Positions 1-64,000 of a DNA stretch of 64,000 nt are shown here, piece after piece. The DNA lies in the NCBI GenBank assembly GCA_030018495.1, contig JASEFS010000001.1, positions 62,001 through 126,000 on the forward strand, read 5' to 3'. The notes below the pieces were generated by a model that did no database searches, had not been told where the DNA came from, and was given only the letters and a program-made list of their open reading frames with translations. The stretch comes from Deltaproteobacteria bacterium. GTDB taxonomy: Bacteria > Desulfobacterota > Desulfobaccia > Desulfobaccales > 0-14-0-80-60-11. Every line of letters starts with the position of its first letter. Within the stretch, counting starts at the first letter, position 1. A program made the translations under genes and the position numbers.

Positions 1-8613: not shown

Positions 8614-9024
8614 TCAGCCAATGGCCAGGAGGCCGCAAATTTCCGTCAGAATCAACTGCCGGATGGCATCTCGGGCGCGGCGGTAGTCGTCCAGGCTGCC
8701 GCGGTAAGGGTCCGGGACGGGCCGGTGGAGCAGCCGTTCCCGGCATGGGGAAGGCAGATAAGCAGACACGGCCTGCTCGGTGAGATTAATGATCAACCGG
8801 AAGTCTGGAAGAGTTACCGCGTCCAGTCCTTTGGAATAAAGCCCTGCGGGTGAAACCCCCAGTTCGGCAAGAACTTCCAGGGTCTCCGGCGCCACGAAAC
8901 CCAGGGGTTGGAGGCCGGCGGAAGTCGCGCTGAGGGAGTCGGCCAACAGATGCCGGGCCAGGGCTTCCGCCATGATGCTGCGGCAGGAATTGCCCAGGCA
9001 GATGAAGAGGACGGCCGGCTTCAT
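8614..9024 (-). CDS. Low-molecular-weight protein-tyrosine-phosphatase / ArsC-like
   Basis: CLGNSCRS (CX5R) P-loop near N-terminus and VPDPYRGSLDDYRRARD. Confidence 0.88.
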   Translation of the reverse strand: MKPAVLFICLGNSCRSIMAEALARHLLADSLSATSAGLQPLGFVAPETLEVLAELGVSPAGLYSKGLDAVTLPDFRLIINLTEQAVSAYLPSPCRERLLHRPVPDPYRGSLDDYRRARDAIRQLILTEICGLLAIG

Positions 9025-9094
9025 GCTCGCGGTTCGAACGCGCTAAATTAGCCCTTTCCCTGAACTCAATCCCTTCATATCCACTAAACTTCCT

Positions 9095-9180
9095 TGGCGG
9101 AGGGAGAGGGATTCGAACCCCCGGACCTTTCGGTCTGCGGTTTTCAAGACCGCCGCCTTAAGCCGCTCGGCCATCCCTCC
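9095..9180 (-). tRNA. tRNA-Ser (UGA anticodon), CCA encoded
   Basis: Reverse strand GGAGGGATGGCCGAGCGGCTTAAGGCGGCGGTCTTGAAAACCGCAGACCGAAAGGTCCGGGGGTTCGAATCCCTCTCCCTCCGCCA: GGAGGGA/TCCCTCC acceptor, GGTTCGAATCC T-arm, anticodon loop CTTGAAA, long variable arm. Confidence 0.96.
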
Positions 9181-9456
9181 GCAAGCTTAATATTTAACAG
9201 CATTGCCGGGTTTTTTCAATCGGGGTAGGGCCAAGGGTAACAACCCCCTGCTCGTTTTCCAACCCTGATCCCACATCGGGAGCACTACAGCCTGCGCTAC
9301 ACAGGCAAGGTGCCTGTGTTCCCGGGTCAGCGGGTGGCAGCTTGAATGGCTCTGTGGCCCCTGGTACTCCCCTCAGTGAGCGATTCCACACTCTGAAGTA
9401 ATATCTAAAAAAGGTATGAAAATATTTTGCAACTCGGTTGAAAAACGGCTATTTTT

Positions 9457-9903
9457 ATGGCCATGAGCGACGTCTGTGATTTCCAGGGCCTCCTGGCCCG
9501 TTTTCAAGTGAGGGCCACGCCGCTGCGGTTGGCGGTCTTGGAAGCTCTAGGTTCGGCCAGCCGAGCCTTGCGGGCCAAAGAAATCCTCATGCACATTAAA
9601 GACCAGCGCCGGGTCAATAAGGTAACGGTGTATCGAATTCTGGAGGATTTCAGCCGGCGGGGCCTAATCCGGAGAATTCCGGCGGAAGGCAAGGCGGCCC
9701 TGTATGAACTGGCCTGCGAACACAATCCGCCCCACCCTCATTTTCAGTGTCAGACATGCGGTGCGGTGGAATGTCTGGAGCCGGTGTCTCTGACACGGGT
9801 ATGGGATGAAATCAGGGGGCCGTTGGGACACCGGGCCGACCGTCTGGAAATAAGGGTGGCGGGCCTCTGCCGGCGCTGTCGGGGCAGGGGCGGTGAGCAG
9901 TAA
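9457..9903 (+). CDS. zur: Fur family regulator, Zur-like
   Basis: Fur fold with HPHFQCQTCGAVECLE and CRRC; immediately upstream of znuACB. Confidence 0.85.
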   Translation: MAMSDVCDFQGLLARFQVRATPLRLAVLEALGSASRALRAKEILMHIKDQRRVNKVTVYRILEDFSRRGLIRRIPAEGKAALYELACEHNPPHPHFQCQTCGAVECLEPVSLTRVWDEIRGPLGHRADRLEIRVAGLCRRCRGRGGEQ

Positions 9904-9904
9904 G

Positions 9905-9935
9905 CGATCAGCAGTCAGCAGTCAGCAGTCAGCAG
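9905..9935. repeat. Heptad tandem repeat (CAGTCAG) immediately after zur stop
   Basis: gatcag cagtcag cagtcag cagtcag cag. Confidence 0.85.
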
Positions 9936-9960
9936 GAAAAAACACCTTAAGGAAACTGAG

Positions 9961-11021
9961 TTGCAAAAGTGGTGGACATCTGGAAGTCTGAAAGTTTGCG
10001 CCTTACAAAGGGTGCTGTGGCGGCTATGGGAGGGCTTCCCTTTTCGCCTTTTTCCCTTTTCGCCTTTTCGCCCCTGCGGTTACGTATTCCTGGCAATCTT
10101 GGCATTAGGGTTAAGTCTGACTCTCCCCAGGAACTTGCTGGCCGCGGATAAAATCCCGGTAGTCGCCAGCATTGTGCCTTTGGGAGATTTCTGCACCAAA
10201 ATAGGCGGGGAACGGGTGGAGGTGACCGTGCTTATCCCGCCGGGAGCCAGCCCCCACATTTTCGAGCCGACCCCCCAAGCCGTGTCCCAGGCTTTTAATG
10301 CCAAAGTATTCGTTTATGTGGGCGCGGGCCTGGACCCTTGGGCCGCAAAGGTTATCGCGGCCAAGGAAGCCAAATCCCAGCAGGTGGTTGAGGCTGTCGC
10401 CGGGCTGAGGCTGGAGGCGGATACCCATATTCATCATCATGGAGGAACCGAAGAGGCTGCTGCGGCCGGCGATCATGCTGCCGAAGGCTCAAAAAACCAT
10501 GACCACTCCCAACTTAAAGGCAATCCCCACGTCTGGCTGGACCCGGTGTGGGCTCAGGATATCTGCCGCCGCATCGCCGGGACCCTGACGCGAGCGGACC
10601 CGGCGCACCGGCAGGTGTATGAGGATAATCTGGACCGCTATCTCCGGCAACTGGCAGATTTGCACCAGGAAATCGCCCGGCGCACCGCGGCGTGGCGGCT
10701 GAAGGAATATGTTTCCTTTCATCCCTCGTTTGTCTATTTCGCCAAGCGCTACGGTCTTAGGGAAGCAGGGGTAATCGAGGCGGCCCCGGGCCGGGAGCCT
10801 ACGCCGGGGCATATCCGGAAAATTGTGAAAGCCATCCAGAAATTCGGAGTGCGGGTTGTGTTCGCGGAACCGCAGCTCAACCCCAGGATGGCGGAAATCA
10901 TCGCCCGGGAGGCCGGGGCCAAAGTGCTCCTGTTGGACCCCTTAGGCGGCCGGCCGCCTTACGGCAACGACTACATAGCAATGATGCGCTACAACCTGGA
11001 GGCCATGGAGCAGGCGATGAA

Positions 11022-11025
<4 letters not shown>
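9961..11025 (+). CDS. znuA: Zinc ABC transporter substrate-binding protein
   Basis: PVVASIVPLGDFCTKIGGERVEVTVLIPPGASPHIFEPTP; His-rich loop HIHHHGGTEE...NHDHS; NPHVWLDPVWA. N-terminus uncertain (GTG at 10009 possible). Confidence 0.93.
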
Positions 11026-11787
<762 letters not shown>

Positions 11788-11795
<8 letters not shown>

Positions 11796-12594
11796 ACTGT
11801 TCGCCATGGGGTTTTTTCAGCGGGCTTTGATAGCGGCCTTGATGTTGAGCCTGCTGTGCGGGGTGCTGTCGGTTTTCGTGGTCCTGCGCCGCATGGCCTT
11901 TATCGGCGTGGGCGTCTCTCACTCCGCGTTCGGGGGCGTGGCCCTGGGCTTTCTCCTGGGAGTGGACCCCCTGTGGACCGGCGTGGGCTTCGCCATGCTG
12001 GTGGCGGTGCTCATCGAATGGGCCCGGGCCCGGGGCCGCCTGGAAGAAGATGCGGCCATAGGCATCTTTTTCGCGGCCTCCATGGCCCTGGGAGTGGTGC
12101 TGCTGCACCTGTCGCGCACTTATAATGTCGACGTATTCGGTTTTCTCTTCGGCAACATCCTGGCCATAGGCAGGCGGCAGGTGGTGGAGATCGCGGTGGT
12201 CTCACTGGCCGTGTTGGCGTCCCTGGCGGCTTTTTTCAAGGAGCTGGTTTTCTTGAGCTTCGATGAAGAGATGGCCTGGGTGAGCGGCGTGCCGGTGGCG
12301 GCCTTGAGGTATTTTTTTCTTATCCTCCTGGCCCTGGTGGTCATCATGTCCATCTATCTGGTGGGCATCATTCTGGTGGCCGCGCTGCTGGTCATCCCCG
12401 GCGCCCTGGCCCGGAACCTGACCCGCAACATCCGGCCCATGCTGGCAGTGTCGGCGGGCGCGGCCGCGGTCTCCTCCCTGGGGGGGCTGGTAGGTTCCGC
12501 GATTCTGGACTGGCCTTCCGGAGCCACCATAGTGCTCCTGCTGTCGCTGGCTTTCTTCGGGTCCGCGCTCCTGGCCCGGCGGCGGTTGGGGTGA
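11788..12594 (+). CDS. znuB: Zinc ABC transporter permease
   Basis: ABC-3 family permease: MGFFQRALIAALMLSLLCGVLSVFVVLRRMAFIGVGVSHSAFGGVALG. Confidence 0.94.
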
Positions 12595-12756
12595 GGCGGG
12601 ACCAGAAGCTTTGTTATGAGGCCGCCTCCTTTAGGTTATCCTAAAGCCGCGGCCTCTAGGCTGCGCCTGGGCGCGGCCACCTGAAAAGGGTTTTCGCAGG
12701 CCAAAATCTGCGGCTACATTAGGGGCGCGGCCCGCCCTGCATTATTGGAGCTCAAC

Positions 12757-13335
12757 ATGGGAAACGCTAAAGGCAAGCCGCCGGGCGCGGGCAAGAGCAG
12801 CTTTGACCTCATCGACCCGAACAAGTTCTTTGCCGCCCTGGTGATCAAGCCGCACATGAAAATTTTGGACTTGGCCTGCGGCCAGGGGAACTACACCCTG
12901 GCCCTGGCCGAAGCGATGGGGCCGGAAGGGGTGGTCTATGGGGCGGACCTCTGGGAGGAAGGCCTGGCCAAACTCCGGGAAGAGGCCGCGATCAGGGGCT
13001 TACGCCAGATCCGGGCCATTCTGGCGGACGTGAGTTCGCCTTTGCCTCTGGACGCGGCCAGCATCGACCTGTGCCTCATGGCCACAGTGCTGCACGACTT
13101 GGTGGAGGCCGGTACCGCGCCCGGGGCCCTGGCCGAAACCACCCGCCTGGTAAAGCCGGGAGGCACCCTGGCCGTCGTGGAATTCAAGAAAATGGACGGC
13201 CCGCCCGGCCCGCCCCGGCACATCCGGCTCGCGCCGGAGGAGGTAGAGAATCTCCTTAAGCCGTATGGTTTCCGGAAGCGGTTGATAGAGGAAATAGGCA
13301 GTTATACCTACCTGATGTTGTTTCGAAAAGTTTGA
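12757..13335 (+). CDS. Class I SAM-dependent methyltransferase
   Basis: ILDLACGQGNYTLALAEAMGPEGVVYGADL; LVKPGGTLAVVEFK. Confidence 0.85.
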   Translation: MGNAKGKPPGAGKSSFDLIDPNKFFAALVIKPHMKILDLACGQGNYTLALAEAMGPEGVVYGADLWEEGLAKLREEAAIRGLRQIRAILADVSSPLPLDAASIDLCLMATVLHDLVEAGTAPGALAETTRLVKPGGTLAVVEFKKMDGPPGPPRHIRLAPEEVENLLKPYGFRKRLIEEIGSYTYLMLFRKV

Positions 13336-13504
13336 AACAGTTCAACTTTCGTGAAAGGCCGGGACCGCTGGCCCATATCTTTCCTTAAAAGAGATTCCGT
13401 TTCAATCGGCGGGCCACCGAGGCCCTCCCACCTTTAGGCCCGCACCCTCAAGAGGTACGATCAGCTTTTAGAAGGCCACTTGTCCGTAAACTCTTAACCA
13501 GTAA

Positions 13505-13530
13505 GGCGGGAAAGCGAAGCGCATCCCGCC
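13505..13530. repeat. REP-like palindrome copy 1
   Basis: GGCGGGAAAGCGAAGCGCATCCCGCC; stem GGCGGGA/TCCCGCC. Confidence 0.8.
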
Positions 13531-13704
13531 ATCGGCATTAATTTCATTTGTAAATTGTGAACCTCGCATCTGCGCCTAATCGAGTGGAATGAAATCAAAG
13601 GTAATACTTGGCGCGTTTGACTTATAGATAAAATCAGGCATATGGGCGATTCACGACTCGCGAAACCCTACCGTGCTTTGCCGGGACATGATTTCAATTC
13701 GGAA

Positions 13705-13730
13705 GGCGGGATGCGCTTCGCTTTCCCGGC
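13705..13730. repeat. REP-like palindrome copy 2, inverted relative to copy 1
   Basis: GGCGGGATGCGCTTCGCTTTCCCGGC is the reverse complement of copy 1 with one mismatch. Confidence 0.8.
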
Positions 13731-13894
13731 CTACATGAACTGCACAGGTTGGGAAGGCCTGTGCTACCCAGATTGGTTTTTTTCCCCATCAAATTTTCTT
13801 TCTAGATTTCGCCCAAAGAAAAAGCAACTTCAGATTCAGCTCAGGTAGGCCGATAAGAGAAAAGAGGAAAATCTTCCTGACCGGAAGCCCTGTT

Positions 13895-16800
13895 TTGCGA
13901 TCGCTGTCGTCTTATTCCCCGCAACAGAAAAGCAGCCTGGCTCGGCTGGAGCCGGATTTCACGGCGCTCCGACATTTGGTGGAGCAGGCGGACGCAGGCT
14001 TTTGGCTGGCGGCCGTTGAAGACGGGCGGGTGCAGGGGGTCTATGCCAATCCGGCGTTCGAAGAGATTTGGGGCCGCGGCCTGGAAACCCTGTACGATAA
14101 TCCCGCAGCCGCCCTGGCCGCGGTGCACCCGGAAGACCAGGAGCGTCTGGCGGCCAAATGGGAGCAGTTTTATCAGGGAAGGCGGTTTGAGGAAGAATTC
14201 CGCGTTTCCCGCCCCGACGGCCGGGTGCGGTGGGTTAAACTTCGCTCCCAAGGGGTCGCGGCGGACCAGGATAATAAAGCCGCTCTTTTGGCGGGCACTT
14301 TAACGGACATAACTTCAGAGCGCCGGGCGGCGGCGGCCATAAAGGAGGGCGAGGCCCGGCGGGCCGCGCTTCTGGGGTGTCCGGTCCTGGGCATGGCTCT
14401 CATGAGCCCGGAAGGGCAAATCCTGGAGAGCAACCGGGTTTTCCAGGAGCTTTTGGGGCAGGGAGGGGAGATCGAGGCGGAATTGCGCCGCCTGGCCGAA
14501 AAGCTGCAAAGGTGCGGGGATGAATTCGGGCAGGTGGAAATGCGTTACCTGCGCCGGGACGGCCAGACCGCCTGGGCCAGGCTCGGCATCACCATCATCC
14601 GGGACCAGCAGGGGACCCCGCTTTTCGCGGTCAACCTGGTGGAAAACATCACCGGCCACCGGCGGGCCGAAGAAGCCCTGACCCTGAGCCGGGAGCGCTT
14701 CCGCCTGCTCTATGACAAGGCTCCGCTGGGGTATCAGTCCCTGGACGAACACGGGCATTGCCTCGATGTCAATCAGACCTGCCTGGATTTGCTGGGTTAT
14801 GCCCGGGAAGAGGTCATCGGCCGGTGGTTCGGGCATTTTCTGGCTCCCGCGGACAAAAACCGGTTCGAAGGGATTTTCGCCGAACTCAAGGAAAAGGGGG
14901 AGATCAACGATGTGGAGCTGGACCTGGTGCGCCGGGACGGCACCGGCCTCACGGTGTCGTTAACCGGCAGGATCGCATTCGACGAGCAGGGCGGCTACCA
15001 GCAGGCCTATTGCATGTTGGCGGATATCACGGCCCGCAAGCAGGCGGAAGCCGCGGTGGCGCAGAGCGAACAGAAGTACCGCGTCCTGGTGAACACCTTG
15101 CCGGCCGTGGTCTTTAGGGGGTACGCCGATTGGACCCTGGATTTTTTTGATAACAAAATCGAGGAATTGACCGGCTACAGCCAGGAGGAATTCAATTCCC
15201 GGCGGCGGCGCTGGTGCGAGGTCATTGTCCCGGAGGACCTGGAACGCGTCCGCCAGGCTTTTCTTCAGGCTTTGCGAACCACCAAATCCTACAGCCGGGA
15301 ATACCGCATCCGCGACCGGGACGGCAAAATCCTTTGGGTTCACGCCCGCGGGCAGGTCATTTGCACGGACGACGGCAGGATCGATTATATCAGCGGAGTG
15401 CTGTTCGACATCACCCGGGAAAAGGAGATGGAGCAGCTCCTGGCCGCGGAGAAGGAACGCCTGGCGGTGACCCTGCGCTCCATCGGCGAAGGCGTGATAG
15501 CCACTGACACTGATGGCAATATCGTGCTCATGAACGGCGTGGCCGAGGAACTCACGGGCTGGACGCAGCCAAAAGCCCTGGGCCTGCCGGCCTCCCAGGT
15601 CTTTGCCCTGTTTCACGATCAAAACGGCAGCCGCTGCGAAGACCTGGTGGAGCGGGTCATCAGGACCGGGGAAGTGGTGGTGCTGGCCAACGGCACGCAC
15701 TTGGCGGCCAGGGACGGCACGGCCAGGAACCTGTCGGCCAGCGGCGCGCCCATCGTGGACAAGGACGGCCAGATCATCGGGGTGGTTTTGGTTTTCCGGG
15801 ACATCACCACCCGTCGCCGCACCGAGGCGGAATTCCTGAAGATGGAAAAGCTTTCTTCCCTGGCTATCCTGGCCGGAGGCATCGCCCACGATTTCAACAA
15901 CATCCTGACCGGCATCCTGGGCAATATTTCCCTGGCCATGCTGTCCGTGCCGCAAGAAGACGAGGTTATCGCTCCCCAACTGGCGGAGGCGGAGCGGGCC
16001 ACGTTGCGGGCCCGGGACCTGGTGCAGCAACTTCTCACTTTCGCCAAGGGCGGGGCACCGGTGAAAGAGCTGGCTTCGCTGACGGAAATTATCCGGGAAT
16101 CAGCCACCTTCGCCTGCCGGGGCTCGCAGGTGCGGGCCGAGTTTGACCTGGCCCCTGACCTGTGGCCCGGAGAGGTGGACACCGGTCAGATCAGCCAGGT
16201 CATCCAGAATCTTACCATAAACGCGGTGCAGGCCATGCCCGGAGGAGGCATCGTGGAAGTGCTGGCGGCCAATGTGAACCTGTCGGAAAAAAGCGGCTTG
16301 CCCTTGACTCCGGGACGCTATGTCAAAATTTGCGTCAAGGATTACGGCGTCGGCATCCCGGAGGACCATCTGGCCAAGATTTTCGATCCTTATTTTTCCA
16401 CCAAACGGAAAGGCAGCGGCCTGGGGCTGGCCACGGCTTACTCCATCATCACCAATCACGACGGCTATATGACAGTGGAGTCCAAGCCGGGGGAGGGTAC
16501 GGCGTTTTTCGTCTATCTTCCGGCGTCCAGCCGGGAACTGAAGCCCAAGCGCCAAGGCGCGGCGGAAGTGGTCCCCGGCAAAGGCAAAATCCTGGTGATG
16601 GATGATGATGCCAGCGTGCGCGAGGTGGCGGGCCGCATCCTGGCCCATCTCGGCTATCAGCCGGATTACGCCCGGGACGGCGAGGAGGCTATCGCGGCCT
16701 TTGCCTCGGCCCTGGCCGGGGGAGAACCCTTTGACGCGGTGATTATGGACCTGACCATCCCGGGAGGCATGGGCGGCAAGGAAGCCATCCAGAAATTGCG

Positions 16801-16960
16801 GCAGCTCAATCCCGAAACCCGGGCCATCGTCTCCAGCGGCTATGCCGACGACCCCATCATGACGCACTATAAAAAATACGGCTTCAGCGGCGTCATCAAA
16901 AAGCCCTACCGCGTCAACACCTTCAGCAAGGAACTGCGCCGGGTGCTGGCCCGGCAATAG
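13895..16960 (+). CDS. Multi-PAS hybrid sensor histidine kinase with C-terminal receiver domain
   Basis: Repeated PAS/PAC blocks; KLSSLAILAGGIAHDFNNILTGILGNISLAM; HATPase VKICVKDYGVGIPEDHLAKIFDPYFSTKRKGSGLGLA; REC ILVMDDDASVREVAG...VIMDLTIPGGMGG. Confidence 0.95.
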   Translation: MRSLSSYSPQQKSSLARLEPDFTALRHLVEQADAGFWLAAVEDGRVQGVYANPAFEEIWGRGLETLYDNPAAALAAVHPEDQERLAAKWEQFYQGRRFEEEFRVSRPDGRVRWVKLRSQGVAADQDNKAALLAGTLTDITSERRAAAAIKEGEARRAALLGCPVLGMALMSPEGQILESNRVFQELLGQGGEIEAELRRLAEKLQRCGDEFGQVEMRYLRRDGQTAWARLGITIIRDQQGTPLFAVNLVENITGHRRAEEALTLSRERFRLLYDKAPLGYQSLDEHGHCLDVNQTCLDLLGYAREEVIGRWFGHFLAPADKNRFEGIFAELKEKGEINDVELDLVRRDGTGLTVSLTGRIAFDEQGGYQQAYCMLADITARKQAEAAVAQSEQKYRVLVNTLPAVVFRGYADWTLDFFDNKIEELTGYSQEEFNSRRRRWCEVIVPEDLERVRQAFLQALRTTKSYSREYRIRDRDGKILWVHARGQVICTDDGRIDYISGVLFDITREKEMEQLLAAEKERLAVTLRSIGEGVIATDTDGNIVLMNGVAEELTGWTQPKALGLPASQVFALFHDQNGSRCEDLVERVIRTGEVVVLANGTHLAARDGTARNLSASGAPIVDKDGQIIGVVLVFRDITTRRRTEAEFLKMEKLSSLAILAGGIAHDFNNILTGILGNISLAMLSVPQEDEVIAPQLAEAERATLRARDLVQQLLTFAKGGAPVKELASLTEIIRESATFACRGSQVRAEFDLAPDLWPGEVDTGQISQVIQNLTINAVQAMPGGGIVEVLAANVNLSEKSGLPLTPGRYVKICVKDYGVGIPEDHLAKIFDPYFSTKRKGSGLGLATAYSIITNHDGYMTVESKPGEGTAFFVYLPASSRELKPKRQGAAEVVPGKGKILVMDDDASVREVAGRILAHLGYQPDYARDGEEAIAAFASALAGGEPFDAVIMDLTIPGGMGGKEAIQKLRQLNPETRAIVSSGYADDPIMTHYKKYGFSGVIKKPYRVNTFSKELRRVLARQ

Positions 16961-17242
16961 CCTCACCCTTTTCCCCAGAGACAGTGTTAAACAACCTCAT
17001 GAAAGTTTGTCGGCTCAAGTTTTCCGGGGCGCGTTTGAAAATTTTGCCGCGTGTCGGTCTATTTCTTAATTTTATCAGGATTTGCCTGCTTGAACGCCAA
17101 GCCGGGAGGCAGCGCCACGGAAAAAATAAAATTGGCTTTTTGCCAATATATTGAAAATAAAATCATTTCATGACTTGACAGGCTGTTTCTTGGTTGTTAT
17201 ATTTTGACAAATCTTCATTCCCATCTTCAACAAACCCCCTCC

Positions 17243-17279
17243 AACGCCGGATTCTTACCTCCCCCAAGGGTCCGGCGTT
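17243..17279. terminator. Perfect 9-bp inverted repeat AACGCCGGA/TCCGGCGTT, possible terminator or structured element
   Basis: Direct inspection; followed by atctatttctt. Confidence 0.4.
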
Positions 17280-17413
17280 ATCTATTTCTTAGCTCAACAA
17301 AGGCATGGTTTGATTGCCTTGCCAACTTGACTCACACCTAAGTTTTACGCAGGATGAGAAAAAATGACTTACGGGCAACAGGAATTTTATTGAGGCGGTT
17401 GACTTCGGAATTG

Positions 17414-17608
17414 CTATTGCGGGTCCGGGGTCAAATTGCGGCTGTGGATATGAATCAGTTCGGCGATATCTTCCTGCTCCACATTGAGGCTTTCCAGGAC
17501 TGCGTCCAACCCCGGCTGGGCGGCAAAATCCACCTCCGCGGGGTCGGCGATGCCGATGTGATCGACGATTTTTTGGGCCAGGGCCTCGCAGAGCATCAAA
17601 ACGTTCAT
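17414..17608 (-). CDS. Small hypothetical protein (64 aa)
   Basis: MNVLMLCEALAQKIVDHIGIADPAEVDFAAQ...; protein-like composition, GAGG upstream. Confidence 0.5.
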   Translation of the reverse strand: MNVLMLCEALAQKIVDHIGIADPAEVDFAAQPGLDAVLESLNVEQEDIAELIHIHSRNLTPDPQ

Positions 17609-17945
17609 CGCAGACCTCTTGAACTTCTTTTTAAGCCTTGCTTGCTTTCTTCTAGTTTCGACAGCTTCATAAATTTTCTTTAAGGCGATCTAAAAAGTTT
17701 GGCTCAAGATTGAGCTCGCAGCCGCAAATTATTTCCTCTCATTTACTCAAGTTCTATGCCAAACTAGTTTTCCTATTAATTTTAGTATATTACTGATTTT
17801 ACTAGAGGCGGCAATGTTTCAATACCTGAATATCAGGTTAATCCGGATGAACAATAAGGATGGACGGACAAGGGGAAGGTCGCCAGTCGGGAAATCAAGG
17901 GGCGGCCCGGTAACCGGCGCATCTGCTTCGAGGACAGGAATTCTC

Positions 17946-18218
17946 TTATTGCTCGGGATCTTCCACTACTTCGGCCGCGAGGATTTCCCGGGCCCGCTCC
18001 TCATCATCGGGCGCCACCAGGAGTTTCACCCCCCGGAGGAACTGCAGCATCGGGTAGGACCCGCCGGCGTCGTCCGCGAGAATGAAAGATTCGATACCTT
18101 CCACTTCCAAAACGGACGCGGCCAGGGCCGCGAGCGTCCGATTGGGAAAAGTGGCGACAACTACGGCGGATTCCCGTTCCAGGACCATGAATTCACCTGT
18201 TGTAGTAGGCGATGGCAT
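17946..18218 (-). CDS. DUF2007-like small protein
   Basis: VVVATFPNRTLAALAASVLEVEGIESFILADDAGG...GVKLLVAPDDEERAREIL resembles the DUF2007 pattern. Confidence 0.65.
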   Translation of the reverse strand: MPSPTTTGEFMVLERESAVVVATFPNRTLAALAASVLEVEGIESFILADDAGGSYPMLQFLRGVKLLVAPDDEERAREILAAEVVEDPEQ

Positions 18219-18754
18219 TTTTTAAAGCTTTTATATTTTTTTGCAGGCCGGCAGATTCTGCGGGGCCCTCTATTGGCAAACCTTGCAATTACTATAATAA
18301 CCCGGAAGCAGCGAAGGGCAAAGAGAGGCCGGCTTGGCGGCCGCCGTGGCCGCTCACCGGAGCGTATGCCCTGGCTGTTCGGCTGGCGGCTAAAGCCTAC
18401 TCGTGTTCAGTTTCCTCAACGTCTTTCCTGTAAGACCGGTTGACCGCGCCTGAGGTATTTTTCAGGCGGCGGTTCAGGAATTTACTTGCCCCTTTTAGCC
18501 GATTAGAATGGGGATTATATTACCAGTTAGACGCGGAAAAACAAATCCTGGGGTGAACTTATGTGCCGATCAAACAGGCCGGGTCCGGATATCCGCGCCT
18601 TTTTCACCAACCTGCGGGGACCTTTGCCCTGGACAACCAAGCTCAGGCTTCTTTTCCGGAACAACTGGCTGAAAATGAGAAACCGGCAGAACTGCTGCGG
18701 CCATTTCGGCGAACCGGGCTGCTGACAGGCCGAGGAGCAAGGCCCCGGCGGGGC

Positions 18755-18931
18755 TTAATAGGTGCGGTCAGGCAGATTGGGGGGTCGGGTGGGGTCCGGC
18801 TCAGTCGGCTGCCGGGAAGCATCGCCTCCCCCGGACAGCCATACCGCTTTGGGCGGCACACTGATATGCGCCTGGCCGGCGCAGCCGACCATGAGTGCAC
18901 ATAATAAGACGGCGAGGCCTGTTTTTCTCAT
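18755..18931 (-). CDS. Small predicted lipoprotein (58 aa), below ORF-track cutoff
   Basis: MRKTGLAVLLCALMVGCAGQAHISVPPKAVWLSGGGDASRQPTEPDPTRPPNLPDRTY*; lipobox MVGC. Confidence 0.6.
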   Translation of the reverse strand: MRKTGLAVLLCALMVGCAGQAHISVPPKAVWLSGGGDASRQPTEPDPTRPPNLPDRTY

Positions 18932-19123
18932 CAAAGGAAATTTTCTCCGCTCAATAAATTAACATATCTTAAGCCCGGGCCGTGTGCCAGCAAACTTTTT
19001 ACCCGTCTTGTCAGGTGGTGCAGCAGATGGCCAGAAAAAGTGTGACAGGCGCATACGGCGGGAATGAATGTTGCAAAATTTAGACGCTAAGTGCAGAATG
19101 TTTGAAAAAAGAGCCGGTCAATC

Positions 19124-19891
19124 ATGCGCACCCTGGATATGACTCCGTACCTGCCGTACCGCCGCATGGCGGTGACCTGCCGGACCCGTCCCATCGCAGA
19201 AAAGCAGGTGGTTTGGGTGAAGCCCGAACCCAAAATGGACAAAACGGGGCGCTTTGTGGGGCGGGTCCTGGGCCGCGCTGACGTGGAGGCCGCGGCCGAA
19301 CTCTGGCGCTGGGCCTATCCCGAAATTTATGGCTCAGCTCATGATTTTATTCTCTTCCCGGAAGAATACGAGTGCCGTGTAGCGTTGGCCGAGACTTGGG
19401 AGCGGGACAGCCGGCAGAAACCATTCTGCATGTTGGTGGGCGAAGAGGCAGCCACCGGCAGGTTGGTCGCGGCCAGCATGATGACCAAGCTGGACAGGAA
19501 CCTTCAGATTGAATACACCTTTGCCGGCACCCACCCCGAATACCGCCGGCAGGGCCTGATGAACCTCCTGGGCCGCCTAATGCACCGCATGGCCTTGGCT
19601 TCGGGCGCGGAATATCTTACCACCTTTCTGGAAACCTGGCATACCATCACCCAGGAAAAGACTATGAAGTTTGCCGAAGGCTGGAAGATTGCCGGCATTT
19701 TCCCGGGCAACTTCACCCGCTGGGCCGGCGGCAACCAGGAATATCGGGCTTGTGAAGTTTATCTGTACCGGTTCATCAATGACGGCGAGCTTTATGCCAC
19801 GCAGCCCTCGGAATGGAGCCTTCATCCCGAGGTTCGCCGGCTCTGGGAAGTGCTGGAGGATATAAACAGCCGCATCGGCAAGCAGAAGTGA
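19124..19891 (+). CDS. GNAT family N-acetyltransferase
   Basis: FAGTHPEYRRQGLMNLLGRLMHRMALASGAEYLTTFLETW: GNAT acetyl-CoA binding motif. Confidence 0.82.
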   Translation: MRTLDMTPYLPYRRMAVTCRTRPIAEKQVVWVKPEPKMDKTGRFVGRVLGRADVEAAAELWRWAYPEIYGSAHDFILFPEEYECRVALAETWERDSRQKPFCMLVGEEAATGRLVAASMMTKLDRNLQIEYTFAGTHPEYRRQGLMNLLGRLMHRMALASGAEYLTTFLETWHTITQEKTMKFAEGWKIAGIFPGNFTRWAGGNQEYRACEVYLYRFINDGELYATQPSEWSLHPEVRRLWEVLEDINSRIGKQK

Positions 19892-20103
19892 CCGCGGTGC
19901 CCCTTTTAGGCCCATCCTCAGGGTAAGCGCTGGTAACCTGTATGGCCCACTTCATTCATGAGCTTTTCAAAATATGCGGCAAGGCATTGAAATATATAAT
20001 GAAAACGGAAAGTTCGAAAAAGCAGGGTTTTTTTGCACAAGCTGGAAAGCCTGTGCCACCGAGTCCTTCGGTCCTCGGTGAATTATCCGGGCTAGACAGC
20101 GGT

Positions 20104-21081
20104 TCAGCCGGTATCCGCCATGACCAGCAAACCCTGGACGCTTTCCCGCATGTGCTCCGCCTGTGAGGAAAGTTCCTGGGACGCGGAACTGGTTTCCTGA
20201 GCGCTGGCTGCATTCTGCTGGGTCACCCGGCTGATTTCGGCGATAGCCAAATTTATCTGATCAATCCGCTGGGCCTGTTCCCGGCTGGCCTCGCTGATCA
20301 CCGCAAACAAATCGCTCACCTTTTTGGCGTCGTCCCCCATGCGGTAGAATTCGTCCAGGGACTGCTGCACCAGTTCATGGCCTTCCTTGATGGCCCGCAG
20401 GCTCTCGCCGATGAGCTGCTCCGTTTCCTTGGCGCTGGCGGCCGAGCGTTGGGCCAGATGCCGCACCTCTTCAGCCACCACCGCGAAGCCCTGACCGGCC
20501 GCCCCGGCCCGGGCCGCCTCTACTGCGGCGTTCAAAGCCAACAGATTCGTCTGGAAGGCGATCTCATCGATGGTTTTGATGATCCTGGCGGTTTTTTCTC
20601 CGGCAGAGAAAATCTGATCGATGCAGTCCTTGGTGCTCTTGAGGAGCTTGTGGCTGCTCTTCATGCTGGCCCGGGAATTGTCCACCAGGCGGGCGGCTTC
20701 CGCAGTATTTTCGGCATTCTGATGCACCATCTCGGCCATTTGGGACATGGCGGCGCTGGCTTCCTCCACGGAAGCCGCCTGGATGGCCGCACCTTCGGCC
20801 AACTGCTGGCTGGCTGAAGCTACCTGAAACGATGCTTCGGTCATTTGACCGGAGCTGCCCCATAATTCTTCCTGTACGGCTTGCAGGCGTCTGCCCAGAT
20901 AGCGCACCGTCAGATAGCCGCCGACGAGAACCACGAGGGCGCCGATCTCCGCCAGGAGAAAGGTGCGGAGCGCGGTGCCCTCCTTCAGCAGCGAAGTGGA
21001 GGCGAAGGCTCCCATAACAAAGGAAGCCAGACTCACCAGGCCCGAGCTCAGCCAAAATTGCTGCTTAATGGAAATTTTCAC
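20104..21081 (-). CDS. Methyl-accepting chemotaxis protein (short, two TM, little periplasmic region)
   Basis: [47 protein letters not shown] hairpin tip. Confidence 0.95.
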
Positions 21082-21282
21082 GCTGTCTCCCCGAATACCG
21101 CCTTCTAATTCAATTGCCTGCGCTGCTATTAAAATCGGGGATTTCTTTCAAAACCTTAAAGGGATTTTTTTGGAAAAAGATTTGGGGAATTTATATCAAG
21201 TCAGCCTTTGTCTTTCCTCTCCCCCGTATGGGGCAGAGGATTGAGGTGAGAGGTTTTTGAGATGCCTTCCTTTATAATTCCA

Positions 21283-21313
21283 TAAAAAAAGCGATGCCGA
21301 AGCACCGCTTTTT
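21283..21313 (-). terminator. Rho-independent terminator downstream of rplY
   Basis: Reverse strand AAAAAGCGGTGCTTCGGCATCGCTTTTTTT: GC stem, TTCG loop, T-tract. Confidence 0.75.
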
Positions 21314-21331
21314 GCCATTCGCGAGGGTGAA

Positions 21332-21967
21332 TCAGGTCTCACCCTCACCTGTCGGTGCCGCGCCGGGCATGGCCTCGGCCTCGGCTTCCTCCGCCGCGGC
21401 TTCGACAACTTCCGCCCTGGGAGCGGTCGCGCTGACGATCAAGCCGTCCGGATCATCCAGAATTTCCACCCCGCTGGGTACGTCAAGATCGCGCACATGG
21501 ATGCTGTCGCCGATAGCCGCAAGCTTGGAGATATCCACTACCAGACGCTCCGGCAGGTTTTGGGGCAGACTTTCCACTTCAATTTCAGTCAGGCCTTCGA
21601 CAATAACGGCATTGAAGTCCTGCACCGCAGGGGCTGTCCCCGTTATCTCGATGCCCACCTTGGTGCGGATTTTCTCGGTCAGGGAAACGGCCTGAAAGTC
21701 CAGATGGATAAGATGATTTTTAATACATTCGCGCTGCTCGTCCCGCACCAGGGCCAGATATTCCTTCCCATCCAGGTCCACCGTCACCAGGCTGGATGAG
21801 GTCAGGCCCGACAGCGTCAGCCAGGTTTGATGGGCGTCCAGCATGATGGGGGTCGGCTCGATGTTGTGGCCGTACAGTACGGCCGGGAGCTTGCCCTCCC
21901 GGCGCAGGGCCCTGACCTTCTTGCCTGTTACTTCGCGTTTGCCGGCCTTCAGTACCACTTTCTCCAT
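21332..21967 (-). CDS. rplY: 50S ribosomal protein L25/general stress protein Ctc
   Basis: KREVTGKKVRALRREGKLPAVLYGHNIEPTPI; VGIEITGTAPAVQDFNAVIVEGLTEIEVESLPQNLPERLVVDIS. Confidence 0.95.
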   Translation of the reverse strand: MEKVVLKAGKREVTGKKVRALRREGKLPAVLYGHNIEPTPIMLDAHQTWLTLSGLTSSSLVTVDLDGKEYLALVRDEQRECIKNHLIHLDFQAVSLTEKIRTKVGIEITGTAPAVQDFNAVIVEGLTEIEVESLPQNLPERLVVDISKLAAIGDSIHVRDLDVPSGVEILDDPDGLIVSATAPRAEVVEAAAEEAEAEAMPGAAPTGEGET

Positions 21968-22386
21968 AATCGCATAACTCCTTAACCGCTTGCACCCGAT
22001 AAAATGTCAGTGAGAACCGCTCTGCGGACCTCTGCCGGGCTTGCTGTGGATTCAGTTTAAAAATAAAAAGTATACTGCATTAAGTTGACTTAGCAACCCC
22101 TATTGCCCCGCTGTCTGCAAAAGTTCCTCATTCCGCAGCCGGATGAGCCTGTCAGGGAAGCTTTTTCCGGGGAGTTCGGCATCATTTTTTTATATTCCCC
22201 TATTACAGCGGGAGCGCGGGCATTCTGGTGCAAGCAAGGCCGAAAACGGCCATGCTCCCGATAAAAATATAGCCCTGGCAGAAGAGGGGTAGGCAAGGCG
22301 GGCCCGGCCTCCCGGACCTCTTCCGGTTAAACTGTTGCATCCTCAAAAGAGTAGCTGTAAAGTTGGACTGGCTTCAGGAGAACCCG

Positions 22387-23142
22387 ATGAACAATACCAG
22401 GCCGATCATTGAGAAGTGCGCTGAGCGAGCCGGTTCCCGCTATGAGTTGTGGATTGACTTCATCCGCTCCGCCGGGCTGGAGCACATGGCCGAGGTGGGG
22501 GTCTATAGAGGCAATTTTGCGTCCAGCATCCTGGAAAACTGCAGCTCCTTGAAGAAGTACTACATGATCGATCCCTGGAGACATTTGGACGATTGGAACA
22601 AGCCTGCCAATGAAGATGATGCTTTATTTGAATCATTTTTTGCCGAAACAAAGGCCAGGACCGATTTTGCAGGAGAAAAAAGAGTTATCCTGCGAGGCAA
22701 AACTGTTGAAGTGATCGACGACCTGCCCGATGAACAGCTTGACTTTGCTTATATTGACGGAGACCATACTCTTAAGGGAATAGCAATTGACTTGATCTGC
22801 ATTTATCCCAAAGTTCGACCGGGCGGCTTTATCGGAGGCGATGATTTCAGCAAAACCATCTGGCAGCACCACAGCAAATATGAGCCAACGCTGGTTTTTC
22901 CCTTTGCAGTATACTTTGCCGAAGCTGTCGGGGCTCCCATATACGGCCTCCCTTATAATCAATTTTTGATTGAAAAAACAATTGCCCGCTCCTTTGAGTT
23001 TGTTGATTTAACGGGGGATTACAGTAACTTAAGCCTGCGGGGGCAATTGGATGCAAATAAAGCCCTTAAGCTGAAAATGGCAGAGATGCTCCCTCGGGCT
23101 ACGAAATATGCCCGAAAAATGAAAAAATGGTTTTCAAAGTAA
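22387..23142 (+). CDS. Class I SAM-dependent methyltransferase (Methyltransf_24-like)
   Basis: MAEVGVYRGNFASSILENC...LDFAYIDGDHTLKGIAIDLICIYPKVRPGGFIGGDDF. Confidence 0.85.
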   Translation: MNNTRPIIEKCAERAGSRYELWIDFIRSAGLEHMAEVGVYRGNFASSILENCSSLKKYYMIDPWRHLDDWNKPANEDDALFESFFAETKARTDFAGEKRVILRGKTVEVIDDLPDEQLDFAYIDGDHTLKGIAIDLICIYPKVRPGGFIGGDDFSKTIWQHHSKYEPTLVFPFAVYFAEAVGAPIYGLPYNQFLIEKTIARSFEFVDLTGDYSNLSLRGQLDANKALKLKMAEMLPRATKYARKMKKWFSK

Positions 23143-23518
23143 AAGCTTCAGGCGCGGGGCTGCTCCTGAATTCCATTACATCCTTCTGATTCGAGACACC
23201 CGCCTGACAACGCCCCCTTAATTTCAGACCGCAGGAATCGCCGCGGCCGGCTGTATCCGTAAGGCGAGTACGCTTGCCATTTTCTGGATAAGTCGGAAGA
23301 ATTTAGGGTTTGGGGTGATTTCACGGTTCTCAAGTTGGGGTTGCCCCCACGAATGAGTTCCAGGTTTGCAATATGCAGGCCGGGTTCTTACCTTTGCATG
23401 TAAGTCTCCGACTTTTTCCGGCAAAGCGGGAGCGAAGCCGGGGTGCAGGGCAGGGGCCCTGTCCAAAAGCGGGCGCAAACCGAACCCGGATTTCAATTGT
23501 GCTTCCTTGGGAGGCGGG

Positions 23519-25081
23519 ATGAACAAAAAGTGGCGGCTTATCCATGGAATTCTGTTTTCCCTGCTGATTTTTCTGGCCGCGGTTTCGGGAGTAAAGGCTG
23601 AATTTTTTAACCGACAAAACGATCTTCCCGAACAAGATTTTGTGCCGGGAGAACTATTGGTCAAGTTCAAGGACATGTCCTTGTCCCCAGGCCCGCAAAT
23701 TTTGCAAGGCCCGGAGGCGGAAGCCGTGGTCGCCAAACTGCCGGCCATGAACAGGTTCGTTCTGCGGGAAATCGGGGGCCGGACCGTGAGGGCGTTTCCC
23801 CAGATCGGCGTTATCCGGGTGAAAATTCCTGCGGGCGGGTCCGTCCGCAGGGCCGCCCGGATATTGGCAGAAAGCGGCGTGGTGGAGTACGCCGAGCCGA
23901 ATTATCTCCGTTACAGCCAGCGGTTCACGGCGGCCGATATCGCCGTCGGCCCGACCGAGGCCTTGGCTCCCGGCTTGTTTGACATTCCCACCCGCGTACA
24001 GCCTGCCCCTGCCCAGGCTCCCGACCAGCCTGTGCCTGCCACGGAAACTCCCGATGATGATGATTTTCCCAGGCAGTGGGCCCTCGACAACACCGGCCAG
24101 GAAATCAACGGGACCTCAGGCGCGGCGGACGCGGATATCGATGCTCCTGAGGCATGGGCGGTGCGGATAAACGGGATGAACGCCACAGGCGGTGCGGCCG
24201 CCATCGCTGCCCTGATTGATTCCGGGGTGGATTATAACCACCCGGATTTAAAAGATAATATGTGGCAGGACGAAAACGGGTCCCATGGTTTCAACGCCTT
24301 AAACGACGCGGCCGATACCCGTGATCCCATGGACAATGAGGGGCATGGCACTCACCTGGCCGGAATCATCGGCGCCGTCGGCAATAACGGGCTGGGAGTC
24401 TGCGGCGTGAACTGGCAAACTCGCCTTATGGCCCTGAAGTTCATGGATGTCGAGGGCGTGGGGAGCGATGCCGATGCCGTGGAGTGCATCACTTATGCCT
24501 TGCAGCACAAAGGCGACAGCCGCATGGTGATGAACATAAGCTGGGGGGGCGAGAACTTTTCCAGAGCGCTGCATGATGCCATGGCCGAGGCCAGAAATGC
24601 CGGCGTTCTCTTTGTGGCCGCGGCCGGCAACAACAGCCGGAATACCGATGTGGCCAGGTTCTACCCCGCCGGTTACAATCTTGATAACATCATTGTGGTA
24701 GGCGCTTCGGACCAAAGGGATGCGAGGGCCTTCTTCAGCAACTTCGGCCCGCGCAGCGTGGACCTCTTCGCCCCGGGCGTAAATATTTGGAGCACCGTTA
24801 TTGACGGCGACTATGGTTTCGGCACCGGCACCTCCATGGCCTGTCCCTTTGTCACCGGCGCGGCCGCCCTGATCTGGAGCAAAGATCCGTCCGCCGATTA
24901 CCGGACGGTCAAAAAGTTCATCCTGAGAGGTGTTGATAAAAAACCCGCTTTTAGAAATGCCTGCGTCAGCAGAGGACGCCTTAATCTTTATAAAGCGGTC
25001 AGCAAATTAACCGGGACCGTCTCCCAACCAAAAGCTACCCCGCTAAGCGACCCATCGATCATCCTGAGGCTTCTCCGATAA
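23519..25081 (+). CDS. Secreted S8 (subtilisin-like) serine protease with N-terminal inhibitor-type prodomain
   Basis: Signal peptide; catalytic triad motifs ALIDSGVDYNHPDL, GHGTHLAGIIG, GTSMACPFVTGAAAL. Confidence 0.95.
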   Translation: MNKKWRLIHGILFSLLIFLAAVSGVKAEFFNRQNDLPEQDFVPGELLVKFKDMSLSPGPQILQGPEAEAVVAKLPAMNRFVLREIGGRTVRAFPQIGVIRVKIPAGGSVRRAARILAESGVVEYAEPNYLRYSQRFTAADIAVGPTEALAPGLFDIPTRVQPAPAQAPDQPVPATETPDDDDFPRQWALDNTGQEINGTSGAADADIDAPEAWAVRINGMNATGGAAAIAALIDSGVDYNHPDLKDNMWQDENGSHGFNALNDAADTRDPMDNEGHGTHLAGIIGAVGNNGLGVCGVNWQTRLMALKFMDVEGVGSDADAVECITYALQHKGDSRMVMNISWGGENFSRALHDAMAEARNAGVLFVAAAGNNSRNTDVARFYPAGYNLDNIIVVGASDQRDARAFFSNFGPRSVDLFAPGVNIWSTVIDGDYGFGTGTSMACPFVTGAAALIWSKDPSADYRTVKKFILRGVDKKPAFRNACVSRGRLNLYKAVSKLTGTVSQPKATPLSDPSIILRLLR

Positions 25082-25387
25082 GCCGCCGCGAGCAAATTTG
25101 TCCAAATTCCGGCCAGGCGCGGCCAAGATGCCTCCCGGCGCGGGTTTGCCTGCCAAAAGAACGGCCATCCCGGCTTAATAGAAGATGACACCCTTCTTAA
25201 GTGTGCTGGCGGCTTTCCGGGTTTTTGATTAAGAATCCGTGAAAACCTGAACGCGGCATCTGGCTTGGGATACGAAAACCAGGCCTGATACGGCGTATCA
25301 ATCCTGCGGCTGGCGGCAATCAACGGACACGTAAGCGAGGCAGCAGCGCCGGAGGCGGCACCCGACTTTTTTAAGTGGAGATGAACT

Positions 25388-25714
25388 ATGGCAAACGTGA
25401 GCTTCAAACAGGGGGAGGCGAAAACTCTAACCCTGACCGTCAAAGACAACGGGGCGGGCGTCGATCTGAGCGCCGCGACCATATTTTTGGGGGTGAAAAA
25501 AAAGAAGACTGATGCGAGTTTTATTATTGAAAAGCAGGATGCGGATTTTGACAAGTCCCAAGCCGCGGCGGGCGTAATAAGCGTGTTTCTTTCCGATGCC
25601 GACCTGAGTGTCGATCCGGGGCACTATATCGGGGAGCTTAAGGCAACATTTCCTGATTCCACCATAGATAAAAGTGCTGACCTGTCTTTCAGGGTGGAGC
25701 AGGCCGTGACCTAG
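25388..25714 (+). CDS. Small beta-rich protein resembling phage baseplate/BppU N-domains
   Basis: MANVSFKQGEAKTLTLTVKDNGAGVDLSAATIFLGVKKKK...YIGELKATFPD: appearance only. Confidence 0.55.
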   Translation: MANVSFKQGEAKTLTLTVKDNGAGVDLSAATIFLGVKKKKTDASFIIEKQDADFDKSQAAAGVISVFLSDADLSVDPGHYIGELKATFPDSTIDKSADLSFRVEQAVT

Positions 25715-26027
25715 CCAACGCGGGTGTCGCCCAAGCCAATAGGCCGGGACCCCGCCATGCAAAGCCGGCTCGCGGATTTTGAAAATAACCGGAAGCTTCG
25801 CAACTGCTGGCCGATATTTCCTTGCCCTCCGCCCCCGCGGCCGGCCGGTCGGCCATATCCCGGTTTGGGCCGGACCCGGGGCAACATCCACCGAGCAGGC
25901 CGGCGTTGCCCTTGTGAGCCCGCCGGCTTTCCCTTCATCACCTGGTCTTCCCTTTTCCTCATAATTAATCCGAGTCAAACAAGCAGCCGATAAAGTTACC
26001 GGGCCGTGAAACTCCGGTCCTTCAAGT

Positions 26028-26122
26028 CCTCAGAACGAAAAGGCGAACCATTCGCAAGGATGGGGCGCAAAGCTGCGGGTCCCGCGCAAGCGGCGAGACA
26101 GCCGGGCTGCCGAACTCTGAGG
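26028..26122 (+). ncRNA. Cyclic-di-GMP-I (GEMM) riboswitch aptamer
   Basis: AAAAGGCGAACCATTCGCAAGGATGGGGCGCAAAGCTGCGGGTC matches the GEMM core; P1 CCTCAGA (26028-26034)/TCTGAGG (26116-26122). Confidence 0.85.
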
Positions 26123-26200
26123 CTTAGCGGAGCGAAACCCCTGTGATCTGAGGGGCTTTGCCGGCAGCCCAAATTTTTGCCAGGAGGGCTGCCGTTTGTG

Positions 26201-26806
26201 ATGAAAACCTCCCGCGACCTCGCACCGGCCGTGTTTACCGTTCTGTTGAGCCTTCTTTGCAGCATCCCGCCATTCCCCGCCCTGGCCCGGGAAAGCTTTG
26301 AAACCGGCCGGGCGATCATTAATTGCGCCTTCCCTTCGGAGCTTTACTTAATGGAAAAAAGGCTCAATTTTTTCCCGGCAGCCCAATATTTCCAGAAGAA
26401 TTACCAGGCCTCCGGGTTCCCTCCGGACCCAGTCCTCCACCGGCTGGCCGCCAAGGTGGAAGGCATCATGGGCAGGGTTTCCCACCTGCTGAATATCAGC
26501 CTAAAACCCTCTTCCAAATTGCGGATCTTTCTCCTGAAAGACGGCCGCGAGGTGCGGGAGCGCCATCTCCTTTTCCGGCCCGGCCGGTCAACACTCGGCT
26601 ACAACTCCCTGGAAGCCTTCTATCAACCCGGAACTCACAGCCTCTTCCTCTCGCTGGCAGATCTGCATGAGGGCATTCTGGCTCACGAAATGGCCCATTT
26701 TTTGCTGTGCGCCGGTTCGGCGGTGCCGCCGCCCGCCGAGGTGCAGGAAAGATTGGCCCAGTACGCTGAAATGCATCTGCGCGAGCAGGCGACCAGAGGG
26801 TTTTAA
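26201..26806 (+). CDS. Secreted protein with HExxH zinc-protease motif
   Basis: Signal peptide; GILAHEMAHFLL; starts about 80 nt downstream of the riboswitch aptamer. Confidence 0.75.
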   Translation: MKTSRDLAPAVFTVLLSLLCSIPPFPALARESFETGRAIINCAFPSELYLMEKRLNFFPAAQYFQKNYQASGFPPDPVLHRLAAKVEGIMGRVSHLLNISLKPSSKLRIFLLKDGREVRERHLLFRPGRSTLGYNSLEAFYQPGTHSLFLSLADLHEGILAHEMAHFLLCAGSAVPPPAEVQERLAQYAEMHLREQATRGF

Positions 26807-26886
26807 TCAATTAATTTGATTTTTAAGGCAGGCATCAGAAGGGGAGGGAGGTCCTTTTTTGTTCTGGGCCTTACTTAGGGCCGACT

Positions 26887-27402
26887 TCAGGGGCACAATT
26901 TCAAAAAGTCCTCATCAAGTTCCACCGCCACAGCCCGCTGGAACAGTTCCACGCTCACCACCAGCCGGTGTTTCTTCTCCAGGCGTTTTTGAATGACGCC
27001 CCTGGCCCCGGCCAGCAGCCCTGCGGTGATATACACCCGCATGCCGCGCCTCAAGGGAGGGCAGGTTATCAGAGGAAGCCCGCTTTTTTCCATAATCCTG
27101 ATGGATTCAAGAGTTTCATCAGGTACAGGCTCAAAGCCGCCCTGCCGCCCCAAAATTTTAACCACCCCTCTGGTTCTGCGGATATCCAGATAAGTTCGGG
27201 GGTCCAGTTCGGTGCGGATGAAGAGATAGCCGGGAAACAGCGGCTGCCTCAGGAAAAGCTTGCGGTCCCGGCGCCGGCTGGGAACCTTGATCCGGGGCAG
27301 GTACACTTCCTGGTCTTTTTGCCGCAAGGCCGACTCAACCACGGCTTCATTGCGGCAAAGGGTTTGCACCACATACCAGCGGAGATTGTTGACTTGCTTC
27401 AT
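26887..27402 (-). CDS. NusG paralogue (NGN + KOW), RfaH/UpxY/LoaP-like
   Basis: LRWYVVQTLCRNEAVVESALRQKDQEVYLPRIKVPSRRRDRKLFLRQPLFPGYLFIRTELDPRTYLDIRRTRGVVKIL...GMRVYITAGLLAGARGVIQKR. Confidence 0.9.
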   Translation of the reverse strand: MKQVNNLRWYVVQTLCRNEAVVESALRQKDQEVYLPRIKVPSRRRDRKLFLRQPLFPGYLFIRTELDPRTYLDIRRTRGVVKILGRQGGFEPVPDETLESIRIMEKSGLPLITCPPLRRGMRVYITAGLLAGARGVIQKRLEKKHRLVVSVELFQRAVAVELDEDFLKLCP

Positions 27403-27597
27403 CTTAGGGCGACCCGAAACCGGAAGCAACTGCTCAAATCAAAAGTCGAGATCAAACCCTGGGTCGATTGCCTTGGCAAATCCAAATTTATCAATGAATG
27501 AAGCAGGTTACTAATACGAAATTTCCTGGTGCGGAGTCAATAGGGGGTGTCAGGGATAATCCTTTTTTGTCACAAAAACAGGAATTAAAGTCGTCAG

Positions 27598-27680
27598 CTA
27601 AGGGCTCGACGGGCCTCAGGCTTTTCGAGAGGCCGCCCGGGGGCTCAGCCTTTGTGCAGCAAGGCCCGCCGAGCCCTTAG
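27598..27680. other. Large imperfect inverted repeat / structured intergenic element
   Basis: CTAAGGGCTCGACGGGCCT (27598-27616) pairs with AAGGCCCGCCGAGCCCTTAG (27661-27680). Confidence 0.6.
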
Positions 27681-27755
27681 GTCAACTATGAGAACCTGAA
27701 TCAATCAGGCCTAGAGAGTTATCAAAGCCAGGGGTTGTCGCAAAAGACTTGATAT

Positions 27756-28877
27756 TCAGGCCTGGCTGAATTTCGCTTTTAAGCTTCGCATCTTCTCCAC
27801 CGGCCAGCGGACACAAAAGGCCGGTTTGCCCCTCATCACCAGCTGCGTGCAGGTGTCGCAGTCCTGATCGCAATGAATGATTTCGCTTTCTCTTCCCGCT
27901 TTCACTTTTTGCGGCCAGTCGGGGTCGGCCCAGAGCACCCGGGCCAAGCCGATTAAATCCGCCTTTTCCTGAACAAGTATTTCCTCAGCCAGAGCCCCGC
28001 TGGCAATGCGGCCGGCGGCAATGACCGGCACGTTCACCCGGCGTTTGACAGCCGCCGCCAAATCGGCCATATAGCCTTCTTTCCTTGATTTCTCCATGAT
28101 CTCCGGCAAAAAGAAAGATTCATAGGTGCCCCCCATAACTGACAGGTAGCTGATGCCGGCGGCCGCCAGAGCCTGGGCGTATCGGCCTGACTCGGTGAGA
28201 TGCAAGCCATCGGGCAGCCATTCGTCGGCCAGAAACCGGTACCCGACCGGAAAATCCCCCACCGCGGCCTTGACCTGGGCCACTACCTCCAAAGGGAACT
28301 TCTGGCGGTTCTCCAGGGTACCGCCATAATCGTCATCCCGGCGGTTGGTCCTGGGGGAGACAAACTGGGCCAGCAAATAACCGGTGCCGCCGTGCAGCTC
28401 CACCATGTCGAACCCGGCTTGTTTTACCCGGCGCGCGGCATTGGAATATTTGTAAGCCAATTCCTGTATCTCATCCCGGCTCAAGGCCCTGGGCATACGG
28501 CCAAAAGTCTCGATTGCAGAGGGCGCCACCGGTTGAGGCGCAAACCCGGCAAAACGTCCGGCGTGGTTTATCTGCATGCAGGCCCGGGCGCCCTCTTGTT
28601 TTATAGTCCCGGCAAGGGTTGCCAGGCCCTCCAGGTAATCATCCGAGTCCACCCGCAAGGTGCGGTTTGACCCGCTTCCCGTGGGGTGATCAATGGTGGC
28701 GTTTTCCACCACCACCAAAGCCACGCCGCTCCGGGCCATCAGCCGGTAATGGTCCAGAAGCAAGGCGCTGACTCCACCCCCCTCGGCGGCATAGCCCAGA
28801 TAGAGAGGAGCCATGGTCAAGCGGTTCTGCAACTCCACGCCGTTGATTCGGCAGGGAGAAAAAAGATGCGGATACAT
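27756..28877 (-). CDS. NADH:flavin oxidoreductase (Old Yellow Enzyme family)
   Basis: LFSPCRINGVELQNRLTMAPLYL; ARACMQINHAGRFA; GFDMVELHGGTGYLLAQFVSPRTNRRDDDYGGTLENR; PVIAAGRI. Confidence 0.94.
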   Translation of the reverse strand: MYPHLFSPCRINGVELQNRLTMAPLYLGYAAEGGGVSALLLDHYRLMARSGVALVVVENATIDHPTGSGSNRTLRVDSDDYLEGLATLAGTIKQEGARACMQINHAGRFAGFAPQPVAPSAIETFGRMPRALSRDEIQELAYKYSNAARRVKQAGFDMVELHGGTGYLLAQFVSPRTNRRDDDYGGTLENRQKFPLEVVAQVKAAVGDFPVGYRFLADEWLPDGLHLTESGRYAQALAAAGISYLSVMGGTYESFFLPEIMEKSRKEGYMADLAAAVKRRVNVPVIAAGRIASGALAEEILVQEKADLIGLARVLWADPDWPQKVKAGRESEIIHCDQDCDTCTQLVMRGKPAFCVRWPVEKMRSLKAKFSQA

Positions 28878-29342
28878 AGTGCTCTCCTTTAGTTTAATGC
28901 CAGCTGTTCATCGGTATGTCGTCCGAAGTTTTCGCTAAAAAGAGATCGCAGACGGGCGCCCTGCTTGCAAATTTATTACCTCCGATTAGCTTAATTGTAC
29001 ACGGTTGCGTTCTATGGCGGCCTTTCAGGTAAAAAAATAAAATCTAAAATTTTTGGAAAGGAAAACGGGTGGGGACTTTTCATATCGCCTTTTAATTCGC
29101 CCAGCTCTGAAAACTTGTTTGCTTCCGAAATAAAAATTATTTCAAGACAAATTATCCAGTGATGCCCGCCATCTCATGCGCCTCTGGCAGCTGAAAATCT
29201 CTCAAAACCAAAAGCCCATTTTACAATGCAAAATCAAATAGATAATTTCTGTGCGGGTGCTGCCCGAGAAATTTTAAACTTGATCCGGCGTGCAACTTCT
29301 GTTAAACGCGGAGAGACCTGCCGGGCAATTTTCGGATTGAAG

Positions 29343-30596
29343 ATGGCTCTTTCTCATCGCCGAAGGAGAATGCGGTTCCTCAGGGGAATCGGCTTCATCA
29401 TCACCACAGTTCTTCTGCTGGGGCACACTTCCGTTTATGCTGAATCTCACATCCGGGTCTATAAAAAAGGGGTGGTCTATTATCACTTTCCCATCCGGGA
29501 ACACCCGCAATTAGAGGCCATGCGATTTCCTTCGGCACCCCGGAACCGGACGGCCCTCCCGGAGTGGGACCAGTCGCATAATCTGCAGGCCATGGTGATT
29601 GAGGCGGCTGTTCGCATGGAAGCCAAACGCGACCCCGAAGCCGCCTTTTTCAAAAATGACCGCCTGGGGCAGCTAAGGCTGGGAAAAGCTCATGATTTGG
29701 AGATAGCCTATTTCTATGATCCTAATGTAAATGCGTGGACGGGCTCCCAATATCTGAGAAAATTGTTGACGAGCCTGGGCTACCATTCGCCTCCGGCCGC
29801 CCTCGCGGATTATCCCGACTCCAGGCTGCCGGTCGGCCCTCAAACTCCTCCGCCAACCCGGGAGGCTCAGGCCTTATTCCGGGAGGTCTGCAGCAGTTTC
29901 CTTCAATATGAATTGAACCGATATTCATCACCCGGTCGGAAGCAACCTGATCCGAATCACCTGACAGTGTCGAACCTGCCCGGTTATTGTTTTCCGGTGG
30001 CTTGGCCATATGCCTTCCGGGACACCTGGGGACACTCCCGCGGCGGCGGGAGGTATCATCGCGGTGTGGATATTCTTGCCTCCGAGGGCACCCCGGTCTA
30101 TGCCATCACCGCCGGAGTTATCCATAAATTAGTGAGTTGGCAAGGCGCCGGCATCACCCTGCTCCTGCGCGGTCAAGACGGGTTAGGGTATGGCTATATG
30201 CACTTGCAGCGCTACGCTGAAGGCATTGTGGAAGGGAAAAAAGTGCGGCAAGGCGAGCTGATCGCCTACGTGGGGCGCACCGGGGTCACATGGAGTTCTC
30301 CGCACCTTCACTTGCAGGTTTATGTGGATAGCGACTTCGAAAGAGACGAACTGGTGAACCCTTTCGGCTTTTTGGTGCAATTATGCAACGGCAGAGGGGT
30401 TGCGGACAGGCCGTCTCAGGTCCTGCTCGGCCGGCAGCTTGCGGGACCGGAAGCCGCCAGGCATGGAAAGATGAAAATTTACAATTTTGCGCCTCGCAAG
30501 CCTAATCAAAGGACTGATGGCGACGTGTCGGCGTTACTGACGGACTACCTGTTGAAAAAGAACTACTTAACCTTTCCGGCAAAGCAGATCCCCTAA
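29343..30596 (+). CDS. M23 family (LytM-like) metallopeptidase
   Basis: GGGRYHRGVDILASEGTPVYAITAGVIHKL...GYGYMHLQRYAEG...VTWSSPHLHLQVYVD. Confidence 0.92.
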   Translation: MALSHRRRRMRFLRGIGFIITTVLLLGHTSVYAESHIRVYKKGVVYYHFPIREHPQLEAMRFPSAPRNRTALPEWDQSHNLQAMVIEAAVRMEAKRDPEAAFFKNDRLGQLRLGKAHDLEIAYFYDPNVNAWTGSQYLRKLLTSLGYHSPPAALADYPDSRLPVGPQTPPPTREAQALFREVCSSFLQYELNRYSSPGRKQPDPNHLTVSNLPGYCFPVAWPYAFRDTWGHSRGGGRYHRGVDILASEGTPVYAITAGVIHKLVSWQGAGITLLLRGQDGLGYGYMHLQRYAEGIVEGKKVRQGELIAYVGRTGVTWSSPHLHLQVYVDSDFERDELVNPFGFLVQLCNGRGVADRPSQVLLGRQLAGPEAARHGKMKIYNFAPRKPNQRTDGDVSALLTDYLLKKNYLTFPAKQIP

Positions 30597-30664
30597 ACAA
30601 CGCGAACAATCGCAGGCAAGCCCCCGTTACCTGCCAGGAATTTTTCCGTGCCGGGAGTAGCTGA

Positions 30665-31135
30665 CTATTCTTCGGCTCTTTGCCTTTCGTATTTGTCTCG
30701 CATCTCCTGATGCCATCTTTTTAAAGCGATGACAAATTTTCCCTGTTGCAGCGGGTTCAGGAGTGCCATTTCCTCGTGGCGTTGGACTTTGAAAGTCTCA
30801 AAAAGCTGGTCGTGGCAGGCGGTGACTGAGGCTACCAAATCCTTGATCCTTTTCTCATCGGGCTGGGGAGCAGACAGGGCTTTTTCCAGCTCCTCTTCGT
30901 CCTTTTTAATCCCCGCAATGATCTTTTCCCGGATTTTCTCGTATCGGTCGCTCACTGCCAGAAATTTGTCGGCTTTATCAGGGGGCAGGTTAAGCTCTTG
31001 TACCACCCTTTCCCTCGGCATCCCTAAACCGGGACTCATGCCTTCCTCCTCGGCCCGCCCCGGGCCGGGCATCAGGAGAACGGCCGCCAACAAAATTCCT
31101 AAGCTCATCCGGCAGAATTTCATTTTAGCATTCAT
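30665..31135 (-). CDS. Periplasmic Spy/CpxP-like protein
   Basis: Signal peptide; LNLPPDKADKFLAVSDRYEKIREKI... helical architecture. Confidence 0.65.
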   Translation of the reverse strand: MNAKMKFCRMSLGILLAAVLLMPGPGRAEEEGMSPGLGMPRERVVQELNLPPDKADKFLAVSDRYEKIREKIIAGIKKDEEELEKALSAPQPDEKRIKDLVASVTACHDQLFETFKVQRHEEMALLNPLQQGKFVIALKRWHQEMRDKYERQRAEE

Positions 31136-31252
31136 GCTGTGCTCCTTGGACAGTATGTAAGTAAGAAAGCCCTCGCGGTGCCACCGAACTTTCGGGACAA
31201 AGTTTACTCATGAACCGGGGGCCTGAGCCGGGTTAAGGCGAGATTGACTATG

Positions 31253-31759
31253 TCAACGGCGGATTCCTCGCCCCCCGCCGCGGAAGCCATCGAAACGGAA
31301 ACCTCCGCTACCGCCAGGAGGGCTGCTAGGCGTGCGCAGAGGTTCGCGCAGCATGGGCCTTTGAACCGGTCGTTCAATGCGCCTTTCAGGTCTGGTGGGT
31401 CGTTCAATGCGCCTCTCCGGTATTTTGCGCCGATGGTCATCTTTGAACCGATGACGATAGGGGTAGTAATAATAGCCGCCTGGATAGGAGTAATAAGGGT
31501 AATAATAATAAGGATAGGTGTAGTCGTAAGGATAATAGCGGCCGTAGCGGTAATAACCGCCATAGCCCCAGTACGATCCGCAGGAAGGCAGGATGAATAG
31601 CAGGCAAAAGAAGAGCAGACAAAGGGCCGGCGCCAAGCAATCCGCACGGATTTCTGTGAGCCCCTCCTTTAATTGGCGCGGCCTCAAGGGGAAGTCTTGC
31701 CCGCTTTGCACCATACGCATGTGGTTTCTCATCTGGCCCCCATCTTTAGCGGCCGTCAT
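31253..31759 (-). CDS. Tyr-rich low-complexity lipoprotein
   Basis: Lipobox-like LPSCGS followed by YWGYGGYYRYGRYYPYDYTYPYYYYPYYSYPGGYYYYPYRHR and RIERPTRPERRIERPVQRP repeats. Confidence 0.6.
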   Translation of the reverse strand: MTAAKDGGQMRNHMRMVQSGQDFPLRPRQLKEGLTEIRADCLAPALCLLFFCLLFILPSCGSYWGYGGYYRYGRYYPYDYTYPYYYYPYYSYPGGYYYYPYRHRFKDDHRRKIPERRIERPTRPERRIERPVQRPMLREPLRTPSSPPGGSGGFRFDGFRGGGRGIRR

Positions 31760-32425
31760 TTCTTTGGCCTGGTGAATTAACTTTTAATAGACCCGGCAGC
31801 CTTCTAAAAGAAATGCAAAGAGGCGGCTGGAAAAAGCCCTTATAGGCTAATTATAAGCTTGTCGAAACGGAGGTCAATGTACGTCGGTCAACTAGCAGAG
31901 AGTAGTGAGGTTTCCTAAAAGGGTCTAGCCTTACCCGGGACTTGGCTCATAAGCCCTGAAGCTCAGAAAACGGCCATCTCCGGGAATTTTCATCTGCCGT
32001 TGCCTTCAGAGAAGGAAGCTTTCGCGACTCCCAAAGCTTTTCACGTTCAAAATCAGCAGATTTTGTTTGGCATAGCAGTCCGAGAGCTAAGGGTCATTGT
32101 CGAGAAATGGCCCTGCACATCACCATCCATTTCGAGCCTTGCAGCGTTTTTCTGTTCCATTTCAGATAGATACTTTTACCTAGTATTAAGTCAAACACAC
32201 CAAAATAAAAAGAGTATTTTCCTCTATTTTTTTTTAGAAAAACATTCTTTACCATGTTTTTAACCTTTCTGACTAAACTCCCGGCTCAGGGAAATTTGTT
32301 AAGCGATCTTCCCGGCCGGAGGTATGATTCAAAATCTTCCCAATTGTTGTCAATGTTTAACACCAATTATATAAGTAACTAACTAATATAATTCATAAAA
32401 TAATTTTGTTAAAGTAATTTACAAG

Positions 32426-32437
32426 GGCGGTAGCCTG
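32426..32437 (+). promoter_or_regulatory. ops/JUMPstart-like NusG-paralogue recruitment element in the EPS leader
   Basis: CAAGGGCGGTAGCCTG; core GGCGGTAGC identical to the E. coli ops core. Confidence 0.6.
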
Positions 32438-32857
32438 CCCAAACGAATCAAGAATTGAGAATTTGAGCCCTTCATTGCCCGAGACATCTCCAGGTCTGGA
32501 TTTCCTAAGAGGGATTTTGCAGCCTGTCCGGATCCAATCTTTAGTTCGGTTTGCATACCTTGCGAAAAGAAAATTCGCCATGATTCAGCTTCTTCAACAT
32601 GCTGTTTAATAAGCCGTCATGAAAAAATTCTGACAGGCTGGAGACACAAGGCAGGATTTCCAACAGAAGATTCGCCAGGCAGCTTGAGGCTACGTTTGAG
32701 GAAAAGCCAGGCTGTGTCATTTACCATTACAGCGCAATTCTGCACTGCCGGTAGATATTGGTCTAAAAGCGCGAAATTTTGAAATCACAAACAGTTCCAG
32801 CAACAGCGGTCTAATGTTATCGAATTATCAGAAAAGAATTTTGAGTGAAATACTTAA

Positions 32858-33844
32858 ATGAGAATAATTAAGTTTATCGCAACGATATTATTGTTTTTGG
32901 TAGTGTTCACCATTGGAAGCTATGTTGGAAAGATATTGTGCTTTAAAGGGTTCAAAATTCCCTTTATCGCTCCAAGAGACGAATGGGCGATAGCGCTTTA
33001 TCAGGGAAATTCACCTCTTAATTTTTTTCCTACCAAAAATTTCCCTAATCCAATTTTAACGGGCGATGATGTAAAAGACATTAAATCAACAGGCGTTGCA
33101 GATCCTTTTATGATTTTTGAAAATGGAAAATGGTATTTATTTATGGAGGTTATAGATAAAAATGGTAAGGGAAGTATAGGTCTTGCAACTAGTGAAAATT
33201 TAATTAAATGGCGATACGAAAAAATTGTTTTGAACGAGCCATTTCATTTATCTTTTCCTTTTATATTTAAGGTTGAAAATACTTATTTTATGGTGCCAGA
33301 GTCCCGCAGATCAAATTCGGTTCGACTGTACAAGGCTAAAGATTTTCCAAAAGAGTGGTCCTTTGAAGGAATACTAATTCCTCAAGGTCTAACCGATTCT
33401 TGCATTTTCAATTATCAAGAAAGGTGGTGGATGCTATCTTGCAGCCCGGCGGATTCCAGTAATCGCCAGGCTATATTTTTAGAACTCTTTTATTCTAATA
33501 ATCTTTTAGGTCCATGGACCAAGCATCCTAAGAGTCCTGTTGTCTCTGGTCGGCAATCGAGTAGACTCGGTGGACGGGTAATACAATACAATGGGAAACT
33601 TATAAGGTATGCTCAAGATGGTTCACCTTATTATGGCAGACAAATTCGTGCCTTTGAGATAACCGCCCTCTCAATTGAAGACTATGCCGAAAAGGAAATC
33701 CCCTTAAATCCTGAGTTAAGAGAAACGGGTGCAGGCTGGAATGCACATGGCATGCACCATATTGATCCGCACTTATTGCCGGATCAGACATGGATTGCTT
33801 GCGTTGATGGAAAGCAGAAAAGGTTACAAGTTTTTTGGAAATGA
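32858..33844 (+). CDS. Beta-propeller (GINT1/GH43-like) putative glycosyltransferase or hydrolase-like protein
   Basis: N-terminal TM; ADPFMIFENGKWYLFMEVIDKNGKGSIGLATSENLIKWRYEKIVLNEPFHLSFPFIFKVENTYFMVPES. Confidence 0.7.
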   Translation: MRIIKFIATILLFLVVFTIGSYVGKILCFKGFKIPFIAPRDEWAIALYQGNSPLNFFPTKNFPNPILTGDDVKDIKSTGVADPFMIFENGKWYLFMEVIDKNGKGSIGLATSENLIKWRYEKIVLNEPFHLSFPFIFKVENTYFMVPESRRSNSVRLYKAKDFPKEWSFEGILIPQGLTDSCIFNYQERWWMLSCSPADSSNRQAIFLELFYSNNLLGPWTKHPKSPVVSGRQSSRLGGRVIQYNGKLIRYAQDGSPYYGRQIRAFEITALSIEDYAEKEIPLNPELRETGAGWNAHGMHHIDPHLLPDQTWIACVDGKQKRLQVFWK

Positions 33845-34008
33845 TCCTAAGGAAAAAGATTCATAGCTGGGTGGAAGGTGAAATCGCTTAAGTGATAAGT
33901 CTGCATGCAGATTTCTGACCTCCAAAATCGAAGGGGATTAAATAAAATTGATTCAATTTTTTGAATACCTTTTTTATTAATCCTAATCAGAGCAATGAGG
34001 TCGATATC

Positions 34009-34617
34009 ATGATGCCCGCCTTTAAAATTAAAGAAATTATCGACCAAATTTTTAGTTGGCTTCTTCTTTTTGCTCTAAGCCCCATTTTTTGGTTTATAGC
34101 TGCGCTAATTCGTTTAGATTCCTCCGGACCCGCATTTTATCGACACACGCGTGTTGGGAAAGGCGGTCACCCTTTCGTGGCCTATAAATTTCGCTCCATG
34201 GTTGACAAGGCCAGTACATTAGGTCTGGGGCTGAATGTTTCCGTGGACGATCCGCGTATCACCAGAATAGGAAATTTGCTGCGCAACTCGAGTATGGATG
34301 AGCTTCCCCAGCTTTTTAATGTCCTGAAGGGAGATATGAGTTTGGTCGGGCCTAGACCTTCATGGCCTTATCATGCAGCTGCTTACAATGATTTTCAGCG
34401 ACGCCGACTCGAAGTCAAACCTGGTATTACTGGCTGGGCACAAATCAATGGTCGTAATTCCATTTCCTGGGAGGAACGCATCGCGTTAGACGTTTGGTAT
34501 ATAGATAACTGGTCTCTGAAATTGGACTTTTATATTTTACTACGAACAATTAAGACCGTGGTTCGGAAGGAAGGACTTTATGGGACCGAGGGAGTAAATT
34601 ATGATTTAAAGATTTAG
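34009..34617 (+). CDS. Undecaprenyl-phosphate sugar phosphotransferase (PglC/WcaJ C-domain type)
   Basis: YKFRSMV; NSSMDELPQLFNVLKGDMSLVGPRPSWP; LEVKPGITGWAQINGRNSISWEERIALDVWYI. Confidence 0.95.
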   Translation: MMPAFKIKEIIDQIFSWLLLFALSPIFWFIAALIRLDSSGPAFYRHTRVGKGGHPFVAYKFRSMVDKASTLGLGLNVSVDDPRITRIGNLLRNSSMDELPQLFNVLKGDMSLVGPRPSWPYHAAAYNDFQRRRLEVKPGITGWAQINGRNSISWEERIALDVWYIDNWSLKLDFYILLRTIKTVVRKEGLYGTEGVNYDLKI

Positions 34618-34696
34618 TATCCTTTCAGTTCGAGGCGTAAGGCTGAACCTGAACTGAGCAACCTGACACATTGCTAACTTAATCATAGACTTCAAA

Positions 34697-35824
34697 ATGA
34701 ATATCAAGAGAAAAGAAACTATCCCTCAAGTATTATCAAGCAGATGGGAACAAGGTTCCGAGTTGCATTGGTTTTCCTCCTGGAGGAGTTCCAACTCGTC
34801 CATGCCATGGGGAAAGCATCATTGTCTTTTTGGCAATGGACGCCATGCCTTGAAGGCATTAATCGATTTTGGTCAAACTACCAGAAACTGGCGGCGCCTT
34901 TGGATCCCCAGTTATTTTTGTCAAACAGTGGTGTCATCATTGTTATCCACCGGGATAGAAATATGTACATATATTGACAGTCCAGGATATTATGAACCAA
35001 ACTTTGATAATCTTGAGTTCAAGAAGGGAGATATATTATTTTTGGTAAATTATTTTGGACTCCGCGATAAATTTTTTGTTGACGATACTCATCGTAATTT
35101 AATTGAAATAGTGGAAGATCACACACATGATCCATGGTCCGATTGGGCATATACTAGCAGTGCAGACTGGTGTGTGGTATCCTTAAGAAAAACTCTTCCA
35201 GTGCCTGATGGCGCGGTTTTATGGTCCCCGGTCGGCCATCAACTTCCTTCGACAGTCGGGATAACTTCCGCTCACAAAGTGGCTGTAATGGAAAAATTTA
35301 CAGCTATGGTAATAAAAGGTCTTTATTTGAATAACTATTCGGTTATGAAAGAAGCTTTTCGCAACCTGGCAATCTCCGGAGAAGAGAAATTTGATAACCA
35401 GGGCATGATATCCGGTGCATCTGAATTGACCATGAACATATTGCCTACTTTCCCCGTAAAAATATGGAGAGAACGGCGATATCTCAATCACCAGACTTTA
35501 TCGACTGTCTTGGCGAAATTACCCTGGGTTGAAATTCTTCAGCCGAAAAGTAACAAATTAAGTGTTTGTCCATTTGGTGCAAGCCTTATTTTTGACTCAC
35601 CCGAGCGACAGTTGCGAGTCCGTTCATTATTAATTTCCTCTAACGTTTACCCGTCTATTCTATGGCCTCTTGACCAGCCAAGAACTGAAGGAATACCGCC
35701 TGAAAACATAGACTTCAGCCAGCGGATGCTATTTTTACATTGCGATATGAGATACGATAAGTCAGATATGGAATACATAAGTAATCTTATACATAGATTT
35801 GGAGAACAATCTAAAATAAGTTGA
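34697..35824 (+). CDS. PLP-dependent aminotransferase-fold protein (putative)
   Basis: LWIPSYFCQTVVSSLLSTGIEICTY; IVEDHTHD; SLRKTLPVPDGAVL, candidate PLP-Lys motif. Confidence 0.6.
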   Translation: MNIKRKETIPQVLSSRWEQGSELHWFSSWRSSNSSMPWGKHHCLFGNGRHALKALIDFGQTTRNWRRLWIPSYFCQTVVSSLLSTGIEICTYIDSPGYYEPNFDNLEFKKGDILFLVNYFGLRDKFFVDDTHRNLIEIVEDHTHDPWSDWAYTSSADWCVVSLRKTLPVPDGAVLWSPVGHQLPSTVGITSAHKVAVMEKFTAMVIKGLYLNNYSVMKEAFRNLAISGEEKFDNQGMISGASELTMNILPTFPVKIWRERRYLNHQTLSTVLAKLPWVEILQPKSNKLSVCPFGASLIFDSPERQLRVRSLLISSNVYPSILWPLDQPRTEGIPPENIDFSQRMLFLHCDMRYDKSDMEYISNLIHRFGEQSKIS

Positions 35825-36093
35825 TTGCTCCAGCGATAAAGTTTTTTGAAATAGTCTTACAAGCTTCCTGCATGGGTCTGAGAGAGACATATTTGCCCCT
35901 TTATGGGTGCAGGTCAAGATCCAGGATTTGGCGAATTAACTTAATCTTGCCATTAAGTTGCATTCCAGACAGAACGCTGTCACACCCCGTCAAGGCACCG
36001 TCTTCCACCAAACCCGGGCGATGAATAAACCATTCAACGATCAGGAAGTTGAATGCTGATATTTAAATCATAGTTGTTCAGGAGGCATTTATC

Positions 36094-36432
36094 ATGTTTT
36101 CTCGAAAAAACAGGGTAAATTACAATTTCTCAGTCTCCGATGTGGTGCGTGTGTTATCTAAAGATAATATTGATCTTTCGCTTGGCCAGGACAATAAATT
36201 GGATGGTTGTTTGTTTATGCCCCAAATGTATCAATATTGTGGCCAACAATATGAAATTGTAAAAGTTGTAAAAAATATCTATCTTGACCATGATAGGAAA
36301 ATGATAAGATGTCGTGCACCGTTATATCTCTTAAAAGATTTAAAATGTGATGGAAATACGGACATCTTTCCTCACAAGTGCGACAGGACGTGCTATTTAC
36401 TCTGGCATGAAAAATGGTTGGAAAGAATTTAA
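36094..36432 (+). CDS. Small Cys/His-rich polysaccharide-cluster protein, copy 1
   Basis: VVRVLSKDNI...LDGCLFMPQMYQYCGQ...CDGNTDIFPHKCDRTCYLLWHEKWL. Confidence 0.75.
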   Translation: MFSRKNRVNYNFSVSDVVRVLSKDNIDLSLGQDNKLDGCLFMPQMYQYCGQQYEIVKVVKNIYLDHDRKMIRCRAPLYLLKDLKCDGNTDIFPHKCDRTCYLLWHEKWLERI

Positions 36433-36502
36433 CCATTTTTTGCAAGGTCATAAAAGTTTTGAAAAACACCGATGCGCTTGAAAGAAAGTAGGAGAAAAGA
36501 AA

Positions 36503-36994
36503 ATGTGCCAGTTCAAATATGTTAATGAAATTGCCGCAGAGGATTCCTGGTTGGATGATAAATTGGAAATTTTAAGAAAAAAGATGTTGTATGTCAGGTG
36601 GAGGGTAAATCGGTTAAGAGATAGGTTTGCACGCAGATATCTGGCCACAAAGCCAGAAGTTTTCAGTGATCCTCCGGTAAGTCCGGGAGAAATAGTGCGT
36701 GTCCGCCCGAAAAGGGAAATCCAAGGTATGTTGGACGATCGCAGAAAGTATAAGGGCTTGGGCTTCCTGCTGGAACAATTCAGTCTTTGTGGCAGCACCC
36801 AAATGGTATTAAAGGAGGTTAACTACTTTTATGATGAAGTAATGGAAAAACAGGTAAAATGCAAAAATCTAGTTTTTCTTGAAGATTGCCATTGCAGCGG
36901 CATCATACCTTTTTTATCAAGTCAGTGTGATCTTAATTGCTTGTTGTTTTGGCATAAAGATTGGTTAGTAAGAAAGGAAAATAAAGATATTTAA
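36503..36994 (+). CDS. Small Cys/His-rich polysaccharide-cluster protein, copy 2 (extended N-terminus)
   Basis: IVRVRPKREIQGMLDDRRKYKGLGFLLEQFSLCGS...CHCSGIIPFLSSQCDLNCLLFWHKDWL; aligns over its C-terminal ~100 aa with copy 1. Confidence 0.75.
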   Translation: MCQFKYVNEIAAEDSWLDDKLEILRKKMLYVRWRVNRLRDRFARRYLATKPEVFSDPPVSPGEIVRVRPKREIQGMLDDRRKYKGLGFLLEQFSLCGSTQMVLKEVNYFYDEVMEKQVKCKNLVFLEDCHCSGIIPFLSSQCDLNCLLFWHKDWLVRKENKDI

Positions 36995-36998
36995 AGGC

Positions 36999-37714
36999 AT
37001 GCCAATGGAAAGCTTTGCTTTAAAAGAATATTGGATGGCTCGCGAGGACCAGGATTCTTCGTTTAAGCTCCAGTTGGTTTTAAATTTCTTTGAAAAATAT
37101 CCTTATTTGATAAAAAACATGGGTTACTATGCGGATATTGGATGTGGAAATGGTTCATTTATTTTAGCTTTCGCGGATTACTTAAAAAGTATTGGAATGA
37201 AATATCAAATATACGGTTATGATACTTCAGCATATGCCATTGAATTAGCAAAAAAAAAGGACATGGAGATAACGTTAAATTTTATGTTGGTTCCAGTTCT
37301 AACCTGCCCAAAGAGTTGGACATTCTCTTTTGTATGGATGTAATTGAGCATCTGGAAGAACCTTATCAATTTCTTGACAGTCTGAAAGAAAAAACCCATT
37401 TTTTGATGCTGCATTTGCCTTTGGAACAAAGCATATGTCATTTATTGTTAAAAAAGCCGTCGAGATCCTTTAATAGATTGGGACACTTGCATTTTTTCTC
37501 CTGGGAGACGGCAAAAATTTTAATCAAACATTCGGCTTTTGAGATAGTAGATTATCAATTTACCAGTCCCGCAATTTCATTAAGAATTTTATCAAAGGAT
37601 AAAAAGAAGCTTCATCACTTATTCAGATATCTGCTCTACAAAATTCATCCTTCGCTCGCTGCCGTTCTAGTCGGCGGGTCTGTTATGCTCCTTTTAAAGA
37701 ATAATAAGTTATAA
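36999..37714 (+). pseudogene. SAM-dependent methyltransferase split by an apparent -1 frameshift at an A9 tract
   Basis: ORF 36999-37343 (ADIGCGNGSFILAFADYL...YGYDTSAYAIELAKKK) and ORF 37316-37714 (LDILFCMDVIEHLEEPYQFL) are the two halves of one methyltransferase; frame changes at A9 (37250-37258). Confidence 0.8.
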
Positions 37715-37794
37715 TAACCAGTCTTTTTTCACAGGTAAAAAAAGAATAAAAAGAAACCCTTGCCAATAACCGGCTGTGTATATAGGGATAATCC

Positions 37795-38898
37795 ATGAAT
37801 GTCTATCCATATTCTGAGACATTAACTTACGAAGATCCATGCCACCGGCTGAAATGGCGAAACCTAGCCCATCTTTTCCCCGAGTTTGATATTTATTTCT
37901 TGCCTGAATACTCTTATCTCTTTGAATTGAATGGTGATGGCAAAGCTCATTGTTTTGTGTATTATCAATCAGAGAAAGAGGTGGTTATTTATCCCTTTCT
38001 AAAACGACAGATCAATAAAATGCCAGACTTTTCTGATCTCCCCGAAAACTTGTTTGATATTACCTCTCCGTATGGATATGGAGGTTATCTACGTAATAGT
38101 GATAATATTGATATTAGCAAATTTTATGCCGTCTTTATGGATTACTGCCGCCAAAATGATATTATTTCAGAATTCGTACGTTTTCATCCCTTGCTGAAAA
38201 ATCATGCTTATTGCCCGAAGCAGGTAAATTTAGTCAATTGGAATGAAACAGTGTTCATTAATCTTATGGTCGACAGTGAAAGACTTTTTCAAAATTTTAA
38301 CCAGAAGAAAAGAAATAGAATTAGAAAAGCGCAAAAGCTTGGAATTAAAATAATTGAAGATACTGAAATTAATCATTTGCAAACATTTTATGACATTTAC
38401 ACGCAAAATATGGAATATGTAGCGGCCAAGGAATATTTTACTTTCAGCAAGGAATGGTTTGAAAAGATGATAGACTTGTTTAAGTCAAAAATTACCTTGT
38501 TCCATGCAATCCTGGAATCAAAAATCATTGCTTCCGGCATATTCATCTGGCATGAAAATTTCCTTCAATACAAATTTAGCGGAATATCGGTTGGAACGCG
38601 TCATTTACCTGCAAATTGTCTTTTGATATATGAGGTTGCACTTTGGGCAAAAAAAAGGGGAATCAAGTACTTCCATCTCGGTGGTGGATTGACCAAAAAT
38701 GATGATCTGTTCAAATTTAAATCTCATTTTTCTAATGAAAGAGGGCAGTACTTTTTGGGGACCGTCATTCATAATCAGGAAATCTATAGATATCTGGAGA
38801 TGAAGGCTGCAGAGCGAAAACCTGTTCAATCCCTTAATACTAATTTTTTCCCAGCCTACCGTGCTCCCGGAAAAAGCGGCGGCTCTTGGACCCGATGA
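37795..38898 (+). CDS. FemAB-like GNAT acyltransferase
   Basis: FNQKKRNRIRKAQKLGIKIIEDTEINHLQTFYDIYTQNME...HLGGGLTKNDDLFKFKSHFSNERGQYFLGTVIHN. Confidence 0.8.
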   Translation: MNVYPYSETLTYEDPCHRLKWRNLAHLFPEFDIYFLPEYSYLFELNGDGKAHCFVYYQSEKEVVIYPFLKRQINKMPDFSDLPENLFDITSPYGYGGYLRNSDNIDISKFYAVFMDYCRQNDIISEFVRFHPLLKNHAYCPKQVNLVNWNETVFINLMVDSERLFQNFNQKKRNRIRKAQKLGIKIIEDTEINHLQTFYDIYTQNMEYVAAKEYFTFSKEWFEKMIDLFKSKITLFHAILESKIIASGIFIWHENFLQYKFSGISVGTRHLPANCLLIYEVALWAKKRGIKYFHLGGGLTKNDDLFKFKSHFSNERGQYFLGTVIHNQEIYRYLEMKAAERKPVQSLNTNFFPAYRAPGKSGGSWTR

Positions 38899-39162
38899 TA
38901 ATCCAGCCATGGTTACCTGATCCCCCAGAAGATGGTAGTGAAAGCAGCCCACTCAGAAAAAACTCTCGTCGTCTGAATCGACTTGCATCATCATCGGCTC
39001 AGTAAATTATGAGGGCCACCGAAAATCGGTCAATTAAATAACCTGCTCCTCCACCACCCGCACCCTTTACTGCTATTAGCAAAAATCTGTGTCGATTTAA
39101 ATCAACCGTCACCATACGAGCCAAGTCACTTAAGACCATGAGTTTTAACGGAGGGCAAAACG

Positions 39163-40299
39163 ATGCCCCGCAAAGTGCTGAAGACGTGTAGTTATCGGGC
39201 TCAGGTAAAGGCAAGAGAAGAAAGCTTGTCTTCCTGGAGAGAGGCAATGGGAAAACTGGGGCGAAGTATTGTTGCCATGACGCTTTTGGGATTGGTTCTC
39301 GCCGGGGGTTGTGGGGGCTCTTCCCAGCAAGCCATCACGGCCCAGGCAATGACTCAAAGGCAAGCCCCGAACTCCAGCAGTGAGCTCCAGAATAAATTGA
39401 TGGTGCAAACCACTCAGGCATCGTTGGCAGGCTATAAAGATTACCAGATCGGGCCGGAAGATCTCCTCGAGATTTTGTTCCTGGGGCTGGACGACCTCAA
39501 CCGGGAGGTGCGGGTCAACGGCCAGGGGGAGATCACCGTGCCCTTGGTGAATGCCGTAAACGTTGCCGGCCTGTCCCCCCAACAGGTGGAGGAGAAGTTG
39601 ATGAAGCTCTACCGGGAGCGAGAGTTCATCAATAACCCGCATATAACCGTCCAGGTCAAGGAGTACCGCCACCAGCGGGTCATGGTCACCGGCGCCGTCG
39701 CTCAACCCGGCTCCTATGAGGTCATCGGTCCCCGGACTTTGCTGGAGATGCTGGGCAAGGCCGGCGGCTTGAACGACAGGGCCGGGGACATGGTGCATCT
39801 GGTCCGCAACCAGAGCGCCGCGGACCGGGCCAAGGCGGCGAAAGGCAATGCCGCGGAGTCTTTTGCCCCAGGAACGGAAACCATAGTTATCGATCTGCGG
39901 CGTTTGTTGATGGAAGGTGACCTGAAGCTGAACCTGCCGGTGAAAAGCGGAGATGTCGTTCACGTGCCTTTTGCCCGCAGCGCTTTTGTACTGGGCGCGG
40001 TGAACAAGCCGGGTAACGTGCCGGTGAAAGACAATCTCACCGTCACCCAGGCCTTGGCAGTGGCCGGGGGCCTCAACCCCCTGCTGGCCTCCAATCGCGT
40101 CACTGTAGTGCGTCTAGACGAGAAGGGCCAGCAGGTGAATATGACCATGAATATGAAAGATACGGTTTCCGGTAAGGAAAAGGACCCAATCATCCGAGAA
40201 AACGATATCGTCTATGCCCACGAGAGCGGGTTTCGGCGGTTTCTCTTCAATGTCCGCAACCTCTGGCCCGGCGCTCTGTCCGTGCCGCTTATCCCTTGA
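39163..40299 (+). CDS. Polysaccharide export outer membrane lipoprotein (Wza-like, SLBB)
   Basis: YQIGPEDLLEILFLGLDDLNREVRVNGQGEITVPLVNAVNVAGLSPQQVEEKL; VMVTGAVAQPGSYEV. Confidence 0.93.
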   Translation: MPRKVLKTCSYRAQVKAREESLSSWREAMGKLGRSIVAMTLLGLVLAGGCGGSSQQAITAQAMTQRQAPNSSSELQNKLMVQTTQASLAGYKDYQIGPEDLLEILFLGLDDLNREVRVNGQGEITVPLVNAVNVAGLSPQQVEEKLMKLYREREFINNPHITVQVKEYRHQRVMVTGAVAQPGSYEVIGPRTLLEMLGKAGGLNDRAGDMVHLVRNQSAADRAKAAKGNAAESFAPGTETIVIDLRRLLMEGDLKLNLPVKSGDVVHVPFARSAFVLGAVNKPGNVPVKDNLTVTQALAVAGGLNPLLASNRVTVVRLDEKGQQVNMTMNMKDTVSGKEKDPIIRENDIVYAHESGFRRFLFNVRNLWPGALSVPLIP

Positions 40300-40356
40300 C
40301 GACTATGGCTTGTCTTCATTTTCCCGCAATCTGAGAAGTAAGCAGAGGACTGCATC

Positions 40357-42603
40357 ATGTCTGATTATGATCAAGTGGAAAAGTCGAAGTCCCTACAATT
40401 GCCCGGCCCGGACAGGTCCTTACCGGAGGCGTATCCCTACCCCGGCTATTATTCCGGCTATGGGGATGAGGAGTTGGAACAGGGCTGGCATCTGCTGGAT
40501 TTTTGGTACGTCCTTGAGAAGCGCAAGTGGTGGTTTTTAGGGGTCTTTGTGCCCGTGGTCCTGGCGATGGGGCTTTATTCCTTTCTGACCACCCCCATCT
40601 ACCGGGCTTCGGCCATTTTGCAGATCGTCCAGGACAATCCTTCGGCCATTGTGAGCGAAAAAGACCCCCTGGATGCGCTGTCCGCGGGCGACACCCAGGG
40701 GCGGTTTTACGAAACCCAGTACATGCTTCTGGGCAGCAAGACGCTGGCCGCCAAAATCATCCAATCCCTGAACCTCAAGGAGCACCCGGAATACAAAGAA
40801 TTGGCAAAAAAGAATAAGGATAAGACTCCTTATGAAATCGAGGCCGCGTACCTGGAGGACTTCTTAAAAAAGTTAGAAATTTTACCATTAAAGAAATCCT
40901 ATCTGGTGGAAATCTTCTTTCAGTCCCCGGACAAAGATCTGGCAGTCAAGGTCCCCAATGCGGCTTACAAGGAATACCTGGAATTCGCCATGCAGACCCG
41001 GCAGCAGTCCTACAGTTTGATCCGGGAGTGGTTGGAAAACGAACTGCATCAGTTGGCGGATAAGGTGGAGGCCTCGGAGAAGAAGCTCTACGCCCACGGC
41101 AAGGAAAAGAACTTCCTGGCTCTGGAGGGCGAGGATAATGTCATCGTCAAGAAATATGTGGAACTGAACAAAGTCCTGACCACGGCCCAGACCGAGCGGG
41201 CCGCCAAGGAGGCGCAATATCAACAGGTGCAGAAACGGGGGGCCGATGCTCCCCTGATCATCAACAATCCCTTGGTGCAGAGGCTCAGGGAAGAGATGAT
41301 TACCCAGAAAGCCCAGGTGGCCAGCCTGGCCAAGACCTTCGGCAAAAACTACCCGCAATTACAAGCCGAACAGGCCAAGCTGGGGGAACTTAAGTCCCGG
41401 GTGAACAGTGAGGTGCAGCGCACTCTGGCCAGCATCAAAGCGGATTACGAGGCGGCGCTGAGGACCGAAAATTTCCTCCGGGAAGAGGCCGGTCGACAGC
41501 GAAAAGAGGTGGAAGGGCTCCAGGAGAATCTGGTGCAGCATAACATCCTCAAACGCGACCTCCAAACCAACGAGCAACTCTACCAGGCCCTGCTGGCCCG
41601 GATGAAAGAAGCCAGCGTGGCCAGCACCATGGTGGCCAGCAATGCCGCGGTCATTCAGCCTGCAAAGCCGCCCCTGGAGCCTTATAAGCCTAAGAAGGCT
41701 TTAAATATGGCCCTGGCGGTCTTAGTGGGGCTCATGGGCGGGGTGGGTATGGCCTTCCTGGCCGAATACCTGGACAGCTCCATCAAAACCTCTGAGGAAA
41801 TGGAACGAGTGTACCGTCTGCCCTCCTTGGGTGTGGTGCCGCTCTTATCTACTAACAGCGATCGCGCCACCAGCAACGGGGACCGACAGCTGGCCCTGGC
41901 AACCTATGCCAAGCCCATGTCGATGCTGGCTGAGGCGGTGTTCCACCTGCGCACCTCTCTCATGCTTTCCATGTCCGGCCGGCCGCCGGGCACCATCCTG
42001 GTGACCAGCCCTAACCCCGGTGAGGGCAAGACCACCCTTTCCATCAACCTGGCCTCCGCCATGCTCTTTGGGGACAACAAGGTGCTGATCATCGATGGAG
42101 ATCTGCGGCGACCGCATATCAACCAGATGTTCGAGGTGCTCCTGGAGCCGGGCTTGAGCAACTATCTAACCGGCAGCACGCAGATCACGGAAATTATCAA
42201 GGAAACCCCGGTGCAAAACCTCTACATCATCCCCGCCGGCCCCAAGCCGCCACACCCCATCCAGCTCTTAAGTTCTCCGGCCTTTCGGAGCTTACTGGAA
42301 GAGCTCAAGCAGGACTTTGCCCACATCGTCATCGACACGCCCCCTATTATCGGTTTTGCGGACGCCCGGGTGGTCGCCCATATGGTAGACGGAGTGCTTC
42401 TGGTCATCAGGCACAACCAAACTTCCCGAGACGCCGGCAAGCTGGCCATCCAGCTCCTGAACCAGGCCTATGGCAACATCCTGGGGGTGGTGCTCAACAT
42501 GGCCCAAAAGGACAAGATGGGATATAGGGGGTATTACAGTTACTACAAATATTACCATAAATACTACGACGGCTACTCCAAGGATAGCGGGAAAAGAGCA
42601 TAA
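40357..42603 (+). CDS. Wzc-like polysaccharide copolymerase / BY-kinase
   Basis: Wzz domain; Walker A NPGEGKTTLSINLA, KVLIIDGDLRRP, FAHIVIDTPPIIG; Tyr-cluster tail YRGYYSYYKYYHKYYDGYSK. Confidence 0.95.
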   Translation: MSDYDQVEKSKSLQLPGPDRSLPEAYPYPGYYSGYGDEELEQGWHLLDFWYVLEKRKWWFLGVFVPVVLAMGLYSFLTTPIYRASAILQIVQDNPSAIVSEKDPLDALSAGDTQGRFYETQYMLLGSKTLAAKIIQSLNLKEHPEYKELAKKNKDKTPYEIEAAYLEDFLKKLEILPLKKSYLVEIFFQSPDKDLAVKVPNAAYKEYLEFAMQTRQQSYSLIREWLENELHQLADKVEASEKKLYAHGKEKNFLALEGEDNVIVKKYVELNKVLTTAQTERAAKEAQYQQVQKRGADAPLIINNPLVQRLREEMITQKAQVASLAKTFGKNYPQLQAEQAKLGELKSRVNSEVQRTLASIKADYEAALRTENFLREEAGRQRKEVEGLQENLVQHNILKRDLQTNEQLYQALLARMKEASVASTMVASNAAVIQPAKPPLEPYKPKKALNMALAVLVGLMGGVGMAFLAEYLDSSIKTSEEMERVYRLPSLGVVPLLSTNSDRATSNGDRQLALATYAKPMSMLAEAVFHLRTSLMLSMSGRPPGTILVTSPNPGEGKTTLSINLASAMLFGDNKVLIIDGDLRRPHINQMFEVLLEPGLSNYLTGSTQITEIIKETPVQNLYIIPAGPKPPHPIQLLSSPAFRSLLEELKQDFAHIVIDTPPIIGFADARVVAHMVDGVLLVIRHNQTSRDAGKLAIQLLNQAYGNILGVVLNMAQKDKMGYRGYYSYYKYYHKYYDGYSKDSGKRA

Positions 42604-42777
42604 TGCTATCTTCAGATAGAACTAAGAAAATTTAAGAAAATCTTCATGCTTCACAGAAAGCAATGCTTGTGTAAATAGATTTTCTGGAGCACGTCAGGCG
42701 ATCATCATACGAACCAAGTCCGAAGGCCCAAAGGAGAATACTCCGACATAGGGTCTCCTCTCCGTACTCCTCAACTC

Positions 42778-44025
42778 ATGAACGCTACTCTCTTGGAATT
42801 GGAAGATGCATTGAATGAAGGAGTAGTGCAAGAGAATCTCCTTATTTCAATGTCAGCTCCTGACCTCACCCAAGGCGAGAGGAGTGCTGTAAGCCAAGTA
42901 CTTACAACTCCGCACTTGGCTCTGGGACCACAGTTGGTCGAGTTTGAAAAATGTTTCAGTGAATTAATCGGGCCTTACCAATGCGTCGGGGTGTCGAGCG
43001 GCACCGCAGGTCTGCACCTTGCTGTCATTGCCGCTGATGTCAAAGATGGCGACCTGGTCATCACCACCCCCTTTTCCTTCATAGCCTCGGCGAATTGCAT
43101 TTTATATGAAAGGGGATTTCCCATTTTCGTGGACGTGGACCCAAGAACGGGAAATCTCGATCCCAACTTGGTCCAAGAAGCCGCCCAGGACCTTATCCAG
43201 GGAGGAGTCAAGGCCCGCCGCTGGTTGCCGGCTTCCGGGCGCGCCAACGACTCCCTTCGGAAAGGCTGCCTTAAGGCAATTCTGCCGGTTCATGCCTTTG
43301 GGCAACCCGCGGATATGGATCCTCTCTTAGAAACGGCTCGGCGGCATGGGCTCGTGGTCATTGAGGATGCCTGTGAAGCCCTGGGCAGTGAGTACAAAGG
43401 CCGCAAAGCGGGGTGCCTGGGAGATATCGCGGTTTTCGCTTTTTATCCAAATAAACAGATAACCACGGGAGAGGGTGGGATGATCGTCACCGCATCTCCT
43501 GAATGGGAGGCCCTTTTTCGTTCTTTGCGTAATCAAGGCAGGGATGTCTTCGATGCCTGGCTCAATCATAGTCGTCTGGGATTCAACTATCGCTTGGACG
43601 AAATGAGTGCCGCCTTGGGGGTGGCCCAATTGGCGCGCCTCGATGAAATACTGCAAAAGAGGGAACAGGTTGCCGGCTGGTATGGAGAACGGCTGGCTGA
43701 TTTGGAACTGGTGGAAGTGCCTTTTATCTCCCCTTACACCACTCGCATGAGTTGGTTTGTCTATGTCGTGCGCCTCAAACCGCCCGCTTCCCGGGAGCGG
43801 GTAATGTCCGAACTGCAGAAAGCCGGCATTCCCAGCCGTCCGTATTTCACGCCTATTCACCTGCAACCGTTCTATCGGAAAGAATTCGGTTACCGCGAGG
43901 GTGACTTTCCTGTTACCGAGTATTTGGGAAATGTTTCCCTGGCACTGCCCTTTTCAGGCGTAATGACGGAAACACAGGTTGATTATGTCTGCGAACATTT
44001 AGGACGGTCACTGACAAGATATTAA
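42778..44025 (+). CDS. DegT/DnrJ/EryC1/StrS aminotransferase
   Basis: VGVSSGTAGLHLAVIAA; VVIEDACEALGSEYKGRKAGCLGDIAVFAFYPNKQITTGEGGMIVT. Confidence 0.95.
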   Translation: MNATLLELEDALNEGVVQENLLISMSAPDLTQGERSAVSQVLTTPHLALGPQLVEFEKCFSELIGPYQCVGVSSGTAGLHLAVIAADVKDGDLVITTPFSFIASANCILYERGFPIFVDVDPRTGNLDPNLVQEAAQDLIQGGVKARRWLPASGRANDSLRKGCLKAILPVHAFGQPADMDPLLETARRHGLVVIEDACEALGSEYKGRKAGCLGDIAVFAFYPNKQITTGEGGMIVTASPEWEALFRSLRNQGRDVFDAWLNHSRLGFNYRLDEMSAALGVAQLARLDEILQKREQVAGWYGERLADLELVEVPFISPYTTRMSWFVYVVRLKPPASRERVMSELQKAGIPSRPYFTPIHLQPFYRKEFGYREGDFPVTEYLGNVSLALPFSGVMTETQVDYVCEHLGRSLTRY

Positions 44026-44132
44026 AAGCTATTGCAAACCCAACATTGGTCATCCTGGACGTAATGAAGGATCCCGAACTTTTACAACAGCCTCTAAGCT
44101 CCTTCTAACAAGCGCTTATTCGGTCCAAAGCA

Positions 44133-46097
44133 ATGGCAACTATTAGCAGGCCATCCGAAGCTCTGAAAATTATTGGGAAAATTCCCGACAAAGTCTATTT
44201 TGCCATTGTCGATAGCGTAATGCTGGCCATAGCCGTCTATTTGAGCTTTGTTTTACGTCTGGAAACCTTTGATGTATCGAGTTTCGAAATGGTAATTTTG
44301 ATTTTGACCGCATCTTTGTCCTGCATCAACCCGTTAGTCTTTCGAGTTACCGGTGTTTATTCCATTGTCTGGCGTTACTCTTCGATTGAAGAAATGCTGA
44401 AGTTGATTGCCTCAGTGACACTTGCGGTCCTGTTGGCCTGCATTGTCACCGTGTTCATCGGCGTTCTGCATCCGGACAATTATTTTCTCCCCCGCTCTAT
44501 TCCCTTTATTCTTCTTTCTGTTGCCATACCCTTGATTGTTTATCCCCGGGCCATCATGCGAATAGTCGCCATTTGGCAAATTAGAAGACAAAACCATAAC
44601 AATGGGGCCCACAAGAAAACCTTAATAATCGGAGCAGGGAGCGCGGGCTCGCTCATCATGCGAGAGATCCGTCTGAATCCCCAGTTGAGTCTGGATATTA
44701 TCGGGTTCCTGGACGATGACCCGGCAAAAGACCGTCAGTTTATCCACGGCAAAATGGTTCTTGGCGACCTGAAGAGTATTAAGGAAGTGGTAGAAACCTA
44801 CCAAGTCGAGCAAGTTATCATTGCAATGCCGACTGCTCCGGGCAGAGCGGTCCGGAAGATTGTCGATTTCTGCAACAACGCCAATCTGCCTGTCAAAGTT
44901 ATGCCTGGCATTTATGAGCTGCTGAACGGCAACGTGAGCGTCAACAGCCTGAGGCCGGTTCAAATTGAAGACTTGCTGCGTCGAGAAATGGTACAAACCA
45001 ATGTCTCAAGCACGGCAGGGATCATCAAAGGAAAGCGCATTCTGGTCAGCGGCGCCGGCGGGTCTATCGGCAGTGAGTTGTGCCGCCAAATCTGGCGGTT
45101 GGATCCTGAGATGCTTATTTTGCTGGGACACGGAGAAAATAGCATTTTTAACATTCATAATGAATTGCAGGAGTCTTGGCACCGATCTGGTCAGAAGAAC
45201 ATCGGCGCGAGATTGCAGCCAGTGATTGCGGATGTTCGCTTCCCAGAAAGACTCCGTGCCGTTTTTGAGGAATTTCATCCGGAAATTGTTTTCCATACTG
45301 CCGCCCATAAACACGTGCCCCTCATGGAGATCAACCCGGGAGAGGCCGTTATCAACAACGTGCTGGGAACCCATTATCTCCTGGAAACCTGCCAATCTTT
45401 TTGGGTCGAGCGATTTTTGCTGATATCCACTGACAAGGCGGTGAGGCCTGCCAGCATTATGGGAGCTACCAAGAGATTGGCCGAGCTGCTGGTGCAGAGA
45501 GCTGCAGCAACCAGCCAAAAACCTTATGTTTGCGTCAGATTCGGCAATGTCTTAGGCAGCCGGGGAAGCGTTTTATTGAAATTTAAAGAACAACTGGCTA
45601 TGGGGGGCCCGCTAACCATCACCCACCCGGACATGGAGCGCTACTTTATGACCATCCCGGAGGCCGTGCATCTGGTCATCCAGGCTGCATCCCTGGGAAA
45701 AGGCGGTGAAGTTTTTGTCCTTGATATGGGTGAGCCGGTGAAAATTGTCGATCTGGCCAAAGACCTTATAAAACTTTCGGGAAAAGTGCCGGGCCGGGAC
45801 ATTGATATCGTGTTCACCGGGGTGCGGCCGGGCGAGAAACTTCGGGAAGAGCTCTTCTTGCCAAGCGAAGACTATCATCACACGCAGCATCCCAAAATTT
45901 ATGTTGCTGAGGCCGATCGATGCTCCCAGTCTATGTTGCATGATTTGATGGAGGAATTGCGTGATTCCGCGCTGGTGAATGACCAGGAACGCATGAAGAG
46001 TCTTTTCTTTAAGCTGATACCAGACCTCCACCTTTGCAACCTGAAGGCAGTAAATTACGAGCAAAGCTTTGCAGGCCACGGTCAAGCTGCCTCATAG
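44133..46097 (+). CDS. Membrane-anchored nucleoside-diphosphate-sugar 4,6-dehydratase/epimerase (WbpM/CapD-like)
   Basis: N-terminal TM helices; LIIGAGSAGSLIMREI; ILVSGAGGSIGSELCRQI; FHTAAHKHVPLME; STDKAVRPASIMGATKRLAEL. Confidence 0.95.
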   Translation: MATISRPSEALKIIGKIPDKVYFAIVDSVMLAIAVYLSFVLRLETFDVSSFEMVILILTASLSCINPLVFRVTGVYSIVWRYSSIEEMLKLIASVTLAVLLACIVTVFIGVLHPDNYFLPRSIPFILLSVAIPLIVYPRAIMRIVAIWQIRRQNHNNGAHKKTLIIGAGSAGSLIMREIRLNPQLSLDIIGFLDDDPAKDRQFIHGKMVLGDLKSIKEVVETYQVEQVIIAMPTAPGRAVRKIVDFCNNANLPVKVMPGIYELLNGNVSVNSLRPVQIEDLLRREMVQTNVSSTAGIIKGKRILVSGAGGSIGSELCRQIWRLDPEMLILLGHGENSIFNIHNELQESWHRSGQKNIGARLQPVIADVRFPERLRAVFEEFHPEIVFHTAAHKHVPLMEINPGEAVINNVLGTHYLLETCQSFWVERFLLISTDKAVRPASIMGATKRLAELLVQRAAATSQKPYVCVRFGNVLGSRGSVLLKFKEQLAMGGPLTITHPDMERYFMTIPEAVHLVIQAASLGKGGEVFVLDMGEPVKIVDLAKDLIKLSGKVPGRDIDIVFTGVRPGEKLREELFLPSEDYHHTQHPKIYVAEADRCSQSMLHDLMEELRDSALVNDQERMKSLFFKLIPDLHLCNLKAVNYEQSFAGHGQAAS

Positions 46098-46098
46098 T

Positions 46099-47451
46099 AT
46101 GCGGATTCAAGAGACTCCTCTACCCTCCGATATCGGCATTCAAGAGGAGTTTTATCCCGACTCCGCCCGGGGGCTTTCCCTTCGTTGCAACTTTCTCTGG
46201 ACCCTGGCCGGCAACGTGGTCTATGCCGCCTGCCAGTGGGGCATGCTGGTGGTCCTGGCCAAGCTGGGCAGCCCGGAGATGGTGGGCCAGTTCGCTTTGG
46301 GACTGGCCATCACCGCGCCGATTTTTATGTTCAGCAATCTCCAACTCCGCGCGGTTCAGGCCACGGATGCCCGCCGGGAATATCTCTTCGGCCACTATCT
46401 GGCTTTGCGGCTGTTGACCGTTATTCTGGCTTTCCTGGTTATCGGCGGCATCACGGGATTGAGTTCTTATAGCTGGGGCACCAAACTGGTCATCCTGGCC
46501 GTAGGTCTGGCCAAGGCTTTTGAGGCCGTCAGCGATGTGTTCTACGGTTTGTTTCAGCAGCATGAAAGATTGGACCGCATTGCCACTTCCATGATGATTA
46601 AGGGGCCTTTGTCCCTGGCGGCCCTGGGATCGGTTTTCTACCTCACCGGGAGTATGTTCTGGGGCGCCTTGGGTTTGGTAGCGGCCTGGGCCGTGGTCTT
46701 GCTGGCTTATGATATGTATCGCGGCGCCCAAATATTGGCTGTCGCCGCATCGAATTCCGGAAGAAATACCTCCCCCCTGGTTCGGCGCCGCCTGGTTCTC
46801 CAACTCCCCTGGGAGCCTGCCACCCTAAGCCGCCTCGCTTGGCTGGCCTTGCCCTTGGGATTTGTCATGATGGTGATCTCCCTAAAAACCAACATCCCCC
46901 GGTACTTTATCGAGCACTATCTGGGAGAGCGGCAGTTGGGGATTTTCGCGGCTATGGCCTATTTTATGATGGCCGGAAAGCAGGTGGTAGGCGCTCTGGG
47001 GCAGTCGGCCACCCCTCGCTTGGCCAAATACTACGCCGCCGGGCGCAAAGGAGCGATGTTCACGCTCCTGGTCAAGCTGATGCTTCTCGGCGGCCTGTTG
47101 GGTGTGGCCGGGGTGCTTGTCGCTCTGATGGCCGGCAAGGAAATCCTTACCCTGGTCTATCGGGCCGAATATGCCGAAAAGGCCGGGGTCCTGGCGTGGC
47201 TGATGGCGGCCGCCGGCATTTACTATATCGGAGTCTTTTTGGGCTTTGGGATGACCGCGGCCCGTTACTTTCGCATTCAGGCCCCTTTGAATGCAGTCAC
47301 TTTGCTCCTTATTACCGGTGTTTCGGCGCTGCTGATTCCCCGCTATGGTCTGGTGGGGGCCGCCTGGGTCGCCTGTGTTGTTTATACCGTGGAAATTCCT
47401 CTGAAAGCCTGGATCATGGCCCACGCCTTCAAACATTTCCCCGTTAATTGA
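46099..47451 (+). CDS. Wzx-like oligosaccharide flippase
   Basis: 12-14 TM MOP-type protein: SLRCNFLWTLAGNVVYAACQWGMLVVLAKLGSPEMVGQFALGLAI. Confidence 0.9.
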   Translation: MRIQETPLPSDIGIQEEFYPDSARGLSLRCNFLWTLAGNVVYAACQWGMLVVLAKLGSPEMVGQFALGLAITAPIFMFSNLQLRAVQATDARREYLFGHYLALRLLTVILAFLVIGGITGLSSYSWGTKLVILAVGLAKAFEAVSDVFYGLFQQHERLDRIATSMMIKGPLSLAALGSVFYLTGSMFWGALGLVAAWAVVLLAYDMYRGAQILAVAASNSGRNTSPLVRRRLVLQLPWEPATLSRLAWLALPLGFVMMVISLKTNIPRYFIEHYLGERQLGIFAAMAYFMMAGKQVVGALGQSATPRLAKYYAAGRKGAMFTLLVKLMLLGGLLGVAGVLVALMAGKEILTLVYRAEYAEKAGVLAWLMAAAGIYYIGVFLGFGMTAARYFRIQAPLNAVTLLLITGVSALLIPRYGLVGAAWVACVVYTVEIPLKAWIMAHAFKHFPVN

Positions 47452-47469
47452 TCGAAATAAAAAGCTTAA

Positions 47470-48627
47470 ATGAACTTATTGCATCTGAGTTCGCCCGTGC
47501 GCATTCTCCAGGTTGTCGGAGGAATGAACCTGGGGGGCGTGGAAACCTGGCTGCTGCAAGTCTTGCGAAATATTGACAGAGAACGCTTCCAGATTGACCT
47601 GCTGGTCCATACGGAGGAGGAGTGCGTCTATGATGAGGAAGTGCGGGCTCTGGGCTGCCGGATTCTCCCTTGCTTGCATCCCCGCCAGCCGTGGACTTAC
47701 GCCCGCAATTTCCACCGCCTGGTCCGGGAATGCGGCCCCTACGATATCATTCACAGCCATGTTTTCCGCTTCAGCGGCTTTATTATGCGACTGGCGGCTG
47801 CTGCCGGCATTCCGGTGCGCATCGCTCACAGTCGCAGCTCGGCGGAGAACCGCAACCTGACCATATGGCGGCAGGGCTACAATTTCCTGATGAGTTCCTG
47901 GCTGGCAGGATACTCCACCCATCTCCTGGCGGTCTCCCGTGATGCGGCCCTGGGGCTGTACGGCCCCGGTGGCCTCAACGACTCCAAGCTCTTTCTGGCG
48001 CCTTCAGCCATTGATTTCACCCCGTTTCAAGAAAACTGTTCAAGCGGGGAGATCAGAGACGGCCTGTCTTTGCCTCTGGACGCCAAGGTGGTGGGGCATG
48101 TGGGCAGGTTTACGGAAGCCAAGAACCATGATTTTGTCATCGAAGTAGCTCGGATTCTTTGCCAGCGGCGGCCAAATCTTCAATTTGTGCTGGTGGGTGA
48201 AGGGCCGTCCCGGACTGTATGCATGGAACGGGTGGAGAAAATGGGACTGGCCCCGCGGTTCAAGTTTACCGGGGCCCGCCGGGACGTGCCGCGGCTCATG
48301 AAGGGGGCCATGGACCTGTTGCTCTTTCCCTCTAAATGGGAGGGCCTTCCCCGCGTAGTACTGGAAGCCCAGGCCGCCGGCTTGCCCTGCGTTATTTCAG
48401 ATGTCATTTCCGAGGAGGTGGAAGTGGTGCAGCCGCTGGTGCGGCGCCTCTCCTTGAAGCAGCCCCCCGCAGACTGGGCCGAGGCCGTCCTGGCCGCCCT
48501 TGATAATCCCCCGCCGGTCAGCCCCCATGATGCCTTTGCTGCCATGCAGGGCAGCCGGTTCAGTATGGCTGGCAATGTCAAGCTCCTGGAGAGCCTTTAT
48601 TTGCAAGCCTTAACGGAGCGCCGATGA
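47470..48627 (+). CDS. GT4 family glycosyltransferase
   Basis: RILQVVGGMNLGGVETWLLQVLRNID; GHVGRFTEAKNHDFVIEVA; FPSKWEGLPRVVLEAQAAGLPCVISDVI. Confidence 0.94.
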   Translation: MNLLHLSSPVRILQVVGGMNLGGVETWLLQVLRNIDRERFQIDLLVHTEEECVYDEEVRALGCRILPCLHPRQPWTYARNFHRLVRECGPYDIIHSHVFRFSGFIMRLAAAAGIPVRIAHSRSSAENRNLTIWRQGYNFLMSSWLAGYSTHLLAVSRDAALGLYGPGGLNDSKLFLAPSAIDFTPFQENCSSGEIRDGLSLPLDAKVVGHVGRFTEAKNHDFVIEVARILCQRRPNLQFVLVGEGPSRTVCMERVEKMGLAPRFKFTGARRDVPRLMKGAMDLLLFPSKWEGLPRVVLEAQAAGLPCVISDVISEEVEVVQPLVRRLSLKQPPADWAEAVLAALDNPPPVSPHDAFAAMQGSRFSMAGNVKLLESLYLQALTERR

Positions 48628-49499
48628 ATCCTCCGGTATCTGTAATCATGGCAGCCTATAACGCCGAAAAAACCATAGGCGCGGCCATTCGCTCCATCCT
48701 GGGACAGACTCACCAAAACCTGGAGCTCATCATCGTGGACGATGCTTCCCGGGATCGGACCGTAGAAGTCATCCATTCATTCTCCGATCCACGTTTGGTG
48801 CTACTACGTAACAGAGCTAATATTAAGCAGGGGCTTTCTCGGAATATTGCTATTGACGCCGCCAAGGGGGAATTCATTGCCGTCATAGATGCCGACGATC
48901 TGAGCCTGCCCACCCGCCTGCAAAAACAGGTGGAATTTTTAGTCTCACATCCCGAAGTGGATGTCGTAGGCAGCAACTCTTATCTCTTCAATGACTCCGG
49001 AGCTATCCTGGGCGGATTGGTAAATAAGGGGCAAACCCACCAGGAATTGACTGCCAGGATAGACCGTAAGATTCCCCTGACTCACCCAACCATTATGGGG
49101 CGGGCGGAGTGGTTTCGAAAATACCGCTATCGGCAATATCCGCGCTCACAGGATCGGGACCTTTTTCTTCGTTCCTACCGGCACAGTACCTTCGCGAATA
49201 CTCCGCTGTTTTTGTATGCGTATCGTGATCCGGGGAAGCTGTCAATGAGAAAACTGGTTCTGGCCAGTTGGACCAATCTAGTAATTCGACTGCGACATCG
49301 GCGGGAATATGGATTGCCGGTTTACTCGGTTCTCGCTTCTCCCCTTTTGATGGGGGGTAAATGGTTTTACTGGGGGCTCCTAGCCTTGCGAGGCCAGAGC
49401 CTCTTCGCTCTCCCCTGCCAAAAACTTGAAAATAACCAACGAGTTGAGGCCGACCAGGCTTGGATTTGGCATTGTTTGGGGATAAGCTCGCAAATTTAA
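48624..49499 (+). CDS. GT2 family glycosyltransferase
   Basis: VSVIMAAYNAEKTIGAAIRSILGQTHQNLELIIVDDASRDRTVEV...VIDADDLS; ATGA overlap with upstream gene. Confidence 0.95.
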   Translation: MNPPVSVIMAAYNAEKTIGAAIRSILGQTHQNLELIIVDDASRDRTVEVIHSFSDPRLVLLRNRANIKQGLSRNIAIDAAKGEFIAVIDADDLSLPTRLQKQVEFLVSHPEVDVVGSNSYLFNDSGAILGGLVNKGQTHQELTARIDRKIPLTHPTIMGRAEWFRKYRYRQYPRSQDRDLFLRSYRHSTFANTPLFLYAYRDPGKLSMRKLVLASWTNLVIRLRHRREYGLPVYSVLASPLLMGGKWFYWGLLALRGQSLFALPCQKLENNQRVEADQAWIWHCLGISSQI

Positions 49500-49552
49500 A
49501 AACATACCAATCAAAATTCCCAAACTCTTATTCTAAATAAACAAGGCCCGGA

Positions 49553-50872
49553 ATGTTAAGGACACAGGAAATAGTTAACCCACATCGTTTCCAGGTCTTG
49601 CGAGACGCCAGGAAAGTACCTGTTATCAAAGGCTTATGGCTCCTGGAAGGCATGCTCATCCTGACAATGGGTCTCCTGCCGGTATATATGTTCCCTTCCG
49701 GGGGCCCCCAGTTGGTAGACGGTCCCCTGCTCATCCTGCTGACGGTTCATTTCCTCTGGCGCAGAGGTGCCCCTCCTGGCTTGCGGAAGAATATCACCTT
49801 ATTGCTGCCCTTTATTATTTGGGCTGCCTTGGTAAACCTGGGTTACTTTCTTCTCCATACCTCCGACTATCTTCCCCTGTTAAAGAGCGCTGAGCTTTTC
49901 TATACCTTCATGATATTTTCGGCATTTTCCTGCTGGTTTCGTGATGTAGTGAAAGCGAAAGAAATCGCCTTTCTCTATGCCGGCACCTTCCTGTCCATCA
50001 TATTGATCTTCATGGTCAAAGGGTACAGCGAAGAGGTTTTCAGGTCAGCCCTTTCCTTCAACAATCCCAACCAACTGGGCTATTATGCGCTTTTTCTGGC
50101 CTGCCTGGCGGGCCTGTTAATGCATTGGAAGGAGAAAGAAGGGGGCGGCAAAGTCATTTATTTCTGGTGCGACTTTCTCATCTTCTCGCTGGCCCACCTT
50201 TTGATGCTTCTGTCACTGTCCCGCGGCGCGCTTGCCGCAATCTTACTCATTGATCTATGGATCTTGCCCAGATTGACCAAAAAGATAACGATCTTTTTCC
50301 TGCCTCTGCTAACTCTGTCATTAATCAGCGCAGCCTGGCAGCCGGAAATTATTCAGGAGAAGCTGGCCGGGCGCCCGGGAAAAAGCATGGAGGCTGGGGA
50401 GGTCACTCAAGATTTGTCCCAACGTGTTATTCACCAACTTTCCATTATGGAAGGGTTTCATTACTTGATAGGCCGGGGAGGGGTAAGTCTCACCTGGAAA
50501 GACAAAGCAGACAATATAGGGGAGGTCCACAACATCTTCGGCGAAGTGTTCCGATGTTATGGCCTCATCGGTTTGGGGCTCTTCTGCGTCTGGCTCATCC
50601 TAATGGTGTGGCGCAGTCGTGTGGTGCCTGGCGGACTATATATCTGGGCAGCCTTGATACTTTATAACATGTCGCATTACGGCCTGCGCTTCCGCTCTTT
50701 CTGGATTTTGCTGGCTTTATTGAATGCCATGATTTACCTGGAAAGCAGGAGAAACAACAAAAACATGGAATTTGTTGCCAATGCGAGGAGGAGAGCTATT
50801 GAGGAAGAAATGATTAAAAAGCGTAAGCTATGGGCGCTTACCCGGTCCAGCCCTCCTGCTGCTAAAGTTTGA
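49553..50872 (+). CDS. O-antigen ligase/polymerase (Wzy-like) membrane protein
   Basis: Multi-TM; LSFNNPNQLGYYALFLACLAGLL; LLSLSRGALAAILLIDL; GEVHNIFGEVFRCYGLIGL. Confidence 0.87.
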   Translation: MLRTQEIVNPHRFQVLRDARKVPVIKGLWLLEGMLILTMGLLPVYMFPSGGPQLVDGPLLILLTVHFLWRRGAPPGLRKNITLLLPFIIWAALVNLGYFLLHTSDYLPLLKSAELFYTFMIFSAFSCWFRDVVKAKEIAFLYAGTFLSIILIFMVKGYSEEVFRSALSFNNPNQLGYYALFLACLAGLLMHWKEKEGGGKVIYFWCDFLIFSLAHLLMLLSLSRGALAAILLIDLWILPRLTKKITIFFLPLLTLSLISAAWQPEIIQEKLAGRPGKSMEAGEVTQDLSQRVIHQLSIMEGFHYLIGRGGVSLTWKDKADNIGEVHNIFGEVFRCYGLIGLGLFCVWLILMVWRSRVVPGGLYIWAALILYNMSHYGLRFRSFWILLALLNAMIYLESRRNNKNMEFVANARRRAIEEEMIKKRKLWALTRSSPPAAKV

Positions 50873-52065
50873 TCGAGGCTGCGATGCTTTTAATTCATGT
50901 CACCACAGTCCCGGAAACTTTCTGGCTTTTGCACGGTCAGATTTCTTATATGAAGAAGCGCGGCTTCGCGGTGCAAGGGGTGTCTTCTCCTGGGGAACCG
51001 CTCCAACAAACCAGGGATAGAGAGAAAATCCCTATGCACATAGTCAAGATGAGCCGCCGCATCACCCCTGGTGCAGATATGACGGCCTTGGCTAAACTTT
51101 TTCACCTGTTCCGGAGCCTGCAGCCGGCCATTGTCCACGCCCATACTCCTAAAGGTGGCCTTTTGGGAGTTATGGCCGCCAGGCTTGCCCGAGTCCCCGT
51201 AGTTATTTATGGCCTGCGGGGGTTGCCTTTTATTACCGCCTCAGGCTGGAAACGCCGAGTGTTACGCTTTTCAGAGGCCGTGGCCTGTCGTCTGGCCCAC
51301 CGGGTAATCGCGAACAGCAAGGCGAATCTTCAGGCGGTGGTGACAAGAGGGTTGTGCCCTTCGGAAAAGATCTTTGTCCCGGCAGCCGGCAGCAGCAACG
51401 GGGTGGATGCCAGGGATAGATTTAACCCTCATAAAAAACCGAAAGAAATTCGGGAACAAATCAGGCGGCAACATCGCCTTCCGCTTGAAGCTTTGGTCCT
51501 GGGTTTCGTGGGCAGGGTTGTGAAGGAAAAAGGCATCGTTGAGTTGGAGGCTGCCTGGCAAGGTTTGCGGGAACGGTTCAGCCACCTTTATCTACTGCTG
51601 GTAGGTCCGACTGAGCCCCAGGACCCGGTGCCGGCTGCGGTGTTGGCCCGTCTCCGCCAAGACCAGCGAGTTCGCTTCACGGAAAGAGTTATGGACGCCG
51701 CCCCGTTCTATATGGCGATGGATATATTGACCTTGCCCACCTATCGGGAGGGTTTCCCCAACACCCCCCTGGAAGCTGCGGCCATGGAAATCCCGGTGGT
51801 GGCCACCGATGTGGACGGCTGTCCGGAAGCGGTGCAGGATAATGTTACCGGCCTGCTGGTGCCGCCCCGGGACAGCCTGGCGCTGGCTCACGCCATTCAA
51901 GCTCTCATAGTTGACCCGGAAAAACGCACCAAAATGGGCCGGGCCGGGAGAGCGAGGGTGCTGCGGGACTTCCGGCCCGAGGTTATCTGGCAGCAATTAT
52001 ATGAGCACTATCTGGATCTGCTCAAATCCGCTCAATTGCCGTTGCCTCATAGAATTCCCACCTGA
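50869..52065 (+). CDS. GT4 family glycosyltransferase
   Basis: VHAHTPKGGLLGVMAARLARVPVVIYGLRGL; LGFVGRVVKEKGIVELEAAW; LPTYREGFPNTPLEAAAMEIPVVATDVDGCPEAV. Confidence 0.95.
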   Translation: MIEAAMLLIHVTTVPETFWLLHGQISYMKKRGFAVQGVSSPGEPLQQTRDREKIPMHIVKMSRRITPGADMTALAKLFHLFRSLQPAIVHAHTPKGGLLGVMAARLARVPVVIYGLRGLPFITASGWKRRVLRFSEAVACRLAHRVIANSKANLQAVVTRGLCPSEKIFVPAAGSSNGVDARDRFNPHKKPKEIREQIRRQHRLPLEALVLGFVGRVVKEKGIVELEAAWQGLRERFSHLYLLLVGPTEPQDPVPAAVLARLRQDQRVRFTERVMDAAPFYMAMDILTLPTYREGFPNTPLEAAAMEIPVVATDVDGCPEAVQDNVTGLLVPPRDSLALAHAIQALIVDPEKRTKMGRAGRARVLRDFRPEVIWQQLYEHYLDLLKSAQLPLPHRIPT

Positions 52066-52099
52066 ATTGGTCCCCCCGGATGCTGAAGAAAAGCTGCTG

Positions 52100-53779
52100 T
52101 TATCGGGCCTGCCAGACAGCGGGGATCGTTTTTTTCGCCCTTTCGTGATAATAGCCCGCCTTGGTGCACAGCCACTCCCCTGAACCTGTCTTCAGACGAA
52201 AGACATCCCCCGGCAGGCCGTGGGTTTCCGGGGTGGGCGGACGTTCGCCCTCAATCACCCGGCCCCCCTCGTAGCGGTTGCCTTCCAGGCCATAGGTGGA
52301 AGAGAGAAAATTGCTCTTGGCCGGAATGACTACGTTGCGCTGCTCCAGGCGGTTTTCGGTGGGCCGGCCATAGCCCGTGATGTGCATGTACTTGCTGCTG
52401 TTGATCTTGACCCCGTCGATGAGAATATCGCAAAATGACCTGCCATAATTATCTGCAACCCCGGTCCAGGAGAAGGGCAGCGCCGCGGCGATGGTCAGTC
52501 CCCTTATCCGCCAATGACCGCCCCGCTTATACGTGCCGACTCCCACATCAAAATTTCCCGCTATCCTCCCCCCGGTGACCTCCAAAAAATTCTGGAGGTC
52601 AATGGCGTCCCAGCCTGTCAGGAGGCCATAATACTTGGTTCCGGGATGTCTCTGATGGGCCGCGTCCAGGCTGAAGGTGCAGTTAGCGAAGACTAATTTT
52701 TGGTTCGTCTCTTTGGAGCCGGAAAGATTCCAGGCGATAACGGGTGCGGCGCTGTGCCATTCGTAATCCTGCCGCTTGGTCCTGGCAGAGACAAAAAACT
52801 CGCAGCCCTGGAAAGTAACCTTGTAGGGATAAATGATTCGGTTTTCGGGCGCCACCCCGAACCGGCAATTGCTGAAGCGGGCGCTGGACTGCTTGGTGTA
52901 GAGGTGGAAGGGCGCTTCAGCTATGATGTTTTTGCCTTCCACCAGGGAGCCGTCCCTCACCCCTACGTCAAAATCGCCGTCTTCCAGGTTCAGGTTTTCC
53001 AAATAAACTTCCACCTTATAACTGTTGCCATACCCCGCGCCGTCCACCTCCACGTCAATGCCGGTGGGATCTATCCGGCCGCGGGTGGTGAGGTTTTTCA
53101 CCGTTGCGATCGAGTGGCCGCCGGTTAGAGTGAAACCGCCCCGGAAGACGTTCTCCGCCAGGCAGTCCTTCATGATAACTTTGGTGTTGACATAGGCATG
53201 CAAGGCATCGCCCACGCCGTTGCGGAAAACGCAGTCCTCAACGATCGCATTCAGGCGCCCCGGACATTTGTTGTCCCCGGTCAGAAAAACCAGAGCAGCA
53301 TGCTCCAGTTCGTGTTTTTGATAAGGCCCCTGAGTCTGGCTGCTGCCGTCAAAGGTCAGCCCCCGGATAATCAAAGGGCGGGAATCGGTCTGTCCACAAT
53401 ATTTATACTTCTGGTTGCTGAAAGTTCTGATCCAGTGGGCGGCTTTCCGGCCGATTTTGTCCGTCAGGTAATCCGGCCTTTTAATAGTGGCCCCATGGCC
53501 TTCGTAGGTGATGCCCTCTCTGATATTTACCGAAGTTACGATATAAGTTCCCGGGGGGAAGCTAATTTTTCCGCCCCCCTGGGCAAATACCCAATCCACC
53601 GCTTTCTGGATAGCCGCGGTATCATCCGTGACGCCGTCGCCTTTGGCGCCGAATCGACTTTCTTTAACGCTGACCGTGAGAACTTTTTCAGAGGCAGCCG
53701 GAAGGCATTGGGCCAATCCCGGAGAAACCACCAGCATTATCAAAGATGCGCAAATACCGGCCGATCTTCCTTTTGCCAT
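52100..53779 (-). CDS. Secreted right-handed beta-helix protein (pectate-lyase-3-like)
   Basis: SRFGAKGDGVTDDTAAIQKAVDWVFAQGGGKISFPPGTYIVTSVNIREGITYEGHGATI. Confidence 0.87.
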   Translation of the reverse strand: MAKGRSAGICASLIMLVVSPGLAQCLPAASEKVLTVSVKESRFGAKGDGVTDDTAAIQKAVDWVFAQGGGKISFPPGTYIVTSVNIREGITYEGHGATIKRPDYLTDKIGRKAAHWIRTFSNQKYKYCGQTDSRPLIIRGLTFDGSSQTQGPYQKHELEHAALVFLTGDNKCPGRLNAIVEDCVFRNGVGDALHAYVNTKVIMKDCLAENVFRGGFTLTGGHSIATVKNLTTRGRIDPTGIDVEVDGAGYGNSYKVEVYLENLNLEDGDFDVGVRDGSLVEGKNIIAEAPFHLYTKQSSARFSNCRFGVAPENRIIYPYKVTFQGCEFFVSARTKRQDYEWHSAAPVIAWNLSGSKETNQKLVFANCTFSLDAAHQRHPGTKYYGLLTGWDAIDLQNFLEVTGGRIAGNFDVGVGTYKRGGHWRIRGLTIAAALPFSWTGVADNYGRSFCDILIDGVKINSSKYMHITGYGRPTENRLEQRNVVIPAKSNFLSSTYGLEGNRYEGGRVIEGERPPTPETHGLPGDVFRLKTGSGEWLCTKAGYYHERAKKTIPAVWQAR

Positions 53780-53938
53780 GGCCCTCGACTCCCTCGTTTC
53801 ACCCAGGTCCTGAAGGCATTTTGCTTGACGTACCTGGGGCATCAATGCCCCTCTTTATTAATAAATCCCCCCAGAGGACGGTGCAACGCCCTTGTCAAAA
53901 TTCCGGCGGGCACTGCCCGCCGTCCCCTAAACTTCGAA

Positions 53939-56029
53939 TTATTCCGGCTCCCCGGGCTGTCCCGCGGTAATTCTTCCGTGCCTGCCCACCTTAAGGGGTT
54001 CGCTGCCGAACGGCAGGGCGCCGATGTCAGGCCGGTTGCTTTTGGACCTGAAATGGTCAGGCCACTCTGGCGGCAAGACCACCCCCCGGGCTATGGCCGG
54101 GCTGTCCTTCCGAAGCCGATAGTCGTTCACCGCCTGAGGAGCTTCGCTCACCCGGATCATTTTGGGGTCGGCTGCTAAACATTGCGAGGCCAGACCTAAC
54201 GGATAGGCCGCCTCGTTAAGCCTGGAGAGCTTGTGTTCCCGCAAGGGTTTTAGCCAGTCCGGGGGCGGCTCCAGCCTCGCGGTCAAACTCCAGTGCAAGT
54301 TTCCGTCCAGGCGCAGATCAGCTTTTTCTGCCTGCTTGCCCAAAGAAGGATCCGGATATTTGCCCCCCAGGCCGTAAAAAAGGAAGATATTGTTGAAAAC
54401 CCGGCGGGGTGTGTTTTCTTCACGCATGAGCGCGGTGGCCCCGGCAAAGGCCGATTTAGGGCTGTTGGCCGGGTAGAGAAAGGTGTTGTGATAAAAATAA
54501 AGCCGTTCCATGTGCAGGATATTGCCCGCACCATGGACCAGGAAGGGCAGACTGCCCCTTATGACTTTCCCTTCAGGCTTGTCGGCTGAGGGGCGCTGAA
54601 ACTGCACCGGACGGCGCATATCCACCACGTTGCGATAGAGATAAATGTCGCCGCCGGGTCCGCCCCGGCCGTGCGCCCCGAATGCAGCTATGCAGGTTGT
54701 TATGAGATTCTGATAAATGTAAAGCCGGTCAGTGACAAAAGGGGTGGGACTGCTGAGATACACCGCATCATCCTGCACATTGTCCACCCAGTTATGATGG
54801 AAGTGAATCTGGCGGCCGCTTAAATAAACGCCGTCATGGCCGTCGGTAAATTCGCAGTTGCTGATCTCCCAATCGTGATTGAACGGATAATAAAATGTTT
54901 CAAACTCATACCCGCCGGCGGTGACCAATAGGGCATGAGTGGGCAACCGGGCGATGTGGCGCCGGGGGCCTGACCGTTTGGTCGATTCAGAAGCTGTGAT
55001 TTCAAACCCGGGTGAACTTTCAAGGAAGGGCGGACAGATATAAGGGGAACCGGCAAAAAGAGAATTCTCCGTGCGAAAGGCCCACGGCGGGATCATGCCG
55101 TAGACTCCGCATGAGGTCATTTTCAGCGGACCTGTATTTTTGGCCCATATACCATAAGTGCCGGCATAAATAGTGCAATTGTCGAATTCGATCCCGATTC
55201 CGAAGAGTAAGTCCACCGTTACGTAACCCCCACCCCGAATTACGAGATCTTGGAAGCGGACATACATGGCCTGGTCCACGAACAGAGGGCGTGAATTAAA
55301 GGGGGCAATGCTCAGCGGCAGCCTGCGTGGGTCGGTTTCTCCCTGGTATCGGGTGATCTTATGCCCGGCTTTTTCGGGCAACTGCAATTTAGTGTGGGCC
55401 AGGCGACAATGGATGCGACCGGTCTGTTTGTCATACCAGAGTCCCGGCCCGCAGTAGACCGGCTTGACCATGGTCTTATCATCAGGAATCCAAAGCTCGT
55501 TGTCGGCGCGCAGGTCCATCAGGTACCAATAGGTTTGCAGTCCGACTTGGGAATCGCCGAACCGTCCCACCACGTCCCGGATGTTTTTGTAGATTCTAGT
55601 TGAAACAAACTCACCAGTGCTTTCCTTGAACGGAATCCAGGAGCTGCCGGGGTCTTCTTGAAATTCCGGGAAACTGCCGTCAATAACGGCCACCTCACCC
55701 GGGTAGGACCGGATGGTGATCGGTGCTTCAGGTTTGCCGGCGACCGCGCAATATACCTGCTCATAGTAAATACCGCCCCGTAAATAAAGGGTGTCGCCGG
55801 GATTTAAGTACTTTAGCGCGGCGTTGATGGTGGCGAATGGCTTGACCTTTGTGCCAGGGTTAGAATCATCACCGTTTTTAGCCACAAACCGACTTTTGCC
55901 GATTGCCAAGGGACGTTCGAGCGGTTTTTGAAAAGGCCTGAGCGGCGGGTGCGAGAGAAATTCACCGGCTGGAGACGAAGAATACCAAAGAAATGAAAAT
56001 ATTGATAAGAACGCTATGGTGCGCCACAT
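53939..56029 (-). CDS. Secreted right-handed parallel beta-helix protein
   Basis: Signal peptide; FVAKNGDDSNPGTKVKPFATINAALKYLNPGDTLYLRGGIYYEQV; HDGVYLSGRQIHFHHNWVDNVQDDAVYL. Confidence 0.87.
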   Translation of the reverse strand: MWRTIAFLSIFSFLWYSSSPAGEFLSHPPLRPFQKPLERPLAIGKSRFVAKNGDDSNPGTKVKPFATINAALKYLNPGDTLYLRGGIYYEQVYCAVAGKPEAPITIRSYPGEVAVIDGSFPEFQEDPGSSWIPFKESTGEFVSTRIYKNIRDVVGRFGDSQVGLQTYWYLMDLRADNELWIPDDKTMVKPVYCGPGLWYDKQTGRIHCRLAHTKLQLPEKAGHKITRYQGETDPRRLPLSIAPFNSRPLFVDQAMYVRFQDLVIRGGGYVTVDLLFGIGIEFDNCTIYAGTYGIWAKNTGPLKMTSCGVYGMIPPWAFRTENSLFAGSPYICPPFLESSPGFEITASESTKRSGPRRHIARLPTHALLVTAGGYEFETFYYPFNHDWEISNCEFTDGHDGVYLSGRQIHFHHNWVDNVQDDAVYLSSPTPFVTDRLYIYQNLITTCIAAFGAHGRGGPGGDIYLYRNVVDMRRPVQFQRPSADKPEGKVIRGSLPFLVHGAGNILHMERLYFYHNTFLYPANSPKSAFAGATALMREENTPRRVFNNIFLFYGLGGKYPDPSLGKQAEKADLRLDGNLHWSLTARLEPPPDWLKPLREHKLSRLNEAAYPLGLASQCLAADPKMIRVSEAPQAVNDYRLRKDSPAIARGVVLPPEWPDHFRSKSNRPDIGALPFGSEPLKVGRHGRITAGQPGEPE

Positions 56030-56212
56030 GAAACTACTTTCAGGCAGACTTCCGAAAAATAACCGGAATTTAAGTTTATTTAAGACATTTTAACCAATAA
56101 TCAAATGCAGGAAAAAATAATATTTGAAAAAAGGAAGAATCAAAAAGAGAGTTAACTTGGCAGGCCAGGGCCCGGAGTATGGCAAACCAGAAATTGAAAA
56201 AAAGCCCTTTAA

Positions 56213-56869
56213 TTACAGGTGGTCCACAAGATTGCCATCCCGCATGAAAAGCAGTCGGCCGGAGAATCTGGCGGCTTGGGCCGCGTCATGGGTGACGATG
56301 ATCAAGGTCAGCTTTTTGTCCTGACTGATTCGGCGAAGGACCTGTTCGATGATCTTGGTGTTGGCCACATCGATGGAGGTGGTGGGTTCATCCAGGAAGA
56401 GAATATCCGGTTCGATAGCCAGGCCCCGGGCCAGGCCCAGGCGCATGGTTTCGCCGCTGGACAGGGTCAAGGCCCGCTGGGTCCTCTTGTGGGTTAAGCG
56501 GACCAGCTCCAGGGCGCTATCCACCCTGGCCTGCATTTCGCTCTTGGCGACCCCCCTGATCTGCAAACCGTAGGCGACATTTTTGGCGACCGTGGTATTG
56601 AACACCCCGACCCGGGGGAAGACCATGGTGAGGCGGCGCTTGAGATTGATGTCGGGCTCGATGGGGTTGCCGCCGTTCAGGAATTTTACCTCGCCCTGAT
56701 CGGGTTTCTCCAGGAGGGCTGCAATCCTCAGCAGGGTGGACTTGCCGCAGCCATTGGGGCCCATGATGACATAGGTGCCGCCGGGCTCAAACGTGAAGGA
56801 GCAGTCCGTGACAACCTGCTGGCCGCCGTAAGCCTTATAGATGTGAGCAAGCTCCAGGGTCAGTCCCAT
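56213..56869 (-). CDS. tupC: Tungstate ABC transporter ATP-binding protein
   Basis: Walker A GPNGCGKST, LSSGETMRLGLARGL, DILFLDEPT; adjacent to tupB and tupA. Confidence 0.88.
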   Translation of the reverse strand: MGLTLELAHIYKAYGGQQVVTDCSFTFEPGGTYVIMGPNGCGKSTLLRIAALLEKPDQGEVKFLNGGNPIEPDINLKRRLTMVFPRVGVFNTTVAKNVAYGLQIRGVAKSEMQARVDSALELVRLTHKRTQRALTLSSGETMRLGLARGLAIEPDILFLDEPTTSIDVANTKIIEQVLRRISQDKKLTLIIVTHDAAQAARFSGRLLFMRDGNLVDHL

Positions 56870-57579
56870 TGTCTGAACCGCGCCTCCACCTGCCCCTGCC
56901 TTTGCATTGCCCGCAGGCCGAAGTTTACGAGGAGCGACAGGGTTAAAAGAATAATCCCCAAGGCCATGGCCAAGTCAAATTCCCCTTTGTCCGTTTCCAA
57001 AGCGATGGTGGTGGTCATGACCCGGGTGTAGTGGGCGATGTTGCCGCCTACCATGAGGACCGCGCCCACCTCCGCGCTCACCCGGCCGAAGCCCGCGATG
57101 ATGCCCGCGGTGATGCCGTAGCGGGCCTCCCGGATAAGGGTCAGGGCTTCCTGGAAGGGGGTGGCCCCCAGGGTGCGGGCCGCCTGCCGGATGACCGGGT
57201 CCACCGCCACAATAGCGGCCAGCGACAGGGAAAAGACGATTGGGGTGGCGAGCACGGTCTGGGCGATAATCATGGCAGAAGGGGTATACAGCAGACTTAA
57301 GATGCCCAAGGGGCCGCTGCGGGAAAGAATCAGATAGAGCACGAGACCCACCACCACCGGCGGCAGGCCCATAAAGGTGTTCATCAGGTTGATGACCAAG
57401 CTCCGCAGGGGCAGGCGCTTCAACGCGAACAAGGCCCCGGCCGGCAGGCCGATCAGCGCAGCCAGGAGCAGGGCGGCGCCCGAAACCCGGAGTGACAAAA
57501 GGATGATTTCGAAAAGTTCGCGATCTCCGGAAAAAATCAGATTGACGGCGCGGCTAAATCCCTGGCTGATGGTTTCCAT
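56860..57579 (-). CDS. tupB: Tungstate ABC transporter permease
   Basis: SLRVSGAALLLAALIGLPAGALFALKRL; AEVGAVLMVGGNIAHYTRVMTTTIALETDKGEFDLAMALGIILL. Confidence 0.9.
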   Translation of the reverse strand: METISQGFSRAVNLIFSGDRELFEIILLSLRVSGAALLLAALIGLPAGALFALKRLPLRSLVINLMNTFMGLPPVVVGLVLYLILSRSGPLGILSLLYTPSAMIIAQTVLATPIVFSLSLAAIVAVDPVIRQAARTLGATPFQEALTLIREARYGITAGIIAGFGRVSAEVGAVLMVGGNIAHYTRVMTTTIALETDKGEFDLAMALGIILLTLSLLVNFGLRAMQRQGQVEARFRQWD

Positions 57580-57731
57580 GGAAGCTTAAGATTGCTTAGA
57601 AGATTTCCTGAGTGGGTCTTGTTGGTTCATAAAAGCGCCAGCGGCAAAGAATCGTGACACCGATTCTCTGCCCCCGGTAAATTAATTAGCTTGGGTTTCG
57701 AACGTTCACGCTTGTTTTGGAATTTTTATCC

Positions 57732-57766
57732 AAAAACTGAAAACCGAAAACCGAAAACCGAAAACG
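57732..57766. repeat. Heptad tandem repeat (AAAACCG) immediately after tupA stop
   Basis: aaaactg aaaaccg aaaaccg aaaaccg aaaacgg. Confidence 0.87.
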
Positions 57767-57769
57767 GCA

Positions 57770-58585
57770 TTATTTGGCATTGGGTACGAACAGCTTGTTG
57801 CCGTGTTTATCCGTGAAGTTGCCTATGGCTTCCTGGCCTTCGGGGGAGATGAGCCAGTTGATGAAGGTCATGGCCTCCTTATGTTTCACCTGCTTATGCT
57901 TTTCGGGGTTCACCGCCATCACCCCGTACTGGTTGAAGAGCACGGGGTCGCCTTCCAGCACCACCGCCATTTCCAGTTTGTCCTTATCCTTGGTGGCCAG
58001 CCAGGTGCCCCGGTCGGTCAGGGTATAGGCCCGCTTTTCGTCGGCGATGCGCTGGGTCTTTTCCATGCCCTGGCCCACTTCCAGGTACCATTTCTGGCCT
58101 TTGGGGTCGACGCCCGCTTTCTTCCAGATGGAGAGTTCCTTGGTGTGGGTGCCGGATTTGTCTCCCCGGGAAACAAAAACCGCGTTTTGGGCGGCGATTT
58201 GTTTGAAGGCGTCGGCGGCGGACTTCATGCCTTTGATCTTGGCCGGGTCATCGGGAGGGCCGATAATCATGAAGTCGTTATACATGACATCATGGCGGTG
58301 AACGAAAAAGCCTTCCGCCACGGCTTTCAATTCCTGTTCCTTGGCGTGAACCATGACCGCGTCGGCATCGCCCCGCTTGCCGATTTCAATGGCCGCGCCG
58401 GTGCCCACGGCCACCACATCCACCTTGATGCCCGTCTTTTTCTCGAAGATGGGGAGAAGGTAGTCAAAGAGGCCGGAATTCTGGGTGCTGGTGGTGGAGG
58501 CGCACTTGATGCGGGTTTGCGCGGACACGGAAGTTGCGGCCAAAAGCACCAGGCCTGCGGCCAGGCTGATGATGGTTTTCAGCAT
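57770..58585 (-). CDS. tupA: Tungstate ABC transporter substrate-binding protein
   Basis: IKCASTTSTQNSGLFDYLLPIFEKKTGIKVDVVAVGTGAAIEIGKRGDADAVMVHAKEQE: TupA-type TTST motif. Confidence 0.92.
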   Translation of the reverse strand: MLKTIISLAAGLVLLAATSVSAQTRIKCASTTSTQNSGLFDYLLPIFEKKTGIKVDVVAVGTGAAIEIGKRGDADAVMVHAKEQELKAVAEGFFVHRHDVMYNDFMIIGPPDDPAKIKGMKSAADAFKQIAAQNAVFVSRGDKSGTHTKELSIWKKAGVDPKGQKWYLEVGQGMEKTQRIADEKRAYTLTDRGTWLATKDKDKLEMAVVLEGDPVLFNQYGVMAVNPEKHKQVKHKEAMTFINWLISPEGQEAIGNFTDKHGNKLFVPNAK

Positions 58586-58675
58586 TTCCCTTCTCCTATG
58601 ATAAGTCCGGCTTGAGTAACATACGCCGTTTGTGAGGCTTTAAAATGTCTCGAAAGAAAATCTTCCTGCTGGTTG

Positions 58676-58699
58676 CGTTATTTAATTCAAAGGATAGCG
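58676..58699. promoter_or_regulatory. Candidate ModE-type operator CGTTAT-N12-ATAGCG
   Basis: CGTTATttaattcaaaggATAGCG between tupA and the modE-like gene. Confidence 0.55.
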
Positions 58700-58715
58700 A
58701 ATTGCAAAAAAATAA

Positions 58716-59099
58716 CTAAACAGCCTGAGCCTCGAGCCATTCCCTGAATTTGGCCACCAAATCCCAAAACTCTTGAATAGCTGCTTCTCCTGCCGGGGTG
58801 AGCCAGGCCCGGCCGCCTTGGCGGCCGCCGAAGGTGCGCTCCACCAGTTTCTCCCCCGCCAGGCGGTCCATGCTGGCCACCAGTTTCCAGGCGTGGCTGT
58901 AGGCCATGCCCATGGAACGGGCCGCAGCGGAAATGGAGCCCAGCTCCCTGATTTTCTCCAAAAGCACCACCCGGCCCCAGCTTAGATAAACCTCGCCGTT
59001 TTTCTCCAGCCACAGACGTCCCTTAATCTGCAGGCCGTCCGCTTCCGGGGTCTCAGCCAAAGCCGTGCCCCTGCCGTGGTCAGGTTTCTTGCCGCGCAT
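58716..59099 (-). CDS. ModE-type winged-helix regulator lacking the molbindin domain
   Basis: VVLLEKIRELGSISAAARSMGMAYSHAWKLVASMDRLAGEKLVERTFGGRQGGRAWLTPAGEAAIQEFW; 127 aa. Confidence 0.88.
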   Translation of the reverse strand: MRGKKPDHGRGTALAETPEADGLQIKGRLWLEKNGEVYLSWGRVVLLEKIRELGSISAAARSMGMAYSHAWKLVASMDRLAGEKLVERTFGGRQGGRAWLTPAGEAAIQEFWDLVAKFREWLEAQAV

Positions 59100-59469
59100 A
59101 GCGTTATTTTGCCAAAAAAATAGCCAATTCCAAGTTAATTTTCAAGGTTTTTTAAACAAAAATTTGACAATAATGCCGATCATACCCAGATATTTTTTTC
59201 TCTTAACATTTGATGTAAGCCGGCGCCGCCAAATTTTCAGTCAACCCGAGTGGCCGCCGGTTTTAAACAGAAAAACATAAATTGCTCTACCATCGTACCA
59301 GAAAATTTTATTGCTGCCTTGATAGCAAGACGATGGCGATATATATTTTCGTGCGGGGAATGTCAGGTATTCGGCTGCATTGCAGCCGCCGCCTCTTCAA
59401 AGTAATAGCGTACCCATGATATAGTCAGCATTAGCCGCGACGGCAGGCAGGTCGAACAAGTTCCCAATC

Positions 59470-64000: not shown

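Follow-up and report, generated by a model that had tools for sequence, protein, structure and literature searches.

In Escherichia coli, the paused transcription complex at an ops sequence exposes a non-template strand carrying the pairs G2:C9 and C3:G8 and a sheared G4:A7, and RfaH contacts bases G5 and T6 (PMC11001881, PMC5995543). As of 2020, E. coli RfaH was the only member of its family with recruitment known in detail, and how paralogues lying inside the operons they control are recruited was unknown (PMC7593976). Whether non-template hairpins without the T6 loop recruit other factors was an open question in 2024 (PMC11001881). The Rfam JUMPstart motif was described for Gammaproteobacteria (PMC2864571), and the model (RF01707) is not listed for Desulfobacterota. 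The locus analyzed here, in a 64,000-nucleotide stretch (the window) of a Desulfobacterota genome, probably of the class Desulfobaccia, raises the question of whether an element of this kind serves an exopolysaccharide (EPS) operon in that phylum and, if so, which protein would read it. No report of ops elements in the phylum was found in a literature search that covered mainly open-access papers, and both ops and JUMPstart appear to be previously undescribed in Desulfobacterota. The phylum is probably sulfate-reducing; a search of relatives detected dsrA in almost every one at E<=1e-100.

Position and anatomy of the window element

The features of the locus are listed below.

26887..27402, - strand: specialised NusG paralogue (RfaH/UpxY/LoaP-like) by profile matches; a TTG start is possible at 27429
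32387..32392, + strand: TATAAT, possible -10 hexamer with no good -35, read by eye
32406..32424, + strand: weak stem-loop TTGT(T)AAA-GTAA-TTTACAA, 1 nt 5' of the core
32413..32418, + strand: AGTAAT, match to the [TA]GTAA[CT] box in a box scan of 67 elements
32426..32437, + strand: ops core GGCGGTAGCCTG, from genome and phylum motif counts and DNA fold; hairpin numbering from PMC11001881 and PMC5995543
32438..32440, + strand: conserved YCC extension (here CCC), part of the GGCGGTAGCCTGYCC class enriched phylum-wide
32858..33844, + strand: first EPS-operon gene, GINT1_N domain (GH43/GH32-like), by domain match
33961..34617, + strand: priming sugar transferase, Bac_transf PF02397, by domain match
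34697..52065, + strand: rest of the EPS operon, with FemAB-like, Wza-like export (Poly_export/SLBB), Wzz/tyrosine-kinase-like, DegT aminotransferase, Polysacc_synt_2 (epimerase), Wzx-like flippase and glycosyltransferase genes

The site reads ...TTGTTAAAGTAATTTACAAG-GGCGGTAGCCTG-CCC... on the + strand, and GGCGGTAGCCTGCCC (32426-32440, + strand) lies within a 1.1-kb non-coding leader. The interval 31760-32857 is free of open reading frames except for one 87-codon frame without evident coding value. The 19-kb operon begins at 32858, 432 nt after the element, and all major ORFs from there to 52065 are on the + strand with polysaccharide functions assigned by domain. These values agree with a preliminary description of the window, which had placed the site ~420 nt before the first gene of a ~19-kb same-strand polysaccharide operon, in a ~1.1-kb gene-free leader. 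The sequence it had given, CAAGGGCGGTAGCCTGCCC, proved exact in sequence and position, and the two-base difference from the enterobacterial JUMPstart terminus was upheld by comparison with CAGGGGCGGTAGCGTG, retrieved from the rfb locus of E. coli MG1655.

The window element shares GGCGGTAGC and T11G12 with the E. coli ops/JUMPstart; its GGCGGTAG core is followed by TG at positions 11-12. Unlike the E. coli ops, it has C instead of G at position 10, which adds one stem pair, and YCC after the TG. The sequence permits the non-template hairpin G2:C9, C3:G8, G4:A7 with loop G5-T6. By analogy with E. coli, GGCGGTAGCCTG is predicted to form the stem G2:C9, C3:G8 plus G1:C10, with a sheared G4:A7 and loop G5-T6, and the predicted pause falls at T11 (32436), with G12 next. 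Folded as DNA, the 12-mer yields -2.4 kcal/mol with stem 1-3/8-10. Both hairpins proposed earlier, GGGC...GCCC and GGC-GGTA-GCC, exist on paper; the second of them is the counterpart of the ops hairpin demonstrated experimentally in E. coli (PMC11001881).

Like the E. coli JUMPstart, the window element stands in the leader of a long polysaccharide gene cluster, with a weak candidate stem-loop containing a TGTAA-type stretch immediately upstream. The rfb JUMPstart retrieved from MG1655 reads CUGGUAGCUGUAAAGCCAG-G-GGCGGUAGCGUG, in the same order (stem-loop, then ops) as many elements of this phylum. The stem sequences are unrelated, and the first gene is 432 nt away in the window, a longer distance than in E. 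coli, where about 100 nt is typical (PMC11001881). The window stem-loop, although placed as in JUMPstart, is by itself non-significant (-0.6 kcal/mol, z=0.23; p=0.51). In a 1.3-kb search the RF01707 model gave independent support by matching 32412-32437 at 21 bits (E=0.1). This is below its gathering score of 35 bits, and the window element is therefore not filed under that family; the E. coli control scored 60 bits. Searching 12 loci of the phylum (61 kb) with RF01707 returned no match at E<=2, indicating that the model is too gamma-specific.

A promoter scan upstream of the element on the + strand found no sigma-70-type promoter. Use of the TATAAT hexamer would possibly place the ops pause ~37 nt into the transcript. 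Positions 32370-32400 form an A/T-rich stretch of the type AACTA[AG][CT]TAATT, a possible promoter or operator, and stretches of this type also occur upstream of elements in relatives (L054, L057-L060), some 30-80 nt before the element.

Motif counts in the window and genome

The 9-mer occurs twice in the window against a computed expectation of 0.43, close to the ~0.5 estimated in the preliminary description; the other copy (31307-31315, - strand) lies inside an ORF. The genome (3.46 Mb, 63 contigs) contains 44 copies without enrichment, so the bare 9-mer carries no weight. In a genome scan, proposed in the same description, the extended form GGCGGTAGNNTG (the 9-mer plus the functionally required T11G12) had four copies genome-wide, of which two are in EPS leaders, namely in the window and at the start of a NusG-paralogue/EPS operon on contig C4. 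Of the remaining two copies, one lies antisense within a uvrC-like gene and the other within a long ORF. Scanning the genome for three-mismatch matches to the 18-mer revealed no recurrent site. A relatives search with the first EPS gene (32858-33844) returned one Planctomycetota locus, at 41% identity, with no ops-like core.

These counts bear on whether a GC-rich 12- to 15-mer simply happened to fall in an EPS leader. The frequency of the 9-mer and the weakness of the window upstream hairpin would fit such an accident, as would the coding location of every other ops-like match in this genome apart from the C4 leader and a leader on contig C19. The scarcity of the extended form, half of whose copies stand in EPS leaders, argues the other way, as do the intergenic position of the window copy, its GTAAT box and the phylum-wide enrichment described below; we consider a chance match unlikely.

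Conservation of the element class across the phylum

The genome belongs to a class of 29 genomes surveyed, and 398 genomes of the phylum were searched for the exact pattern. Tenth-position counts, tallied by hand, for GGCGGTAGC-N-TGYCC were C 35, A 6, G 3 and T 2 (C in 35/46), whereas the one-base loop control GGCGGGAGC-N-TGYCC was flat (C 18, A 12, G 15, T 18; Fisher p=8e-7). GGCGGTAGC-C-TGYCC is ~9-fold over-represented across the phylum. By hand classification as leader or coding, 27 of 40 GGTA sites were in leaders compared to 1 of 16 GGGA control sites, the controls being outside this genome; about a third of the exact GGTA sites examined were coding decoys, a proportion that the chance explanation can claim. 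For exact GGGA and triloop patterns across the phylum, the unlinked matches fell mostly in coding frames and were used as background.

Two further patterns were observed. GGCGAAGC[CT]TGTCC is strongly over-represented in single genomes of family f50 (G127, G284, G246), with 22 pattern matches in G127 against a control of 0, and may be a dispersed repeat or a large regulon. Genomes of family f54 (L274, L277-L279) have several GGTA elements each, and at ~-60 nt from some of these lies an inverted repeat, TGTTCAGTG..TGAACA.

Related elements with other loops were first spotted by eye in the flanks of paralogue genes of the window's class and then scored mechanically. The loops vary across the phylum: the tetraloops are GGTA, GGGA, GGAA or GGCA, the triloops GAA or GGA. 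All variants keep the stem known from the E. coli ops hairpin, together with its closing G:A; in one (L056) A2:T9 replaces G2:C9. The C10 preferred in the phylum permits the additional G1:C10 pair. Upstream stem-loops are present beyond chance among 67 sites (Wilcoxon p=4e-5 against shuffles). In a folding comparison the mean z was -1.48, compared to -0.04 to -0.35 in control windows. Individually, 22 of the 67 reach p<0.05, representing 21 distinct stems, and in 14 of these 22 the 3' arm ends exactly 3 nt from the core. A [TA]GTAA[CT] box was found within 22 nt upstream of 21/67 elements versus 6/400 control windows; the window site has the box.

The same anatomy could in principle operate as RNA, with the leader transcript folding the GGGC...GCCC hairpin for a protein that binds RNA as LoaP does. 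The inverted repeat GGGCGGTAGCCTGCCC gives -4.8 kcal/mol folded as DNA, YCC can pair with G1-G2, and the LoaP model is among those that the paralogues match. Against this, the core is conserved with T11G12, as fits an ops pause, the loop and closing G:A agree with the E. coli hairpin structure solved on non-template DNA (PMC11001881), and the outer arms are not always complementary, e.g. AATGGCGGTAG...CCC. An RNA element is judged quite improbable.

Linkage to RfaH-like genes and polysaccharide operons

In the 398 genomes, searching with TIGR01955 placed 15 exact sites on the strand of an RfaH-like gene and downstream of it. Fourteen are at 60-510 nt (G057, G310, G225, G265, G092, G389, G287, G214, G293, G262, G306, G383, G144, G397), and the fifteenth is ~2.4 kb from the gene (G378). 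Mechanical scoring yielded 14 loci with a 0-1 mismatch element on the strand of the gene and 0 on the other, and 40 further loci chosen for an RfaH-like gene gave 5 same-strand versus 0 opposite. With a broader regular expression, 139 paralogue genes had 53 ops-like elements on the same strand versus 4 on the opposite; exclusion of the 13 loci chosen for a GGTA site left 126, with 41 versus at most 4 (p about 1e-8). Polysaccharide genes lie downstream of other elements as well. These sequence comparisons give good support to an ops/JUMPstart-type element that occurs outside Gammaproteobacteria and is linked to RfaH-like paralogues.

No recognisable element was found near 87 of the 139 paralogues examined. 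At 60 phylum-wide loci collected with a window-type profile there were zero 0-1 mismatch matches and ~8 with the broader expression, and most such proteins must therefore act elsewhere or use something else.

The linkage also weighs on another explanation, that the site is a consensus pause without a dedicated factor, in the service of RNA folding, NusG-dependent regulation or transcription-translation coupling. According to work cited in PMC7593976, RNA polymerases from diverse bacteria pause at ops sequences even when RfaH is absent, and non-template hairpins with other loops occur in E. coli operons (PMC11001881). At least one genome (G253) carries an ops of the leader type and no RfaH-like gene above E=1e-20. 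Against a pause that recruits no paralogue stand the strong same-strand linkage and a hand count of TIGR01955-type paralogues (E<1e-20), which are present in 25/27 genomes with a leader GGTA site versus roughly 170/398 overall. We regard a factor-free pause as very improbable.

NusG paralogues of the genome

Four genes with the Pfam NusG domain (PF02357) were identified in the genome, three of which are specialised paralogues. The one in the window, reported in the preliminary description as RfaH/UpxY-like, is indeed present on the - strand, 5.0 kb from the element and opposite to it, and encodes an NGN domain protein extra to the housekeeping NusG. Its best NCBIfam match is RfaH TIGR01955 at 88.6 bits, short of the equivalog cut-off of 144.5 bits, a score reached in none of the 398 phylum genomes; it is likewise below the curated UpxY and LoaP cut-offs. 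Like RfaH, it is a stand-alone gene with an NGN+KOW layout and keeps T72-R73-G74. Unlike RfaH, it lacks K10, H20 and R23, so that R73 alone remains of the ops-contacting set K10, H20, R23 and R73, and E48 is replaced by Q. For the alpha-helical, autoinhibited KOW domain that characterises RfaH, a single-sequence AlphaFold model of the window protein, made without an alignment, had a pLDDT of 34. UpxY of Bacteroides and LoaP of Bacillus are likewise specialised NusG paralogues, associated with long operons for polysaccharides or antibiotics, and several relatives in the phylum head their own operons as UpxY does, the difference here being the ops-like hairpin beside the gene.

The C4 paralogue heads an EPS operon with its own GGTA-loop element at its start codon (C4:41212, L051 10212). 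The closest relative of the window paralogue is the C19 paralogue (76% identity), which has a GAA-loop element in its leader (C19:6418, L050) and Q where the window paralogue has R73. The R73 region of the window paralogue resembles the IRYTRGV stretch of several GGTA partners, a lead rather than proof. Residue 71, at which most GGTA partners have Y, S or A and GGAA/GGGA partners have W, was considered as a loop code and set aside as confounded by lineage. The acting factor at the window site could be any of the window, C4 and C19 paralogues. The earlier proposal of ops antitermination outside Gammaproteobacteria is partly supported: comparison bears out the linkage of element and paralogue, the paralogue 5 kb away is one candidate of three for the cognate factor, and transcription and pausing at the site are predicted.

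Elsewhere in the window, a c-di-GMP-I-GGC riboswitch (64 bits; 26033-26115, + strand) lies directly 5' of ORF 26177-26806, whose product is predicted to be secreted, has an HExxH-like motif and matches no Pfam family.

Discussion

The window site is, in our assessment, probably a JUMPstart-type ops element at which RNA polymerase pauses and an RfaH-like antiterminator is recruited, an assignment made by analogy with E. coli. The element, the conservation of its class, its hairpin architecture and its strand-specific association with RfaH-like genes and with operons for polysaccharides are evident from the genomes themselves. Several observations count against this assignment: the weak window stem-loop, the sub-threshold Rfam score, the lack of a sigma-70-type promoter in the upstream + strand scan, the distance of 432 nt versus roughly 100 nt in E. 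coli, the 87/139 paralogues without a nearby element, the three of four ops-contacting side chains missing from the window paralogue, and the ops of G253 in a genome without an RfaH-like gene.

Transcription of the site, pausing, recruitment and antitermination are steps that we infer from the E. coli system. RNA polymerase transcribing the EPS leader would pause at T11 of GGCGGTAGCCTG, and the exposed non-template strand would form a mini-hairpin with G1:C10, G2:C9, C3:G8, a sheared G4:A7 and loop G5-T6. An RfaH-like NusG paralogue would dock on this loop, stay with the polymerase and displace NusG. The bound paralogue would then protect the 19-kb operon from early termination by processive antitermination.

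The comparisons suggest that recruitment of the ops type extends beyond the RfaH lineage of Gammaproteobacteria, the setting being a deep-branching phylum where neither ops nor JUMPstart appears to have been described. A broader proposal, to which we give slightly less than even credence, is that the ops hairpins used in the phylum form a family with a common stem and closing G:A, in which each loop (GGTA, GGGA, GGAA, GGCA, GAA or GGA) is read by its own RfaH/NusG paralogue. If true, parallel and possibly orthogonal antitermination circuits would exist, several per genome, and operon-encoded paralogues would be recruited in cis by their own loop. The survey provides candidate element-protein pairs for the questions raised in PMC7593976 and PMC11001881.
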